This document shows, piece after piece, positions 1 to 64,000 of a stretch of 64,000 bases of DNA. A program made the translations under genes and the position numbers. Origin of the DNA: Candidatus Zixiibacteriota bacterium. GTDB lineage: Bacteria; Zixibacteria; MSB-5A5; GN15; FEB-12. The notes under the pieces are model-generated. The model was not told the DNA's origin. It did not search any database and worked only from the letters and a program-made list of their open reading frames with translations. Position 1 is the stretch's first letter. Every line of letters begins with the position of its first letter. Where the stretch lies: the NCBI GenBank assembly GCA_040756055.1, contig JBFLZR010000002.1, positions 212,411-276,410 on the forward strand, read 5' to 3'.

Positions 1-86
1 ATATGAACACTCTCTTCAACCAGCGCACTCAAGGAAAGCATGTTCCTTTTCAGCCGGTCTATTTCGCGTTGAAAATGCCTCGTCAT
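1..86 (-). CDS. phoU: PhoU, phosphate transport regulator (N-terminus only)
   Basis: Only the first 28 or so codons are in the window; the gene runs off the left edge. The start is the ATG whose first base is 86. The reading MTRHFQREIDRLK followed by LSLSALVEESV is the typical opening of PhoU, a cytoplasmic helical protein that links the Pst transporter to the PhoR sensor kinase and keeps the Pho regulon off when phosphate is plentiful. It starts 14 bases after the pstB stop, as the last gene of a porin-pstSCAB-phoU run. The identification rests on a short peptide plus gene order. Confidence 0.85.
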   Translation of the reverse strand, partial: MTRHFQREIDRLKRNMLSLSALVEESVH

Positions 87-100
87 ACGATAACTTCCTC

Positions 101-946
101 TTATCCGAACCTTCCCGTAATATAATCCTCGGTCCTCTTCTTGTCCGGCTTGGTAAATATCTTCTTTGTTGGCCCGGATTCTATGAGAACTCCTTCGTAG
201 AAGAATCCCGTCGTATCCGAGACACGAGCCGCCTGTTGCATATTGTGTGTGACAATCACGATAGTATAGTTCTTTTTCAATTCCGCGATCAAGTCTTCTA
301 TCTTGGTCGTCGATATCGGGTCCAGCGCCGAAGCCGGCTCGTCCATAAGCAGCACTTCCGGACGGACCGCCAGCGCCCGAGCGATACACAAACGTTGCTG
401 CTGCCCGCCGGACAACATATAAGCGCTCTTGCCCATCTTGTCTTTGACCTCTTCCCAGAGATACGCTTTCCTGAGCGTCTCTTCAACCGCCTCCGCAATC
501 ACCTGCTTGTCGCTAATGCCGTTTACCCGCAAACCGTAAGCAACATTGTCGAAAATGGACTTCGGAAACGGATTGCTCTTCTGAAACACCATGCCCACCC
601 GCGTCCGCAGAACCGACGCGTCTCTGAAATCCCTGTAAACATCCACCCCGTCCAATAGCACTCTACCATTCATGCGGGTGTTTGGAATCGTTTCGTTCAT
701 CCTGTTGAGAGTCCGAAGAAATGTCGACTTGCCGCAACCCGAGGGACCAATCAGCGCCGTCACCCGGTTCTTCTCTATCTTAAGCGAGATATCCTTCAGC
801 GCCTGCTGCGTCCCATAAAAGAAATCCACGTTATCGATAACCATCTTATATTCAGCGGCGGCATCCGGCTTGATACCATCGCTCTCCCCGTTGTAGGCGA
901 TGTTCATCGTGATGCGTTCGGTATCATTCTCTCGTTTATCAGGCAC
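101..946 (-). CDS. pstB: PstB, phosphate ABC transporter ATPase
   Basis: ATP-hydrolysing subunit of the high-affinity phosphate importer PstSCAB, acting at the cytoplasmic face of the inner membrane. At 281 residues it is slightly longer than usual because of a 30-residue N-terminal extension. Walker A is GPSGCGKST at residues 67-75, the ABC signature is LSGGQQQR and Walker B is VLLMDEP; the H-loop lies in VTHNMQQA. The S-N-P-F-P-K segment after the Q-loop ([15 protein letters not shown]) is characteristic of PstB. Its start overlaps the end of pstA by 8 bases, so translation is probably coupled. An internal ATG at residue 14 is an alternative start. Confidence 0.97.
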
Positions 947-1898
947 TTACTCGCCTCCTTCTCAATCGCGAGCGTATAAAAATGGCCGTGAAATTCAACA
1001 TGAAGGTCAAAACCAGCAATACCAACACCGTTCCGTATAGTATGGGCTTGGTCGCCTCCACGTCGGGCGATTGCGTCGCCATTACATAAATGTGATAACC
1101 CAACTCCATGAACTGATCATACAACTTACTTGGCAAATACGGTAGATAATACGCCGCGCCGGTAAACATGATCGGGGCCACCTCACCGGCCCCCCTGCTG
1201 ACCGCCAGTATAGCCCCGGTCAGTATCCCCGGCATCGCTTGCGGAATTATGATGCGCACGATCGTCTGGAGCTTCGTGGCGCCAAGAGCATAACTCGCTT
1301 CCTTCAATTCCCGCGGAATCGTCCTCAAAGCCTCCTCGGTCGAAATTATCACCACCGGCAGCGTCAACAAAGCCATCGTCAACGACGCCCAGATGATGGC
1401 CGGTTGGCCCCACACCGGCGAGGTTCCATCGGTAAGAAGTTTATCCATCCCGTTGCCGACAAAGCCAATGAAAAAACCCAGGCCAAACAGCCCGAACACA
1501 ATCGACGGTACACCCGCAAGGTTATTTATTGCCAGTCTGATTATCCTGGTCAAAGGCGAGGTACCCGTCGTATATTCGCCAAGATAAATGGCCGTCATGA
1601 CCCCTACCGGGACCACCGCAATCGTCATAAGTATCACCAGCGCCACGGTGCCGAAAATCGCCGGGAAAATACCGCCCGCCTCCATACCGTTTTCCGGCGG
1701 ATGCGTCAGAAACTCCCAGCTAATCGTCCCCACCCCTCCATAAATTATATTCCCGAGTATAACGGCAAGCATCGCCGCAATGATTACTACCGCCGCCAGC
1801 GTTAATCCCTTGGGAATCAGCCCGCGCGACTTGGGCTTGAAATCATGATGAATCGCCTCTGTCGCCGCAACAGCAGCTTCGTGCTTCATAATACTCAT
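939..1898 (-). CDS. pstA: PstA, phosphate ABC transporter permease
   Basis: Inner-membrane permease of PstSCAB, forming the phosphate channel with PstC. It has 319 residues with six or so hydrophobic segments. The first follows a 30-residue cytoplasmic tail (about residues 30-52). The ABC-permease EAA loop reads [14 protein letters not shown], followed by the typical P-x-x-x-P-G-I-L-T-G-A stretch. A polar loop before the second membrane segment ([19 protein letters not shown]) matches PstA. The start overlaps the pstC stop by 4 bases. Confidence 0.95.
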
Positions 1899-2854
1899 GA
1901 CATCGATCCCTGAAGCTTTTCTTTCAGTTTTATCAGAACTAACTCACCACCGAGGTTAATCAGAAAAGTGAAAACGAAAAGAAGCGTGCCGATGAAAAAC
2001 AGGACATTATAGTGTGTGCTGCCAAAAACAACTTCCGCGAGTTCCGCCGCTATCGTTGCCGAAAACGTGCGAATCGAATCCGTAAAACTCGCCGATACAA
2101 TCGCCGCGTTGCCCGATGCCATCAACACAATCATCGTCTCACCCACCGCCCGGCCGAACCCCAGCACAATACCCGCCGCTATGCCGGGGAACGCCGCCGG
2201 CAAAACCATCGTAAAAGACACCTGCCACGGATTCGCCCCGAGCGCCATCGCGGCGTCGCGAAGCGACTGCGGCACCGATGTCATCGCGTCCTCCGCAATG
2301 GTGAAAACTAGCGGGATCACCGTTAGTCCCAGAGCAATACCGGCATTAATGGCGTTCAACCGAAAGACAAATCCAAAGGTCTTCTGCAGAAAGGTCGCCA
2401 GCACTATCAACGCGAAAAAGCCAAGCACCACCGACGGAATCCCCGCCAGCAACTCGATTAACGGCTTGATAATTTCCCGCGTTCGCCTCGAAGCGAACTG
2501 CGAACTGTAAATCGCCGCTCCCACACCCAGCGGAACCGCAAACAACATCGCTATCAACGCCGCCTTCAACGTACCAAGGACCAGGGGATATAACGAGTAC
2601 TTCGGCACCTCAGAGTTCGGTTGCCACGACCATTTCGGCTCCCGCCCCTCATAGTACTCCTGCTTGAAAACCATCTTCTCAACACTGGCTTCCTGTTGAA
2701 CTTCGGGATCAGTGAAAATCGGTATGGCCTCTTTGAATATGAACAAAAAGATCAAGAATATTCCGATCAACGCGGCATAGGCATTAATCGAAATCAATTT
2801 CTCACCGAGAAATTCCCTCAACCTGGACTTTGGCTTAAATTCGTAGCGTTCCAT
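1895..2854 (-). CDS. pstC: PstC, phosphate ABC transporter permease
   Basis: Second inner-membrane permease of the phosphate importer, 319 residues. An N-terminal hydrophobic helix (about 22-44) is followed by a periplasmic loop of about 50 residues, then five or so membrane helices. The EAA-type loop reads DAAMALGANPWQVSFT, followed by VLPAAFPGIAAGIVLGFGRAVGET, the latter a PstC hallmark. It lies between pstS (92 bases upstream) and pstA (4-base overlap). The periplasmic loop after helix 1 is longer than in short PstC proteins but within family range. Confidence 0.95.
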   Translation of the reverse strand: MERYEFKPKSRLREFLGEKLISINAYAALIGIFLIFLFIFKEAIPIFTDPEVQQEASVEKMVFKQEYYEGREPKWSWQPNSEVPKYSLYPLVLGTLKAALIAMLFAVPLGVGAAIYSSQFASRRTREIIKPLIELLAGIPSVVLGFFALIVLATFLQKTFGFVFRLNAINAGIALGLTVIPLVFTIAEDAMTSVPQSLRDAAMALGANPWQVSFTMVLPAAFPGIAAGIVLGFGRAVGETMIVLMASGNAAIVSASFTDSIRTFSATIAAELAEVVFGSTHYNVLFFIGTLLFVFTFLINLGGELVLIKLKEKLQGSMS

Positions 2855-2946
2855 CTTCTAACCCGGAAAAAGTTGCGACGGGGCGGCTGCTTTATTCACG
2901 GCACCACCACCCCGCCATTCTATCAGGGATTAGCACAAAGGGAATT

Positions 2947-3798
2947 TTAGTCCACCATGTACTTCTTGGCGGCTTCCATCGGAAGCGGCACGTAATCTAT
3001 AGACTCGGAAATCTTCTGCCCCTTCTCCGACAAAGCCCAGTTCAAAAGCTTCTTCAACTCTCCGGTCGGCTTGCCGGCAAAAAACCAATAGAGATCCCTT
3101 GAAATCGGGTAGGTCCCGTTCGAGACCGCCTCAACCGAGGGCTCAATGAACGGGCTGTTGTCATCTTTTGCCACCGCCGCAAACTTGACACCCGTCGCCC
3201 AGGCGATACCGCCATATCCAATACCATTGACATCCTTGGAAACAGCGTTCACCACCGCAGCCGTACCCGGAAGAGTCTGCGTGTAGTCGGAATAATCCTC
3301 TTCGTTAAGCACATGCTCCTTAAAGAAGGCATAGGTGCCCGAATTGTTCTCACGACCATAAACAATGATCCTGGCATCACCGCCGCCGACCTCTTTCCAG
3401 TTGGTGATAGCGCCCGTGTAGATGCCCTTTAACTGAGCGAAGGTGAGATTCTTGACCGGATTGCTCTCATTCAAAAACACCGCGATACCATCAAGCGCCA
3501 CCGAGACACGATACGGTTCGAGGCCCTTTTCCCTGGCAAGGTCATATTCCTTCTGCTTCATGTCGCGCGAGGCTTCGCATATATCGGTCGTACCGTTAAG
3601 CAATGCGGCAATACCGGTACCCGACCCGCCACCGGACACCTGAATCGTCGTACCCGGATTCTCTTTCATGTATTCTTCCGCCCAGCGCTGCCCCAGACGA
3701 ACCAGCGTGTCGGAACCCTTTATCGTGACCGTACCGCCGGAAAACACCAATCCGGCGCCAACCACAACGATCATCAGTGTGATCAACAGTTTCTTCAT
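2947..3798 (-). CDS. pstS: PstS, periplasmic phosphate-binding protein
   Basis: Periplasmic receptor that captures inorganic phosphate for PstCAB. A signal peptide covers residues 1-20 or so (MKKLLITLMIVVVGAGLVFS). The mature protein starts with TVTIKGSDTLVRLGQ, and the phosphate-binding loops are visible: GSDT, then SGGGSGTG and the T-D-I-C-E-A-S-R segment in lobe 1, and RENNSGTYAFF in lobe 2. The length of 283 residues is normal for the short PstS type. A Shine-Dalgarno AGGAGA lies 8 bases before the ATG. The gene begins 39 bases after the porin stop, so porin and pst genes are probably co-transcribed. Confidence 0.95.
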   Translation of the reverse strand: MKKLLITLMIVVVGAGLVFSGGTVTIKGSDTLVRLGQRWAEEYMKENPGTTIQVSGGGSGTGIAALLNGTTDICEASRDMKQKEYDLAREKGLEPYRVSVALDGIAVFLNESNPVKNLTFAQLKGIYTGAITNWKEVGGGDARIIVYGRENNSGTYAFFKEHVLNEEDYSDYTQTLPGTAAVVNAVSKDVNGIGYGGIAWATGVKFAAVAKDDNSPFIEPSVEAVSNGTYPISRDLYWFFAGKPTGELKKLLNWALSEKGQKISESIDYVPLPMEAAKKYMVD

Positions 3799-3837
3799 CT
3801 GCCCTTGTCTCCTTTTTCGACTTCTTCTTATTATTGT

Positions 3838-4896
3838 CTAAAATTTCACTTCTGTATTGAAATACAGATATGTATCCGAATCGACCCCCTCAGCCTGGTA
3901 GCTGACACTTCTTAAATTAACCGAGGCCTTGAAACCCTTCACCGGTACGCACTCCACGCCACCCATGACATAAGTTCTGCCGTTGTCGTCAACGTCGGTG
4001 TTCGGATCATACATGTCGACCCTGCCAAACAGATTCAACGTCCTCAACAGCGATTCAGCCGCCACCATGTCCTCGAAATACAGCGTGCCGAAAAACGAGA
4101 AGGCATTCTCGGTTATGTCCTCGGCATCCGGACCCTGACCTTCTTTGTTTATATTGATATCAGCGCCAAGATCCAACGTATTGCGATAGCCGAGCATACC
4201 ACCGAACGAAATGAGCGAATGGTCATAATCCGAGGCGGATTCACCCTCTTCAAATTCGCGGTTCTGAGTGCCAAAATAAGCCTGACCCATGATAGCCGTG
4301 CGTTCGAAATCAGCATTGTCTGCCAGCGGCTTGAAGATTATAAACCCGCTGAAATCCTTCTGCTTGTTCAACTCCTCAACCTTGGTGTAAGAAGTGCCGT
4401 TCCAGACATTGGCCGCAAAGTAGCCGTTCTTGTTCTTCTCACCGAACGAGAACATAAGGCCCGCGCCGAGATCCGAAGAGGTCAGAAGTGACCGGTGATC
4501 CGCAATGACCTTCTCCAGATAACGCCTTCCCCACAGATCACTCATAACATCGATATAATGAGTCGGCTGAAGACCGAAACGGAACGTCATCACATTGTTC
4601 GCGAACTTCGGCTTCCAATCCAGAAATCCGTACTTCAATATCATGCTGTATCCGTCAAAACCGTCCGTTTCCCTGATATCGAGCGTCGCGCGCAGTGATG
4701 TGTAGTCCGATAATTTCGACTTAACGTCTACATAAACCCGGCTTAACTCAAAAACGTTGTAGCTCTCTGCTCCGTCAGTCAAATCCATCATCCAATCGGC
4801 GTAGATTCTCCCACCAACCGTCGTCTCAGCGCCATCAGTATTTTTCCCGGTCGCCACCAGCGCCAGAACCACCATCAGCATTACAAACCTTCTCAT
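3838..4896 (-). CDS. Predicted outer-membrane porin of the phosphate locus
   Basis: Predicted outer-membrane beta-barrel, 352 residues from the chosen start. The open frame extends to 4959, but the ATG at 4896 has GGGAG 5 bases before it and begins directly with a signal peptide (MRRFVMLMVVLALVATG), so I prefer it. The mature part alternates polar and hydrophobic residues, with strand-like pieces such as GGRIYADWMMDL, YTSLRATLDIRE and a C-terminal strand ending in Phe (YLYFNTEVKF), as needed for Bam recognition. Its place directly before pstS with Pho-type repeats upstream suggests an OprP/OprO-like phosphate-selective channel. Ion selectivity is inferred from context only. Confidence 0.8.
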   Translation of the reverse strand: MRRFVMLMVVLALVATGKNTDGAETTVGGRIYADWMMDLTDGAESYNVFELSRVYVDVKSKLSDYTSLRATLDIRETDGFDGYSMILKYGFLDWKPKFANNVMTFRFGLQPTHYIDVMSDLWGRRYLEKVIADHRSLLTSSDLGAGLMFSFGEKNKNGYFAANVWNGTSYTKVEELNKQKDFSGFIIFKPLADNADFERTAIMGQAYFGTQNREFEEGESASDYDHSLISFGGMLGYRNTLDLGADININKEGQGPDAEDITENAFSFFGTLYFEDMVAAESLLRTLNLFGRVDMYDPNTDVDDNGRTYVMGGVECVPVKGFKASVNLRSVSYQAEGVDSDTYLYFNTEVKF

Positions 4897-5014
4897 CCGT
4901 ACTCCCATAGTTTTGGTTCGAAGTTTTACTTCGTTGCTCCGAAAAATTGTTTTCGTCATCTATCATACCTTCGGTATGGTTATCTTCGCTACGTGCCGTA
5001 AAAACCGCTGAAAT

Positions 5015-5041
5015 GTTAGGATTATATTAGACTTTGGTTAA
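5015..5041 (-). promoter_or_regulatory. Pho-box-like 11-bp direct repeats (array 1)
   Basis: Read on the minus strand, TTAAC, CTAAT and CTAAC occur at 5041-5037, 5030-5026 and 5019-5015, each exactly 11 bp apart, one helical turn. An 11-bp period of TTAAC-like half sites is the layout of PhoB/PhoP operators. A TATAAT hexamer (5026-5021, minus) lies inside the array. It sits about 120 bases before the porin start and after phoR, so control of the porin-pst operon is the natural reading. Confidence 0.5.
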
Positions 5042-5111
5042 TCTTGAGTGAAAACTCTAACACCACCTTCAGTAATTACCAGCATCTGACCTCCTGATTA
5101 ACAAGCCCCCC

Positions 5112-5149
5112 GTTAGCCGTCAGTTAGATGTGAGTTAAAATTGGATTAA
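5112..5149 (-). promoter_or_regulatory. Pho-box-like 11-bp direct repeats (array 2)
   Basis: On the minus strand TTAAT, TTAAC, CTAAC and CTAAC begin at 5149, 5138, 5127 and 5116: four half sites with a perfect 11-bp period. This is the longer of two such arrays between phoR and the porin gene, and resembles a tandem PhoB/PhoP binding site. No strong -35/-10 pair is attached to it, as expected for activator-dependent Pho promoters. Confidence 0.55.
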
Positions 5150-5180
5150 ACGATGTACTATTCGCCTGAGACCCAGCCGG

Positions 5181-6974
5181 CTAACCGACCGGTTGCCTGG
5201 ATTGAGGTATTTCTATGGTGAAGGTCGAGCCCCTGCCGTACACGCTTTCCACCCGAACTGCCCCTTTATGTGTCAGAGCGATATGCTTTACTATCGCAAG
5301 CCCAAGCCCCGTGCCCCCAAGATCACGACTGCGAGCCCTGTCAACCCTGTAAAATCTCTCAAAAAGACGAGGTATATGCTCCTGCTTTATCCCGCATCCG
5401 TTATCCTGAACACTTATTCTCACCCCGTTTTCCCCGGCTATGCCCCGGACAAACACCTCGCCGCCCTCATCGCTGTATTTGACAGCATTGTCAATCAAGT
5501 TGACAACCGCCTGCTCCATAAGATGGGGGTTAAGCTCAGCCTGCGCGGTCTCGGGACAATCAACCTCAATCTTAACTTTGGCCGAATCCGCCTTCCCCTG
5601 ACAAATCTGAACCGCGCTCACCAGCACCGCCCGCAAAGAAACCACCCTCAACTCAATCTGCTTTTCCTCGGCCTCCTCTTCGATTCGCGATAAAGCAAGC
5701 AGATCGTCAATGATCGAACTCAACCTGTCGGCGTGCTTACCGATTATCCTCATGAACTTCTCGGCATCGCCCCGGCTGTCGAGAGCCCCGTCGAGCAGCG
5801 TTTCCACAAATCCCTTTATCGATGTAACCGGTGTCTTAAGTTCATGAGATACGTTCGCAACGAAATCCTTGCGGACACGCTCAAGTTGCTTGATCTTGGT
5901 CAAATCGTTCAGCACCACCACCGCTCCGAGACCGTTACCGTCCGCATCCTTCAATAATGTGGCATTGACGTGGAAAAACCTCTCCCCGCGCCCGTTAACC
6001 CTTATCTCACCGGCGACACTGTGCCCGGCGGCAAGCGTCTCCCTAACGAGCCTCTGGAGGTCAGTGTTGCGTAAAACTTCCTGAACGCTACGCCCAACAG
6101 ACTCTATCTCCTTTATGTCCATCAGTCTTTCAGCCGCCTCGTTCAGACTGAGAATATTCTCCGAAGCATCGACCGCAATCACTCCCTCGGACATGCTCGA
6201 CAAAATCGCCTCCCGCTCGTTTCGCTGCTTCACCACCGTACTCAAGCGTTCATCGAGTTCTCGCGCCATACTGTTCATGGCTTCCGCCAGACGGCCTATC
6301 TCCTCCGAATCCGCAACCGGCAGCTTATGCTCCAACTCCCCCCGCGCGAACATATCGGCACCCTGTTTGAGCTGCTCGAGCGGCCGGGCAATACGTCGCG
6401 AAATATACAGGCTGGCTAACATTGCCATCAGAGCAATGACAACTCCACCCAATACAACCCGATACCGTAACCCGTCCAGAGCGCCCTCTATGGCTGAAAT
6501 CGGCACCGAGGTTCTTATCGCCCCGATAAGCTTACCTTCGTTTTCCACCGGTATAGCCACGTACATCATCGAGACCTGAAGAGTATTGCTGTAACGGATA
6601 GCGCGGCCGACATCTCCCTCCAGCGCCTTCTTCATCTCCGGACGATTCCCATGATTCTCCATCGCCGCCGGATCCTCATCCGTATCACCCACAACAACGC
6701 CCGATGGAAGCATGACCGTCAGGCGCGTCGACGATAACTCACCCTGCCTCTTACAGAGGCTATCGATAACCGCCGATGATTCCGAGTGTGATATCAAAAG
6801 ACGTCTGACCTGATTCTCGATAAGATGAGCCCTGGAGAGCAAACCCTCTTCCGTCTGGTCAAGGTAGAAATCCCGAAGTGAGCGAAATGCAAACCAGCTC
6901 AGAACCAGCACCGATAATAAAATGACAATTAGGTAAGGCGACATCAGTCGCCAGAAAATCTTCCGTCGGGGCAT
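5181..6974 (-). CDS. phoR: PhoR, phosphate-sensing histidine kinase
   Basis: Membrane histidine kinase of the phosphate regulon, 597 residues. Order: membrane helix (about 12-32), extracytoplasmic domain (33-170), second helix (172-192), HAMP (193-245), PAS (255-362), HisKA with the phospho-accepting His377 in VANVSHELKTP, then HATPase with NLIDNAVKY, DNGCGI and GGTGLGLAIVK. The large periplasmic domain is the PhoR type of Bacillus-like and many other bacteria, not the short E. coli form. It starts 2 bases after the phoB stop. Downstream are the Pho-type repeats and the porin-pst operon, which supports the phosphate assignment. Confidence 0.92.
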   Translation of the reverse strand: MPRRKIFWRLMSPYLIVILLSVLVLSWFAFRSLRDFYLDQTEEGLLSRAHLIENQVRRLLISHSESSAVIDSLCKRQGELSSTRLTVMLPSGVVVGDTDEDPAAMENHGNRPEMKKALEGDVGRAIRYSNTLQVSMMYVAIPVENEGKLIGAIRTSVPISAIEGALDGLRYRVVLGGVVIALMAMLASLYISRRIARPLEQLKQGADMFARGELEHKLPVADSEEIGRLAEAMNSMARELDERLSTVVKQRNEREAILSSMSEGVIAVDASENILSLNEAAERLMDIKEIESVGRSVQEVLRNTDLQRLVRETLAAGHSVAGEIRVNGRGERFFHVNATLLKDADGNGLGAVVVLNDLTKIKQLERVRKDFVANVSHELKTPVTSIKGFVETLLDGALDSRGDAEKFMRIIGKHADRLSSIIDDLLALSRIEEEAEEKQIELRVVSLRAVLVSAVQICQGKADSAKVKIEVDCPETAQAELNPHLMEQAVVNLIDNAVKYSDEGGEVFVRGIAGENGVRISVQDNGCGIKQEHIPRLFERFYRVDRARSRDLGGTGLGLAIVKHIALTHKGAVRVESVYGRGSTFTIEIPQSRQPVG

Positions 6975-6976
6975 AT

Positions 6977-7663
6977 CTACTCTCTAAACCGGTATCCTAC
7001 TCCACGAACAGTTTCGATATAGTCACTGGCATGACCAAGCTTCTTGCGCAATCCGACAATCTGCACATCAACCGAACGGTCCGTGATGACCGCATCCTCT
7101 CCCCGAATCTCATTAATAAGCTGATCCCGTGTGTAAACCCAGCCCGGATGCCGCGCCATCAGATTCAACAACTGAAACTCGGTGGCCGTAAGTGTTAATG
7201 GCTTTCCCGAAAGCAGGACCTCGTGACGTCCGGGGTTGATTACCAAGTCTCTTATCTTAAGCGTCGTCTGGTCAGATTTGGTTTCCGCCGGCTTGCGACG
7301 AAGAAGAGCCCGCACCCGCGCCGTCAGCACTCTCGGGCTGAACGGCTTGGTGATGTAATCATCAGCGCCCAGCTCCAACCCCGCCACGATATCGGCATCC
7401 TCCCCCTTGGCCGTCAACATCATGACCGGAATGTGCCGAGTCTTGCTGTCACCGCGGATTAACCGACAAATCTCCAGTCCGTCCGCCCCGGGCAACATCA
7501 AATCCAGAATAACCAGATTCGGCAAATCCGATCTCGCGATTCGAAAACCATCTTCACCCGAAGTAGCTGTCTTGACGGAATACCCCTCCCGATGGAGATT
7601 ATAGGTCACCAACTCGAGTATGTCACCGTCATCCTCAATTACCAATATGTTGGCAGTCGCCAT
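6977..7663 (-). CDS. phoB: PhoB-family response regulator
   Basis: OmpR/PhoB-class transcription factor of 228 residues from the ATG at 7663 (a TTG 12 bases upstream is possible but less likely). The receiver has acidic residues E10-D11-D12, phospho-accepting D54 in VILDLMLPG and the conserved Lys in YITKPFS. The C-terminal winged helix shows LTATEFQLLNLMARHPG and RGVGYRFRE. Paired with phoR 2 bases downstream, it should bind the TTAAC-type repeats found before the porin. Its own leader has scattered TTAAC/CTAAC sites (around 7685, 7714 and 7747) but no clean 11-bp array. Confidence 0.93.
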   Translation of the reverse strand: MATANILVIEDDGDILELVTYNLHREGYSVKTATSGEDGFRIARSDLPNLVILDLMLPGADGLEICRLIRGDSKTRHIPVMMLTAKGEDADIVAGLELGADDYITKPFSPRVLTARVRALLRRKPAETKSDQTTLKIRDLVINPGRHEVLLSGKPLTLTATEFQLLNLMARHPGWVYTRDQLINEIRGEDAVITDRSVDVQIVGLRKKLGHASDYIETVRGVGYRFRE

Positions 7664-7809
7664 TATCTGCCCCAAAAAATTATTGTTAAACTAATAATAT
7701 AGAACAGAATAATGTTAGAAAATAACTAAAATCGCGTGAGATTTTCGTTAGTTCCTGCGTTTTCCACTCACTGTGCCTCGATTCACATACCCTTAAGACA
7801 CAGTCCCTC

Positions 7810-8688
7810 TCACTGGCAGCCAACCTCCATCGCACCCATCCGCTCGCCGCAACCGCTATTGGCTTCGCTACAAGGCGACCCGGTCTGCAGACGAAAATCA
7901 CCCCCCGCAGCGTCGCAGAAAAGCGGATCCGCCGATATGTTGCCACCAACCCCAAGTTGATCCGCGAGACATTCAATCCAGTCACCACCCTCGTTGCCAT
8001 ATATGTCACAGCAGACAAATACCGGCTGGCTGAGATCGTCCGAGCAGTCAATTACCTCGCCCCCGGTGGCAGACACTATAATGCATTTCTCGAAAGACGG
8101 CGACGAAGCGGCCAGCAGGTACGCCACCGCCCCCGCCGGAGCGCTGCTGCCGACAAAAGCACAGTTGATGAAACTGGGCGATGCTGCCTTACACCTGATG
8201 GCTCCACCACTAATGTACGCCGCATTATCAACAAAGAGGCAGTTCTTGATGGTCGGCGACACCGACCGAAAATTCATCGCCGTACCCTGCGTATGATAGG
8301 TATTTATGATCGTAAAACCGTCAATCACGACCGCCGAATCCCCGGGCGATGTAATGTCGAAAGCAAAGTGCCAGTCCGCCTCAGTCCCCTGACAGTCAAT
8401 CACAGTAGCGCTCGGGCCGGACTCAGAAACGAGAGTCACCGATTTGCCGCCAAATACAATTTCACGATTACCCCCTCCCCGATAGGTACCCGCCGCCACA
8501 ATTATACTGTCACCAACATCAGCGGCCACAATAGCTGCCTGTATGGTCGGCTGGTCGGCCGGAACCCGAATCACCCCCGATTGCTGCTGATTATCATCCG
8601 GACCCACCACCGGCTCCTCATCGTCAGAACAACCCACCTGCGACAAGCTAATGACAACGACAAGGTTATAGGCTAATTTCCTGAACAC
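7810..8688 (-). CDS. Exported right-handed beta-helix protein, probable lipoprotein
   Basis: 292 residues. An N-terminal hydrophobic segment ends in QVGCSDDEE, a lipobox-like cysteine followed by acidic residues, so it is probably a lipoprotein, although Gln at -3 is unusual. After a linker the sequence VPADQPTIQAAIVAADVGDSIIVAAGTYRG is the standard entry of bacterial pectate-lyase-like beta-helices, followed by repeats of the type SPTIKNCLFVDNAA / SPSFINCAFVGSSAP. No catalytic residues can be assigned. Proteins of this kind bind or process surface polysaccharide or act as scaffolds. It is upstream of phoB on the same strand but 146 bases away, so a phosphate link is not shown. Confidence 0.75.
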   Translation of the reverse strand: MFRKLAYNLVVVISLSQVGCSDDEEPVVGPDDNQQQSGVIRVPADQPTIQAAIVAADVGDSIIVAAGTYRGGGNREIVFGGKSVTLVSESGPSATVIDCQGTEADWHFAFDITSPGDSAVVIDGFTIINTYHTQGTAMNFRSVSPTIKNCLFVDNAAYISGGAIRCKAASPSFINCAFVGSSAPAGAVAYLLAASSPSFEKCIIVSATGGEVIDCSDDLSQPVFVCCDIYGNEGGDWIECLADQLGVGGNISADPLFCDAAGGDFRLQTGSPCSEANSGCGERMGAMEVGCQ

Positions 8689-9170
8689 TTCCCTTTACCC
8701 CCGTGAAATTATCAATATCTATAAAAATTACGGCCAAAATTCTATCTCTCGCAAGCATTTCTGCGATAGTCAAAATCTCCGCGACCACCTTCACCCCCGC
8801 AGCATCCAGAAGTTCGCCACCCAGAATAGACATAAGACACTAATTGACAGTCACTTAGGCAGATATTACATGCCGCCCCCCCGGGGAAATCATGCTTTGA
8901 CATTTTAGTACAGTTTTTGTTGAAATCACAACCTAAACTACCCATATTGTAGACTAATGGGGGCGCCATTAATTTAGAAAAGTTGTCCTGAACACCGAAT
9001 GGACCGCGCTCCCCGCCAAGTCGTTTCGCCGCCTTTCGCGGCAACACGCAGGAGACCGTGAACGTGCTTTGTCATACTGCATCACTGCCGTCGATCTCTC
9101 GACCTGTACTTCCGCCCCTTGTCCGGCCCCAATGACAAAGTCAGGGTAAATTCGAAAGAAATATACGACC
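8689..9170. other. Intergenic stretch, no supported gene
   Basis: About 480 bases between a leftward lipoprotein gene and a rightward kinase gene, so it must hold two divergent promoters. Short open frames exist on both strands but none has a ribosome site, signal peptide or recognisable domain. I see no tRNA-like fold, riboswitch or strong hairpin. Confidence 0.6.
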
Positions 9171-12100
9171 TTGGAAAGAACATTTACAAGAAAATGGGGA
9201 TACGGCCTGTACCTCACCCTGACCGCAGCCGCCATTGTCATCCTTGCGGCGATGCTCTTTGTTCTCAGGGAAAGCAAACAGACGATGGCTACCATCGGAC
9301 CTCTGGCCGATGCCGCTATGGAAGTCACAATCGAAGCCAATTTGGCCCACCTTTACATGGAAGAATATGTCACCCACGGCTACGAACAATCACTCGAAAA
9401 AGCCTGGCAACACCTCGACATCGCGGACAACTACGCCCGGGGAATTATGGAAGGGGATACCGTAGGCCTCAAAATTTACCGCTCTGTGGTGGACGGCTCT
9501 TTCGGCGATGTCTTCGGAGACCTGCAACTGCGACTGGCAGAGTTCCGCAATACGGCGGAAGAACGAATCAGACGCCTGTCCGATACAACTTATCCCGGCC
9601 ACGTACACCACCAGCATGATTCTGCTTTCGTGGCAATTGTGACCCAGGCTTCGACCATAGAAGAACAGTTGCGCAAAATTATCGCGGAGAGAACAGTTTA
9701 TATCTCACAGGTACAGACAGTCCTGATTTTCGGGAGCCTGCTTTTCTTCACCGTCGTGGGGCTTATCATACGAAGACAAGTGAAACAGTTGGCCCTGAGT
9801 GAAGCGGGCATCAATCACCTCAATCTCGTCCTCAAAGCAGTGCGAAATGTAACTCAGCTTATGACCAGGGAAAAGGATCCGCAACGCCTTATTCAGCGTT
9901 CGTGCGAACTACTGGTCGAAACGCGCGGCTTTCATAACGCCTGGATTGTGGTAGTATCCAAAGACGGTAAACCCGAACTGCTCGCCGAAGCCGGACTGGG
10001 AAACGAATTTTCAGTTGTCAAAGGTCTTATCGAAAAGGGCGAATTCGTCCCCTGCTGCCGCCAGTTGGACGTTCACGATGGCGTCCTGCCCGTCAAAGAC
10101 CCGCCTCAGGATTGCCCCGAATGCCCACTCGCGCAGCTGTACACCGGAAGAGCCGGTATGGCCGCAAAGCTCGAACACCACAACAGAAACTATGGATACA
10201 TGGTCGTCTCCGCACCGCGCCAAAACGCGTTCGGCCCGGAAGAACAACGCCTCCTCTGTGAATTGGCCGAAGATATCGCCCTGTCACTGCACCACACAGC
10301 CGTCGAAAAAGAACGTCTCCAGGCCATGCAGGCGCTGCGCCGCAGCGAAGAACAATATCGCACCCTCGCCGCCAACATCCCCACCAGCGATATTTACCTA
10401 TTCGACAAAGACCTGCGCTATGTCGTCGCCGATGGAACCGAGCTCCGAAAAAATGGACTAACCGGCGATTTCTATGAAGGTAGGTCTCTCTACGAAACCT
10501 GGGATGATGCCCTGATCGGAATCTTTGAGCCGCTGTACAAACGGGCCATAAACGGACAATCCGGCAGTACCGAGTTCAAATGCTGCGGAAAATATTACTC
10601 CCTCAGTGTCGTCCCCGTCTTCAACGAAAGAAACGAACCGACCGGCGGGCTGGCCCTCTCCCAAAACATCACCGAACGAAAACTCGCCGAAGAAGAACGC
10701 AGAAACTCGGAAGAAAAATACCGCGTCCTCTTCGAAAGCACCGACCACCTCGTGTCCGTATTCGATAAAAACGGCACCTGCCTGCTCATGAATCATGCCG
10801 CCGCCAGGCAATTCGGCGGTAAACCCGAAGATTTCATTGGGTCAACCTTTTCTCATCTGCACGCCGAAGCCGGAGCGGCGTATACCGGCCGTATCCGCAC
10901 CGTCATGGAATCTGGAGAAATTCAAAGATACGAAGACCTCGTCCAGTTTCCCCAGGGTGACCGCATCCTGCTGACCACCGTCCACCCCGTAAGAAACAGC
11001 AGCGGCGAAATGTACGCCGTACAGGTTATCTCCAGCGACATCACCGAAAGTAAAATGGCCGAACAGGAAATCCGCAACTCGCAAAGCCTGCTCCAAAGCG
11101 TCTTCGACGCTATCCCCGGACTGATCAATGTCATCGACAAAAATCTAAATGTCGTGTGGAGTAACTGGCACGACCACGACTATATCAGCGAACAGGAACG
11201 TCAGAGCAAGCCCAAGTGTCATAGGGTCTTCCTGCACAAACAACACCCCTGCGAAAAGTGCCACGTTCTGGAAATCTTTGAAACCGGCAAACCAATCACC
11301 GCCGAGGTCCACAACAGCGTTGATGGCGGCTACAAAGAAGTTCGCTCGTTCCCGGTCCGGGACGTCACCGGCGAGGTCAAGTACGTCGTGGAATATGCCG
11401 AAGACATCACCCAGCGCAAACGCCATGAGAAGGTTCAACAGGCCCTCGTCAACATTGCCGAGGCAAGTTGCTCCGCACCCGGCGTCCGTGAATTCATAGC
11501 CCTGGTACACAAAGAACTTGGCACCATAATCGACGCCGCCAACTTCTATATCGCCTTATGGGATCCCGAAACCGAATATTACTCCTTCCCGTATTCGGTC
11601 GACCAGTACGACGGAACCGATTTCACACCGGAACAGCTAAAGAAAAGTCTCACCGATTATGTAAGACGCACCGGCCGCCCGCTCTTGGCCGATGAGGCTA
11701 CCCATCGACGACTGCTGCAAGCAGGTGAAGCCGATATAGTCGGGCAGCCATCGAAACTCTGGATGGGCGTCCCGCTCAAAACCGCCAACGGCGTCATCGG
11801 AGTCGTGGTCGTCCAGAACTACACCGACAATCACGCCTACTCCAGCGCCGATCTCGACCTGCTCTCCTTTGTCACCGGACACATTACTTCAGCCCTTGAA
11901 CGCAAAATCGCACTCGAAACCATCGCCTCCTACAACCGGCAACTGGTTCAGGCCAACCGGGAACTCGAACTGAAACAAGCCGAACTGGAAGAATTCATAT
12001 ATACCGTCTCACACGACCTTAAGGCTCCGGTCGTCTCAATCTCAGGATTCGCCGGGCTTATCAAAGAAAAACTCACCGGACTGGTCGATGAAGGCACGGC

Positions 12101-12719
12101 AAAGTATCTGGAGCGAATCCACGTCAATTCCGCTGTGATGGATAGCCTCATCGGCGACCTGCTGGAACTATCCCGTATTGGACGTGTTGAAGAAAAAATG
12201 ACAACCATTAATTTCGATGCCGTCACTGACGAGATCCTCGACTCCTTCTCCGTCGCCGCCCGGGGAAAAAACATCAGGCTGGTAAAATCCAACCACCTGC
12301 CCAACGTCAACGGGTGGCAAAAACGTATCCGGCAGATGCTGTCAAATCTCGTCGACAACGCCATTAAGTATATGCCCCGCAAGAAGGACGCGACCGTCGA
12401 AATAGGCTGTCGGCCATCCAACAACAGCTCAATGGGATGTTTCTACGTTCGCGATAACGGCGTGGGCGTGCCACCCGAATTCCACGAGCGGATTTTTGCC
12501 ATGTTCCAAAGAGCCCAGACCCCCGGACCCGAAATCCAGGGATCGGGCATTGGCCTGACGATCGTAAAAAGGATCGTGGAAAAACATGGCGGCAAGGTCT
12601 GGGTCGAATCCGGAATCGGCCGGGGCGCCACCTTCTGTTTCACTCTGCCGCTTGACGGAACCCTCCCGGAAAGGGACCAGAACACCCAAATAACTCAGCA
12701 CAAAAGCATCGAATTATGA
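9171..12719 (+). CDS. Membrane PAS/GAF sensor histidine kinase
   Basis: 1182 residues, starting at TTG; the frame is closed by a TAA at 9147 and no ATG precedes the first membrane helix. Order: helix 11-33, extracytoplasmic helical domain 34-180, helix 182-203, GAF 215-385, PAS 390-505, PAS 515-630, PAS 640-750, GAF 755-912, coiled coil, HisKA with His948 in YTVSHDLKAP, and HATPase with NLVDNAIKY, DNGVGV and GSGIGLTIVK. The C-terminal half resembles phytochrome-type kinases without the chromophore domain. Cysteine clusters occur in GAF1 (PCC at 294-296, CPEC at 315-318) and PAS3 (CEKCH, 694-698). Two small receiver genes follow immediately and are its likely targets. The signal is unknown. 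Confidence 0.9.
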   Translation: MERTFTRKWGYGLYLTLTAAAIVILAAMLFVLRESKQTMATIGPLADAAMEVTIEANLAHLYMEEYVTHGYEQSLEKAWQHLDIADNYARGIMEGDTVGLKIYRSVVDGSFGDVFGDLQLRLAEFRNTAEERIRRLSDTTYPGHVHHQHDSAFVAIVTQASTIEEQLRKIIAERTVYISQVQTVLIFGSLLFFTVVGLIIRRQVKQLALSEAGINHLNLVLKAVRNVTQLMTREKDPQRLIQRSCELLVETRGFHNAWIVVVSKDGKPELLAEAGLGNEFSVVKGLIEKGEFVPCCRQLDVHDGVLPVKDPPQDCPECPLAQLYTGRAGMAAKLEHHNRNYGYMVVSAPRQNAFGPEEQRLLCELAEDIALSLHHTAVEKERLQAMQALRRSEEQYRTLAANIPTSDIYLFDKDLRYVVADGTELRKNGLTGDFYEGRSLYETWDDALIGIFEPLYKRAINGQSGSTEFKCCGKYYSLSVVPVFNERNEPTGGLALSQNITERKLAEEERRNSEEKYRVLFESTDHLVSVFDKNGTCLLMNHAAARQFGGKPEDFIGSTFSHLHAEAGAAYTGRIRTVMESGEIQRYEDLVQFPQGDRILLTTVHPVRNSSGEMYAVQVISSDITESKMAEQEIRNSQSLLQSVFDAIPGLINVIDKNLNVVWSNWHDHDYISEQERQSKPKCHRVFLHKQHPCEKCHVLEIFETGKPITAEVHNSVDGGYKEVRSFPVRDVTGEVKYVVEYAEDITQRKRHEKVQQALVNIAEASCSAPGVREFIALVHKELGTIIDAANFYIALWDPETEYYSFPYSVDQYDGTDFTPEQLKKSLTDYVRRTGRPLLADEATHRRLLQAGEADIVGQPSKLWMGVPLKTANGVIGVVVVQNYTDNHAYSSADLDLLSFVTGHITSALERKIALETIASYNRQLVQANRELELKQAELEEFIYTVSHDLKAPVVSISGFAGLIKEKLTGLVDEGTAKYLERIHVNSAVMDSLIGDLLELSRIGRVEEKMTTINFDAVTDEILDSFSVAARGKNIRLVKSNHLPNVNGWQKRIRQMLSNLVDNAIKYMPRKKDATVEIGCRPSNNSSMGCFYVRDNGVGVPPEFHERIFAMFQRAQTPGPEIQGSGIGLTIVKRIVEKHGGKVWVESGIGRGATFCFTLPLDGTLPERDQNTQITQHKSIEL

Positions 12720-12749
12720 TTATATTGAGACCGAGGAGGAACTGAATAC

Positions 12750-13205
12750 ATGATACCCGTGATAATGCTGGTCGAAGACAATGATGATCACGCCGAGCTG
12801 ATCACCGAAGCGCTCAAAAATACCGTGATAGCCATTCGTGTCGTCAGGTTTGCCGATGCCGAATCCGCACTGGAATATTTCGAGGCAACCGGCGGCTCCA
12901 CCGATGACGTGGATAATCCATTGCCCGAGGTTGTCCTCCTGGATCTGAAGCTTCCGGGCATGAACGGACTCGACATGCTGAAGCGACTGCGCACCAACCC
13001 CAAAACGAAGAAAATCCCCGTGGTCATTCTCACCACCTCGAAAAGAGACGAAGAAATCGCCAGGGGTTACGAATACGGCGCCAACAGCTATATCGTAAAA
13101 CCTGTAAAATATGAGGAGTTCCGCGCGAAAATTATCGACCTCAAAATGTACTGGATCCTGACCAGCGAATTGCCGAGGAATAATCGAGAAACCGCCAGGA
13201 ACTGA
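12750..13205 (+). CDS. Single-domain response regulator (Rcp1-like)
   Basis: 151-residue stand-alone receiver with no output domain. VMLVEDNDDH-type opening (IMLVEDNDDHAELI), phospho-acceptor D65 in VVLLDLKLPGMNG, Thr in VVILTTSKRDEE and Lys in YIVKPVKYEEF. The E-D-N-x-D-H-x-E-L-I motif is typical of Rcp1-like partners of phytochrome-family kinases. A GGAGGA ribosome site lies 10 bases before the ATG. It follows the large kinase by 30 bases and is probably phosphorylated by it. Such proteins act as phosphorelay shuttles or protein-binding switches; the target is unknown. Confidence 0.9.
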   Translation: MIPVIMLVEDNDDHAELITEALKNTVIAIRVVRFADAESALEYFEATGGSTDDVDNPLPEVVLLDLKLPGMNGLDMLKRLRTNPKTKKIPVVILTTSKRDEEIARGYEYGANSYIVKPVKYEEFRAKIIDLKMYWILTSELPRNNRETARN

Positions 13206-13271
13206 CAAAAACAATAGAGTGACATCGATACTCATTCAGCAACGAAAGTGCTTCGAAAGAGGAGTGACAAA

Positions 13272-13757
13272 ATGAATACAAGAGCCATAACCGTTATGCT
13301 CATCGAAGACAACGAAGACCACGCGGAATTGATTACCTCCGCGCTTAAATTCAACAATCTGGTCGGTGAGGTTATACATTTCACCACCGCCGAAATGGGC
13401 ATGGACTATATCTACGGCGAACAAAACAAAAACGATAAAACCACCCGCACTATGCCCGACCTCATCCTGCTCGATCTCATGCTCCCCGGCATGGGCGGAA
13501 TGGAAATGCTCAAAGTGCTCAAATCCAGGGCCGACACCAAAAGCATCCCGGTCGTCGTGCTGACAACCTCTTCACACGATAAAAAAATCTCCCAGGCTTA
13601 CGAGCTCGGCGCCAACAGCTATATCGCCAAACCCCTCTCACACGAAGATTTCGTAATCAAACTGGCCGAATTGAACATGTTCTGGTCTCTCACCGCCGAA
13701 CTCCCCGACCCCGCGGCAAAAGCAAATCTGGCCGAAAATCGACGATCCGGTAATTAG
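13272..13757 (+). CDS. Second single-domain response regulator (Rcp1-like)
   Basis: 161-residue receiver, paralogous to the gene just upstream: VMLIEDNEDHAELI, acceptor D68 in LILLDLMLPGMGG, VVVLTTSSHDKK and YIAKPLSHEDF. The open frame reaches back to a GTG at 13248, but the ATG at 13272 has GAGGAG in front of it and aligns with its neighbour. Two near-identical receivers behind one kinase suggest a branched output, or one acting as a phosphate sink. No DNA-binding part is present. Confidence 0.9.
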   Translation: MNTRAITVMLIEDNEDHAELITSALKFNNLVGEVIHFTTAEMGMDYIYGEQNKNDKTTRTMPDLILLDLMLPGMGGMEMLKVLKSRADTKSIPVVVLTTSSHDKKISQAYELGANSYIAKPLSHEDFVIKLAELNMFWSLTAELPDPAAKANLAENRRSGN

Positions 13758-13840
13758 CTCTCCAACCTCCGCCGACTCGCCCCGACCTGAGAAGCCACAT
13801 TTATGTTGCTTCGCGCTTCGTGATTTATATTATTGCTGCT

Positions 13841-15562
13841 ATGAACGACCAACTGATCGGAAACTACAAAATCCTCCAGAAAATCGGCGCCGGAGGCATG
13901 GCAAAAGTCTACCTGGCCGTTCACAAAGATATTCCCAACCTGAAAGTCATCCTCAAAATTCTGTCCGACAGCCGCCTCGTCGATCGCTTCCGACAGGAAG
14001 CCGACAAACTGGCCCTCCTCGACGGTAACCCCAACATATGCCGCATCAAACACTTCTTTAACCACGGCGATGACATCGTGATTGCCATGGAGTATATCGA
14101 TGGCGAGACTGTCGAAGACCGCATCAAGAGGTCAGGTAAACTCACTATCGTAGAGTCGCTGAAAATCGCCAGAGACGTGCTCGGCGTGCTCGAATTCGCA
14201 CACAATAAAGGTATCTGCCACCGTGACATAAAACCCTCCAATATCATGATCGATACCGCCGGCCATGTCAAGGTGATCGATTTCGGAATCGCCAAGGCCG
14301 AAACCGACCCTAACCTGACCCTGGCCGGAAGCGCCTGCGGCACACCGTCCTATATGGCCCCCGAACAATTCACCCCCACCGACCACACCAATTACACCCT
14401 CGTCGACATCTACGCCGTGGGAACATCTCTCTACTATATGCTCTGCGGAGAACTGCCCTTTAAGGGAGATAATGAATTCGCTATCCGCGACGCCAAACTT
14501 TTCAGCGACCCGCCACCCCTCAGAGACAAAATCTCAGGTGTCTCGAAAGACGTCGAGCGTGTCGTCACGCGAGCGATGGCCAAAAACCCCGCCGACAGAT
14601 TCCCGTCAGCCACTGAGATGGTCAAACAAATCGACGCTGTCCTGTCGCAGCAGACTCCCGCGACCGCCACCGCCGTACAACCTTCGCCGACACCGGCCAA
14701 AACAAAGAAAGCAGTACCGATAACAGCAATTCTCGGTGCCGCTGTCGTCGCCCTAGGCGCAATCGGATTCTATATCATGTCGTCCCTATCAAGTTCGGCT
14801 CCGCCGGTCCCGCTCACTCCTGAGAATAACTCGACCATCACCGAAACCAGACCCACTTTCCGCTGGGAAAAACAGGATGACGCCATTTACAACCTCGAAT
14901 ATGCCAACAATCCCGATTTCCTCATCCCGTGGCAAGTAAGCAATCTCACCGCCAACTCTCATACCGCGGCCAACGAACTCGAGCCGGGCGAATATTACTG
15001 GAAAGTCCAGGCAATCCATGGTCAAAATGCGGGCGACTTCTCCGATGTCTACACTTTCGTTATTGCAGCTCCGCCCGTGCAAGCAAACCTCGAAATTCAG
15101 GTAAATCCTTCCGGCGACATATATGTCGACAACTCACTCCTCGCGAGCGACGCCGAACAGGCCTCCATCACTCTCAGCGCCGGTAATCACAACGTACGCG
15201 TCACCAATGCTGATGCCGTCAATGGCGAAATCCTCGATGAAATCGCGATTAACGCCGACACCGCAATCATTCGAACCTACACTTTCAACTTTCCATCAAC
15301 ACAACCAACTCCAACCAGACCGACAAAACCGAAAACTTCCTTCGGCGAACTCAAGGTGGGTTCGAAACCGACTATAGGGGCGGTAATCTATATCGACGGA
15401 ACACTTCAGGAAAGAAAAACCCCGACCGCCTTCCAGCTCAAGCCGGGTCAATACAACGTCAGGGCCGTTCTCGACATCGATGGTATAGCGAGAGAAAGAC
15501 AGCAGACTGTGTCAGTGGTCGCCGACAGTTCAGCCAGAGTCATATTCGATTTTGAAAAATAA
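13841..15562 (+). CDS. Transmembrane Ser/Thr protein kinase with PEGA domains
   Basis: 573 residues from the ATG at 13841 (a GTG seven codons upstream is less likely). Eukaryotic-type kinase domain at 7-270: glycine loop GAGGMAKVYLA, ATP-binding Lys39, HRDIKPSN at 128-135, DFG at 147-149 and an APE-like MAPEQF. A Pro/Thr-rich linker leads to one membrane helix (about 293-314). Outside the membrane lie a fibronectin-like sheet domain (RPTFRWEKQDD, YYWKVQAIHG) and two PEGA-type domains (SGDIYVDNSLL; GAVIYIDGTLQERKTPT). PEGA domains are surface-associated and often bind other envelope proteins. It heads a co-directional run with CsgG-like and outer-membrane genes, so it may sense or regulate that assembly. 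Confidence 0.9.
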   Translation: MNDQLIGNYKILQKIGAGGMAKVYLAVHKDIPNLKVILKILSDSRLVDRFRQEADKLALLDGNPNICRIKHFFNHGDDIVIAMEYIDGETVEDRIKRSGKLTIVESLKIARDVLGVLEFAHNKGICHRDIKPSNIMIDTAGHVKVIDFGIAKAETDPNLTLAGSACGTPSYMAPEQFTPTDHTNYTLVDIYAVGTSLYYMLCGELPFKGDNEFAIRDAKLFSDPPPLRDKISGVSKDVERVVTRAMAKNPADRFPSATEMVKQIDAVLSQQTPATATAVQPSPTPAKTKKAVPITAILGAAVVALGAIGFYIMSSLSSSAPPVPLTPENNSTITETRPTFRWEKQDDAIYNLEYANNPDFLIPWQVSNLTANSHTAANELEPGEYYWKVQAIHGQNAGDFSDVYTFVIAAPPVQANLEIQVNPSGDIYVDNSLLASDAEQASITLSAGNHNVRVTNADAVNGEILDEIAINADTAIIRTYTFNFPSTQPTPTRPTKPKTSFGELKVGSKPTIGAVIYIDGTLQERKTPTAFQLKPGQYNVRAVLDIDGIARERQQTVSVVADSSARVIFDFEK

Positions 15563-15633
15563 CGCTTTAATAATCAAGCGTTGACTATATATTTATAACA
15601 GAATCTACTTCCTCATTTCACAAAGGAGCTCAA

Positions 15634-16683
15634 ATGACTAATCGCAACCTTATCCGGTCAGGGATATGTGCCTTCATAACCGCTGCTCTGGCCCTCGCAT
15701 TTACACCTCCGGCCTACGGACAGGCCGCAGAGACAGTGGTGGACCAACTGGCGGAAGCTCTCAATTTCTACGCCGAGACCGACTTCGATAAAGGCATCGA
15801 AGTCGCTTCTTCTCTGCTGGTTCGCGATGACCTCACTGCCAAAGACAGTATCGCCATCCTCGAGACTCTCAGTATTATCACCTACGCCAAAGGTGAACAG
15901 TACCTGAGAAAGTCCGTCGAGTACCTCGAAAAAATATCCAAAATCGGCCCCTGCGTGACTCATCTGCCACAGGAAATCTGGCCCCAGGAACTGCGCGACA
16001 ACTGGTACAAGCTTCTCAAACAAATGAACAAAATGTCGTGCGACCAGAGTGGACCCACCGAAATATCGACTATCGCCATCATGGAATTCGACAACCACTC
16101 CATAGGCGAATACCAGGAAAAACTGGGCAGTCTCGCCAAAGGACTGGCCGATTTCTTCCAGCACGATTTCTCCAAAATCAGCTCCCTGAGAGTCGTCGAA
16201 CGTGATAAAATCGATTTCATCCTCAAGGAAATCGAACTCCAGCAGTCCGGAAGTGTCGATGTCGCCACGGCCGTCAAAGTCGGCAAAATCCTCGGCGCTC
16301 AGATTATGGTCTTCGGCAGCATCACTCAACTCGATGACGACAACACCCGCATGGTGGTCAGGGCTGTCAAAGTCGAAACTTCCGAAATCATCGCCTCCGT
16401 CGACAAGGAAGGCAAACCGGAATACTCCAAAATGGAAAAAGAACTGGTAAAAGAACTCGCCGGACTGCTCGATCTCCAACTGACCGACAAGATCAGCAAG
16501 ATGATTGATGAAGGTGGTACTGAATCTGTGGATGCCACCACTTTTTACTCGATGGGGCTCGAATACATGGATCGCTACGACTATAAAAACGCGTACGAGA
16601 GTTTCAAAAAGGCGTATGAACTCGACGACCAGTTTGTCGAAGCGAAACGCAAAATGGAAATCTATCGCCCACTGGTAGGCTAA
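15634..16683 (+). CDS. Exported CsgG-domain protein
   Basis: 349 residues with a signal peptide (CAFITAALALAFTPPAYGQA) and no lipobox. A helical N-terminal part of about 100 residues is followed by a CsgG/FlgO-like domain at about 145-290 (IAIMEFDNHS, VVERDKIDFILKEIELQQSG, GKILGAQIMVFGSI), and a C-terminal TPR-like piece (YDYKNAYESFKKAYELD). CsgG proteins form outer-membrane export pores for curli; related domains also occur in proteins of unknown role. A strong AAAGGAG site precedes the ATG. The next gene starts 3 bases after the stop and carries a paralogous domain. Confidence 0.8.
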   Translation: MTNRNLIRSGICAFITAALALAFTPPAYGQAAETVVDQLAEALNFYAETDFDKGIEVASSLLVRDDLTAKDSIAILETLSIITYAKGEQYLRKSVEYLEKISKIGPCVTHLPQEIWPQELRDNWYKLLKQMNKMSCDQSGPTEISTIAIMEFDNHSIGEYQEKLGSLAKGLADFFQHDFSKISSLRVVERDKIDFILKEIELQQSGSVDVATAVKVGKILGAQIMVFGSITQLDDDNTRMVVRAVKVETSEIIASVDKEGKPEYSKMEKELVKELAGLLDLQLTDKISKMIDEGGTESVDATTFYSMGLEYMDRYDYKNAYESFKKAYELDDQFVEAKRKMEIYRPLVG

Positions 16684-16686
16684 CAG

Positions 16687-18012
16687 GTGAAACAATACAG
16701 TTACTACACAAAGTCCGTGTCGCTCATCCTGACTCTGTTGCTGCTGCTCTTAGCGGGATGTTCTCAGAGTTACTACAACACGGGTCGAAAATTGAGCGAC
16801 GAAGGACAATACGATAAAGCCGTTGAAGCCTTCTACAACGAGATTGCCGCCAACCCACAAAGCGCCGTAGCGTGGCGCGAACTCGGCGTCGCCTACTACC
16901 GCATGGACAATCTCGAAAAAGCCGAAGATGCCCTCGAACAGGCAAATACAATCATGCCCGACTCCAGAACACATCTGTTCTTCGGCCTCATATATGAAAA
17001 ACAGGGTGATTACGAAAAGGCTATCGATGCCTACACGGCCTCGCTCAACCTCAACCCGGGTAAAACAACCCGCGAGTTGGTCAACAGTCACCTCGATGCC
17101 CTCGTGTATAAGAAATTGTCCTCCGAAGTCTCTATGGCCATTGCCAACGAGGATGCCATCGAAGCAAGCGACATATCTCCAAATGCCGTCGCGGTGGTCA
17201 ACTTCGATGGTTCCCACCTCGAACCAGAAATGGCTCCTCTTGCCGTAGGACTGGCCGAATTCACCTCGGCGGATCTGGCTAAGGTCAAATCCCTCGACGT
17301 GGTAGAACGGCTGAAGATTGATGTCATCCTCGACGAGTTGAAACTGGGCGAGTCAGGATATGTCGATCCATCCACCGCCCCGCGCATGGGAAAACTGCTC
17401 GGATCAGATAAAGTCATCACCGGCTCCTTGCTGAGTGTCGGCGATGATGGCTTCAGACTCGACGGCGTTATCGTGAGCGCCACCGATACATCCACCCGGT
17501 TCACCGAATCCAGTCAGGGAAAAATTCAGCAGATATTTGATATCGAGAAACAATTCGTCTTCAGCATTATCGATTCCCTCGGAATAACGCTCACAGCGGC
17601 TGAACGCGACGCCATCAAGCAAGTGCCCACTGAATCCTATCTGGCCTTCCTTTCTTACAGCCGCGGACTCTTCTACCAACAGCGCGGCATGCATCAGGCG
17701 GCCCGGCAGGAATTCCAGAATGCCCTGAAACACGATGCCGGCTTCCAGGCAGCCCAAACCCAGTTAACCAAACCGACCTCCGCTGCCTCTGCCGAAAGTT
17801 ACGACCAGACCCAGCAGGCGCTGGAATCGTTCGCCACCGGTGCCGAGGGAGAGCTCGAAGCAATCGCCACCGGCCTCGATTCAAGGCTGACAACCATCCT
17901 GCTCTCAAGCGGCGTCCTTCCCAATGCCATCGCCTCGCGGCTCGCAACATCACAACCTCAGGTCGGCTCGACCGGAACAGTCATCATAACAGTGGAGTTG
18001 GACAATGAATAA
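16687..18012 (+). CDS. TPR and CsgG-domain lipoprotein
   Basis: 441 residues starting at GTG. A signal peptide ends in the lipobox LLAGC (Cys25). TPR repeats span about 30-130 (YDKAVEAFYNEIAANPQS, LEKAEDALEQA, YEKAIDAYTASLNLNP). A CsgG-like domain at about 160-310 shares VVERLKIDVILDELKLGESG-VD and the G-K-L-L-G pattern with the upstream protein. Another TPR (HQAARQEFQNALKHD) and a helical tail follow. As an envelope lipoprotein it could form an oligomer with its paralogue. The stop overlaps the next start by 8 bases, which implies coupled translation. Confidence 0.82.
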   Translation: MKQYSYYTKSVSLILTLLLLLLAGCSQSYYNTGRKLSDEGQYDKAVEAFYNEIAANPQSAVAWRELGVAYYRMDNLEKAEDALEQANTIMPDSRTHLFFGLIYEKQGDYEKAIDAYTASLNLNPGKTTRELVNSHLDALVYKKLSSEVSMAIANEDAIEASDISPNAVAVVNFDGSHLEPEMAPLAVGLAEFTSADLAKVKSLDVVERLKIDVILDELKLGESGYVDPSTAPRMGKLLGSDKVITGSLLSVGDDGFRLDGVIVSATDTSTRFTESSQGKIQQIFDIEKQFVFSIIDSLGITLTAAERDAIKQVPTESYLAFLSYSRGLFYQQRGMHQAARQEFQNALKHDAGFQAAQTQLTKPTSAASAESYDQTQQALESFATGAEGELEAIATGLDSRLTTILLSSGVLPNAIASRLATSQPQVGSTGTVIITVELDNE

Positions 18013-19123
18013 AATAATCATCACTACAGCTCTGCTGGTGCTGCTCATCTGCGCGGCAGCCACTGTCCAAAGCCAGATCGTCTTCGGACAAAAACCCTCC
18101 GGTAACCCGCAGTTGGTTTACACTCACTGGAAGCTTGACTTTGGTGACGGCCTCGAAACAACCGTCAGCCAATCCTATATCCCCGTGAGTGCTTTCGTAC
18201 CTATTCAGGACAACCTCGAAGCCCAGATATACATGGCCACCTCCTCGAGTTCAGCCGAATACTCCGGATTCGACAACTCCGTCTCGGGATTAAGCGACGC
18301 TCGCATTCAGATCAGCCGCTCATTCTCCGAAGATCACATCCTCATCAGCGGCGGAATCAATGTACCCATTGGCAAAAAGAAACTGGATTTCATGGAAAAC
18401 TGGAGCGTCATCGAACTGCTCTCACAGGATTTCCTCGAATTCCCGGTGCGAAGTCTCGGTGAAGGTTTCGGCTTCAACCTGCTCGTTGGCGGCGCCACCA
18501 TGCTTGGCGATGCTCGAGTCGGAGGCGGTATCACTTACCAGTTCAAGGGTGAGTACGAACCCTATGCCGAAACCGGCGATTACGACCCCGGCGACATAAT
18601 CGCCATCAACGCCGGCGGCGATATCACTAAAGGCAAAATGACCTGGGTTACGAATGTCGTCTTCACAACCTACACGGCGGACAAACAGGACGGCCTGAAA
18701 ACATTCAAGCAAAGCCAACAAATTGCGGTGAGCGTCTCCGGCGCCCACATCGACACACCACACGACATCAGCGGCTATCTCAGCTATGTCATCCGCGGCG
18801 ACAACTCGTTCTACAGCGATTCTGAGGCTCTCCTGAGCCAGTACAAACTCTATGGCAACGAGTTTTCCGCCGGCGCCAACGCAATCTTCAACCTCGCCAA
18901 CCGATGGGCCGTCGGCCCATCGGCCGGAATTCGCTTGATTGCTGAAAACGAATTAACGCTCGGCTCCACCGACATCTTCAACTTCGGCGGATCCGTCAGC
19001 AAACAAATCGGTGAAAATCTGAGCGCCGATGGAGGTTTCAAATACTTCACCGGCAACGTTAACGATAACCTGATTGACCTCAGCGGATACCAGTTCCATC
19101 TGGGTCTGCTGGCTAACTTCTAA
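18005..19123 (+). CDS. Predicted outer-membrane beta-barrel protein
   Basis: 372 residues with a signal peptide (MNKIIITTALLVLLICAAATVQSQ). The mature part is rich in amphipathic beta strands and ends in LGLLANF, a C-terminal aromatic as in Bam substrates. Strand-like pieces include LEAQIYMATSSS, EDHILISGGINVPIG and FGFNLLVGGATMLG. No known porin family is recognised. Its 8-base overlap with the upstream CsgG lipoprotein and the lipoprotein downstream suggest one envelope complex. It could be the actual pore, or a surface-anchoring barrel. Confidence 0.7.
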   Translation: MNKIIITTALLVLLICAAATVQSQIVFGQKPSGNPQLVYTHWKLDFGDGLETTVSQSYIPVSAFVPIQDNLEAQIYMATSSSSAEYSGFDNSVSGLSDARIQISRSFSEDHILISGGINVPIGKKKLDFMENWSVIELLSQDFLEFPVRSLGEGFGFNLLVGGATMLGDARVGGGITYQFKGEYEPYAETGDYDPGDIIAINAGGDITKGKMTWVTNVVFTTYTADKQDGLKTFKQSQQIAVSVSGAHIDTPHDISGYLSYVIRGDNSFYSDSEALLSQYKLYGNEFSAGANAIFNLANRWAVGPSAGIRLIAENELTLGSTDIFNFGGSVSKQIGENLSADGGFKYFTGNVNDNLIDLSGYQFHLGLLANF

Positions 19124-19138
19124 AAGGTGAGCAGTACC

Positions 19139-20875
19139 ATGAAGCATACAACAATACTCAAAATCACCGGACTGGTAATTTTGACAGTTGCGCTGCTCGC
19201 CGGATGCAGCGACAAAATTACAAACGACTCATCACCCACCGTATCAGTCAAATTACAGGCGCCCATTGCATCTACCGGCTCGGCGGCTGTGGTTAACCTC
19301 TTTGCTCTGACTGTTACCGGCCCCGACATGGAGCCGGTTATGGCGTACCGCTGGTACGAAGGCGGTCCGCTCGTCTTCGAACTCGATGTCCCCGCCGGAT
19401 CAAACCGCCTGTTTGTACTCGAAGGAATCTCCGCGGGACCGGAATTTGACTTCACTTCTCCGCTCGAAGACGTCCTCTACCGCGGCAGCGCCACCGCTGA
19501 CATCGAACCCGGCGAAACTGTCGACCTCAGCATTCAGCTGCTACCGGTTGTCCCCTTGTTCCGCGTCAACCCCTACCTCACTCAGGTTGAATCGGGACAG
19601 CCTTTCGCGTTGACCGTCGAGGCGTTCAACTTGGGTGGACTGAAAGACGCCGAAGTAGGTATTCTGTTCGACCCGACCATCATCGCTTTCGACTCCCTCC
19701 AGAAAGGCTCCACGCTCGACCCCAACGATGTAGTAGAAATAACGGGGAGCCGCACCGATCCTGGCCTGCAGCTTCTGATCTCCGACCCGAACATCTCAAC
19801 CGGCGAAATTGTCGACTCCAACGGTTACTCCGACATGTTAACGCTGCACATGCGCTCGCTCGTCACCCTCGATGCCGGAGCACGCTATGTCGACATCGCC
19901 CCGCTCGGCCTTGTTTCCGTCTCCGGCGATTCCATACCGGTGGCGGGTGTATACTCACAGGCCGCGACCGTCGATATCGGCGCTTACACCCAACCGCTGG
20001 TGCGCCTGTATCCGTCCACTACGGAGATAGCCTCGCGCGAGTCGTTTGCGGTCGATGTCGAACTGGTCAACCTCGCCGGACTGCGAAGTGCCTCACTAAC
20101 GGTGATGTATGATTATTCGATGATCACACCCGACTCAGTCGTCAAAGGAACCGACCTGACCTCAACCGATGTTTTCTCTCCCTTTATCGGGGAAACTCAG
20201 GTGCAGATATCCATCAGCAACTCGACGGAAACGATTGTAGACAGCGACCTGCCCACCAAAGTCGCTACCCTGTATTTTACCATACCGTATATATTCAACG
20301 GAGCCTCCAATCCCGATGGCGTCATCCTCGTCGAGACCTCTACCCAGATGGTCTTCCAACTCGGCGCCTTCGAAAACCTCGACCTAACCCGCATCCCGCC
20401 TGACGATATCACCACCCTGCCCGGTACGGTCGTGATCACCCCTATCGCCGACAGCATCGTCACTTTCCCCGACTCCGGTCTCGAGTCTCTCGTGCGGTGG
20501 AGCATCGGCGACCAGACGACCGACCCTCTCTGGCTGTCCGATGTGATCTTCATAGACTCACTCGACGGCTGGGGTGGAGAGATGCAAATCGAGACAATAG
20601 AAGGCGTGCAGGTACTGGAGAACCTCACGCGTCTCTTTCTCGACGGTAACCTGATTACCGACATCGCCCCTCTGGAGTACCTGACCAACATAAGCGTGCT
20701 CAATCTCGACAACAACTCCATCGTCGATATAACACCGCTGGTCAACAATCCGGGCCTCGCTGAAAATGACACGCTCTATATTGCCGGTAACCCCCTCAGC
20801 GAATCCGCTATTGCGGTCGATATCCCCGCGCTTGAGGCTCGCGGCGTAACAGTATATTGGATGGCTGCGTACTGA
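19139..20875 (+). CDS. Lipoprotein with cohesin-like domains and leucine-rich repeats
   Basis: 578 residues from the ATG at 19139, which has AAAGGTGA in front; a GTG at 19127 is the alternative. The signal peptide ends in LLAGC. Two cohesin-like sheet domains follow an N-terminal sheet domain: about residues 145-285 (LFRVNPYLTQVESGQPFALTV, VGILFDPTIIAFDSL) and 290-425 (VRLYPSTTEIASRESFAVDV, LTVMYDYSMITPDSV). The C-terminus has internalin-like leucine-rich repeats (LENLTRLFLDGNLITDIAPL, ISVLNLDNNSIVDITPL). Both domain types bind proteins, so this is probably the surface-exposed adhesive or scaffolding part of the locus. Last gene before a strong terminator. Confidence 0.8.
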   Translation: MKHTTILKITGLVILTVALLAGCSDKITNDSSPTVSVKLQAPIASTGSAAVVNLFALTVTGPDMEPVMAYRWYEGGPLVFELDVPAGSNRLFVLEGISAGPEFDFTSPLEDVLYRGSATADIEPGETVDLSIQLLPVVPLFRVNPYLTQVESGQPFALTVEAFNLGGLKDAEVGILFDPTIIAFDSLQKGSTLDPNDVVEITGSRTDPGLQLLISDPNISTGEIVDSNGYSDMLTLHMRSLVTLDAGARYVDIAPLGLVSVSGDSIPVAGVYSQAATVDIGAYTQPLVRLYPSTTEIASRESFAVDVELVNLAGLRSASLTVMYDYSMITPDSVVKGTDLTSTDVFSPFIGETQVQISISNSTETIVDSDLPTKVATLYFTIPYIFNGASNPDGVILVETSTQMVFQLGAFENLDLTRIPPDDITTLPGTVVITPIADSIVTFPDSGLESLVRWSIGDQTTDPLWLSDVIFIDSLDGWGGEMQIETIEGVQVLENLTRLFLDGNLITDIAPLEYLTNISVLNLDNNSIVDITPLVNNPGLAENDTLYIAGNPLSESAIAVDIPALEARGVTVYWMAAY

Positions 20876-20898
20876 TAGAGTTATCTGAAAAACAAACA

Positions 20899-20928
20899 AA
20901 AGCCGGGTCAATTATATGACCCGGCTTT
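20899..20928. terminator. Bidirectional Rho-independent terminator
   Basis: Perfect 12-bp inverted repeat AAAGCCGGGTCA / TGACCCGGCTTT with a 6-base loop, between converging genes. T-rich DNA follows on the minus strand (TGTTTGTTTTTC) and the stem itself ends in TTT on the plus strand. It closes the CsgG/LRR set from the left and the T6SS operon from the right. Confidence 0.9.
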
Positions 20929-20956
20929 CTCATTTGATCGGCTTTCTCGCGAAAAT

Positions 20957-21487
20957 CTACTTCTCTTCCAATATCACCGACTCGGCTACCGTTGCCGTGT
21001 AAATCTTGTCTGTCGGTATCTCCCCCTGACCGCCCTTGATAAACAAGCCAAAAATGAACAGGTACGAGAGGGTTTTCTTGCCTTTACCTTCAGCGGTAAT
21101 AACACCCTTCAATTTGACATTCTCACCGTCGAGCGTCAGGAAAGTCCCCTTCGGCGCCAGATCAACGAACTCCAGCGCTATTTTCCCCGGCTTGCCGCCC
21201 TTGCCGGCCTTCCTGACCTCCTTGACCACCGCCGTGCCGGTGGCCCCTTTCTCAACAATCACCTTGCCGCCTATTTCGATTGGCTCGGCGAGGTTGAAAA
21301 GAATCGGGATACCCTCACCAAGCTCACTCGATGAAATCTTAATAGTAGAGGGAAAACTGACCTTAACAGCCGTTCCCTCCGGAATCTGCACTTTGGCGGC
21401 ATCAGCGACCGGACCTGTCAGCAGCACCGCAACCGCTATAAAGAACGCCAGTACGCCGGCCCTGCCTGGATGTATCATCTTTCTCAT
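20957..21487 (-). CDS. Exported protein of unknown function at the end of the T6SS operon
   Basis: 176 residues, not recognised. A signal peptide or anchor covers about residues 10-30 (GVLAFFIAVAVLLTGPVADA); the rest is predicted beta-rich (EGTAVKVSFPSTIKISS, GKVIVEKGATGTAVVKEV, GTFLTLDGENVKLKG), like small SH3-like or TrbI-like periplasmic sheets, with a short hydrophobic stretch LSYLFIFGLFIKGG near residue 145. It starts 39 bases after the stop of the GTPase gene with a good AAGGAG site, so it is co-transcribed with the T6SS genes. It is a candidate periplasmic partner of the membrane complex, but that is inferred from position only. Confidence 0.6.
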   Translation of the reverse strand: MRKMIHPGRAGVLAFFIAVAVLLTGPVADAAKVQIPEGTAVKVSFPSTIKISSSELGEGIPILFNLAEPIEIGGKVIVEKGATGTAVVKEVRKAGKGGKPGKIALEFVDLAPKGTFLTLDGENVKLKGVITAEGKGKKTLSYLFIFGLFIKGGQGEIPTDKIYTATVAESVILEEK

Positions 21488-21526
21488 TTCCTACTCCTTC
21501 GCTACGAACCTTTACCTGGGTTCACT

Positions 21527-23743
21527 CTATTTCTTTAACCTCGGCAACTGCTCGGACAGCGCCGGCTTGAAACTTATACTTATCTGCTTGCCGAGATTCT
21601 CGAACCTCAGATCACCCTCCATCTCGAAGAGCGAATAATTGCCTCTCAGCACTTTCTTGTCACTCGGGTTATTACCCCAGTTGCAGGGATGCTTCAATTC
21701 GTCGATAGCTATATGAACATCATCGTTCATCTTCCACTCGATCGTATATTCGTCCCCCTCGAAAATCTGATTCTGCTCCGCCCACTTCGGATCTTCACCC
21801 CTCGGCGTTATTTCTATATGCACGTGAGCGTTACCTGGAATAGTCTCAACGCGATAGGTGAACTTCTGCGGCCTTGTCCACTTGCGGGCATCCTGTAAGT
21901 ACCGCTCAATCGCACTTATGCCCTCGGCGTCCGTGTTCGGATTAAGCTCCGATTTCAAACGGGTCAGCCTTTCAACAGCCCGCCCCAACCTGTACTCGGG
22001 ATCCTTATTGCCATTTATCTCCGCGATCAAATCATCGAGCTCCACACTCGCCTTCTTGGCTATTTCTTTTTTCTCCTGAATAGCCGCCTGAACCTGGAGT
22101 TTCTGGTCAAAGGTCTCCCCCAGCTTTTCCTCGGCCGCGCTCAATTCACTGGCATACGTCTTGACATTAAACGCCACCTGCTCGCGAATCTTCGTCGCCA
22201 GCGCCGTATCCTTCCGACCGGCGATATATTCCGAAAAAAGATTCCAGTAACTCAACACCCGGTCACTTCGATCATAAAGCACCGACCCCTCTTCTCCAAC
22301 ATGGTAATTCTCGACCTCTGCTATTACCCGCTCCAGTTCGGACGAAAGTTGAATCGAATCCGTGCTCGGATTCCACTTCGGCCACAGCGTCGAATCCGCG
22401 ACTATCGCATCAAACCGCCCAATAAGCTGATCGAGAGCCTTCACCGCTTCGGAAATATCAAAATCACGATAGAACTGCCGTATCTTACCCGATGGCGCCT
22501 GGAAACTCGGGAAAAACCAGCTCACCAACTTGGAATTCTCATACCGGCTGTAAGCAGTCTGCACCTTGCGCCGCTCATCTGCCGACGCTGTGAAGACGTT
22601 CCCGTGATTCGCTTTCACAATCTCCTGCTCCACGGCCTGTGTGCGAGGAAGCAGATAAAGGAAGTGATAAAGAAACGGAATCGAATACACAATCGCCCAG
22701 ATAAGGCATGCCACGGCCACCGCCTTGGCCACTGACCTCAGTCGTGCCACCCGACGATTATGCAAAATGCCGTTCAGAAGCCAGTAAAACGGCTCCTTTA
22801 CCCCGATCGGCGTTATCTTCTGAGGAGGCTTGTAAATCGAACGCCCCACATCCGTCCCAACCTTCTCCGGAGACTGACCGATACTCGACACGAAGAAAAT
22901 CTGAAAATTGAGCGTCCGCCCAACAACCACCTTGAGAAAATCCGCCATCCGGATAAGCACGTTGCGAACCGTAGCGGTCCATGTGGGATCCGATGATACC
23001 TTCTCGCTTACCAGTATCTTGTTCAGGAACAAATCGAAGTCTTCCGACAGCAGATGCTCATCATCGTGGCTTATCAATACCACCTGATTGTCGCCTGAAA
23101 ATCCCGGAAGAACATCCGCCTTCGTAATCACCAGCGCCACGGGAATCGGAAGACTCCGCGAATGAGGCGCCAGCTTCTCGAGCATGCTCACAAACGACGA
23201 CACCTGTGCCTGGCTCTCCAGCTCCGATCCCATTACCTTGGGATCACAGAAAAATAGCAGGCCGTCACAGCCCGACATGAAATCTATCACCTTGTCTTTG
23301 AATTCATTCGCGCCCGTTATCGCTACCGCCCGTCCGGGATAATCATACGCCACCACCGGAACCTTCCTGTCACCATCGATAATCGCGTTAAATATCAACA
23401 CCCTGTCACGAACCGATGGCTCCGGGAACTTCTGCTCCCCGCGAAGATCCACCACCGTGCCGACATCGGTAACCGTACCGAGTCCCCAGATGGATCTACG
23501 ATGCGTCAGGAATTCAGACGAAGTCGCGTTGTCCGTCACCGAAATCTGAAGGTCCCGGGCAATCTTACACTCCTCATTCAGCACCGTGAAGTAAACCGTC
23601 TTCCCGGCATTGAAATGTCCATAGACTCCAACCCGGATACCCGATGGCCACTCGAACGCCCCGCCACCCGCCTGGTCCTTACCCGTGGCGGCCTTGGCCC
23701 CCTTCTTGGCGAACTTGAACAACTTTTTGAATATCTTAGCCAA
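21527..23743 (-). CDS. Membrane GTPase in the place of TssM
   Basis: 738 residues, starting at TTG with AAGGG in front. N-terminal GTPase domain: G1 GHFNAGKT (42-49), G3 DYPG (134-137), G4 TKAD (207-210). One membrane helix lies at about 341-365 and about 370 residues follow outside the membrane, mostly helical, ending in a beta-rich domain (FTYRVETIPGNAHVHIEI, LRFENLGKQISISFK). Canonical TssM/IcmF is about 1100-1200 residues, has two membrane helices before its P-loop and a D-T-A-G-type G3. This protein has the same overall order (cytoplasmic nucleotide domain, helix, periplasmic part) but is shorter and of a different GTPase type. Its position after tssK and a TssL-like gene suggests it is the inner-membrane core of this T6SS. 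Confidence 0.65.
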   Translation of the reverse strand: MAKIFKKLFKFAKKGAKAATGKDQAGGGAFEWPSGIRVGVYGHFNAGKTVYFTVLNEECKIARDLQISVTDNATSSEFLTHRRSIWGLGTVTDVGTVVDLRGEQKFPEPSVRDRVLIFNAIIDGDRKVPVVAYDYPGRAVAITGANEFKDKVIDFMSGCDGLLFFCDPKVMGSELESQAQVSSFVSMLEKLAPHSRSLPIPVALVITKADVLPGFSGDNQVVLISHDDEHLLSEDFDLFLNKILVSEKVSSDPTWTATVRNVLIRMADFLKVVVGRTLNFQIFFVSSIGQSPEKVGTDVGRSIYKPPQKITPIGVKEPFYWLLNGILHNRRVARLRSVAKAVAVACLIWAIVYSIPFLYHFLYLLPRTQAVEQEIVKANHGNVFTASADERRKVQTAYSRYENSKLVSWFFPSFQAPSGKIRQFYRDFDISEAVKALDQLIGRFDAIVADSTLWPKWNPSTDSIQLSSELERVIAEVENYHVGEEGSVLYDRSDRVLSYWNLFSEYIAGRKDTALATKIREQVAFNVKTYASELSAAEEKLGETFDQKLQVQAAIQEKKEIAKKASVELDDLIAEINGNKDPEYRLGRAVERLTRLKSELNPNTDAEGISAIERYLQDARKWTRPQKFTYRVETIPGNAHVHIEITPRGEDPKWAEQNQIFEGDEYTIEWKMNDDVHIAIDELKHPCNWGNNPSDKKVLRGNYSLFEMEGDLRFENLGKQISISFKPALSEQLPRLKK

Positions 23744-23763
23744 ATCTATCCCTTAACAGAACA

Positions 23764-24678
23764 TCATTTCGACATATTTTGAAGGTTATTCGCCTTTTCC
23801 TGAAAATCGTTGAGCTTCTGATCGGCAATACTGTTCCACCAGGCCGGCACACCGAACGCGATCCCCAGGAAAATCACTATCAGGAGAATGTAAGTAAAAT
23901 AGGCCAGCTTGCGCTGTGTGCTCAACAGACGGAAATAACCAAAGCTCGAAAACGCCCCGCGGAATTTCGCCCCCAGCTCCTTGACCCACGTCATAAATCT
24001 CGACCAGATACTGCTGCTGGCCAGATAATTCCAGTGAGTCAAATACTGCTCGTACAATTTGCCCTTGTCGCCAATTCGATTGAATGTCGCCACCCGCTGA
24101 AGATGAAACTCCAGCGAGGTCCGGTCCTTGATGAGATTCGTCCCCAACGCCAGCTGCCTGCGCTTCAACTCCAGCATCTTGAGCGGGTCAGCCAGACCAT
24201 CAAACTGCTCCGGCGTCATATCGCTCTTCACGCTCTTACCGAATCGATTGATGTACGCCGCCATCTCATCGAGCAGGAACGCGTTCAATCGGAAATTGTG
24301 ATTAAGACTCCCCTCATCAAATAACAGCGGCGCCAGTTTCTGCTCGAAAAAAGGCGCATCTTGCTTGATCGGCCGTAAATTACGGCAGTATGAATACGCC
24401 TGATTCGACCGCCCGTCGGTGTCAACCTCGGCCTCGAACCGCGTGACCAGCACCTGGATTGTAAGCTGCCTGAGATCGGAACTTGTAAGAGGTGACAACT
24501 TGACCTTATCAAGAAGATAGTAATCTACCTCTACCGCCTGATTACGATCCCCCCGCAACGTCTGAAATACGGTCACGATGCCGTTATAGGTCTGAAGGAA
24601 AGCCTCAGTCTCAAATTGAGCATAGTTCTTTTCGTAAGTATCTATGTAGCCAAACAGGTCGTCTATATATGATTTCAT
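23764..24678 (-). CDS. Tail-anchored membrane protein, TssL/DotU-like topology
   Basis: 304 residues: a soluble helical domain of about 255 residues, one membrane helix near the C-terminus (about 259-281, YFTYILLIVIFLGIAFGV) and a short outside tail. This is the topology of TssL/IcmH/DotU, the T6SS inner-membrane protein that contacts the baseplate, and the gene sits between tssK and the GTPase, a common place for tssL. I do not see clear DotU sequence motifs, so the assignment rests on topology and position. It starts 30 bases after the tssK stop. Confidence 0.55.
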   Translation of the reverse strand: MKSYIDDLFGYIDTYEKNYAQFETEAFLQTYNGIVTVFQTLRGDRNQAVEVDYYLLDKVKLSPLTSSDLRQLTIQVLVTRFEAEVDTDGRSNQAYSYCRNLRPIKQDAPFFEQKLAPLLFDEGSLNHNFRLNAFLLDEMAAYINRFGKSVKSDMTPEQFDGLADPLKMLELKRRQLALGTNLIKDRTSLEFHLQRVATFNRIGDKGKLYEQYLTHWNYLASSSIWSRFMTWVKELGAKFRGAFSSFGYFRLLSTQRKLAYFTYILLIVIFLGIAFGVPAWWNSIADQKLNDFQEKANNLQNMSK

Positions 24679-24708
24679 ACCACCGGCTGCTTTCCTGTCA
24701 CCGTGCCA

Positions 24709-26157
24709 TTACATACAATAGATTATCAAATCCGTCTTGCCGAGATTCATCAGCTTCTCGGCGTCGCCGGCCCCGCGGAAAATCATGGTAAGCTGCTTCA
24801 CCGACAACGACTTCATCATATCCTGGGGATGGAGCGCGACCTTGTTTCCGAACGTCGATGTGTCCAGCGTGACCGGATCTGTCTCACCCAGACCGCGAGC
24901 TTCGTTCAAACCAAGCCTCACCTGTATATTCGACCAGATCCTGTCACCGAACAGGTCTTTCGCCATGAGTATCGTTATATCCGACATCGAGCACGGCTTG
25001 GCTATCGCTATCAGAAGATAACTTAAATCTCCCACCTTCTCCAAACGGCAACTGCTGTAATCGGCCAGATTGTACGTCCGGCCATGATAAGTAAGCGTCT
25101 GCGTCGCCACCGCCTGCTCACCCAGCTGATCCTTCTTGACCTGCGCGAAAAACCCAAGAAGCTCTCTCAAAGTCACGAACAGACTGTCAATCGTGGCGAT
25201 ATGTCCACCAATATTGTTGTGATCGTATTCCGTCAACAGAAATCCATCGATGGCGGACATGTACCTCCCGATATCAGAACTCGTCTGCTTGACGAAAAAT
25301 CTCTCGTTAATATAATCCTTCAACCCCGGATGTAGATTCAACAATGTCGAAAACACTCTGAACAGCCGCTTGAAGTGCACAACGAAATACATCGGATGAA
25401 GACTGTTCTTGCCCGCCACCAGTTGATCATGCGATGACGCCAGATGCTGAATGAAATGCCCCACCGTGTCCTTGAATTCCGCCTGAAGAACCGTCTGCTG
25501 ACCGACCGCCGCCGTCGAGGTAAGCATCGCCGCGTACGCCTGCGTCGAAAGCAATATCAACTTCTCCAAACGGCTCTTGAAATCATTGACCGTCTGATTA
25601 AGCCGCTCGTCGGCGAAAAGTGTCACACAGGGCGGGTAAAAACTCGAGGCGTGCGTTACCTCTGAGGCCGCCACCATCAACTCGGCTATCTTGATATACT
25701 GACCTTCGGGAAGATTCGGCTTGTCGCCCAGATGCAGTTTGTAATCGACATTCAAATAAGGAATACGCGGAATCTCTTCAGTCGGATCAGATTCGCCAAC
25801 CTGCTTTTTATTCGAGTTCTCAACACCAATGAAAAGCGAAATCATCCCGTCCTTTACATCCGCTGCAGCCTTAACATGCCCCTCGGTAGACTCATTTATC
25901 TCGATAAAATGCCCATCGGGAGTAATAGCCTGGCAGCGATCAACCTCAACCGTCAACCGACGACCGCTCAAGAGCAGGTTCAATCCAAGCGCCGGCTTCG
26001 CCGAAAGTGATTTCTTGACCAATCCCCAGTTATCGCCGACATGAAACGAATGCCAGCGAACGAGCTCTTCGAAATACCGCTCCTGATCTTTGAGATGCTT
26101 CTGCGTAATAAGCATCCCGTCCTGCCAGTTTACCGAATATAAGTTTAAGTCACCCAT
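24709..26157 (-). CDS. tssK: TssK, T6SS baseplate subunit
   Basis: 482 residues, cytoplasmic. The opening LYSVNWQDGMLITQKHLKDQERYFEEL is the TssK signature (W-x-x-G-M-L-I-x-x-x-H-x-x-x-Q). TssK is a trimeric adaptor, related to phage receptor-binding proteins, that joins the baseplate (TssEFG-VgrG) to the TssL/TssM membrane complex. The length is slightly above the usual 440-460. The C-terminal half (VRLGLNEARGLGETDPVTLDT) is the part that normally touches the membrane complex; here the partners are the unusual TssL-like and GTPase proteins downstream. It follows tssG after 90 bases. Confidence 0.9.
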   Translation of the reverse strand: MGDLNLYSVNWQDGMLITQKHLKDQERYFEELVRWHSFHVGDNWGLVKKSLSAKPALGLNLLLSGRRLTVEVDRCQAITPDGHFIEINESTEGHVKAAADVKDGMISLFIGVENSNKKQVGESDPTEEIPRIPYLNVDYKLHLGDKPNLPEGQYIKIAELMVAASEVTHASSFYPPCVTLFADERLNQTVNDFKSRLEKLILLSTQAYAAMLTSTAAVGQQTVLQAEFKDTVGHFIQHLASSHDQLVAGKNSLHPMYFVVHFKRLFRVFSTLLNLHPGLKDYINERFFVKQTSSDIGRYMSAIDGFLLTEYDHNNIGGHIATIDSLFVTLRELLGFFAQVKKDQLGEQAVATQTLTYHGRTYNLADYSSCRLEKVGDLSYLLIAIAKPCSMSDITILMAKDLFGDRIWSNIQVRLGLNEARGLGETDPVTLDTSTFGNKVALHPQDMMKSLSVKQLTMIFRGAGDAEKLMNLGKTDLIIYCM

Positions 26158-26247
26158 AGTCTTGCCTCAATAATTAGGGACCAGTCGGGAATCTATAGCC
26201 AACACCTGCCCAAGTCAACTTAAATGTACCCACAGCCATGATACCCG

Positions 26248-27168
26248 TCAAGTTCCAATGTATGATGTATATCCCAGATAATTCCTTTTGCTGCCCTTTC
26301 CTATTGCCACCATCGGCCCAATTGCCCTGACCCTGATGGAATACTCAAGATTGCCCGGCATACAGATTTCTAGAGCTCTCTCTATCCTTTTTCGTATGCG
26401 TCCCCCCGGAAGAAAATCGGAGACACTCTCCACTGGCACATCTTTCACTAACACTTCGTACGCCGAATCATAATCGGTAAACGTCTTACCCAGAATCACT
26501 CCCTCGCCCAGCCGATCCTTGGGCGAACCCAGCCGGTATCGACACGACGATGGAATCTCATGCTGCGACTCGACATTCTCCCTTATCTCGAACTTATATC
26601 CGAACAGTCGCTCGAGCACCCGGCAAACACCTTCGGCATTGGCTCCCCACTGGTTGAACGTGGGCAAAACCGCCGCCCATATCAAGGCCTCGCGCAATTC
26701 GGTCGATTCCGCCTCAACCGCATACTCGAAGACAGACAGAAAATCACTCACCTGCTTGGAGTCAACCAGCCCGAGACCACTTTTCAAATCCCGAAATTTC
26801 GCCGCTGCCCGGTGTCGTATCACTGCCGCATCAAACGGCGACATCAAACAACGCGCGTCATCTTCCCATTTGCCGGTGGAACTTCGGACGCCCCCGAGAC
26901 CGTAAAAAAACTGGTACGGCATATGATCCACGGCGCTCGGGAAACCAATCTTCAGCGTGATGCGTGTCCTTGAATCGAGCCGCGTACCCGGCTGGGGCTC
27001 CTGATACCTGATCTCCCCCCTGTAATTCTCGTGCTCACCGATTGCCTGCAGGTCCACCCGGCTTAAATCAACATTTAACCTCATCAGTGCAATCAAAGCG
27101 GTAGTGTAATGAAGGGGGGATCGCCGGCTGCAAAAATCCGGCATGACAGCTTCCACTGGCGACATCAT
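26248..27168 (-). CDS. tssG: TssG, T6SS baseplate wedge protein
   Basis: 306 residues, a little shorter than usual. Recognised from the N-terminal pattern (MPDFCSRRSPLHYTTALIALMR), the central PYQFFYGLGG motif, which matches the TssG 'F-x-G-L-x-G-P-x-P' region, and the gene order tssE-tssF-tssG-tssK. TssG forms the baseplate wedge with two TssF and one TssE. Its ATG overlaps the tssF stop as ATGA, so the two are translationally coupled, as expected for a complex with fixed ratio. Confidence 0.85.
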   Translation of the reverse strand: MMSPVEAVMPDFCSRRSPLHYTTALIALMRLNVDLSRVDLQAIGEHENYRGEIRYQEPQPGTRLDSRTRITLKIGFPSAVDHMPYQFFYGLGGVRSSTGKWEDDARCLMSPFDAAVIRHRAAAKFRDLKSGLGLVDSKQVSDFLSVFEYAVEAESTELREALIWAAVLPTFNQWGANAEGVCRVLERLFGYKFEIRENVESQHEIPSSCRYRLGSPKDRLGEGVILGKTFTDYDSAYEVLVKDVPVESVSDFLPGGRIRKRIERALEICMPGNLEYSIRVRAIGPMVAIGKGSKRNYLGYTSYIGT

Positions 27169-28835
27169 CGCGCGACTATCTCCACCTGAAATGCGGTATT
27201 CACCGGCGCCCTCGACTTCAAAAACTGTTTCAGGCGCTGCTTCAAAAGACCCGATTCATCCTCGCTGTAAAAATCCTCTGCGCTCACACGCACCTTGACA
27301 AGAACACAACGACGAACCCCACGCCCGGCGCGCTCGATGCTGTTTACGCACTCCACACCCTTGATCCGCGGGTCGAAAGTCTGCGTCCATCCGGCGATCT
27401 CACGGAAATTCAGGGCACGGTCACGGTTGCGAAGCCGCGATGACACCTCGGTCACTATCTGCTTCTCCGTCTTGGCCGGTATCGCCCCCCGCGTGACCGT
27501 GATATTCTCCGCTTCCCCTACCCCCGGATGTCTCTCGTAAAGCTCGCAAATCTGCCCCGCCTCAATGCCATTTGCCGATGTACCCGCTGTCACCGTGTAG
27601 TAAACCGTGATATTGTCCGGCGGCACATCAAGCTGCGATGTGTAATCAAACCAGAGCACCAGACGATCCCCACGCTCCTCCAGCGTATAACACTGATCGG
27701 TCGACTTGATCGACATCTCATGCCGGGGAACATACTCATTGCGGTTGGAATCAATCACACTCGTTATTCCGAGTATGGTGTCGATCGGTTCCGGTATCTC
27801 CACCTCAACCAGCCGATTTCCACCGGTATACTTGTAAGTCGATAGCCCGTTCTTGTTCGTGGCTACGAAACAATTGAAATAAAGCTTGAAACCACTCTTA
27901 ACCTTGACCTTGTCTCCCCCCGCCGGAAGATCCACCCTGATCCAGTAGAGCTTGTCCTGCTCAACGGCATATTTCGTCTCGTCATCGTCAATATGATTAA
28001 CCAAAGCGGCGTCCGCGGATCCCATTTCCCACGTCGAAGTGAACTTGTCGGGCAAAACGATAAAATTGTTCTCAAGCGGCCTGAAAAGATCAACACTGGT
28101 ACGAAGACCTCCCCAATCAACCGGCTCGCCATCGTCGGAGAAAAGGTCCTCGAGGCTCGTCGTCAGGCCCGGGCAAAAACTGCTGTCCTCGTAAAAGCCC
28201 CCCGCCGCCGAACCCGGCACCCAGTACCCCCAGCGCATCTGACGAAGCACTGTCTCCACACCCATCAGGCACAACGTAGCCTTCCTCAAACCGGTCGGCA
28301 TCCCCGAGTACTCAACACCGATATAAATCTGCCCCGCTCCTTTGCTCTTAAGCTGAGCGTCCGAAATCGCCGGCTGACCGCCGTGTCCCGCCGAATTGGG
28401 CGACAGGTCGAAAACCGCATCGTTAAACCGGGCGAAAATATATTTGGCGTCCGCCGCTACCAGCTTCTCGGTCTTCTGCGACGAGAAAAAGAAAGTCTGC
28501 CCGCCTTCACGTTTTTCCTTGAAGAAAAACCGCGTATGAGGGTCGATCTCCACCACCGGGTCAATCGGCTGACAACGCATTATCGTGTAGGCCGGAACCG
28601 GCCAGCGCTGACTCTCGGGAGCCATCGTCCGAATCAGAGAACTTACCGCCACCTCCCAGGTCTGGTCGATACGACGGTCTATTCGTTCAAGCTGGTGGGC
28701 GTAAAGCTGCAAGAGAATCTTAAGCACCGGGTCAAGACGATCCACCGACTCGGGAATCTCCGGGTTCCACTTGCGAAGCTCACGGTGCATGTTGGCAAAA
28801 ATCTGTTCCTTTGACCGCGATTTCTCAATAGCCAT
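27165..28835 (-). CDS. tssF: TssF, T6SS baseplate wedge protein
   Basis: 556 residues, cytoplasmic baseplate subunit related to phage gp6. The N-terminus (FANMHRELRKWNPEIPESVDRL followed by LLQLYAHQLERIDRRID) and the PEsQRWPVPAYTIMRC segment match the TssF pattern of an N-terminal helix bundle followed by a P-x-x-x-x-P motif. The C-terminal part (LRNRDRALNFREIAGWTQTFDPRIKGVECVN) resembles the baseplate J/gp6 fold. Family members are about 580-620 residues, so this is slightly short. It sits between tssE (21-base gap) and tssG (4-base overlap). Confidence 0.88.
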   Translation of the reverse strand: MAIEKSRSKEQIFANMHRELRKWNPEIPESVDRLDPVLKILLQLYAHQLERIDRRIDQTWEVAVSSLIRTMAPESQRWPVPAYTIMRCQPIDPVVEIDPHTRFFFKEKREGGQTFFFSSQKTEKLVAADAKYIFARFNDAVFDLSPNSAGHGGQPAISDAQLKSKGAGQIYIGVEYSGMPTGLRKATLCLMGVETVLRQMRWGYWVPGSAAGGFYEDSSFCPGLTTSLEDLFSDDGEPVDWGGLRTSVDLFRPLENNFIVLPDKFTSTWEMGSADAALVNHIDDDETKYAVEQDKLYWIRVDLPAGGDKVKVKSGFKLYFNCFVATNKNGLSTYKYTGGNRLVEVEIPEPIDTILGITSVIDSNRNEYVPRHEMSIKSTDQCYTLEERGDRLVLWFDYTSQLDVPPDNITVYYTVTAGTSANGIEAGQICELYERHPGVGEAENITVTRGAIPAKTEKQIVTEVSSRLRNRDRALNFREIAGWTQTFDPRIKGVECVNSIERAGRGVRRCVLVKVRVSAEDFYSEDESGLLKQRLKQFLKSRAPVNTAFQVEIVAR

Positions 28836-28856
28836 TTCTAGTCTCTCAACGATTCA

Positions 28857-29231
28857 TCAACCCAGCACGAAACTGGCGTCAAACTTCTTTTCCTCGTTGC
28901 CTTCCTTGTAATTGCCCGTAACCCTCACCGCCAGCCCCAGCGAATGCGGCGCACTATCCTCCACACTCACAAACGAAACCGACACATTGTACAATCTCTC
29001 TTCGTATACGTTGATGGCGTTGCGCAGACTGGCGCGGATGTCGGCTTTGTTGGCGGCGTACAAATCCGAGTACTCCTTGTTCCAGATATCACAACCGTAC
29101 TCGGGATCAAAATGCATCGCCCCCTGGCGAGTGCTCAACAGAAGCCCCACCGAGTAAGTGATCGATTCCTGCATCGTCCCTCTCCCGAGGTAACCGTCTC
29201 TCAGCGCAAAAGGTATCACCAGATAATCCAT
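28857..29231 (-). CDS. tssE: TssE, gp25-like baseplate protein
   Basis: 124 residues. The gp25-like signature is visible as FDPEYGCDIWNKEY, followed by a helix and the strand EERLYNVSVSFVSVED. TssE sits at the base of the sheath and completes the wedge with TssF and TssG. It starts 7 bases after the vgrG stop. It is short compared with proteobacterial TssE (about 140-170 residues), which fits non-proteobacterial gp25-like versions. Confidence 0.85.
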   Translation of the reverse strand: MDYLVIPFALRDGYLGRGTMQESITYSVGLLLSTRQGAMHFDPEYGCDIWNKEYSDLYAANKADIRASLRNAINVYEERLYNVSVSFVSVEDSAPHSLGLAVRVTGNYKEGNEEKKFDASFVLG

Positions 29232-29238
29232 AGTCGCT

Positions 29239-30948
29239 CTAATTCAGGTTGATAATCGCGCCCTTAATAACACACTGAGCGCTGGCCTCAACATTCAGGT
29301 TGGCGCTGGCCTTCGATTTCAGGTTGGCGCCGGCATCCAGATTCAGGTCCGCACCGGATTTCACGTCAATCTTCGCGTCACTCTCTATCTTGATGTTCTT
29401 GCCCTTGAGGCTCATATCCCCGGTACTCTCCAGGCTTAAATCTCCATCGGTCTTGATGCTCACCGATGGCGTCTTCATGTTCAGCACGATCTGGTTCTTG
29501 CCATCCTTGGTGCTGATGGAAATCTCCTCCTCGCCATCTTTGTCCGTCAACTTGATCTCGTTGCCGCCGCGGGTGAGAAACACCTTTATCTCGTTCTTGT
29601 CGTCAGTGGTCGCCGGAAGCGTATCCGTACCCGAATACAACGACCCCAGCGCAATCGGCAGATCGGCGTTGCCATTCTCGTACCCCACCAGTACCTCATC
29701 ATCAATCTCCGGGCGACTCAACCACCCGTGATTATTACCCGCGTGCGGCGATACGTAACGAACATAGAGCGTCTCCGTCCCCAGCGCCGGAATCCGCACC
29801 TTGATCCGGCCCAGTCCCTCCGGATCATCAAGACTCGTCACGATACCGCTCTGCAGGTTGGTCAGCGATGGACGCTTCGTCTTCTTTGCGGGGAATGATA
29901 TATCAAGAGGCGAGCTGTAAAACTCGTTATGGTACTTGCCGCTCTCGTCAAAATAATGTACCACCCGGTTAACCCAGTACAAACCGTCAATCTTCCCCAT
30001 CCCCTTAACCTTCACACAATGCCCAACCTTCACCGCCGGGACGATCGACTCACCCGTACAGGCAACCATCCGGCCAACCTGGCTCTCCACGTTGCCTCCG
30101 AGAGTAGAATCAACACTGGCCTGATCCGTCGACTTCTCAGTAGAAATATACCCCGCTTTCGAAAACATCTTCTTCGAGGCATCTATCGAGACCTTGGCCA
30201 TGTCCGATGGCGCCGAACGAAGAACACCGCTGTCAACCTGACCCTCGAGAGCGGTCTTCTGACCGTATTCCCACGATTTCGATGTAAACTGGCTTGGCGC
30301 CGTCCCCAGACCCAGCGAAAAAGCACCCAGCGTCTCACGCCAGTTCAAATCCTCGACCTTCCCGCCCGTGGCCTTGCGAAGCATATACTCCTTACCATCA
30401 TAGTAAGAATAACGACCCGCCGCCTCGGCCAGCCTCGCTATATATTTCCAGTCCGTCTCACGATACTGCACACTGTACTTGATCGACGACCCGGTCGACT
30501 CGACCGTCCCGCGCGTGATTGGATAGTTCGAAACAATCGAACCGATCATGTCACTCGCCGATTGATCCTGGAAATATGCCACCTGCGGCGCGCCATCCAT
30601 CGTTATCGTCGGACTCTTGCCCACAATCAAAACCGTGTTGAGGCCGTCAATACTGTTTTCCAGCCTGACCTCGGTGACCAGCCCGATAAACTCCAATTCG
30701 CGCGACTGCTCCACCTGCCCGCCGGTCGGAGTAATAGTCATAGCCACCGACTTGCCCAGAAACCCGGTGTAATTGCCGGGATCATCAAAATCCTGGTCCC
30801 TCGCGGCTTTGCCAACCTGCTTGATCTGAATCTTCAACTCGTGATGATCATCAACATACTGATCAAGTTGAACCGATGACACGTTGTGCTTTAATTCCTT
30901 GTTGTCGATCTTGATCGTACAAACACAAGGAGTTTGAATTTTTGCCAT
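29239..30948 (-). CDS. vgrG: VgrG (TssI), T6SS spike protein
   Basis: 569 residues from the ATG at 30948 (GGAAAG just upstream; the open frame extends to 31005). Order: gp27/gpD-like domain 1-345 (SVQLDQYVDDHHELKI, YSVQYRETDWKYIARLAEAAGRYSYYDG), gp5 OB-fold about 365-445 (GIVTSLDDPEGLGRIKVRIP, LSRPEIDDEVLVGYENGN), then a triple-stranded beta-prism needle of short repeats (DGDLSLESTGDMSLKGKNIKIES) ending at AIINLN. There is no C-terminal effector, so cargo is probably carried by the PAAR protein and Hcp. The gpD-type layout resembles VgrG of non-proteobacterial T6SS. Confidence 0.93.
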   Translation of the reverse strand: MAKIQTPCVCTIKIDNKELKHNVSSVQLDQYVDDHHELKIQIKQVGKAARDQDFDDPGNYTGFLGKSVAMTITPTGGQVEQSRELEFIGLVTEVRLENSIDGLNTVLIVGKSPTITMDGAPQVAYFQDQSASDMIGSIVSNYPITRGTVESTGSSIKYSVQYRETDWKYIARLAEAAGRYSYYDGKEYMLRKATGGKVEDLNWRETLGAFSLGLGTAPSQFTSKSWEYGQKTALEGQVDSGVLRSAPSDMAKVSIDASKKMFSKAGYISTEKSTDQASVDSTLGGNVESQVGRMVACTGESIVPAVKVGHCVKVKGMGKIDGLYWVNRVVHYFDESGKYHNEFYSSPLDISFPAKKTKRPSLTNLQSGIVTSLDDPEGLGRIKVRIPALGTETLYVRYVSPHAGNNHGWLSRPEIDDEVLVGYENGNADLPIALGSLYSGTDTLPATTDDKNEIKVFLTRGGNEIKLTDKDGEEEISISTKDGKNQIVLNMKTPSVSIKTDGDLSLESTGDMSLKGKNIKIESDAKIDVKSGADLNLDAGANLKSKASANLNVEASAQCVIKGAIINLN

Positions 30949-31024
30949 AAGGACTTTCCGACCATTGTCGTTGTTAAAGACGAAGCCGGGTTGACTGCTG
31001 CCCACCCGGCCCGTCTAACCATGA

Positions 31025-31429
31025 CTATTCTTCCCAGCGATTGTCGAGCGAAGCCCCGCCTATCGTCAACTTGTGGCAGGAAATCTCAAAATACTCGAAA
31101 ACCTGGTCATCCGGCTTGTTCTTAAGGTGCGGAATGCGCTCCTCGTACTTCGTGATGAAGCCCTCTTCCCAGCTAAGCACCTTCATCTCCGAATCATCCG
31201 GCTTCTTAAACGATACCGAACCGGCTTTCCAGTTCGGTTGGCTGGAATCCATCGCCCAGGCAGCGATAGCATCGTTCTCGTCTGACTCACGGGTAACCTT
31301 GATCGTCCCCGCATGGGCGCGATCCGAAGGGCGCCCGGTCTCGTCCTTGGCGGTGTAGATCTCATAAGAAACCTCGTACACATTCTTGTACTTTACACCG
31401 TCAATCTCTAAGATTGGTCTGCGTGCCAT
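31025..31429 (-). CDS. hcp: Hcp (TssD), T6SS tube protein, Bacteroidota-like
   Basis: 134 residues. The pattern EIDGVKYKNVYEVSYEIYTAKDETGRPSD, then a strand-rich core with AGTIKVTRESDEND, WAMDSSQPNWKAGSVSFKK and MKVLSWEEGFITKYEERI, is that of the Bacteroidota-type tube protein (TssD) rather than the proteobacterial Hcp of about 160 residues. Hcp hexamers stack into the tube expelled by sheath contraction. It lies between tssC and vgrG. The short C-terminal tail (ASLDNRWEE) carries no effector domain. Confidence 0.85.
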   Translation of the reverse strand: MARRPILEIDGVKYKNVYEVSYEIYTAKDETGRPSDRAHAGTIKVTRESDENDAIAAWAMDSSQPNWKAGSVSFKKPDDSEMKVLSWEEGFITKYEERIPHLKNKPDDQVFEYFEISCHKLTIGGASLDNRWEE

Positions 31430-31538
31430 AAGTGGTAACCTCCACCTGCGTTTTAGTTTAGGTTATAAGTCTGCTAATTATTGCCCATCTGCTTGACGAC
31501 AAGGCCGGGGATCACCCCGGCCCAGCGCCGATTGAAAA

Positions 31539-32960
31539 TTACTTGTCTTTGACGTTGGTCTGGTCACCCTCACCCCAGGCCACGAACTCGATATTGAAAG
31601 TCCGGGCCGGATACTTGGGATTCAAGCTGACCTTGACATCGACCTCCTGACGTTTACGCATCTCCTCGTCGGCGAAAATATCAACCTTGTAATCCTGAAG
31701 AATATTGTCACCACCGGAAATCGCCTTCATGAACTTGTCGATGTCCTTGCGCATCGTATCGATAAACCGCTGATCAATGACCGAAAACGTCTGCTTGTTG
31801 AGATAGTTGCGAAGTGTCTTGTAGACATAATCGTAAGTACGACGGATGGAATATACGTTGAATGTCTCCTTGGTGAATAGCGTCGAAGCACCCATCGCCA
31901 CCGCCGTGCCCTCAAAACTCACCATCGGATTGACGCCCTTCTCGTTAATCTTGCTGGCGTCAGGCTGATTGGCCTTGAAGCGAAGATACTTCGCGTCCGC
32001 AATCTTACCATACTTGAAACCGGCCATCGGCTGCTGCATACCGACCGTCGTGTCACCCTGGTACATCTTGCCGGCCACCGCCGCCGACGGCGGGATCCAC
32101 ATATCATCATCTTCGTACTGATTGGCTCCGCGCGCCATGATGTAATTGGCGAACACCGATACATACTGCTTGTAGTCGTCGATACCCGGAAGGTTCGCGT
32201 ACGCCGGATCCTCCAGCATGTCCATAACCTCCTCGAATTTCTCGAAATTCGGAAGATCCGTCATGACATGTACCTTGTTCGGAAGTCCAAGCTGACGAGC
32301 CACGGTGTCGATGTTCTCCACACTGCCCAGATAGCCCGGAACCACGAACATGGCAAACGCGTCCTTGACGCTCCACTCGCGGAAAAGATCCGATACCGCC
32401 TTCGCAAGCTCCTCGAACTTCTCCCTGTCGTTGGGATCGGTCAACTGTTCGCCGCTCACATTGGCGAAATACGCGTTGACCTTCTCATCCGGCTCCTGCT
32501 GAGCATTGGCAAAGAACTTGTCAACCGCGCGATAGGTCGTCTCCAACCCGCGACTCGCCCGGTGTACCTTCTTCATGTTCTTCTCAAGATTGGCCTCAAA
32601 CTTGGCCGCCTGCTCGTTGATACCCTTGCGAATATCATCCAGGCTGCCGCCCTTGGACAGATGCTCCGTCCAGAGTTTGAGGCGCTGAGCCAGAAGCTGA
32701 CGCTGCTTGGCGAAATCCGCCTTGGTCAAAAATTCCTTGCGCTGAAAATCCTTCTTCGGATCTAGCCACTCCACACCGCGAACAAGATCCCCCTCGGCTG
32801 TCTTAAACGACGGCAAAAGAGCGGCGAGCTTGCTGAAATCACCAAAGGAATCGCCCAAAATCGACGCGAACTCATCTTCCGATATCTTTTCCACCGGGGC
32901 CGCTTCGGGTTGAGCCGACGCCGCCGCGGGCTGCATTTCTCTTTTTTCTTCTTCACCCAT
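31539..32960 (-). CDS. tssC: TssC (VipB), T6SS sheath large subunit
   Basis: 473 residues, cytoplasmic, contractile sheath subunit. After a charged N-terminal tail with Ala/Pro/Glu (1-30) comes a helical domain (LRDI-type region, LDDIRKGINEQAAKFEANL), then the conserved sheath fold ending in QEVDVKVSLNPKYPARTFNIEFVAW. The sections YVSVFANYIMARGANQYEDDD and RRTYDYVYKTLRNYLNKQTFSV fit the TssC C-terminal domain. tssB precedes it by 17 bases in the usual order. It is divergent from proteobacterial TssC, and the identification relies partly on this pairing. Confidence 0.85.
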   Translation of the reverse strand: MGEEEKREMQPAAASAQPEAAPVEKISEDEFASILGDSFGDFSKLAALLPSFKTAEGDLVRGVEWLDPKKDFQRKEFLTKADFAKQRQLLAQRLKLWTEHLSKGGSLDDIRKGINEQAAKFEANLEKNMKKVHRASRGLETTYRAVDKFFANAQQEPDEKVNAYFANVSGEQLTDPNDREKFEELAKAVSDLFREWSVKDAFAMFVVPGYLGSVENIDTVARQLGLPNKVHVMTDLPNFEKFEEVMDMLEDPAYANLPGIDDYKQYVSVFANYIMARGANQYEDDDMWIPPSAAVAGKMYQGDTTVGMQQPMAGFKYGKIADAKYLRFKANQPDASKINEKGVNPMVSFEGTAVAMGASTLFTKETFNVYSIRRTYDYVYKTLRNYLNKQTFSVIDQRFIDTMRKDIDKFMKAISGGDNILQDYKVDIFADEEMRKRQEVDVKVSLNPKYPARTFNIEFVAWGEGDQTNVKDK

Positions 32961-32977
32961 AGTATCTCACCTCTCTT

Positions 32978-33418
32978 CTACTCGCTGAGAAGGTCTATGT
33001 AGTAACGCGCCACCTTCAACAGTGCCTCTTTCTTTTCCTTGTCATCCAGAGTCTTCTTGAGCGCGTTGTTCTTCTTCAACTGCTTGTCCAGATCGGCAAG
33101 CATCTCCTTGCTGTAATAGGTCTGACGAAGCGCGTCATTGTTCTCGATCAACTCCTTCGATGTGAAGTCCTTCATCGACTTCACCTCAAAATGCGCGTTG
33201 ATCGACTGACCATCCGGATCCTCCAGCTCCGCCTCGAACGAAGGCCGGAACTTCTCGAACACCTCCTTGAGGTTGTTGCACCTGACCGGTGTCACGTCGC
33301 TGTCCTCGTCATTGTTCAACTTCGCCGCGTACAGCAGCTTGTTGGACGGCAGCAACTCAACCGGTACCGAATCATCTTTCTTGACCCGCTCGGTTGCACC
33401 AAGTATGAATTTGGCCAT
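32978..33418 (-). CDS. tssB: TssB (VipA), T6SS sheath small subunit
   Basis: 146 residues, partner of TssC in the sheath. The central motif AHFEVKSMKDFTSKEL corresponds to the TssB 'I-x-F-x-S-M-x-D-F-x-P' segment, and the C-terminal part is a Lys-rich helix (MLADLDKQLKKNNALKKTLDD) as in TssB, where ClpV recognises the contracted sheath. It follows the two-gene ClpV by 28 bases and precedes tssC by 17 bases. Confidence 0.85.
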   Translation of the reverse strand: MAKFILGATERVKKDDSVPVELLPSNKLLYAAKLNNDEDSDVTPVRCNNLKEVFEKFRPSFEAELEDPDGQSINAHFEVKSMKDFTSKELIENNDALRQTYYSKEMLADLDKQLKKNNALKKTLDDKEKKEALLKVARYYIDLLSE

Positions 33419-33446
33419 CTGAGTCCTCCGTTATATCATTATTGAT

Positions 33447-34544
33447 TTAACTTGTTTCCTTTTTAGTAAAGACGTAACCTCCGTCCTTTACTTCAACCAA
33501 AATATTATCACCCGGAGATACCGCCCCTGTGATTATATCAACCGATAAACGGTTTATAATATCCTTCTCTATTATCCGCTGAATCGGCCTTGCCCCAAGC
33601 TCCGGCGTATATCCATCCTCGGCGAGCTTGTGCCGCGCCTCAGGCGTAAGTTCAGCCTTGATATCCAGGTCCTTCAACAGATCTGTCAGGTTGTTGAATT
33701 CCAGCCCGGCAATCACTTCCACCTGATCCTGGGTAAACGAATGATACACGATAATATCATTTAACCGGTTTAGAAACTCCGGACGGAACTTGCTGAACAA
33801 AAAGCCGCGCACTTCCTCCATATCAACCTCACGCCCCTCACGGTCCGCCTCGAGAATCTTGTCAGCGGCGTAATTCGAGGTCAACACTACCAGCGTATTC
33901 GAAAAATCCACCGTACGGCTCTGACCGTCCGTCAAACGGCCATCATCGAGCAACTGAAGCAGCAGATTAAACACATCGGGATGCGCCTTCTCGACCTCGT
34001 CAAACAAAACAATAGAGAACGGCTTGCGTCTGACCGCCTCGGTCAACACCCCGCCCTCCTCATAACCGACATACCCGGGCGGAGCGCCAATCATCTTGGC
34101 CACCGAATGCTTCTCCATATACTCCGACATATCCAGCCGGACCATGGCATTCTTGTCATCGAACAAAAACTCCGCCAGAAGCTTCGGCAAATGCGTCTTG
34201 CCCGTTCCCGTCGGACCCAAAAACAAAAATGAACCAACCGGCTTGTTTTTGGCCTTCAGACCCGCGCGTGATTTTCTTATGGCGTTCGATATCGCGATAA
34301 TCGCCTTCTCCTGGCCGACTATCTTCCTTTTCAGGAATGATTCCATGTTGATCAGACGGTCTTTCTCCGCCGTCAACATCTTTGCCACCGGAATCCCTGT
34401 CCTGCGGGCAACCACCGCCGCTATCTCGGCGTCATCAATCTTGTCCTCAAGCTTGTCAACCGCCGCCTTCAGCGCTTCAAACTTCTCGGCCCGCTCGGCA
34501 AAATCCTTTTTCGCCAGCTCTATATCAAACTTTCCGATCTTCAT
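33447..34544 (-). CDS. clpV2: ClpV second half (AAA2 module) as a separate gene
   Basis: 365 residues that match only the second half of a ClpB/ClpV unfoldase. A coiled-coil start (FDIELAKKDFAERAEKFEALKAA) leads to the VVARRTGIPVAKM linker, Walker A GPTGTGKT (110-117), pore-loop GYVGYEEGG, Walker B IVLFDE (178-183), and the C-terminal D2-small domain (GARPIQRIIEKDI). The ATG overlaps the stop of the first-half gene as ATGA and has its own GGAGG site 6 bases upstream, so this is a true second gene and not a frameshift. Together the two proteins should disassemble contracted TssBC sheath. The symbol is descriptive. Confidence 0.85.
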   Translation of the reverse strand: MKIGKFDIELAKKDFAERAEKFEALKAAVDKLEDKIDDAEIAAVVARRTGIPVAKMLTAEKDRLINMESFLKRKIVGQEKAIIAISNAIRKSRAGLKAKNKPVGSFLFLGPTGTGKTHLPKLLAEFLFDDKNAMVRLDMSEYMEKHSVAKMIGAPPGYVGYEEGGVLTEAVRRKPFSIVLFDEVEKAHPDVFNLLLQLLDDGRLTDGQSRTVDFSNTLVVLTSNYAADKILEADREGREVDMEEVRGFLFSKFRPEFLNRLNDIIVYHSFTQDQVEVIAGLEFNNLTDLLKDLDIKAELTPEARHKLAEDGYTPELGARPIQRIIEKDIINRLSVDIITGAVSPGDNILVEVKDGGYVFTKKETS

Positions 34545-36001
34545 TTTTCACCTCCCGCCTTCGCCTCGAGGCGATGCCCCCAGAAACCACTCATGCGATC
34601 CATATTCCGGATAAACTCGTCATATGCCAACTCGAGCTTATCGAAATCCTCCTTGTGCTTCGCCGGGTCCTTACCCTCACACTGCTTGAAAAGCTTCTCG
34701 AGCTCCACTATCTGAGTCTCCAAAAGCGGAATCTTGACCTTGGAGAACTCTTTCTTGACATGATACTCCGAGGCCGCCTCATCGATAATATCCAGAGCGA
34801 TATCCGGAAGATTCCTCTCGCTCAGATACCTCTGCGAATACCTCACCGCCCCGACAATCGCCTCTTCGGTATAGGTAATCTTGTGGTGTTCTTGGTATTT
34901 CGGAACTACCCCTTTAGCGATCCTGACCGCATCATCAAAATTCGGCTGCCCGACCTTCACCTTCTCAAAACGCCTGTCGAGAGCCTTGTCTTTCTCCAGG
35001 TGCTTGCTGTACTCGTCCTCCGTCGTGGCCCCTATCAGGCGAATCTGCCCTCTGGCCAGAGCCGGTTTTATCAGATTCCCGGCATCCATCCCTCCGCCGC
35101 CGCCGGCTCCCGATATAGAGTGAATCTCATCGATAAACAGGATTATCTTCCCGCCGGACTTGACAACTTCTCCAATCAGTGTCTTAAAACGTTCCTCGAA
35201 CTCCCCTTTGTATTTTGCGCCGGCAACCAGCGAACCCATATCCAGCGACATTACCTTAACACCCTCGAGAGCCTTCGGAACAGCCTTGTCTATCACTGCC
35301 TGGGCAAACCCCTCTACTATCGCCGACTTGCCAACACCCGCCCCCCCGACAAGCACCGGGCTGTTTTTGCGACGGCGAAGCAATATCTGGATAACCTGCT
35401 GAAGTTCGGACTCACGGCCTATCATCGGGTCAAATTCACCGGCCGCCGCCTGATTCGTCATATCGATACAATATTTCAGCGTCCCGGCAACCTCCCTCCT
35501 CCCCTCAACGGGAGCCGCTTTCCCCTCACCCGGCTTCGATGGTGTCGAGGCGATCTCTTCCACCGCCTTGCTCTCGGCTATAGCGCGGTAGATATCCTCT
35601 TTGGCAATACCGATTTTCTCGCGAAGATACGGGGCCAGCGAAGATCTCGGGTCGAAAATGGCTATCAAGATATGCTCCGGCTCAACCAGCGCGTCGTAAA
35701 GCTTCCCCTTCTCATCCACAGCCTGAGCAAGCACCGTTTGAGTGGCCGGCGAGGCCGTCAAATTCTCTCGCGCTGTGGCCCGGCTGGACTGCTCCTTCAG
35801 GTATGTCTCCGTCAAAGAAACAATACCGCTCGGATTCTTCTCCAACTGCGCCAGAATCGATTCCACCTCGGAGCTCTCCTGCCGCAAAGTAGCTATCAGA
35901 AGATGCTCCACCTCGATCTCGGCGTGCCGAAATTCGGCGGCCACTTCCTTGGCTATCTTGATTATCGATCTTGAATCTGATGAATAACTGGCAATGTCCA
36001 T
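34541..36001 (-). CDS. clpV1: ClpV first half (N-domain and AAA1) as a separate gene
   Basis: 486 residues: Clp N-domain repeats (about 1-145; [35 protein letters not shown]), linker, AAA1 with Walker A GGAGVGKS (219-226), Walker B ILFIDE (287-292) and IGATTEDEY, then a short helix hairpin in the place of the M-domain ([20 protein letters not shown]) where the protein stops. Usual ClpV has about 850-900 residues in one chain; the sum of both genes here is 851. It is the first gene of the core T6SS operon, 76 or so bases after a strong promoter. It could also be read as a ClpC-like protein, but the adjacent sheath genes favour ClpV. Confidence 0.88.
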
Positions 36002-36083
36002 ATGTAACCTGTGTGGTTTAGCAATACCCCCCTGCGCAACGGGACCTTGCTGTTGTTACTAAGCCTTGAAATGATAACTATTT

Positions 36084-36112
36084 ATATTAACCTTCGCTAT
36101 TTTCAATGTCAA
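36084..36112 (-). promoter_or_regulatory. Sigma70-type promoter for the core T6SS operon
   Basis: On the minus strand TTGACA (36112-36107) is followed after exactly 17 bases by TAATAT (36089-36084). The first base of the transcript would be near 36077, giving a leader of about 75 bases before the first-half ClpV gene. It lies in the 171-base gap between the payload genes and the core genes, so the core operon can be expressed on its own. Confidence 0.75.
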
Positions 36113-36172
36113 GCCTTTTACCTTCGCACCATAGGGCCTTTTTCAGCCAAAACCACGGACTGACCCGCTTTG

Positions 36173-38248
36173 TCACGATGTCACCGTCAGACGGGCAACA
36201 GCACTGCCGTTTACAGACACATCTACTCGACGCGCGACCGATATCTCCATAGACTCCGGATCTCCGGCCCTTGCCGCCTCCTGCTCTCCAAACGCAAACA
36301 ACCGGATCGTACCATCCCCTTCGCTCTGGGCCCTGGCTATAAGGGGAATCTCAAGTTTCTCACCAAGGATATCTACCAGCGCCTGCAGCGCGAACTGCGA
36401 TCGCCGGATAGACAAAACCATATTGTGCTGGGAGCTGCCCGGACGGCTCGCGTGCCCGTCCAGCCTCAAATGGCTGTGCCCGTTTAATAGCAAAATCAGA
36501 TTCTCCGCCAGCACTATTCCAAGCTGATCACGCCCATCCTCACAAACCGACTCCACATCAACGGGGAAGCAAAAATATGTTCGATCAGCCCATCGCACTG
36601 AACTCGGCGGGAGCCCGGTCGGATCCACAGCCGATCTCTCCCGAGCCCGTCGATCGGCCCACAACCACCCCGGATACCAGCCAACCCCAACCTGCGCTTG
36701 AAATTCTGTGCCGTTGTCAAGACTGATAGTACTTGAGTTCTCAACATCAGCTATGAGAGGAGGAACATCGCCACTACCATAAAACGAAATCGCAACATCG
36801 CTGAGACTCGGTCCTGGTATTATTCCGAAAGGCAATTTTATCTGTACTTGCGCCTCAAAAACCTCGAAATACCCCGGAAACATATCCCACGTCCAGCGCC
36901 GATACGACTGAAAATCAAAAGTGCTTAAACCTGCCTCGACCGATGGTACCGGTCCCCGACCCCGGCCACCGGAGCCGCCGCCCCGCCCCCGGCCCCCACG
37001 TCCGGAACCACTGGCGCTGCCCGATAACTCAACCTTGACAATTCCAACTGCAGCCTCGAACGTGTGTGGATCACCATCCTGCTGCCAGCTTCTGCCCTGC
37101 TGAATCGACCTTGTCATCCTGATCTCCGCTCGACGTCCCCCAAGAGAAACTCCACTGCTGGGAATTGGCAGGCTCCCCTGACGATATTCCACCCGCACGT
37201 TGTACTTGTACCGACCAAGATGCTCCGGGAGTACCGGCTCCCCGTTGTGCTCACCGAACATCGCCCGAAAACGACGGAAAATGCCCCGCTGATCCTCCGT
37301 CTCCCCCGAATCAGCTATCTGGTATAGGACCTCCAAGATCACCTTCTCCTCACCCGACCCGGGCAACGTCATTCCTACCGTCTCAAGAGCACGTAAAAAT
37401 ACTGTCCTGACGAGATCAGTCTGCTCCTGACGGAAAAACTCGCCCAGATTGCGCTCCGAGAAAGCATCGAAGATAGTATTAAAAAGCCCGTGGAACGGCC
37501 CCATAAGACTCGTCCCTCTCTGACCCAAACACGCATTAATACGCGGGACCAGTATCTCCTCGATCCACCGGCGCATCGCCCGCACCTGCATCGTGCGAAG
37601 TGGATGAGCCTCCGCCTGGTACAGAACGCGATTCGAATTACGAATCGAAGTCAACGCCTTCTGAGACATACGCGGCTGATTGGAAACACAATTCAAGTCG
37701 AACCAATGAAGCATGGTATAAGACCTCCCCCTGAACGCGCGGAACTCCGTACTGTCCAGCGCCAATCTCATGCTTCTGACACGCCCGCTGTGCGCCCGAA
37801 CATTGGAAATATGGCCGCTTCGCGGCTGACTCTGACCCTGCGGCGCCTCGATCACCACCTCCACCGGGCCACCGCTGGAACCCACCTCCCCACTAAAGTA
37901 GCCCGTGAAAGCATCATGCAGCACCGTCCCACCACGACCGTCCGGAGCATAAAAATCTATCTGAAACCAGCCATAAACGTAATCACCCGCCTGATTGATC
38001 TGCACTGTGCACGGTTGAACGCCCTCGCCACCATCACATTCGTAACGCCCCGTAAAATCCACTGATGGTCTGTCCGGCTCTGCCGCCGGCTCCGATGTAA
38101 AATGCCCGCAACGCGACACCTCACCGGCGCAACCCGTCGCGCCGGCGGCACCCGTACCACGCTGAGCGGCGGTTATCGTCGTGCGAATCTCCGTGACCCG
38201 GGAATCACCATCGCCGCTTTCGTTCACTGTATAAGTTATCTCACCCAT
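36173..38248 (-). CDS. Large OmpA-like protein without signal peptide (T6SS-associated)
   Basis: 691 residues, not recognised as a whole. The N-terminus has no signal peptide. A beta-rich, lipocalin-like domain (about 65-180; VDFTGRYECDGGEGVQPCTVQ) is followed by a helical domain (about 190-330), a Gly/Arg/Ser-rich linker (about 418-445; RGGRGRGGGSGGRGRG), another sheet region and a C-terminal OmpA-like domain (about 575-691) in which HLRLDGHASRPGS and NMVLSIRRSQFALQALVDIL correspond to the peptidoglycan-binding pattern G-H-x-D/S ... N-x-x-L-S-x-x-R-A. Last gene of the PAAR block, 2 bases after its neighbour. Without a signal it is either cytoplasmic or delivered by the T6SS. Confidence 0.65.
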   Translation of the reverse strand: MGEITYTVNESGDGDSRVTEIRTTITAAQRGTGAAGATGCAGEVSRCGHFTSEPAAEPDRPSVDFTGRYECDGGEGVQPCTVQINQAGDYVYGWFQIDFYAPDGRGGTVLHDAFTGYFSGEVGSSGGPVEVVIEAPQGQSQPRSGHISNVRAHSGRVRSMRLALDSTEFRAFRGRSYTMLHWFDLNCVSNQPRMSQKALTSIRNSNRVLYQAEAHPLRTMQVRAMRRWIEEILVPRINACLGQRGTSLMGPFHGLFNTIFDAFSERNLGEFFRQEQTDLVRTVFLRALETVGMTLPGSGEEKVILEVLYQIADSGETEDQRGIFRRFRAMFGEHNGEPVLPEHLGRYKYNVRVEYRQGSLPIPSSGVSLGGRRAEIRMTRSIQQGRSWQQDGDPHTFEAAVGIVKVELSGSASGSGRGGRGRGGGSGGRGRGPVPSVEAGLSTFDFQSYRRWTWDMFPGYFEVFEAQVQIKLPFGIIPGPSLSDVAISFYGSGDVPPLIADVENSSTISLDNGTEFQAQVGVGWYPGWLWADRRARERSAVDPTGLPPSSVRWADRTYFCFPVDVESVCEDGRDQLGIVLAENLILLLNGHSHLRLDGHASRPGSSQHNMVLSIRRSQFALQALVDILGEKLEIPLIARAQSEGDGTIRLFAFGEQEAARAGDPESMEISVARRVDVSVNGSAVARLTVTS

Positions 38249-38250
38249 AT

Positions 38251-39159
38251 CTAACTCGCAGACTGCGTTCCCGAATCATCCGATGAATCCGACTCCACCA
38301 GCTCTATCCAAAACCGGCCTGGTGGAATTCCATCCACCCTCGCAATTCCATCGGCATCCGTCCGCCCGCGCTTTTCCTGACCATCAGGTAGAGTCGCAAC
38401 GAACTCATGATCCGCCACCGGCGTCCCGTCGTCATCGGCAAATCTCATGATAATCCAGTCCTTGAACACCAGTAAACCCGACTCCTGCCCCCTGCCGAAA
38501 ACCTGATCATAGATCTTTATCGTGAAAAAATACTCCGGCGGATTATAAGACCCCCCATAACGCTCCAGCTCCTCCTGCGATGGAAGCTCATCGGTGTCCT
38601 CGTGATACTGATACTCCCAGCTAACCTCGAGCTTCTCATCCTTTATCACCGCCGGAATCTCCGTAATCCGGTCGTGCGCGTTGTCCCGGTCATATTCATA
38701 GATCGTCACCAGCGCCTCGGTGTCATCCTTGACATTATCAACATTCGCCGTGAGCGTAAGAATATCCCCCCTCCTTGCCTCATCGGCGCTCCACTTCATA
38801 TTCGTCACATTGATTCCCGGCACAACCGGTATGTCCTCCGACTTACCCGACAGCGAATTGTCCGGCAACTCCGCCTCGAAATATACCCTGTCGCCGATCT
38901 CGATATCCGATGGCACCTCAAGCGCACCCACGAACTTGTTGTTCAATATCTTGCCCTTGATTTTGCCCAGCTTCTCGCCCTTGCGACTCTTTCCCGTAAT
39001 CTTGATAGTCGCGCCATTACCGACAAACGCCGTCGCCACCTCCAGCGATACCGTCCGGCCGGCTATAGCACAGCCGCTTCGCCACTCGGCGTAAACCAGC
39101 GATGAATCCACCTTGATTTCTTCTTCGCTGTCGGTCGACTTGTTGAACTTGAGGTCCAT
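38251..39159 (-). CDS. Adaptor-like protein sharing a module with the PAAR spike
   Basis: 302 residues, no signal peptide, predicted to be three beta-sandwich domains. The second and third (about 118-300) are visibly related to the C-terminal extension of the PAAR protein at 42221-43294: both have N-x-K-W-S-x-x-x-A-x-x-G-D, then K-x-E-V-x-W-x-F/Y-x-Y-x-E, a F-x-F/V-T-I segment, and a domain with D-D-x-G-x-P-V followed by a ...G-x-x-x-x-G-x-x-D-x-x-G-x-A... strand pair and a PP-x-R. It is rich in Asp and Glu. It could be a connector that docks on the PAAR extension, or a second carrier. Function is not known from homology. Confidence 0.65.
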   Translation of the reverse strand: MDLKFNKSTDSEEEIKVDSSLVYAEWRSGCAIAGRTVSLEVATAFVGNGATIKITGKSRKGEKLGKIKGKILNNKFVGALEVPSDIEIGDRVYFEAELPDNSLSGKSEDIPVVPGINVTNMKWSADEARRGDILTLTANVDNVKDDTEALVTIYEYDRDNAHDRITEIPAVIKDEKLEVSWEYQYHEDTDELPSQEELERYGGSYNPPEYFFTIKIYDQVFGRGQESGLLVFKDWIIMRFADDDGTPVADHEFVATLPDGQEKRGRTDADGIARVDGIPPGRFWIELVESDSSDDSGTQSAS

Positions 39160-39175
39160 GGAACTCGCTCTGCCG

Positions 39176-39619
39176 TTAACTCGCTTCCGGCCTGAAACTG
39201 TTTATCATCTGCTCCACCTGAAGACCAATCGTTTTCATCGTCTGCTTCGTGAAATTGGCAAGAAAAGTGTATCCCCTGCCACCCAGGATCATATATACCC
39301 GCTTCTGAAAAATTATCTTTCCATCAACCGGAATCCACTTCACCACCGCATCACACACCTGATTGCCATTCGCAAGTGCCTTGACCTCCTTCTTGAGCAG
39401 CTCCATATTGGGCGTCACACTCAACACGGCATCCAGCCTCTCGGTGGCGAACCTATCCAGGTCGTTATCTTCAACGGACTGGTCAATCACCAACGTTAGA
39501 TTGTGCTGTATCCCGCCCACTTCGGGACCATTGAAGATATACATCGATTGATCAACCCAGTCATCGGGAAGTGTTATTTCGAATCTGTTATTCGTTCTGT
39601 CATCAGGCATATCCGTCAA
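39176..39619 (-). CDS. DcrB/DUF1795 family protein, Eag-type chaperone candidate
   Basis: 147 residues, cytoplasmic. The pattern NRFEITLPDDWVDQSMYIF, then HNLTLVIDQSVEDNDLDRFA and a C-terminal YTFLANFTKQTMKTIGLQVEQMINSFRPE matches DcrB/DUF1795 proteins. In T6SS loci these are Eag chaperones that bind PAAR-linked effectors before loading on VgrG. Here it lies in the same operon as a PAAR protein with a long extension and a peptidoglycan-directed protein. Classical Eag clients carry transmembrane PAAR effectors, which I do not see here, so the client may differ. Confidence 0.8.
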   Translation of the reverse strand: MTDMPDDRTNNRFEITLPDDWVDQSMYIFNGPEVGGIQHNLTLVIDQSVEDNDLDRFATERLDAVLSVTPNMELLKKEVKALANGNQVCDAVVKWIPVDGKIIFQKRVYMILGGRGYTFLANFTKQTMKTIGLQVEQMINSFRPEAS

Positions 39620-39625
39620 TCTCCC

Positions 39626-40531
39626 TTATTGCGCGCCCTGCTTGGTCAAAAATTCCTTGACCTGCGCAATTTCCTGCTGGCTGTAAATCTTGAATCCGTC
39701 CACTTCGAACGAGAACGGGTTATTATGCAGCTCCGCCACGAGATTCACCACCGCGTCGCACACCCTGGCATACTTCGGCACCGGTTGATTCTTGTCCGTG
39801 ATAAGATGCGCCTGCCTCGTATCATCCAAGGCCGGCAATACCCTTACGGTCAATTTCGGATCGCCAATATAGCGCAAATCGGAGATTGCTTTCAGGCGAA
39901 CCTCCGAATCATCGACATCGAACTGCGACGCGAACAAATCCTTCATCTCACTGTCACCCAGCCTCGCCAGCGCCAGCTTGATACCCCTCTGAACCTGCTC
40001 ATCCTGCTCCACCTCCAGCCTCTTGCGAAGCGCCTCCGACGCTGATTCTCGATCGACTCGCCCTATCAAAAGCGCCACATTGCCGCGAACCGCCGCATCC
40101 TCGCTATCCAGGTTACTCTCCAACTCGCCCAGTATCGGGCCATTATCGGTCGCCTGTAGCGTCTGCAGCGCAAACGACCTGATATCCTCGCTCTCGTCTC
40201 TCAGCGCCGTCGCTATTACTGACAACGCCTGCTCGCCCGCAACCAGCGCCACACAGTTGTACGCGATCTCTCTCGTCTCCGCGTCCGGGTCACCGGTCAA
40301 CTCTTTCAACACCGGCAACGCTTTGGTCTTGTCAGCCGCCAGATCGACAATATCGAGAGCATCCCAGTCGTGGGCGCGAATCTTCTCCTCAAGTTCTTTT
40401 ATATCCATACTCCCTGTCCCGTCTATTTGCGAATTCGAATTGAAATAAACACCTCTCTGGTCATCTATCGCGAAAAACAAAACGGCTACAACAACAATCA
40501 AACCGACCCATATATAACTCCGCCGTCCCAT
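39626..40531 (-). CDS. Membrane-anchored HEAT-repeat protein
   Basis: 301 residues. One N-terminal membrane helix (about 6-22, IWVGLIVVVAVLFFAI) with a short Arg-containing cytoplasmic start, then HEAT repeats outside the membrane (DPDAETREIAYNCVALVAG, DESEDIRSFALQTLQAT, SEDAAVRGNVALLIGR, DSEVRLKAISDLRYIG). The C-terminal segment KYARVCDAVVNLVAEL is common in exported HEAT proteins. It follows the zincin-like gene by 15 bases and precedes the DcrB-like chaperone by 6. A periplasmic, membrane-held HEAT protein next to a peptidoglycan-directed peptidase would suit an immunity protein; this is inference. Confidence 0.7.
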   Translation of the reverse strand: MGRRSYIWVGLIVVVAVLFFAIDDQRGVYFNSNSQIDGTGSMDIKELEEKIRAHDWDALDIVDLAADKTKALPVLKELTGDPDAETREIAYNCVALVAGEQALSVIATALRDESEDIRSFALQTLQATDNGPILGELESNLDSEDAAVRGNVALLIGRVDRESASEALRKRLEVEQDEQVQRGIKLALARLGDSEMKDLFASQFDVDDSEVRLKAISDLRYIGDPKLTVRVLPALDDTRQAHLITDKNQPVPKYARVCDAVVNLVAELHNNPFSFEVDGFKIYSQQEIAQVKEFLTKQGAQ

Positions 40532-40546
40532 TGGCTTCCACCCTCA

Positions 40547-42208
40547 TTACGGTTTACAGTAAAAGTTCGGGTCCCTTGCCCACTTGTTGGCGTTGTAAAC
40601 CTCATTGTCGGTCGGATCACTGGGCAGATTCCTGATCGTAACCTTCTTCCCCGTCTTCTTGTACCCGAACCCGAGATTATAAGGGCGAGTGTGATTCACA
40701 TAAGCGTACATCATCTTCGCCACCGACCACAAATCTTTTTTCTTATGGTTCGAATCCGGGTCATCGTCCGCATGTATATACTTCTTTGCCCCGATACAAT
40801 TCGCCAGGCTCAAAAAGTGTCCTATCTCATGCGCCATCACGTGCGCCGACTCCAGAACATTCGCATGCTTCACACTCAGCACGCCGTTGGGCCACGTAAA
40901 ATCCACCGCGTCATACCCCAAACCGAGATAATTCTCGATAGAATGAACCACGCAGACATTGATTTCTGTCTTCGATGATGCATTCCCGGCATCGTCGTTG
41001 GCGTTGATTATACTGTCGAAATCGGTCTTGTGCGGACTGCTGACCCTGCCGGCCGTCCCCAGCGTCACCGTCTTGGAACGATCCGGAAGAAACTTCAAAT
41101 AAATTCCGTAATGCCGCCACATGTGCCGGGTTAGAGCCTTCACCATGATAAAGCTCTCCTTAAATTCCGCCAGCGCCTGCACGTGTGCGGCGTTTGCCGA
41201 TCCCGCCGGAGTACCGGCCGGGGTGATCGAAGTACCTCCGGCATCCTTGATAGTTACCCAGTATACGCGAACTTTGACCACCTTCAGCGGCATGACTATC
41301 ACCTGAAGCGATCCTACCTCATACTCATTTTTGCCGGATTTGTACTTTATCCTTACCGATGTCGACTTCGGGCTGTTTCCGGGATCTTTTGCCTCAAGTT
41401 TCAAGATGAACTTCTGTCCATTCGGAAGTGGATTCGGCGACTTCACTACCACCAGACTCTCATCATCGCTCGACGCCACCAGCATTGCGAACGGGTCGAT
41501 GAACTCGCGAATGACCTTTATCCGAAACTCTGTCTTGCGCTGCACACAAACTACCGGTCCATGAAGATCGATATCGTCAGACTTCACCTTCGCATACCCG
41601 CGATCGTCTATAAGCGGCGTCGAATCCTTCGGCCAGCCGCCAATGGCCTCAGCGTTACTGGCATGCGGCGCCCAATCGAAACTGAGCATCGTCCGACGAA
41701 TTATATACGTCGACCCGCTCTTGTTATTGTTCTCGCAAATCTCTTCGAGCTTGTCTTTGGTCTTTGGACCGATTTCTCCGTCCGTGCGAAGTTTCTGATC
41801 GGCCTGAAAATTCAGCGCCGCGTACTCGGTCAGCTTGCCGCCCTTGTCGTCCACGCGACCGTTGTAATAATAGCCCAGAAGCTGCAAACGACGCTGTGCG
41901 CCCATCAGCTTCGTCTTATCACCGGTCACTTTCCACCCGGTCAGCGCGAAACAGTTTTTGTCGGCCTTCTCCTTTTCGTCCGCCTCCTGGTAGCTGACCG
42001 TATAGTCCGTCCCGAAAAGCTGCAGCACCACCGACTTGCCAGGTTCTATCTTCAGCCCATAATACCCCTTACCCTGCGGCTTGATCAGACCGGTCTGTCC
42101 TTTGATTGTCGCGTTGCCGGCCTTAATGATCGCATCGTCATCAACACCGGCTCTGGTCTGAAAAGCTATTAACACGTCCGCCGTCGTGGCGCTGACAGTC
42201 TGAGCCAT
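40547..42208 (-). CDS. Peptidoglycan-binding, zincin-like protein, T6SS effector candidate
   Basis: 553 residues without signal peptide. An N-terminal region of unknown fold (1-100) is followed by a PG-binding-1-like domain at about 108-160 (QRRLQLLGYYYNGRVDDKGG, FQADQKLRTDGEIGPKT), a beta-rich middle, and a metalloprotease-like C-terminal part with HEIGH at 460-464. The metzincin third-ligand position is Asn (HEIGHFLSLAN) and not His; a possible Met-turn follows (VAKMMYAYV). Peptidoglycan targeting plus a protease fold and no signal suggests delivery to the periplasm of target cells by the T6SS. It lies 12 bases after the PAAR gene. An alternative is a structural or inactive protease-like protein. 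Confidence 0.7.
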   Translation of the reverse strand: MAQTVSATTADVLIAFQTRAGVDDDAIIKAGNATIKGQTGLIKPQGKGYYGLKIEPGKSVVLQLFGTDYTVSYQEADEKEKADKNCFALTGWKVTGDKTKLMGAQRRLQLLGYYYNGRVDDKGGKLTEYAALNFQADQKLRTDGEIGPKTKDKLEEICENNNKSGSTYIIRRTMLSFDWAPHASNAEAIGGWPKDSTPLIDDRGYAKVKSDDIDLHGPVVCVQRKTEFRIKVIREFIDPFAMLVASSDDESLVVVKSPNPLPNGQKFILKLEAKDPGNSPKSTSVRIKYKSGKNEYEVGSLQVIVMPLKVVKVRVYWVTIKDAGGTSITPAGTPAGSANAAHVQALAEFKESFIMVKALTRHMWRHYGIYLKFLPDRSKTVTLGTAGRVSSPHKTDFDSIINANDDAGNASSKTEINVCVVHSIENYLGLGYDAVDFTWPNGVLSVKHANVLESAHVMAHEIGHFLSLANCIGAKKYIHADDDPDSNHKKKDLWSVAKMMYAYVNHTRPYNLGFGYKKTGKKVTIRNLPSDPTDNEVYNANKWARDPNFYCKP

Positions 42209-42220
42209 GTAAGTGCAATC

Positions 42221-43294
42221 CTACCTGGGTAGTTTGTTGGCCTTCTTCAAATTCGGAAAAACAACCTGGTTCCTGGCGGGCGGGACATCCTTCTCGGTCG
42301 CTTTCCCCTGGTCATCCAGCTTCCCCTTGCGCACCTCCCCGGTCGCCAGATACACCACATATTCTTCGTTCTTGACCGGATCCCCCTTATCATCATTGAG
42401 AGATATCTCCAGATCGTCGGTCAACCGCATCGTCCCGGAATTCATCGTCACAGTGTCAATCGTTACCGTAAAATAAAAACTCGGCCACGAGTACCGCCCC
42501 GTATCCGTATGACCCAGATCCGCGTCATCCTCCCCTTCCTGGTACTCGAACTTCCAATCAACCTCGGCCTTGCCGCCGCTGAGTTTGATATCTCCAATCG
42601 CATAGATGGGCTTATCCGCCCGGTTGGCATCCCTCTTAAACACCCGGAACACGGCCGTGGCGCTCGAATTGAACCCCACCGTCTCCGCGATCATCTTCAC
42701 CGTATCGCCTACTTTGGCCTTGGTAGTCGACCACTTGGCGTTCTTTATGGCCGCGATACTCACCTCATACTGACCCTCTTTAACTCCGGTCTTTTTCACC
42801 TGACCGGTCAACGTCCCTTTGGTCTCTACCTGGTCGGTATCTTTGAGAGTGAACTGAACGCCGCTGACAGGCTTACCCCCCTTGTCAACAACCTTCGCGC
42901 TGATGTAATGCTCTTCCTGCTGCTCCGTACTCGATGTCGTACTCTCCGTCCCCTTGCCGCTCCCGCTCGATCCCGCCCCCCCGCCACCGGCGCTGCTATC
43001 GCCGATGAGCACGGTGTTGCACCCCATCATTATCGAATCCGGTGGCCCCGTGCAGGTACACATATCCCCCACTCTGGCCGCGGGCTTATTGGCAATCATC
43101 ACCGTCATACTCCCCAGCATGATCGGCCCGCCCACATGAGGAATCGGAGGCGTACCCGGCGTCTGCATCGGACAGGTGTGCATATCACCCACCCGCGCCG
43201 CCGGCGCGCCGCCAATCATGACAGTCGGCTCACCCACCGTAATCGTGCCGCCGTGCGCCGTACTGTCACCCATTCTCGCGGCCGGTTTACCCAT
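42221..43294 (-). CDS. PAAR-domain spike protein with long C-terminal extension
   Basis: 357 residues. PAAR domain at 1-100 (MGKPAARMGDSTAHGGTI, APAARVGDMHTCPM, KPAARVGDMCTCTGPP), with the His and Cys residues that bind the zinc at the spike tip. A Ser/Gly-rich linker (104-125) leads to beta-sandwich domains at 130-357 that are related to the 302-residue protein four genes downstream. PAAR proteins sharpen the VgrG tip and carry effectors. The extension has no visible catalytic motif, so it may be an adaptor on which the other payload proteins dock. First gene of the payload block. Confidence 0.9.
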   Translation of the reverse strand: MGKPAARMGDSTAHGGTITVGEPTVMIGGAPAARVGDMHTCPMQTPGTPPIPHVGGPIMLGSMTVMIANKPAARVGDMCTCTGPPDSIMMGCNTVLIGDSSAGGGGAGSSGSGKGTESTTSSTEQQEEHYISAKVVDKGGKPVSGVQFTLKDTDQVETKGTLTGQVKKTGVKEGQYEVSIAAIKNAKWSTTKAKVGDTVKMIAETVGFNSSATAVFRVFKRDANRADKPIYAIGDIKLSGGKAEVDWKFEYQEGEDDADLGHTDTGRYSWPSFYFTVTIDTVTMNSGTMRLTDDLEISLNDDKGDPVKNEEYVVYLATGEVRKGKLDDQGKATEKDVPPARNQVVFPNLKKANKLPR

Positions 43295-43330
43295 AAACGC
43301 TATCCTGTCTTCTCACATTTAACACGCACC

Positions 43331-43362
43331 GGGAGACATCCGCCAACCGGCAAATGTCTCCC
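43331..43362 (-). terminator. Hairpin between sorting-domain protein gene and PAAR gene
   Basis: Inverted repeat GGGAGACAT / ATGTCTCCC (9 bp) with a 14-base loop that can itself fold a little. It lies just after the stop of the gene at 43390-45315 and before the PAAR start. No T-run follows, so termination is possible but not certain; it may also stabilise the mRNA end. Confidence 0.4.
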
Positions 43363-43389
43363 CCGCGTTATTTTCAACCGATACTGCCC

Positions 43390-45315
43390 CTACTTGAGCA
43401 GCATCATCTTCTTCGTCTGACTGAAGTCCGCCGCGTTCAACCGGTAGAAATAAACACCACTGGCCACCTGCTGACCGCCGCCGTCGCGACCGTCCCACTC
43501 GACCAGTTGATGCCCGGCATCCATCCGCTGATCCACCAGCGTCCGCACCTTCTGACCGAGCATATTGTACACTACCAGTTCAACATGGCACGCCTGCGGC
43601 AGGGCGAACCGGATCGATGTCGTCGGGTTGAACGGGTTCGGGAAATTCTGGCTCAGCCCGAACTGATTCGGCAGCGCCGATGATACCTCTCCGGCCGCAT
43701 AACCGTCATTTCCAATTACCAACTGGGCGGAGAAAACGTCATTCGGAAGACGCACTTCCGTCCCCTCTCCGAGCCTGAAAGTCCCGGCGTTCGTTAGAAT
43801 CAGCCACGCCTCCATTCCCTGAGGAATAGACTCAACACCTCTGGCTGTCACTACCCGGTCGCTGCCCTCCGAGAAGACCACATCCCAGGTGGCGCCATTG
43901 GCAAACTCCGGACGGTAATCGGTCCGGCGAAGACCTTCGCTCCCATCAGGCAGCTTGTAAGCGAGCATGACTCCTTCCGGGGCCATCGGCGGCTCACGGT
44001 AGTCATTGACATCGGCTCCCATGTTCGCGTCAGCGCACACCCCGACATAGTTCGCCACGTCGCCGAGGTCACCCGATGTCATCGTCAACTCCATCTGCCA
44101 CGATGGAGCAGCCTTTTCGACGAGTAAGTCATCTACCACCGCCTTGCCCGCCGTACCCTGCTCATGGTAACGAAGCCACAACTCTACGCCGGCTTTCTCC
44201 GCGAACAGAAACACGCCGTCCCAGGGATCAAAAGTCGTCTGCGTGAAATAGTTGCTTCCGTTATAGTAATAGCCTACATCTTCAATGCGGCCGGTGAAGT
44301 CCGATGTCATCGTCCCGTTGTCATTAACCACCGCCTCAAGAAGCGACACCGGGAACGCGAACGGATTCGCGATCTGGTTCCAGCCTGCCTGCAGCGGTAT
44401 GGACAAGTACCGGTTGCCGCCGTACGTCGCATTGGGCACCATCGAAACACCTGCCACACCGAAATCCGTCAGGTCCCTCGTGATAACCCAATATCCTCGT
44501 CCCGGCACCACCGCCGGAGCGCTGGCATACTCCTGGTACGATCCCGTCGTGGCATTCCAGCGCGCCAGACGCCACACTTCGGTATTGAACGCGCCCAGAT
44601 CATCCACGAATACATCAGCTATCGTATTGCCGCCGGATACCGATACGGGAACCCCGACAATCGCGTAGATGCGCGGCCCCATCTGAAAACTCCGGCACTC
44701 TTCATTGGTGTATTGCACCCTGAATACATAGGGAGCTGTCGGCGTGCCAACCGAGGCTATCGATGTCCCCCGGTACACCTGAAAGAAATACTCCAGCCCT
44801 CGCAGATTGAAAAGGGACGCCGGACAGTTATATTGAAGCGTATCTCCCGTGCCAGCCACCATCGGCACCGATGTATACGTCACCCTGCCGCCATACCTGT
44901 AATTGAACGTCCCCGTAGCGGTACCCAGCTCGCCGGCATAGCCCACCTTCAGCAGATGATCGCCCGGCGTCACGGTCTGAATCGCTCCTCCGGCATAACC
45001 GGCCGTCAACAGTCCGGTAGTGTAGGCAATGCCTATCACGCCGCTCGCCGCTGTGTAATTGGTACTCGATGTTACACCGCTCACCGATGTCGGTATGACT
45101 CCGGTGATCACGGCCGATGCTGAGGCACTTGTGCCGCCGCCTCCCACCAGCCCGCCGGCTACCAGTGTGAAACTGCCGCTGCTCGCCTGTCCGAACACCA
45201 TACCGGCACCCATAAAAACAAACAAGACGACAGTTAACGTCATCACAGGGTATGGCAGATTACAGGTGAATGGCAACCGACGCTTCTCACGATAGTCTCT
45301 ATCATATCTGTTCAT
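43390..45315 (-). CDS. Secreted protein with C-terminal sorting domain
   Basis: 641 residues. A signal peptide follows a charged start (TLTVVLFVFMGAGMVFGQA, about 26-43). The middle is beta-rich surface-type sequence without a clear enzyme motif. The last 85 residues are a FlgD/T9SS-type sorting domain: QNFPNPFNPTTSIRFALP, VELVVYNMLGQKVRTLV, VEWDGRDGGGQQVASGVYFYRL and MMLLK at the end. In FCB bacteria such domains direct proteins to the outside, in Bacteroidota through the type IX system. Good AGAGGTGAG ribosome site. It was probably not transferred with the T6SS, as its neighbours are also exported proteins. Confidence 0.82.
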   Translation of the reverse strand: MNRYDRDYREKRRLPFTCNLPYPVMTLTVVLFVFMGAGMVFGQASSGSFTLVAGGLVGGGGTSASASAVITGVIPTSVSGVTSSTNYTAASGVIGIAYTTGLLTAGYAGGAIQTVTPGDHLLKVGYAGELGTATGTFNYRYGGRVTYTSVPMVAGTGDTLQYNCPASLFNLRGLEYFFQVYRGTSIASVGTPTAPYVFRVQYTNEECRSFQMGPRIYAIVGVPVSVSGGNTIADVFVDDLGAFNTEVWRLARWNATTGSYQEYASAPAVVPGRGYWVITRDLTDFGVAGVSMVPNATYGGNRYLSIPLQAGWNQIANPFAFPVSLLEAVVNDNGTMTSDFTGRIEDVGYYYNGSNYFTQTTFDPWDGVFLFAEKAGVELWLRYHEQGTAGKAVVDDLLVEKAAPSWQMELTMTSGDLGDVANYVGVCADANMGADVNDYREPPMAPEGVMLAYKLPDGSEGLRRTDYRPEFANGATWDVVFSEGSDRVVTARGVESIPQGMEAWLILTNAGTFRLGEGTEVRLPNDVFSAQLVIGNDGYAAGEVSSALPNQFGLSQNFPNPFNPTTSIRFALPQACHVELVVYNMLGQKVRTLVDQRMDAGHQLVEWDGRDGGGQQVASGVYFYRLNAADFSQTKKMMLLK

Positions 45316-45359
45316 ATCTCACCTCTGTCTTTTGTTCTGAGGGTTTCGTGAAAAGCATC

Positions 45360-46229
45360 TTACCTGTCCTCAACGTTCTCCAAAAATGTTGCCGGAAGCC
45401 TTTGCTCCGAAGGCATCTCGGGAGCAGCGGTGACCGGCGCAGTCAGAGCATCTGGAATAAAAGTGGCGACAAGATTCGTATAGTACAGTGTGGCGATTGT
45501 GACAGAGGAACTGCCGTCGCCAACCAGATAATATGTATAAGCGCCCGGCGTCACCGGTACGATCTTCTTTATGCAGAAATTATTGTAATGATACCCACTG
45601 GAAGTCTCGATCCTCGTGGTCAAGTAGGCTGATGACGTCCAGTCAATGGTCGAACTGGAAGCGTTGAGACTTACGACTATATTGTGTGAATAGCTAGTCG
45701 ATGAATACAACTCCATAAAACCGGATGCTTCCACAACGAGATAGCCGGGCTTTGTTACCTGAACACTGATACTGCCCAGAGACGCTGGCGAGGTTCCGAT
45801 ACTCGCCCACGAAATATACGTTGTGCGCACGGCCGGCGCATTTCCCACGCTCATCGAATACGGCGACGATGTTATCGCCTGACGAGGCATCATCTCCTCA
45901 TCCTCTTCCACCTGTATCCCCAAATATCTCACATTGCCATCAAACAGGCCCGGAGGAAACGGCTCCGTCCCCCCAAGTTCCACCGTAAATACACCCTGTT
46001 CATTTGGAATGACCGTCATGGTATCCGCCCACAATTCTGTCTCAATTGCCGCGTCTTCAGCGTCGTAGATTCTGAAAGTAACAAACGTGGCGCTCGAAAT
46101 CGGATTCAGCGCGTCATCCGTCAACTTCCCCTGATAAGTCATCGTCCCCGGCGCCTGAGCGAAAACTCCCGCCGCCATCAACACAAGTATAATGGCCGCA
46201 GCCAAACCAAATTTAACTGTCCGAAACAT
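45360..46229 (-). CDS. Exported surface protein of unknown function
   Basis: 289 residues from the ATG at 46229, which has AGGAGG upstream and starts right at the signal peptide (LAAAIILVLMAAGVFAQA); the open frame extends to 46361 but the extra part is Arg-rich and unlikely. The N-terminal domain TMTYQGKLTDDALNPISSATFVTFRIYD ... PNEQGVFTVELGG ... NVRYLGIQVEEDEEMMPRQAITSSPYSM is a module widespread in secreted proteins of uncultured bacteria, often linked to tail-fibre-like trimers. The C-terminal half is a beta-sandwich. Function unknown. Confidence 0.7.
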   Translation of the reverse strand: MFRTVKFGLAAAIILVLMAAGVFAQAPGTMTYQGKLTDDALNPISSATFVTFRIYDAEDAAIETELWADTMTVIPNEQGVFTVELGGTEPFPPGLFDGNVRYLGIQVEEDEEMMPRQAITSSPYSMSVGNAPAVRTTYISWASIGTSPASLGSISVQVTKPGYLVVEASGFMELYSSTSYSHNIVVSLNASSSTIDWTSSAYLTTRIETSSGYHYNNFCIKKIVPVTPGAYTYYLVGDGSSSVTIATLYYTNLVATFIPDALTAPVTAAPEMPSEQRLPATFLENVEDR

Positions 46230-46278
46230 CTCTTTTCCTCCTGGTTTATCCATTCTTCTCGTTTTTGCTTGTCTCACG

Positions 46279-46983
46279 TTAACGTTTGGCCGGCGGATCC
46301 GGGAAGTCCGGTAGCGTGTTGTCAGCCGGCTCCTCATCGCCACCGCCGCCGCCACCGGCAACCACTACGGCCGTCGCCACCAAACCAACCCCAAGACCAA
46401 TGGCCCACCACTGCTTGTACCATGGCCCCTTTTTCTTCTCCTGGGGCGTTATCACTGTCACCGGCGTCTCCTCGATCTGCTCCGTGGGAACTACTTCGGG
46501 AGTAGCCTCGGCTACCTCCTCGGCAACCTCTTCCTTAACCGCTCCCTCGACATCCTCCTGCTTGTCAACCAGCTCCTGCGCCTGCGCCATCATCGCCATA
46601 AACTCCGGCGATTTGATGTCCAGGTCACCGCGCCAGTTGCGAAACGCCTGAAATGCCGCCACGAACTGCTCGATCACCAAATTCTGCTTCTCCTCGTTGT
46701 TGCGGATCTTGGCGTAATACACCGATGCCAGAAGCACGTGCGCGTCAGCCTTGGCCTGAATATCCAGATCCTTCTGGGCTAAGAGCGCCTGAAGCTCCTG
46801 CTCGGCACAGTCGTAATTTGTAATACGGAAATTGTAACGGGCGTTTTCGATAGTAGGATTACTTTTATCGAAAGAACAATCGGTCGTCTGAGCCTGTACC
46901 ACCTGCGGTAATACCAGCGCTTGCATATAGACAATCAATGCCAGTATCACCACGGTTTTCAGTAAACCGGCTCGTTTGTACAT
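46279..46983 (-). CDS. Exported TPR-like protein with C-terminal membrane helix
   Basis: 234 residues. A signal peptide or anchor at about 10-32 (VILALIVYMQALVLPQVVQAQ), a helical TPR-like domain (NARYNFRITNYDCAEQELQALL, AHVLLASVYYAKI), a Glu/Val/Pro-rich linker, and a second membrane helix at about 194-213 followed by an acidic, Pro-rich tail. Such proteins often lie beside PEGA Ser/Thr kinases, as here (kinase gene 31 bases upstream), and may transmit a signal across the envelope. No family name can be given. Confidence 0.65.
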   Translation of the reverse strand: MYKRAGLLKTVVILALIVYMQALVLPQVVQAQTTDCSFDKSNPTIENARYNFRITNYDCAEQELQALLAQKDLDIQAKADAHVLLASVYYAKIRNNEEKQNLVIEQFVAAFQAFRNWRGDLDIKSPEFMAMMAQAQELVDKQEDVEGAVKEEVAEEVAEATPEVVPTEQIEETPVTVITPQEKKKGPWYKQWWAIGLGVGLVATAVVVAGGGGGGDEEPADNTLPDFPDPPAKR

Positions 46984-47014
46984 AATACCTCCTTAGATTG
47001 ATGTATTCTACTCC

Positions 47015-48721
47015 TTATTGTGACCAGTATATTAATAGCGGAACCACATTGCCGTTCGCGCCGGCAACCAGTTTAATTTCCCCCTTTGCGCCTTTGACCA
47101 CCTGCCGCTCTCCCCCACCGTAAGGAAACGCAACGCACGAATCTATCTTCGGACTCGTCCCAGCGTCGGTATTAATCGGAATCATTTCCGCCTGGAGCTT
47201 CCATTCACCCTCCAGACACATCAGATCGAAAACCGGGAACTGAGTATAGCGCCGCTCCTTACCATTAAGTCTGAACTCAACCAGATTCTGCTCCGATGGC
47301 GGGAAAAGCGCCAGCTGAAGACTCAATGTATCGGATCGCGCAAACTCCCTGTTCATTTCATAAGTGACACTCGTTGGCTCATCGCGCATCCTTATCGTCT
47401 TGCGAAGAATCGGATAATCTGAGTGTACAACCTCTACCGAATGCGAACCCGCCGCCGCTTCAAAAGCCTGCCCGGGCGTGCGCCTGCGACCATCCACGAA
47501 AAGCTCATTCACTCCCGAAGGAACAACACCCACCGTAAGCTCCGGATTCTTTACCACCACCGGAGCCACAGCCTGCTCGGACGGTTGTTCGGCCGGCCTT
47601 TCCACAGGCTTTTCTACCGGCTTCTCCGCCACCTCAACTTCAGGCTTTTGAACCACCGGCTTTTCCTCCACCACGACCGGCGGCCGGACTGGCTGTTCAA
47701 CCTGCTCCCCTGTCACAGACTCTGTCTCTGCCGGCTGCGTGGTCTGCTCCGAGGTCGCCGATGGAGAAAACTGACTGCCTATATAATCACGCCCGAAATA
47801 CGCGCCGGCGGCAATTGCCACCACCGCCACAGCGGCTATCAAAATCCCAACCTTCCCCTTTCTCGGCTTGATATAAACCTCTTTGAGCTCCGCCATGTCC
47901 GCCGCCATCTCATTGGCCGACTCGTAACGCGAACCCGGATCAGGATGCGTAGCCTTCCTGAGAATGTATTTCAACTGGGGAGACAGTCTCTCCGAATGAA
48001 TCCCCCCCCACTCCTGTAAACTCGGCGAGATCGGATTGCGATAAGGCATGGTATTGGTCGCGAAATTGAAAAGCGTCACCCCCATCTCATAAATATCGCT
48101 CAAAAACGGATTGTACGAACTCAGCCCCGTCTGACGTTCCGGGGCGGCAAACATCGGCGTTAACGCCTGGTAACCCGTCTTGGTGGCATCCCCGCCAATC
48201 TCCTTGGCAATTCCGAAATCTATCAGGTAAACATGACCCTTCTTATCGATCAGAATATTCGCCGGCTTGATGTCCCGGTGCGCCACCTTCTTCTCGTGCG
48301 CATAAGCAATAGCCTCCGTAACCGCTTTCGCCACCCGCAAAAACAGCTCCGCCGAAAACGGTCCCGACTCGCGAAGCATATGCGCCGCGTCCTTACCATC
48401 GATATACTGGATCACCAGCGCCCCTTCGGAGGGCAAATAGTCAATCACCCGGGAAATGTTGGGATGGTCGAGCATACACAAAATCTTCGCCTCCCGGTCA
48501 AACCGGTCACGGGCCTGCACCCGCTTGAAAAACTTGATTACCAGGCGCTGCTCGACAAGATTCAGATTATAGGCGTCATATACCTCACCAAACCCGCCAC
48601 CGCCTAAATACGAACGGATTTTGTACTTACCACCGATCTCCCAGCCAATAATACCAAGAGGATCGGCATTTATCGGCTCTCCAGAGTCGAACGATGGTTG
48701 CGTTTTGTCGTCTTCCGGCAT
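47015..48721 (-). CDS. Transmembrane Ser/Thr protein kinase with PEGA domain
   Basis: 568 residues from the ATG at 48721 (GGGAG in front; the frame runs on to 48766). Kinase domain about 30-285: GGGGFGEVYDA, VIKFFKR with the ATP-binding Lys, HRDIKPAN (148-155), DFGIAK, and APERQTG in the activation segment. Membrane helix about 290-309, then a Pro/Glu/Val repeat linker (KPEVEVAEKPVEKPVERP) and a PEGA-like domain (VVPSGVNELFVDGRRRTPG) plus a C-terminal sheet domain. It is the second such kinase in the window. It forms a set with the TPR-like and exported genes downstream. Targets unknown; T6SS control by such kinases exists elsewhere but is not shown here. Confidence 0.9.
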   Translation of the reverse strand: MPEDDKTQPSFDSGEPINADPLGIIGWEIGGKYKIRSYLGGGGFGEVYDAYNLNLVEQRLVIKFFKRVQARDRFDREAKILCMLDHPNISRVIDYLPSEGALVIQYIDGKDAAHMLRESGPFSAELFLRVAKAVTEAIAYAHEKKVAHRDIKPANILIDKKGHVYLIDFGIAKEIGGDATKTGYQALTPMFAAPERQTGLSSYNPFLSDIYEMGVTLFNFATNTMPYRNPISPSLQEWGGIHSERLSPQLKYILRKATHPDPGSRYESANEMAADMAELKEVYIKPRKGKVGILIAAVAVVAIAAGAYFGRDYIGSQFSPSATSEQTTQPAETESVTGEQVEQPVRPPVVVEEKPVVQKPEVEVAEKPVEKPVERPAEQPSEQAVAPVVVKNPELTVGVVPSGVNELFVDGRRRTPGQAFEAAAGSHSVEVVHSDYPILRKTIRMRDEPTSVTYEMNREFARSDTLSLQLALFPPSEQNLVEFRLNGKERRYTQFPVFDLMCLEGEWKLQAEMIPINTDAGTSPKIDSCVAFPYGGGERQVVKGAKGEIKLVAGANGNVVPLLIYWSQ

Positions 48722-49081
48722 CGCAATCTCCCTGCTACATCGCCCGCCATTGTGGCTTGAAGACAATTCTCTACACGATAAATCTGATTTTTGTCCTTCT
48801 AACGGCAGGCATCAACGCAAGCCCATACAGCATCAAAAAAGTACTAAATGTTCTATCTCTTAAGCAAGCAATAATTTCACTCGGCACCTTTCCCTAACCC
48901 TCTTACATTGAGAAAATTACGCTCCGTTGTATCCGGCCCGAATCTCCGCATGGGAACATCGGCGTAAGGGGATAATCACCCAAACAGGCATTCCCACCCA
49001 AAAAAACAGGCCCCGGATTCTAATCCAGAGCCTGCCGTTGTACCAAAATCTACCGGTCAACCGTTTGAGCGTTCAGACCAA
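48722..49081. other. Intergenic stretch with one terminator
   Basis: About 360 bases between two leftward genes. It holds the terminator at 49007-49034 and must hold the promoter of the Ser/Thr kinase gene. Short open frames are present but none has supporting signals. Confidence 0.6.
49007..49034 (-). terminator. Rho-independent terminator
   Basis: On the minus strand a 13-bp stem (CAGGCTCTGGATT / AATCCGGGGCCTG) pairs fully if two G-U pairs are allowed, and is followed directly by seven Ts. It lies 48 bases after the stop of the gene at 49082-49609 and ends its transcript. The tight two-base loop means the innermost pairs probably open. Confidence 0.85.
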
Positions 49082-49609
49082 TCAATACCCCAAACCCGCC
49101 TTCTGGCCCGGTTTGGGTTTTTCCGACATCTCTACCTTTCGCGCCATCATCGCCAGCTCCTCATTTGTCCGCTCTCCCCACTGTTGGAGCCGGGTGAGTA
49201 GTTTCGGATCTTCTGTCGTCGTCAGGCAAACCGAACCGCGCGATGTCATCACGCTCTCGTACTTCACCTTGCCGCTCTTCATGATCTGGCTCATCTCCGA
49301 ACACATGTTGCACAACATCACCTGCTCGCCACGCTCAAGTTTCTCCATAACCTTCGTCATCTTCTCACCGGCTTTGTTGTAAGAACTCAAATAAGCCGGC
49401 GCTACCGTCGATACGGACACAAGACCATTGGAAAGATTGTGATGTTCCCAGGTCATGTTGCGCATCAGGGCAGGATCCTGATCCATGATCGGCTTGCACA
49501 TTTCGCAGTTCTTCAGGTCCATCCAGGCTTCTTCACCGGACAAGACCACCACATAACTGGCCAAAAAGACCACTGGCAATAGCAAAACGCCCACTAAGGT
49601 CTTCTTCAT
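49082..49609 (-). CDS. Exported protein with two CxxC motifs
   Basis: 175 residues, not recognised. A signal peptide or anchor (about 1-24, TLVGVLLLPVVFLASYVVVLSG) is followed by CEMC (about 35-38) and CNMC (about 100-103), a Met-rich helical region (MEKLERGEQVMLCNMCSEMSQIMKSG), and a Lys/Pro-rich tail. Paired Cys and many Met residues suggest binding of a soft metal such as copper, or a redox role, in the periplasm. AAAGGAG lies before the ATG. It is followed by a clear terminator, so it is the last gene of its transcript. Confidence 0.7.
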   Translation of the reverse strand: MKKTLVGVLLLPVVFLASYVVVLSGEEAWMDLKNCEMCKPIMDQDPALMRNMTWEHHNLSNGLVSVSTVAPAYLSSYNKAGEKMTKVMEKLERGEQVMLCNMCSEMSQIMKSGKVKYESVMTSRGSVCLTTTEDPKLLTRLQQWGERTNEELAMMARKVEMSEKPKPGQKAGLGY

Positions 49610-49776
49610 AACTGATCTCCTTTGATGAGTTTCGCCCGGATATTCGAGACTTGATGCACACGAGTACTTTCGTATACAACCCTACAACCCCTGCAACAAT
49701 TCCCCGATACCCCAAAGTTCCAGCAATGCGGATATTTTATGTCCTCTTTTACTTTCACCCGATGATACCGGGCCAT
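49606..49776 (-). CDS. Possible small cysteine-rich protein (56 residues)
   Basis: Short frame opening with MARYHRVKVKEDI and containing a Cys cluster (HCWNFG, then GNCCRGC). Its stop overlaps the next start as ATGA, which suggests coupling to the CxxC protein downstream. Against it: the ribosome site is weak and no homologous family is recognised. It may be a zinc-ribbon-like peptide or a chance frame. Beyond it, 49777-49965 holds only the diverging promoters. Confidence 0.3.
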   Translation of the reverse strand: MARYHRVKVKEDIKYPHCWNFGVSGNCCRGCRVVYESTRVHQVSNIRAKLIKGDQL

Positions 49777-49965
49777 CAGCGGATACCAACCTATTATTCC
49801 ACAACAACTAACCCCCTCCGGCCCCCGCCAGAGCCCGAAGGCCCACTCCGCCGGGTACACTCGGCTCTTGTTTCCGAATACTGTTTACCATATAATATGA
49901 CCGTCAATAAACATTGAATATACCCGGCTATCTGTGCCACCAGCTTAGATCTCGGGAGGTATCCG

Positions 49966-50532
49966 ATGAAAAAATCTCTGGGCGCCAAAACGCTCATCTA
50001 TCCGACGCCCGTGTGGGTCGTTGGCACCTACGACAAAGAAGGCAAACCAAATGCCATGACTGCGGCATGGGGCGGCGTATGTTGCTCCAAACCGCCATGC
50101 GTGGGCGTCTCCCTGCGCAAAGCCACCTACAGCTATGGCAACATCGTCGAGCGCAAAGCCTTCACCATAAGCGTACCGTCTGATTCCCACGTCCGTGAGG
50201 CCGACTATTTCGGCATCGCCTCCGGACGCGACACCGACAAATTCTCCGTGCTCGGCCTGACAGCGGTACGGAGTGAACTGGTCGATGCTCCCTATGTCGA
50301 AGAGTTCCCGCTCGTGCTCGAGTGCAAACTGCTCCACTCAATCGAGATCGGCCTGCACACACAATTTATCGGTGAGATTATCGATGTAAAAGCTGAGGAA
50401 AATGTCATGGCCAAAGGCGGTCTGCCGGATATGCTCAAAGTCCGGCCGATCATCTACGCCCCGACCGTTCAAAAATACTACGGCGTGGGGAAAGCCCTCG
50501 GCAAAGGCTACTCCATCGGCAAAGACTTCTGA
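49966..50532 (+). CDS. Flavin reductase-like FMN-binding protein
   Basis: 188 residues, cytoplasmic. The start [31 protein letters not shown] and the segment [18 protein letters not shown] are typical of the flavin-reductase-like split-barrel family, which binds FMN; many anaerobe members reduce metals, O2-derived species or act as electron carriers. FTISVPSD and the C-terminal [18 protein letters not shown] also fit. Good GGAGG site. It is a single-gene unit between diverging and converging neighbours, so the substrate cannot be inferred. Confidence 0.88.
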
Positions 50533-50589
50533 CCAGGGCAGTCAGCCGTCTCAGCTCTCCGATAGCAGTTCGGCTTCTTGCGACACCGG

Positions 50590-51867
50590 CTATCGCGCCG
50601 CCGTAAACTTCTCCAAAATCTCCGGCACCGCGTCCTTGTGCACGGCGAATTCCATCATCTTTAACCGCACATAATCATCACGGTAAAACATATAACCGTC
50701 GAATTTCCCCCAGTACCCCCGCGATGATGACTCCTTAACCAAATACCAGTCCCGTCCATCAAAATTCGCATACCCAACTATGTGAATGCCGTGATCATCG
50801 GTCGTCGTCTCGTTGTACATCCGGTATTCCCGTGAATGCTGATTTATAAACTCCTGCGGAATATCGAAATCCGGCACGACAGCCACATCATCCTCTCCAT
50901 TGAGCCCCGCCTCGGAAATATCCCCGCCAATCGCCGTCGTGTACCCCTTCCGAATCGCCCCCTTAAGCGCCGCGTACCATTCGTCCAGAGGAATATTGTA
51001 ATAACTGCTGTCATACCACCAGTTGTCAGGAACATCAAACGAACCCCGCGTGTAAAACGGAATCTGCAGCGTCGACATAATCGCCACATAATCATCCGGA
51101 TTGATCTTCAACACACCATCCAGAAATCCCTTCGGCGTATATGTCGCTCCCTCATACTCAAAAGACACCGGCGGTTCGCCCAGATGACGATTCAAAATCT
51201 GCTTCACCGAATTGACAACAAGCGACTCGTCCCACAAACCTTTTTCCTTCACGAATCCGAGATACTCGCGAATCTGACGATCAAGCTCCTCGTGATCATG
51301 GCGCGGATCATCGATATACCCCCGATAAACCTCCACCGGCACCGCCCCGTAAGTCTTCATCGTCCGAAACACTCCGTTGGTCTCCGAGCCGGGCGAGGTC
51401 GATGACTTCCCCCTCTCCGCTACGAACCGTCGCGCCTTCTCCACCCACTCCCAGTAAACCGTGTACATCTCCGACAACTTCACCTTGATACCGTTTATGC
51501 GATAGACCTCTGTCTCCAGAAACGATGTTCCCGAAAACGACCAGCAGGTGCCGGTCCAGTACTGACGTACCGGCGGGAAATGAAAATAACTCTCGAATGC
51601 CTCAGGCGACTGCGGCCTGACAATATTCGACAAATCACACTTGATCCACTTCTCGTTGTCGCGCTCGAAATCCTTCAGGGCCTCCTGACGGTCCTTTACC
51701 AGATCCGTCAGACTGTCTCTGACTTCATCACGGACCTCGTGTAACTTCCTGAGTTCCTCGTTCGCCGGGTCACGATACTCGGGCACATACCTGATTGTGT
51801 CCGTCTGCGCCGCCACCCCTCCCGCGAACATCATCACCATCGTCATACAAACCAGCATCCTCGACAT
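50590..51867 (-). CDS. Exported C1B-like cysteine peptidase
   Basis: 425 residues from the ATG at 51867, which has AAGGAG 7 bases upstream (the frame reaches a TTG at 51891). Signal peptide MSRMLVCMTMVMMFAGGVAAQ. The papain fold is seen in RQYWTGTCWSFSGTS with catalytic Cys108 and the oxyanion Gln 6 residues before, and in DDHGIHIVGYANFDG with catalytic His359. The usual third motif K-N-S-W-G reads K-E-S-S-S (Glu379), so the orienting Asn is replaced. The long insertions fit bleomycin-hydrolase-like C1B peptidases. It follows a decayed C69 dipeptidase gene on the same strand, so the pair may once have been a peptide-degrading operon. Confidence 0.82.
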   Translation of the reverse strand: MSRMLVCMTMVMMFAGGVAAQTDTIRYVPEYRDPANEELRKLHEVRDEVRDSLTDLVKDRQEALKDFERDNEKWIKCDLSNIVRPQSPEAFESYFHFPPVRQYWTGTCWSFSGTSFLETEVYRINGIKVKLSEMYTVYWEWVEKARRFVAERGKSSTSPGSETNGVFRTMKTYGAVPVEVYRGYIDDPRHDHEELDRQIREYLGFVKEKGLWDESLVVNSVKQILNRHLGEPPVSFEYEGATYTPKGFLDGVLKINPDDYVAIMSTLQIPFYTRGSFDVPDNWWYDSSYYNIPLDEWYAALKGAIRKGYTTAIGGDISEAGLNGEDDVAVVPDFDIPQEFINQHSREYRMYNETTTDDHGIHIVGYANFDGRDWYLVKESSSRGYWGKFDGYMFYRDDYVRLKMMEFAVHKDAVPEILEKFTAAR

Positions 51868-51887
51868 ATTCACCATCTCCTTCGCTT

Positions 51888-52340
51888 TCAATCAACCAGC
51901 TTCCAATCGACACTCGATGAATCAGCCGGCGCCAGACGAAATTTCCCCGGTCCCGATTTCAACACCTCGCGATACCATCCCTCGGGATAACCGCTGTCCT
52001 GCGCCCGTGCGTTCTCATCCTTCACATATCCGTCATTGTATTTCGTTATCAAATGCTCCGCAAGCCCCCGCCACCGCTCGACCACCTGTTCACCGAGCTT
52101 CACACAGTACTCGGTCAAAAATACCTTCGCCGTTCCACGTCACACCCCCGATAGGATTCGGCAGCCACGCTCTCGACTGCGACACGAACGAAAAACCGGA
52201 CCACACGTGTAAGTTATCATCGTCGAACCATCTGCCGATGCCCCTCTGGTCACCAGCAAACTCGAGCATGCGTTTACATGAAAAAAAGATGGAACGGCCG
52301 CCACTACCCCGAAGACGACCACAGCGCTGCGCTTCGTCAT
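51888..52340 (-). pseudogene. Remnant of a C69-family dipeptidase gene
   Basis: Three blocks of a C69 (PepD-like) dipeptidase lie in order but in three different frames. First, from the ATG at 52340, a signal peptide ending before ACSSLLVTRGASADGSTMITY, in which Cys would be the N-terminal nucleophile. Next, in another frame, SFVSQSRAWLPNPIGGVTW, typical of the C-terminal half. Last, in a third frame, LTEYCVKLGEQVVERW to the end (GYPEGWYREVLKSG). The family has about 500-560 residues; fewer than 160 remain, so two large internal deletions must have occurred. No functional product is possible. Confidence 0.8.
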
Positions 52341-52483
52341 ATACCCAACCTTTCGTATGTCTGTGATGCCAATAGACAATTCTACAAAAAATCACGCCCG
52401 GACACAACAAAAACCACACGTCTAAACCTTGCTCCCCAAACACTCCCGCCTTAAATTTACCGCATGCCAGACCGGAGTCACTC

Positions 52484-53809
52484 ATGAACCTTATCCATCT
52501 GCTCTACCTCAGCACCGGCGCGATCGTCGCCGTACTTCTCGAACTGTTCGTCCTGACATCCCTCCGCGAAGAACAACTGCGCGCCGCCGTGCTGTCTTCC
52601 ACAGCCTTCATCCTTTTTGCTCTCCTCTGGTTCGGAACCTACTTCATCATCCACCCACCCGACTTCATTCTCATCTCCGGCCCGGTTATAATCGCTGTCT
52701 GCCTTTTGCTTTTCTACCTTCCCCTCGGCTCAGGGAAAAAGCTGCACATCGGCAAACAGGAGAGGCGCGTCGATGAGCGCGATGTCATCTTCTCCCGCGA
52801 AGAATACACCCCCGGCTCCGACAAGTACGAACAATATTACTCCACGCGGCCGGAGTACAAAGATATTGACGATCGCATGCGAAAACTCCCCGAACTGCTC
52901 GCCCCCGGCGGCAAATACTATCACCCGCAGCGCTCGCCCTACACCGATGCTGTCTTCGAAACCATTCGTTCCCTGACGACCAAGGTCGATGGCGACATCT
53001 CACCGAACCAAATCACCCTCGACGCCGACTCCACCACCCGACTGATAAAAGAGGTCGTTCTGGCCGCCGGAGCATCTGAGGTGGGGATCGCCAGACTCAA
53101 CCCGATGTATGTTTATTCTCACGTTGGGCGCGGCCCCGAAAAATGGGGACAGCCCATCGAAAACAACCACAGGTTCGCGATCGTCTTTACCCTTGAAATG
53201 GATTATGAACAGGTCAGCGATGCTCCTCGGCTCGGCATCACCGAAGAATCGGCCCTCCAGTATCTCCGCGGCGCCCAGATATCAATCGCTCTTGCCAGAT
53301 ACATACGCAGCCTCGGCTATCCGGCCAGGGCACACATTTCCGGAAGCAACTACCAGATCATGCTCCCGCCGGTGGCGCACGATGCCGGCCTGGGCGAACT
53401 GGGACGAATCGGCTACCTCATCTCCCCAAAATATGGTCCCCGTATCCGCCTCGGAGCCGTGACCACCGATCTGCCGCTTACACCCGATCGGCCGATTTCA
53501 TTCGGAGTCCAGAACTTCTGCGAAAAATGCCTCAAGTGCGCCGCCAATTGCCCATCTGCGGCAATTCCATCCGACAACAAGACAAGCATACGCGGCGTGG
53601 ATAAATGGCAACTTGATATAGAAAAGTGCCTCCACTACTGGCGTGCCATCGGCACCGATTGCGGCCTGTGCATGAAAGTCTGCCCCTACAGCCATCCCCC
53701 GACCTTCGTCCACAACCTCGTCCGCTATGGTATCCGCCGCTCGCCTTTCGCTCGCACCCTCTCCGTGTGGGGCGATAACCTGCTCTACGGCAAAAAAATC
53801 CGCTACTGA
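52484..53809 (+). CDS. Membrane-anchored reductive-dehalogenase-like iron-sulfur protein
   Basis: 441 residues: three N-terminal membrane helices (about 5-25, 36-55, 61-82), then a cytoplasmic domain of the RdhA/QueG type with GELGRIGYLISPKYGPRIRLGAVTTDLPL, and two 4Fe-4S motifs, Cys346-x2-Cys349-x2-Cys352-x3-Cys356 and Cys382...Cys393-x2-Cys396-x3-Cys400-Pro. RdhA and QueG proteins bind a corrinoid in the domain before the ferredoxin part. No Tat signal is present, unlike respiratory dehalogenases. Its place at the head of a corrinoid methyltransferase cluster suggests a role in reducing Co(II) corrinoid, that is, an activase; this is inference. GGAG lies 8 bases before the ATG. Confidence 0.8.
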   Translation: MNLIHLLYLSTGAIVAVLLELFVLTSLREEQLRAAVLSSTAFILFALLWFGTYFIIHPPDFILISGPVIIAVCLLLFYLPLGSGKKLHIGKQERRVDERDVIFSREEYTPGSDKYEQYYSTRPEYKDIDDRMRKLPELLAPGGKYYHPQRSPYTDAVFETIRSLTTKVDGDISPNQITLDADSTTRLIKEVVLAAGASEVGIARLNPMYVYSHVGRGPEKWGQPIENNHRFAIVFTLEMDYEQVSDAPRLGITEESALQYLRGAQISIALARYIRSLGYPARAHISGSNYQIMLPPVAHDAGLGELGRIGYLISPKYGPRIRLGAVTTDLPLTPDRPISFGVQNFCEKCLKCAANCPSAAIPSDNKTSIRGVDKWQLDIEKCLHYWRAIGTDCGLCMKVCPYSHPPTFVHNLVRYGIRRSPFARTLSVWGDNLLYGKKIRY

Positions 53810-53866
53810 AAACCGCCAGAATTTAGTTGATACCGCACAGCGGGAATCTTAGCTTATATCTTAGCC

Positions 53867-53882
53867 GGGGGAACCTTCCCCC
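53867..53882 (+). other. GC-rich hairpin before the MttB-like gene
   Basis: GGGGGAA / TTCCCCC inverted repeat with almost no loop, 24 bases before the GTG start of the MttB-like gene and close to its ribosome site. It could stop read-through or shape translation. No T-run follows. The spacer is too short for a cobalamin or SAM riboswitch. Confidence 0.3.
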
Positions 53883-53905
53883 TCCGAGGCGAAAGGAGTA
53901 GCCCT

Positions 53906-55363
53906 GTGCGTCCCAAAGTAAGATTCCTCACCGACGAATTGATCGAGAAAATCATCGATGAAGCCCGCTCGCTGCTTGAAAATCTCGGCGTCGAAATCCA
54001 CAACCCCGCCATCCTCAACATGCTCGCCGACCACGGTGCGAAGATCGATGTTGCCGGCCGGCACGTCTGGATTCCCGGAAAACTCATCGACCAGGCCCTC
54101 AAGACCGCTCCCGCCTCGTTCAAACTCTACGACTCGCCCGGCCGCGAAGTCATCGACCTCTCCGGCTACAACTGCTACTTCACTCCCGGCTCCACCGCCA
54201 TAAAAATTCTCGACCGCGAAACACAACAGGCCCGCAAACCCACCACCCCCGATTATATCGCCTATGCCAAACTGATGGCCGGCATGAACCACATCGCCTC
54301 GCAATCGACAGCGATGATCGCCACCGACGTGCACGAAAAGATCTCCGACAGCTACCGCCTCTATCTCAGCCTGATGTTCTGCGAAAAACCGGTCGTGACC
54401 GGCACCTTCACCAACGAAGGCTTCGAGACCATGAAGAATCTTCAACTCGCCGTCCGCGGCACCGAAAAAAATCTCGCCGATAAACCACTGACCATATTCT
54501 CATGTTGCCCGACATCCCCCCTCAAATGGAGCGATATTACCTCGCAAAATGTCGTCGACTGCGCCCGGTATTCTATCCCCGTCGAATACGTCGCCATGCC
54601 CCTCTGCGGCTTCATGGCCCCCGTCACGCTGGTCGGCTCTCTCGTTCAACACACCGCCGAAACACTCTCCGGCGTGGTCATAAGTCAACTGACCAATCCC
54701 GGCGCGCCCGCCCTGTACGGCGGCTCTCCGGCGGTCTTCGATATTCGCTATGAAACCACCCCCATGGGCGATATCGGCACCATGATGCTCGACTGCGCCT
54801 ACAACGAAATCGGCAAATACCTCAACCTGCCCACGCAGGCATATATCGGACTAAGCGACTCGAAACACGTCGACGCCCAGGCCGGTATCGAAACGGCTAT
54901 GGGCGCCACCCTCGCTGTTCTCGCCGGTATCAACAACATCTCCGGTCCCGGCATGCACGACTTCGAGAGCTGCTTCAGCCTCGAAAAGCTCGTCCTTGAC
55001 AACGAAATCTGCGGTATGACCCTGCGAATGGCCCGCGGCATCCAACCCCGCGACGATTTCCCATCACAGCCCATCTTCGAAGAGCTCCTCCGCGAACAGC
55101 ATCTGCTCATCGCTGACCACACGCGAAAGTATCTGCGTGATGAAATCTACTTTCCCTCCGATGTTATAGACCGCGCTAACCGCTCCCGGTGGCAGGAAGA
55201 AGGCAGCCTCACCCTCATGCAGCGCGCCCGCAAGCAGGTCGATGATATTATCGCCGAATACCAGCCGGTCGACCTTCCGAAAGAAGCACAGAACGATCTG
55301 ACCGACCTGATGCTGGCCGGGGCAAAACGCTGCGGCATGGATGAACTACCGGAGATAAACTGA
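53906..55363 (+). CDS. MttB-family corrinoid-dependent methyltransferase
   Basis: 485 residues, GTG start with AAGGAG 7 bases upstream. Matches the trimethylamine methyltransferase (MttB/COG5598) superfamily: an N-terminal LENLGVEIHNPAILNMLADHGA segment, a TIM barrel with NPGAPALYGGSPAVFDIRYETTPMG, and the DFESCFSLEKLVLDNEICGM region near the C-terminus. There is no in-frame stop, so it is a non-pyrrolysine member like MtgB (glycine betaine) and related quaternary-amine demethylases. It would transfer a methyl group from a betaine-like substrate to the corrinoid protein encoded two genes on. The stop overlaps the next ATG (TGATG). Confidence 0.9.
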   Translation: MRPKVRFLTDELIEKIIDEARSLLENLGVEIHNPAILNMLADHGAKIDVAGRHVWIPGKLIDQALKTAPASFKLYDSPGREVIDLSGYNCYFTPGSTAIKILDRETQQARKPTTPDYIAYAKLMAGMNHIASQSTAMIATDVHEKISDSYRLYLSLMFCEKPVVTGTFTNEGFETMKNLQLAVRGTEKNLADKPLTIFSCCPTSPLKWSDITSQNVVDCARYSIPVEYVAMPLCGFMAPVTLVGSLVQHTAETLSGVVISQLTNPGAPALYGGSPAVFDIRYETTPMGDIGTMMLDCAYNEIGKYLNLPTQAYIGLSDSKHVDAQAGIETAMGATLAVLAGINNISGPGMHDFESCFSLEKLVLDNEICGMTLRMARGIQPRDDFPSQPIFEELLREQHLLIADHTRKYLRDEIYFPSDVIDRANRSRWQEEGSLTLMQRARKQVDDIIAEYQPVDLPKEAQNDLTDLMLAGAKRCGMDELPEIN

Positions 55364-56079
55364 TGCGCAAAATAGTCACGATCCGTACGGAAGAAACCGT
55401 CCCCGGCCCCGAAGTCGTCCTGCAAGCCCAGGGCCTGCCCCCCTCGGCTACACCCAACGACCAAACTCTGGCTCTTTACCGCGCCGCCATCTCCACCTAC
55501 CTCCTCCTTTCGCAGCCGGTAGCAATGTACAGTCAAATATCTATAGATGATTTCAGGAGCGTTTTCAATGGCGACGGTGCTAACGCGAAAGACGCCCCCC
55601 TGGGCCATATATATCCGCGGTCTGATGCGCTCGCCCTGTTCGCCGTAACTGTCGGCGAAACCCTGACCGCCGAAATTACCCGCCTCTTTGAAACCAACGA
55701 CTTCCCCGCCGGCGCTATGCTTGACAGCGTCGCCTCTCAGGCAGCCGAGATGGCCGCCGCCTGCGTCGAAAGAGAGTACCTCAACGATCTCAAAGACTCC
55801 GGCACGAACGCCGACGCTACAGCCACCCTGCCTTTCAGCCCGGGCTACTGCGGATGGAACCTCTCCTCGCAGATACCCCTCTTCCATGCCCTGCATCCCG
55901 AAGAAATCGGTATAATCCTGTCCGAAAGCTGCCTCATGAGCCCCCTGAAATCGATAAGCGGCGTCTTTGTGGTCGGACCTAAAGAAATATTCCAATTCGA
56001 TGATAAATTTGATTTTTGCGAAGACTGTCAGACTCGCTCATGCCGTGCCAGACTCGCGGCCATACGCAGCAGCGCCTGA
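55363..56079 (+). CDS. Stand-alone MetH-type reactivation domain
   Basis: 238 residues corresponding to the S-adenosylmethionine-binding activation domain of B12-dependent methionine synthase. The hallmark stretches are LPFSPGYCGWNLSSQIPLF and EEIGIILSESCLMSPLKSISG; the end has a Cys-containing tail (FCEDCQTRSC). The domain binds SAM and reductively re-methylates inactive cob(II)alamin. As a separate protein it must act in trans on the free corrinoid protein encoded 30 bases downstream. It starts inside the stop of the methyltransferase gene. Confidence 0.85.
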   Translation: MRKIVTIRTEETVPGPEVVLQAQGLPPSATPNDQTLALYRAAISTYLLLSQPVAMYSQISIDDFRSVFNGDGANAKDAPLGHIYPRSDALALFAVTVGETLTAEITRLFETNDFPAGAMLDSVASQAAEMAAACVEREYLNDLKDSGTNADATATLPFSPGYCGWNLSSQIPLFHALHPEEIGIILSESCLMSPLKSISGVFVVGPKEIFQFDDKFDFCEDCQTRSCRARLAAIRSSA

Positions 56080-56109
56080 CCGTCAGACAAAAATACCGGA
56101 GAACACAAC

Positions 56110-56748
56110 ATGACCATTCTAAAGCAAATTGCCGAGCATCTGGAAAAAGGTAATGCCGACGATGTCGCCGAACTGACCCGGAAAGCCATCGAACAAAAGA
56201 CTGACTTACAGACAATTCTTAATGACGGCCTCATTGCCGGCATGACGGTCGTCGGACGCAAATTCAAACAACATGAGATATTCCTGCCCGATGTTCTCAT
56301 GGCCGCCCGAGCCATGTATGCCGGTATGGATATACTCAAGCCCCTCATGATCGAGGAAGGTATCCCCTCACTGGGCAAAGTAGTCCTCGGTACCGTCAAA
56401 GGTGACCTCCACGACATCGGCAAAAATCTTGTGGCCATCATGCTCCGCGGCGCCGGCTTCGATGTCATTGACCTCGGCAAAGATGTTCCTCCGGAAAAAT
56501 TCCTCGATGAAGCCGAAAAATCAGGCGCCTCGATAATCGGCATGTCAGCCCTGCTGACTACGACCATGCCCGTTATGCAGCACGTCATCGAACTCGCCCG
56601 ACAACGCGGCCTATACGGCAAAGTCCATTTCCTCGTCGGCGGCGCCCCTCTCTCCGCCGAATACGCCGGTAAAATCGGCGCCGATGCTTACTGCTTCGAT
56701 GGCATCAGCGCCGTCGAACGCGCCAAAAACATTATGGGAGTCACGTAG
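56110..56748 (+). CDS. Corrinoid protein (MtbC/MttC/MetH-cobalamin-domain type)
   Basis: 212 residues. An N-terminal helix-bundle cap (1-88; ILKQIAEHLEKGNADDVAEL, FLPDVLMAARAMYAGM) and a Rossmann-like B12 domain with the lower-ligand motif Asp99-x-His101-x-x-Gly104 in KGDLHDIGKNLV, then SALLTTTMPVM and VGGAPLS. It holds cobalamin as the methyl carrier between the MttB-like enzyme and the methyl acceptor. The next gene starts 1 base after its stop, so the acceptor enzyme is probably the homocysteine methyltransferase. Confidence 0.93.
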   Translation: MTILKQIAEHLEKGNADDVAELTRKAIEQKTDLQTILNDGLIAGMTVVGRKFKQHEIFLPDVLMAARAMYAGMDILKPLMIEEGIPSLGKVVLGTVKGDLHDIGKNLVAIMLRGAGFDVIDLGKDVPPEKFLDEAEKSGASIIGMSALLTTTMPVMQHVIELARQRGLYGKVHFLVGGAPLSAEYAGKIGADAYCFDGISAVERAKNIMGVT

Positions 56749-56749
56749 C

Positions 56750-57655
56750 ATGTCCGAACTGATTGATCGATTGAAAAAAGGCGAGGTGCTGCTGGCCGAC
56801 GGCGGCATAGGTACCATGCTCTTCCAGCGTGGTCTGAAATCAGGTGAGTGCCCCGAAAAAATCAACCTCGACCACCCCGAAATCCCCGAAGAAATCTCAC
56901 ACCTCTATTTCGAAGCGGGCGCCGACATCGTCACCACTAACACCTTCGGCGGCTCTCCCCTCAAACTCGCCCAGTACGGGCTTGCCGAAAAAACCGCCGA
57001 AATCAACATCGCGGCCGTCAAGGCATCCCGAAGAGCGGTTGGCAACGAAGCCCTCGTCGCCGCCAGTATCGGACCGTGCGGCGCTCTGCTCAAACCCTAC
57101 GGAGACATCGACCCGCAGAAAGTCGCCGAATGCTTCTCCGAACAGGCGGCCGCGCTTCTGAGCGCCGGTCCCGATGCCGTCTTCATCGAAACTATGACCG
57201 ACCTCACTGAGGCCACCCTCGCAATAAAAGCCGTTCGCTCGCACTCATCCACTGTCCCTATTGCAGCAACCATGACCTTCGACCCCACCCCCGGCGGCTT
57301 CCATACCATCATGGGCATAAGCATACAGCAGGCCGCCAACGGGCTCGTCGAAGCAGGCGCCGACATCATCGGCTCCAACTGCGGCAACGGCATTGACAAC
57401 ATGGTCAAAATCGGTGAGCAGTTCACAAAGCACTCCCGCATACCGGTCATAATTCAATCCAACGCCGGGTTACCCAATGTCAACGGCGATAAACTCGTTT
57501 ACAATGAAACACCACAATACATGGCCCAAAAATGCCTCCTGCTCCTCGAGTTCGGCGTCAACATCATTGGCGGATGCTGCGGCACAACCCCCCAACACAC
57601 AGCCGCGCTGAGAAAAATAATCGACGCTCACAATGGAAGGCAACGGACTACCTGA
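56750..57655 (+). CDS. Homocysteine S-methyltransferase (MetH domain 1 / BHMT type)
   Basis: 301 residues from the ATG at 56750 (GGGAG upstream; the frame continues into the previous gene). A TIM barrel with LLADGGIGTMLFQRGL, TNTFGGSPLKLAQYGL and the zinc ligands Cys211 (GSNCG), Cys276 and Cys277 (GGCCGTTPQHTAAL), which hold the homocysteine thiolate. The length equals the first domain of B12-dependent methionine synthase; no folate or cobalamin domain is attached. With the free corrinoid protein and reactivation protein upstream, it would form methionine from homocysteine using methyl groups delivered by the MttB-like enzyme. Confidence 0.9.
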   Translation: MSELIDRLKKGEVLLADGGIGTMLFQRGLKSGECPEKINLDHPEIPEEISHLYFEAGADIVTTNTFGGSPLKLAQYGLAEKTAEINIAAVKASRRAVGNEALVAASIGPCGALLKPYGDIDPQKVAECFSEQAAALLSAGPDAVFIETMTDLTEATLAIKAVRSHSSTVPIAATMTFDPTPGGFHTIMGISIQQAANGLVEAGADIIGSNCGNGIDNMVKIGEQFTKHSRIPVIIQSNAGLPNVNGDKLVYNETPQYMAQKCLLLLEFGVNIIGGCCGTTPQHTAALRKIIDAHNGRQRTT

Positions 57656-57753
57656 CAGATCACACCATGCCAGGATACGTCCCCGAAGCTGAATCAACGA
57701 AAAAATTCTGTACCCGATAAGCCGACAGCGATTGGTTCTGCCGCCAAGGTACC

Positions 57754-58599
57754 TTATCTGGAGGATTCATTCAACCGGTCAAGAATCTCCAGCGAGATCT
57801 CCTCAATAGCCCGACGAGTAACATCAACCGTTTTCCAGTCCCGCTTCGCGAATAGATTGCGGCAAAACTTCAAATCCTCGCGGATTTCCCTGATATCGTA
57901 ATACTCCCTCAACTCCACCTGCTGCGGGCCGGTCCGCGCAAGGTACAACAGCCGTTCCTCACGAACATGCGCCAGTACCTCCGGGTGCATGCTCAAACCA
58001 AAAATGATCGACTGCTTCAAAGGCGCCAGGCGATTGAGAAGGTGACTCTCCATCGAAGCATCCCGCACAATCGGAATATTCGCCACCTTCATCCCGTGAT
58101 TACAGGCAAGATACATCGCGATGGGCGTCTTGCAGGTCCGCGACAACCCCACCAGAACAACATCGGCATCCGAAATAAGTGCCCCCCGACCATCATCATG
58201 CTCAACCGTATAACCTATCGCGTCTACCTTCCGGTAATACTTGTCATCGATCTTTTGAAGCAGACCCGGTCGATAATCCGGATGAACTCCCAGAAATTTC
58301 GACATCGTGTTCAGCATCGGCTCGAGAACATTCAAATGAAGTATCCAGCGCTCAGCCAGCACCTCGTGAAAATATCTGCTCAGCTCCTCCGATATGATCG
58401 AAAATATTACCAGGTAATCGCTGTCAATCTCCTGAATTATCTTATCCAGGGTCTGCTTGTCACGTACCTGCTGATACGTATGCACCAGCGAATGCTCCAC
58501 CTCATTGTCCGAGTACTGCGCTAAAACCGCGTCCATCAATCGCTCGGCTGTCTTGCCTGTACCGTCCGAAACGACCACTATCTTCTTGGTTTCACACAT
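57754..58599 (-). CDS. PEP synthase / pyruvate phosphate dikinase regulatory protein
   Basis: 281 residues, DUF299 family. The opening VVVSDGTGKTAERLMDAVLAQY and the P-loop region VLVGLSRTCKTPIAMYLACN with ANIPIV are diagnostic. This bifunctional enzyme uses ADP to phosphorylate and phosphate to dephosphorylate a Thr of PEP synthetase or pyruvate phosphate dikinase, switching gluconeogenic flux. Which of the two is the target cannot be told here, as neither gene is in the window. Single-gene unit, convergent with the methyltransferase cluster. Confidence 0.93.
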   Translation of the reverse strand: MCETKKIVVVSDGTGKTAERLMDAVLAQYSDNEVEHSLVHTYQQVRDKQTLDKIIQEIDSDYLVIFSIISEELSRYFHEVLAERWILHLNVLEPMLNTMSKFLGVHPDYRPGLLQKIDDKYYRKVDAIGYTVEHDDGRGALISDADVVLVGLSRTCKTPIAMYLACNHGMKVANIPIVRDASMESHLLNRLAPLKQSIIFGLSMHPEVLAHVREERLLYLARTGPQQVELREYYDIREIREDLKFCRNLFAKRDWKTVDVTRRAIEEISLEILDRLNESSR

Positions 58600-59001
58600 G
58601 ATTGCTCACTCTCTCATCGCTATAAGGCTTCTGCCGAAACTTACGCCTGCTTAAACACATTTTCAAGGTTAATGTCAACCGGACCACAAAAAAGCTCGAC
58701 CCGAAATCCATAATGACAAGAACGCCAACGGCATATTTCACATGCAAGTGTTCATCTTTCGAACAACAACCTTCCCGGCGGTCTCACCCGAATCCCCGTT
58801 ATTGCCATAATTACAAGAGAATAGGCCAATTACATCCTTAAAGTTTTACCGATAAAAGTCGATTCCATAGTTAAAGCGCTCTACCTCAACATCAGTTGCA
58901 GTTTACGGCTGATTGCCGGCGGGCAACCGGCAAGTAACTCGAACACGATACCATGCGGCAAGAGCGCACAGCTGAGTTTGTCAATAGTATGGCTTAAGCA
59001 G
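58600..59001. other. Intergenic stretch between diverging genes
   Basis: About 400 bases that must hold promoters for the leftward regulatory-protein gene and the rightward kinase. A 7-bp hairpin (TTGCCGG / CCGGCAA, 58913-58933, 7-base loop) lies in the leader of the kinase gene. No tRNA or known riboswitch pattern is seen, and the short open frames lack support. Confidence 0.5.
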
Positions 59002-62000
59002 ATGAAAAAAACATCCGGCTCCGTACCTTTAATTATTAATGCAGCGCTGACCACAGCCTTCTGGGGGCTACTCCTCATTGTCGATACTAATCGCCTCCAC
59101 GAACTCGCGGTTACGGCTGCCCTTTATCCCACCGAAATACCAGGCATATTGGCAACCATAATACCGGCAGGCCTCCTTTGCCTTGCCGGACTCTTCTCCC
59201 GACTGCTCCGCTCCCGCGCTCAAGGCAACAGGCCAAAATCCCGCCATTCTCTTTCATTTTATGAAACGGTCGCCAAAATATCACCGGAATCGGTCGTGGT
59301 CATCGATCTCGACGGGAAAATCGCCTTCATTTCACAGCGCTGCCTGGAAGTGTTCGGCTGCCAGAACGCCGACCAGATGATCGGTAAACATGCCCTGGAC
59401 TTCGTTGTCCCCGAAGATAGGGAAATTGCCGCTAAAAGCCTCAACCTCGTCACGACAACCGGTGAAACGCAGAACGCCGAGTTCATGCTGCAGGCTTTCG
59501 ACGGTACCCGCTTCTTCGGGGAAATAAACGGGGCCGCCCTCAGGCACGAAAATGGCCCGATCGAAGGCGTCGTGACCATCATACGAGATATCACCGATAG
59601 CCGCGAGGCCGAAGATGAACTCAGATATCGATTCGAATTCGAAAAAGTCATAACCACCCTGTCCTCAAGGTTCATTACCCTCGCACCCACGGAAATCGAC
59701 GCCAACATCATCTATGCCCTGCAGACAATCGGAGAGTTCACCGGCGCCGACCGGGCCTATGTCTTCCAGATCTCTGCCGGCCAGCAGACAATGGATAACA
59801 CCCACGAGTGGTGCGCCGATGGTATCGTACCGCAAATAGACAAGCTGCAAGGTCTCAAGCTGTCGGACTTCTCGTACATCATGGATCGGATCCTCAAACG
59901 CAAAACATTCTTCGTCCCGAGTGTGGCCGACCTCCCCAATGAAGCCGCAGTCGAAAAAAGGGAATTCCAGGCCGAAGGTATCCAGTCACTCGTATGCGTT
60001 CCCATGATCCGCCAGAACGAAGTCGTGGGATTCGTCGGATTCGACTCGGTGCGCCGCCGCAAAATCTGGTCGCAGGACAGCAGAACCCTGCTTACTATCG
60101 TCGGAGAAATCCTGACCGTCGCCCTTGAACGCGAACGTACCGAAAAAGCCCTCCGCTCAAGCGAAGAAAAATACCGGTCCTTCGTCCAAAACTTCCAGGG
60201 CATCGCCTATCGAAGCATGATGAGCTGGGCACCCATGTTCTTCCACGGTGCCGTTGAGGAAATCACCGGTTATACCGAAGCTGAATTTAAAGCCGGCAAC
60301 CCTCCGTGGAATGAAATCATTCATCCCGAAGACTGGCAGAGAATCAGCCAATCTGTCAAAACCATTGCGCAAGTACCCAACGCTACCACCGAAAGAGAAT
60401 ACCGCATCCGGCGAAAAGACGGACAATACCGGTGGATACTCGACCTCTGCCAGAACGTCGCCGACTCAAGCGGCAAACCCATCTACGTCCAGGGATCACT
60501 CTATGATATCACCGAACGAAAACGCATGGAAAGAGTTCAGTCCGCCCTCTTCAAAATCTCCGAGGCCACCAGCCTCGCCTCGAACCTGGAAGAACTGCTG
60601 AAAACCGTACACGGCATTCTGGGAACTCTCATAGACACGACTAACTTCTACGTCGCCCTCTATGACGCCACCACCGACCACTACACCTTCCCGTATGTCG
60701 TCGATGAATTCTCTGACGCTACCGAACTCAAGCCCGAACAGCTCAAAAAAACTCTCACCGACTATGTCCGGCGTACAGGCGAACCGCTGCTTGCCGATGC
60801 CGCCAAAGATGAAGAACTCCGCCTCGCCGGTGAAGTTGAACTGGTCGGAGAACCATCCGAAATCTGGCTCGGAGCTCCCCTGAAAACCCGGCATGGCACC
60901 ATCGGCGTCGTCGCCCTCCAGAGCTACTCCGACCCCAATATGTATAAGGAAAGCGATGTCGACCTGCTGACCTTCGTCTCCGGGCACATCGCCATGGCTA
61001 TCGAACGTAAACGTTCCGAAATTATGCTCAGGCAGTCTGAAGAAGAATACCGCACCCTCGTGGAAACCATGCGCGACGGCGTTATCAAAGTAGACAACAC
61101 CGAAGATATTACCTTCGCCAACGCCGCCGCCTGCAACATCCTCGGCTACGACCACACCGAACTCGAAGGTATGAACCTGTTTAACCTCGTCGTAGAGGAA
61201 GACGTTGAACGCATTTTCGAGGAAACACAAAAAAGACTGCGGAAACACCGCAGCCGATATGACCTCAAGGTCCGGCACAAAAACGGCGAAATACGCGAAC
61301 TGTCAATCTCCGCCGCGCCTGACTACGATAACAACGGAAACGTCGTCGGTACCATCGGCGTTTTCACCGACGTAACCGAACTGAACAAAGCTCAAATGGA
61401 AGGCCAGCGCCTGCGCGAAAAACTCGCCAACGCCCAGCGCATGGAATCTCTCGGCGTCCTCGCCGGAGGCGTCGCCCACGACCTCAACAACATTCTCGGA
61501 CCACTCGTCGGCTATCCCGAACTCATAAAACGACGGCTGCCCGCCGACAGCCCCGTAAAAGACCAGATTACGAAAATCGAAGAATCCGCCAAAAGAGCCG
61601 CCGAAATCGTCAGCGACCTCCTCACTATGGGCCGCCGCGGAAGATATGAAATGTCACCGGTCAATTTAAACCAGATCATCACCTCCTACCTGGAGTCGGC
61701 CGAATTCACCAACATCAAAACACGCTACCCCAATATCGACACCGAAATTCATCTCGATAGCTCCGTACCGTCCGTCTTCGGCTCCTCAACACACCTGTCA
61801 AAAGTCATTATGAACCTCGTGCTCAATGCCCTCGACGCTATGCCCGAAGGCGGAAAACTGTCCGTCAAAACCGAGTGCCTCTACCTGGAAAAACTCCTCC
61901 TGGGATTCAACAATATAGAACCGGGACGATACAGCATCATCAGCGTCAAAGACACCGGCATCGGCATCGATGAAAGCGACACCAAACGTATCTTCGACCC

Positions 62001-62610
62001 CTTCTTCTCCAAGAAGAAACTCGGCAAGAGCGGAAGCGGACTCGGACTCTCCGTCGTCTACGCTGTCGTAAAGGACCACAACGGCTACGTCGACGTTCGC
62101 AGCGAACTCGCCAAAGGCTCCGAGTTCATAATCTACCTGCCGGCCATCGAAGCCGTCGCGCCCGCGGGACCGGAACAACCCGTCTATGATATCAAGGGCA
62201 ACGAGAAAATCCTTGTCGTCGACGATGTCGCCGAACAGCGTGACCTCGCTGTAACCCTCCTCGCCAGCCTCGGATACCAGATGGCGTCGGCATCCAACGG
62301 TCATGAGGCCGTAGACTACCTCAAGCACGAATCGTGCGACGTTCTCATACTCGATATGATCATGGAACCGAACTTCGACGGACTCGACACCTACCGGGAA
62401 ATCATAAAAACTCATCCCGGCCAAAAAGCCGTCATCGTTAGCGGCTTCTCCCAAACCGACCGCGTCAAAGAAGCAGAAAAACTCGGCGTTACCAAATACG
62501 TCAAGAAACCCTACACCATGCAAAAACTCGGAAAAGCCATAAGAGAAGTATTGACCTCCCCCTCCGACGCGGACCTGCAGAGCCTCCCGGTCGAAAAAGT
62601 CAAGAATTAA
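59002..62610 (+). CDS. Hybrid PAS/GAF sensor histidine kinase with receiver
   Basis: 1202 residues from the ATG at 59002; a TTG 24 bases upstream is also possible, and neither has a strong ribosome site. Order: two membrane helices (about 9-27, 46-68), PAS 88-205, GAF 210-380, PAS 390-505, GAF 515-670, PAS 680-795, HisKA with GGVAHDLNN (His826), HATPase (VLNALDAMPEGG, DTGIGI, GSGLGLSVVY), and a C-terminal receiver with acceptor Asp1118 in VLILDMIMEP and Lys in YVKKPYT. The HDLNN box and the two helices with almost no outside loop point to an internal signal. GAF2 is closely related to GAF2 of the kinase at 9171-12719. The output is unknown. Confidence 0.9.
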   Translation: MKKTSGSVPLIINAALTTAFWGLLLIVDTNRLHELAVTAALYPTEIPGILATIIPAGLLCLAGLFSRLLRSRAQGNRPKSRHSLSFYETVAKISPESVVVIDLDGKIAFISQRCLEVFGCQNADQMIGKHALDFVVPEDREIAAKSLNLVTTTGETQNAEFMLQAFDGTRFFGEINGAALRHENGPIEGVVTIIRDITDSREAEDELRYRFEFEKVITTLSSRFITLAPTEIDANIIYALQTIGEFTGADRAYVFQISAGQQTMDNTHEWCADGIVPQIDKLQGLKLSDFSYIMDRILKRKTFFVPSVADLPNEAAVEKREFQAEGIQSLVCVPMIRQNEVVGFVGFDSVRRRKIWSQDSRTLLTIVGEILTVALERERTEKALRSSEEKYRSFVQNFQGIAYRSMMSWAPMFFHGAVEEITGYTEAEFKAGNPPWNEIIHPEDWQRISQSVKTIAQVPNATTEREYRIRRKDGQYRWILDLCQNVADSSGKPIYVQGSLYDITERKRMERVQSALFKISEATSLASNLEELLKTVHGILGTLIDTTNFYVALYDATTDHYTFPYVVDEFSDATELKPEQLKKTLTDYVRRTGEPLLADAAKDEELRLAGEVELVGEPSEIWLGAPLKTRHGTIGVVALQSYSDPNMYKESDVDLLTFVSGHIAMAIERKRSEIMLRQSEEEYRTLVETMRDGVIKVDNTEDITFANAAACNILGYDHTELEGMNLFNLVVEEDVERIFEETQKRLRKHRSRYDLKVRHKNGEIRELSISAAPDYDNNGNVVGTIGVFTDVTELNKAQMEGQRLREKLANAQRMESLGVLAGGVAHDLNNILGPLVGYPELIKRRLPADSPVKDQITKIEESAKRAAEIVSDLLTMGRRGRYEMSPVNLNQIITSYLESAEFTNIKTRYPNIDTEIHLDSSVPSVFGSSTHLSKVIMNLVLNALDAMPEGGKLSVKTECLYLEKLLLGFNNIEPGRYSIISVKDTGIGIDESDTKRIFDPFFSKKKLGKSGSGLGLSVVYAVVKDHNGYVDVRSELAKGSEFIIYLPAIEAVAPAGPEQPVYDIKGNEKILVVDDVAEQRDLAVTLLASLGYQMASASNGHEAVDYLKHESCDVLILDMIMEPNFDGLDTYREIIKTHPGQKAVIVSGFSQTDRVKEAEKLGVTKYVKKPYTMQKLGKAIREVLTSPSDADLQSLPVEKVKN

Positions 62611-62619
62611 GCGCCCCTT

Positions 62620-64000
62620 TTAAACCAGATCAAGGCTGCCATCATCGAGCATATATAATTTCGAAGCTATACTGGCCGCAAATGAACGGTCATGACTGAT
62701 CACCAGGTAACCACCGGCAAATCCCCTCAGCAATTGCTCCAGCACATCGATTGACTCGATATCCAGATGTGAAGTCGGCTCGTCCAGCAACAGAAACTCC
62801 GCCCTCGACAACACACCCTTCACGACCGCCGCCCGCATCAACTCTCCCTGCGAAAAACTATCCAGACTCTTCTCCACCTCGTCCCTGCGGATGAGAACCG
62901 ATCCCAGATACTGACGAATCGTTGTCTCATCAAAACCGCAATCATCGAAATTATCCAGAAGCCGCTCCCGTTTGAAAAAACCGGTCAACCCTTGCGGAAT
63001 CCCGACCACTTTCACCGACGCGTTGCGATACGCCTCCCCCCTTTTTGGCCTCAACTGCCCGAGCAGTAACTTCAGCAGAGTGGATTTACCCGAGCCGTTT
63101 TTGCCCATCAAACACAACCTGTCTCTGGCTCTAATCGCTATGTCAACATCTCTCAAAAGATACCTCGTCTCACCACCATCCGCCTCATCGCGATAGTCAA
63201 ACCGCACGTCGCGTAAACTGAACACATCACGATTACGCACCTCATAGTCAGGGAAATGCAGGCTGACCTTCTTGGCAACGAACGGCTTTACCTCCTCCAG
63301 CCGGCCAATCTCACGTTCTGCCCTGCGACGCACCGCCTTCGCGCGCATAGCTATCTTCTTTGATAATTTGCCCAGATAGGGCTTCGATGATCCCGCCCCG
63401 ATCTTGCGCTTTTCACTGGCGGCTGCCCAGCCAGCCTTGGCGATAACATCCTTTTGCAGCTGCTTGATCTTCTTGTCTATCTCTTTCGCCCGGTGACTTC
63501 GCGACTCAAAATCGCCCGACCACGCCGACCACGCCGCGGTGGCACCGCCCGCGACGCCGAGAATCCTGTGACTGGTAACCAGTATCGTCCGATCCGCCAG
63601 GTTGTCCGTAAAGGCCCTGTCATGGGTAACTACGATTAGCCCCTTGCCACGACTTTTGAAATTCTCGCAGTAATACTCCAGCGCCGTAATTCCCGCCAGG
63701 TCCATGTAGTTGGTCGGCTCATCCAGAAGGTACAAATCGCTGTCCGCTGCAAGAACACGAGCCAGAAAGCGCTTCTGAAGTTCGCCCCCGGATACCCTCG
63801 TGTCATCGGATCCGCCTATGACATCGAAATCACGACACAACCTCTCGTAATCGGCCCCGCCGAATGACTCAAAGCCGCGCGAAAGGTCATCGCTGACACT
63901 ACCGGATTGCAGTACCTGCGGAAGGTACCCTACCGATATATGCGGCGAGAGAAAAACCGATCCCTCGATCTCGAAAGCGATATTGTCAACCAACTCCGCA
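62620..64000 (-). CDS. ABC-F family ATPase (cut by window edge)
   Basis: The N-terminus lies outside the window; about 460 residues are visible. Two ATP-binding cassettes: the first shows its signature (VSGGELQKRFLARVLA) and Walker B (LYLLDEPTNYMD), and the second shows Walker A GKNGSGKST, signature DSFSQGELMRAAVVKG and Walker B FLLLDEPTSHLD. Between them is the Lys/Arg-rich linker with long helices (RAKEIDKKIKQLQKDVIAKA) that touches the ribosomal P-site in ABC-F proteins. No membrane segments. Such proteins rescue stalled or antibiotic-blocked ribosomes; the subfamily cannot be fixed without the missing part. Convergent with the kinase, 9 bases apart. Confidence 0.9.
   Translation of the reverse strand, partial: AELVDNIAFEIEGSVFLSPHISVGYLPQVLQSGSVSDDLSRGFESFGGADYERLCRDFDVIGGSDDTRVSGGELQKRFLARVLAADSDLYLLDEPTNYMDLAGITALEYYCENFKSRGKGLIVVTHDRAFTDNLADRTILVTSHRILGVAGGATAAWSAWSGDFESRSHRAKEIDKKIKQLQKDVIAKAGWAAASEKRKIGAGSSKPYLGKLSKKIAMRAKAVRRRAEREIGRLEEVKPFVAKKVSLHFPDYEVRNRDVFSLRDVRFDYRDEADGGETRYLLRDVDIAIRARDRLCLMGKNGSGKSTLLKLLLGQLRPKRGEAYRNASVKVVGIPQGLTGFFKRERLLDNFDDCGFDETTIRQYLGSVLIRRDEVEKSLDSFSQGELMRAAVVKGVLSRAEFLLLDEPTSHLDIESIDVLEQLLRGFAGGYLVISHDRSFAASIASKLYMLDDGSLDLV

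Follow-up and report, generated by a model that had tools for sequence, protein, structure and literature searches.

A T6SSiii-type secretion system in Zixibacteria with a candidate new type of membrane complex

Tail and baseplate genes at the locus

The window, a stretch of 64,000 nucleotides from contig JBFLZR010000002.1 of a Zixibacteria genome, carries on its minus strand a gene cluster for a type VI secretion system (T6SS). Read in the direction of the genes, the cluster begins with a ClpV that is encoded as two adjacent genes, one for the N-terminal half with Clp_N and D1 (34541–36001) and one for the C-terminal half with D2 (33447–34544), followed by genes for TssB (32978–33418), TssC of the Bacteroidota type (31539–32960; PF17541, 2.6e-71), Hcp/TssD of the Bacteroidota type (31025–31429; PF17642, 9.5e-22), VgrG (29239–31005), TssE (28857–29231; PF04965, 6.8e-15), TssF (27165–28835), TssG (26248–27168; PF06996, 3.6e-18), and TssK (24709–26157). 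Three further open reading frames of 304, 738, and 176 codons lie 3' of the genes for TssE, F, G, and K on the same strand, all where a sequence-only reading of this DNA had placed them. They encode a tail-anchored protein (23764–24678), a GTPase with one membrane helix (21527–23743), and an exported protein, here called exp176 (20957–21487), which is recognized by its signal peptide, its hydropathy, and its position after the GTPase gene. Beyond exp176, a convergent operon with kinase, CsgG, and beta-barrel genes occupies positions 13820–20875.

The same reading had called the baseplate ordinary, a description that does not hold once the T6SSi and T6SSiii lineages are compared. In profile comparisons with hhalign, the probabilities against T6SSiii were 99.4% for TssB, 100% for TssC, 99.4% for TssD, 99.3% for TssE, 99.5% for TssF, and 99.8% for TssK, whereas the same proteins reached 89.7, 3.1, 5.8, 22.9, 8.2, and 98.6%, respectively, against T6SSi. 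By these profiles, the tail and baseplate belong to the Bacteroidota (T6SSiii) lineage and not to that of the Pseudomonadota. Within TssK, residues 1–350 belong to the T6SSiii type; the C-terminal domain (about residues 350–482; 24709–25110, minus strand), which we propose to be a docking domain, scores 0.1–0.2% in hhalign against the TssK of both T6SSi and T6SSiii. The presence of TssK and both ClpV halves, the T6SSiii kind of TssC and TssD, and the membrane genes directly behind tssK together make it very improbable that this is a contractile injection system without an envelope anchor (T6SSiv- or eCIS-like), in which the three downstream proteins would have some other purpose.

Three proteins encoded downstream of tssK

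The 304-residue protein has one transmembrane segment in a hydropathy scan (residues 259–277), and its cytoplasmic domain is all-helical in a confident structure model (pLDDT 86.6). It had been read as TssL-like, and in topology and gene position it is. Nevertheless, its sequence gives no match to TssL: PF09850 (TssL/DotU) was unmatched in 41 members of the family up to an E-value of 1, and hhalign against TssL returned 0.1–1%, compared with 99.9% for the control. When the model was searched by fold in PDB and BFVD, nothing reached E ≤ 0.001 and TssL was not among the matches listed, although a TssL fold may still underlie the domain. In addition, Pfam and NCBIfam offered no credible family for this protein or for exp176, and a PDB sequence search with three profiles returned chance matches only. 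As neither sequence nor fold searches brought up a relative of the 304-residue protein, the role assigned to it rests on topology and position.

The 738-residue GTPase has a single transmembrane helix at residues 341–359 (22667–22723, minus strand) in the hydropathy scan, within a predicted helix spanning residues 316–378, and no helix ahead of its P-loop. Its G domain (residues about 33–330; 22754–23647) carries the P-loop GHFNAGKT at residue 42, DYPG at 134, and TKAD at 207, and the part outside measures about 360 residues, where the sequence-only reading had given about 370; the single-pass topology and both motifs of that reading were borne out. All 49 relatives retain the DYxG motif (as DFxG in three of them), at the G3 place where nearly all canonical TssM proteins compared have DTAG. 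In the fold search, the G domain shows a Ras/Arl-like fold (Z 15.6 with an rmsd of 2.6 across 163 residues), and the matches listed for the whole protein were taken up by small GTPases (Arl, Rab, and Ras, also YcjX), with TssM not among them, so that they speak for the G domain and not for the periplasmic part.

Two lines of sequence evidence point in different directions as to where this GTPase came from. The DO-GTPase2 family was matched in all members scanned (38 + 11; best 2.9e-9), and IcmF-related_N gave weak matches in 20 of the 38 and 6 of the 11 (best 6.5e-4); the GTPase of the window itself scores 20.9 against DO-GTPase2, where the cut-off is 27. By these family profiles, the G domain is nearer DO-GTPase2 than IcmF-related_N. 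This likeness, the lack of relatives of the 304-residue protein, and the occurrence of the exp176 family in genomes without a T6SS would all fit a complex that is not homologous to TssJLM, in which the GTPase, of DO-GTPase2 type, and the helical tail-anchored protein were each taken up independently, much as has been proposed for TssNQOPR in Bacteroidota. We regard such recruitment as possible but less likely than not, since the G domain and the C-terminal beta domain (about residues 626–725; 21569–21868) both point to TssM and do so in the same order. The G domain aligns with the G domain of TssM at 53–73% probability, below the usual thresholds, and only with this counterpart. The C-terminal domain scores 28.5 against TssM, compared with a mean of 13 and a best score of 25.3 in 40 shuffles, and aligns only with the last part of TssM. 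As each of the two domains aligns weakly but specifically and the pair is colinear with its TssM counterparts, the GTPase may have arisen from TssM by strong reduction and not as an invention of its own; probably it is a distant, shortened homologue, its similarity to TssM being weak.

A closely related possibility is that the 304-residue protein and the GTPase are a very divergent TssL–TssM pair derived from a T6SSi membrane complex that became shorter and evolved fast, with exp176 in the place of TssJ. Gene order and topologies are those of the T6SSi counterparts, and the colinear likeness of the two GTPase domains suits this derivation. Against it stand the lack of TssL similarity in sequence and of TssL among the listed fold matches, tail genes of the T6SSiii and not the T6SSi kind, and the missing features of a full-length TssM, namely the transmembrane hairpin before the G domain and several hundred residues of its long periplasmic part. 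On balance, we give this derivation a serious chance, if somewhat short of even.

In exp176, the hydropathy scan finds an N-terminal signal-like helix as the sole hydrophobic helix, which agrees with its having been read as exported. The signal peptide has no lipobox cysteine, and what follows is, judged from the sequence, a small beta domain with a conserved hydrophobic stretch, LSYLFIFGLFIKGGQGE. Profile comparison found no similarity to TssJ, and Pfam gave no match; exp176 is neither a lipoprotein nor TssJ-like. It belongs to a wider family of envelope proteins. A resemblance to the C-terminal domain of VirB10 is conceivable, as a candidate idea only.

Known anchor genes and phylum-wide distribution

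Canonical tssJ, tssL, and tssM are all missing from the home genome. TssL (PF09850) and TssJ (PF12790) have no matches in it, with 12 and 5 of 132 genomes of the phylum positive, respectively, and neither PF06761 nor PF06744 of TssM was found. Since canonical genes were detected in 13 other genomes of the phylum, the searches do work; only one of these 13 genomes with canonical TssL/M also has the new GTPase. TssN (PF17555) was found in none of the 132 genomes and in none of 14 control genomes, while its model does detect two Bacteroidota TssN proteins. TssO and TssR had no match among the proteins scanned from the cluster and the adjacent operon, although their models detect both in Bacteroides. 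Moreover, profiles of TssN, TssO/Q, TssP, and TssR gave nothing against the three proteins themselves. Hence, the earlier statement that TssJ is missing stands, and that on TssN–R stands for TssN in the genomes searched and for TssO and TssR in the proteins scanned. Profile comparison of the three proteins left a single likeness to known anchors, the weak one of two GTPase domains to TssM, with no clear full-length TssM match, and no canonical genes turned up elsewhere in the genome. On sequence evidence, the anchor set appears to be neither TssJLM nor TssN–R; it is conserved across a phylum.

Among 132 genomes of the phylum, 65 have the GTPase, which tracks the sheath almost perfectly: 63 genomes have both the GTPase and the T6SSiii-type TssC, 65 have neither, and two have each of them alone, a co-occurrence that is partly due to shared descent. 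A survey of related genomes, suggested with the first reading, showed that the order tssE-F-G-K-(304)-GTPase-exp176 recurs in most loci and is also found in records that bear the names Krumholzibacteriota, Latescibacterota, and Eisenbacteria. This recurrent order and the number of genomes with the GTPase place the set far beyond chance. The gene for the 304-residue protein stays beside tssK even in loci with broken order (G078, G114, and G115), where exp176 or a like gene is still beside the GTPase gene, as one would predict if the first two act in docking and the other two in the envelope. In nearly all loci, exp176 lies behind the GTPase gene, even where both are away from the tail genes; distant versions have an exp176-like gene on the opposite strand or on a separate contig. 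No GTPase relatives were found on viral contigs, and the literature searched held no description of a T6SS in Zixibacteria.

One may argue that the three genes are accessory and that the true anchor is encoded elsewhere, for example in the convergent kinase/CsgG/beta-barrel operon, which adjoins exp176 in about 20 genomes and whose barrel gene occurs more often where this T6SS is present (54 of 67 genomes) than where it is not (20 of 65). However, several genomes with this T6SS lack the operon or have it at a distance, and others carry the operon but not this T6SS; the near-perfect pairing of GTPase and sheath also argues against such a reading, which we therefore consider improbable. A more limited version, in which the operon encodes the outer-membrane component instead of exp176, could apply.

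A proposed membrane complex among known systems

We consider it likely that the locus encodes a complete T6SS of the T6SSiii-type tail lineage with its own, new type of membrane complex made of three proteins. A new anchor type had already been suspected, and the suspicion holds insofar as neither a TssJLM nor a TssN–R set appears to be present, but some relation between the GTPase and TssM is probable. In the proposed arrangement, the 304-residue protein would turn its helical domain to the cytoplasm and dock the baseplate through the lineage-specific TssK C-terminal domain. The GTPase, which may use GTP, would cross the inner membrane once and extend about 360 residues into the periplasm, first helical and then ending in the beta domain. 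There, exp176 would meet this beta domain and substitute for TssJ, its conserved hydrophobic stretch perhaps being pushed into the outer membrane. Both derivations of the GTPase discussed above are sub-cases of this arrangement. If recruitment was independent, which we would entertain but not favor, a DO-GTPase2-type single-pass GTPase, a helical tail-anchored docking protein of new fold, and a non-lipoprotein outer-membrane piece would have been joined to a T6SSiii-type tail by a new TssK C-terminal domain, arising early in Zixibacteria and occurring in other phyla as well. As the three proteins match neither known anchor set, remodelling of this anchor has probably happened more often than was recognized.

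DO-GTPase2 (PF19993; systems in PMC7159879) is the best family for the G domain, but here this domain is joined to a transmembrane helix and a periplasmic part within a T6SS operon and has no recognized GAP1 partner, the GAP1 domain being absent among the neighbours of the GTPase gene scanned. The Acinetobacter T6SS (PMC10564176) likewise has a membrane complex without TssJ; it keeps TssL and TssM, however, neither of which is recognizable here. The TssJLM complex of T6SSi in Pseudomonadota shares the tssK-L-M order, a tail-anchored cytoplasmic protein, and a nucleotide-binding inner-membrane protein with a periplasmic end beta domain, and differs in its TssM of about 1100–1180 residues (738 here, with one transmembrane helix and DYxG in place of DTAG), its TssL sequence signature, and its lipoprotein TssJ.

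The T6SSiii of Bacteroidota shares the lineage of TssB, C, D, E, F, and K. A survey of Bacteroidota T6SSs found T6SSiii in that phylum alone, in every case accompanied by TssNQOPR in whole or in part, and left undecided whether the membrane complexes had been exchanged or had separate origins (PMC10781749). The system described here differs in having a tail-anchored protein, a GTPase, and an exported protein where TssN, TssO, and TssR were not found, an extra TssK C-terminal domain, a split ClpV, and a host outside Bacteroidota. It brings to light a T6SS, a protein-injecting machine with a Bacteroidota-like syringe in uncultured bacteria of Zixibacteria and neighbouring groups, in many genomes that TssJLM- or TssN-based searches would score as incomplete. 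With TssM-like anchor traits on a T6SSiii tail lineage outside Bacteroidota, two histories can be told apart by test: TssM-like anchors may be the older state, later replaced in Bacteroidota, or anchors may have changed hands repeatedly.

The T6SS operon and the lineage of its tail

The operon, on the minus strand between 36001 and 20957, encodes in order a split ClpV, TssB, TssC, Hcp, VgrG, TssE, TssF, TssG, TssK, a 304-residue tail-anchored protein (23764-24678), a 738-residue GTPase (21527-23743) and an exported 176-residue protein (20957-21487; here exp176). ClpV is divided between two adjoining minus-strand genes (33447-36001) of 486 aa (Clp_N + D1) and 365 aa (D2), whose ORFs overlap by 4 bases. 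Within the phylum, Zixibacteria, 13 genomes of families f1, f2, f4 and f5 were checked, the home genome among them, and every one has this split; ClpV is unsplit (813 aa) in f15 and f16 relatives. Upstream of clpV, positions 36173-43294 likely hold a cargo module: a PAAR protein extended by a beta domain, a peptidoglycan-binding protein bearing a metallopeptidase-like HExxH motif, a DcrB-domain protein that may act as a chaperone, HEAT repeats and two unknown proteins.

The tail genes were compared, as profiles, with Bacteroidota (T6SSiii, TssNQOPR-anchored) and Pseudomonadota (T6SSi, TssJLM-anchored) clusters. With small reference sets (1-5 sequences for T6SSiii and 3-15 for T6SSi), the T6SSiii versus T6SSi percentages were 99.4 versus 89.7 for TssB, 100 versus 3.1 for TssC, 99.4 versus 5.8 for TssD, 99.3 versus 22.9 for TssE, 99.5 versus 8.2 for TssF, 99.8 versus 98.6 for TssK and 97.4 versus 98.7 for TssG. 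Thus the baseplate, which the sequence-only reading took to be ordinary, is T6SSiii-type by sequence profile. In an unrooted TssC tree of 36 rows, a long, fully supported branch divides the new rows from the Bacteroidota rows, of which there are only five. Krumholzibacteriota rows (loci L073, L085, L092 and L093) nest among those of Zixibacteria in the same tree, a pattern that hints at interphylum transfer or at wrongly named bins.

TssK extends about 130 C-terminal residues past the T6SSiii length, and this extension matches neither T6SSi nor T6SSiii TssK in profile comparison. As TssK contacts the membrane complex in both T6SSi and T6SSiii (PMC10781749), the new domain would, by analogy, be a natural docking site for the membrane complex.

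Known anchor genes and the distribution of the new set

No canonical anchor was found in the home genome (97.7% complete): PF06761, PF06744, PF09850 and PF12790 have no match there. Canonical T6SSi tssL and/or tssM occur in 13 genomes of the phylum (loci L112-L123), 12 of which lack the new GTPase, G083 being the sole exception with both kinds; hence searches for TssL and TssM function in this phylum, and the new three-protein set is not an add-on to a hidden TssJLM. A TssN model that matches Bacteroides and Hymenobacter TssN found nothing in any of 132 genomes of the phylum, and the control genomes were silent too. TssO and TssR models, which match the Bacteroides proteins, had no match among the cluster proteins scanned.

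The GTPase and a Bacteroidota-type TssC are each present in 65 of these 132 genomes, with both in 63 and neither in 65, and the four genomes that break the pairing are all incomplete (G079, 64%; G085, 77%; G118, 69%; G095, 88%). This co-occurrence partly reflects shared descent, yet it spans many families and genera. The order TssK, 304-residue protein, GTPase, exp176 recurs in most loci read. Outside the phylum by name, records of Krumholzibacteriota (L073, L085, L093, L094), Latescibacterota (L069) and Eisenbacteria (L096) carry the full set, or part of it at loci cut short by a contig end or with a looser gene order. Two public records, labelled Calditrichota and Ignavibacterium (L055, L061), match contigs of G017 and G076; their labels are probably wrong, since a genome search places both genomes in this phylum. 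The GTPases of f5, f15, f16 and G054 are shorter, at 620-690 residues, but their profile still aligns with that of the main family across 643 columns; an exp176-like gene is often close by on the opposite strand.

In three genomes (G078, G114 and G115; loci L064, L166, L167 and L168) the cluster is split into two parts. One part (L166, L167, L168) holds the tail genes, including tssK, together with the 304-residue gene. The other, at a distance of hundreds of kilobases, holds the GTPase, adjoined by exp176 in G078 and by an exp176-like gene in G114 and G115. The 304-residue gene thus accompanies tssK, and exp176 accompanies the GTPase, a pairing that supports, and does not prove, baseplate docking by the 304-residue protein and TssK and a periplasm-spanning role for the GTPase and exp176.

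The three candidate anchor proteins

The 304-residue protein was earlier called TssL-like, a description that holds for its tail anchor (one hydrophobic helix close to the C-terminus by hydropathy) and its position beside tssK, but not for its sequence, which shows no similarity to TssL by Pfam, HMMER or hhalign; as a control, Pseudomonadota TssL matched canonical Zixibacteria TssL at 99.9%. Its model is all helical and confident (pLDDT 86.6, and about 90 or more across most of the first 220 residues). Foldseek found no match for it in PDB and BFVD at E <= 0.001, and a second structural look gave a best Z of 7.3, to unrelated helical proteins. The protein may represent a novel fold, or else a TssL that has diverged.

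The GTPase has a single hydrophobic helix (341-359, by hydropathy) and none ahead of the P-loop, as first read. Its motifs were also read correctly and are kept: DYxG is present in all 49 relatives (DFxG in 3), in contrast to the DTAG of almost every canonical TssM inspected. With motifs intact, GTP binding is expected. The AlphaFold2 model (pLDDT 83.8, pTM 0.49) has, in order, a G domain, a 63-residue helix holding the TM segment, helical bundles and a beta domain. In fold, the G domain resembles Ras/Arl (Z 15.6, rmsd 2.6 over 163 residues), and by sequence its nearest family is DO-GTPase2, followed by IcmF-related_N. Relative to TssM, the protein lacks the N-terminal hairpin and most of the periplasmic stalk. 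The G domain matches TssM profiles at 53-73%, and the C-terminal domain has a score of 28.5, compared with a mean of 13 and a maximum of 25.3 for 40 column-shuffled profiles, neither match being significant alone, and in a scan along TssM only the last window rises above background for the C-terminal domain. Because these matches are colinear and each falls in its proper place, together they make a reduced TssM, in our judgement, slightly more probable than not.

Exp176 has a signal-like N-terminal helix and no other hydrophobic helix called by hydropathy. Its aligned members share the signal-like N-terminus, and none has a lipobox cysteine. The exp176 profile also matches further proteins across the phylum, including in genomes without a T6SS (L140-L153); many of these are lipoproteins, with a glycine-zipper hairpin where exp176 has its hydrophobic stretch LSYLFIFGLFIKGG. 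The wider family comprises envelope proteins with a beta domain and an inserted glycine-zipper or hydrophobic hairpin. Placed at the outer membrane, a protein with a small beta domain and a membrane-active hairpin would be suited to replace TssJ. Another candidate accessory or outer-membrane partner is encoded by a convergent operon (13820-20875; a Ser/Thr kinase, a CsgG-domain protein, a TPR+CsgG lipoprotein, a beta-barrel-like protein and a cohesin/LRR lipoprotein), which adjoins exp176 in about 20 genomes with the new T6SS; it remains a candidate because it also occurs without that T6SS.

A proposed architecture and its closest known relatives

Conservation, topology, the absence of known anchor sets, the lineage of the tail and weak TssM similarity are shown here. 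In the architecture we propose, the tail-anchored 304-residue protein, perhaps with the G domain of the GTPase, would form a cytoplasmic platform to which TssK would dock via its C-terminal domain, and the periplasmic part of the GTPase would reach toward the outer membrane and there meet exp176.

No description of a T6SS in Zixibacteria was found in the open-licence PMC literature, and preprints or subscription papers may hold one. T6SSiii is said to be confined to Bacteroidota and always accompanied by all or part of TssNQOPR (PMC10781749). The present system couples a T6SSiii-type tail to a different anchor, outside Bacteroidota. Among the closest known systems are the Acinetobacter complex without TssJ (PMC10564176) and T6SSiii with TssNQOPR (PMC10781749), with which the Zixibacteria system shares its tail but not its anchor.
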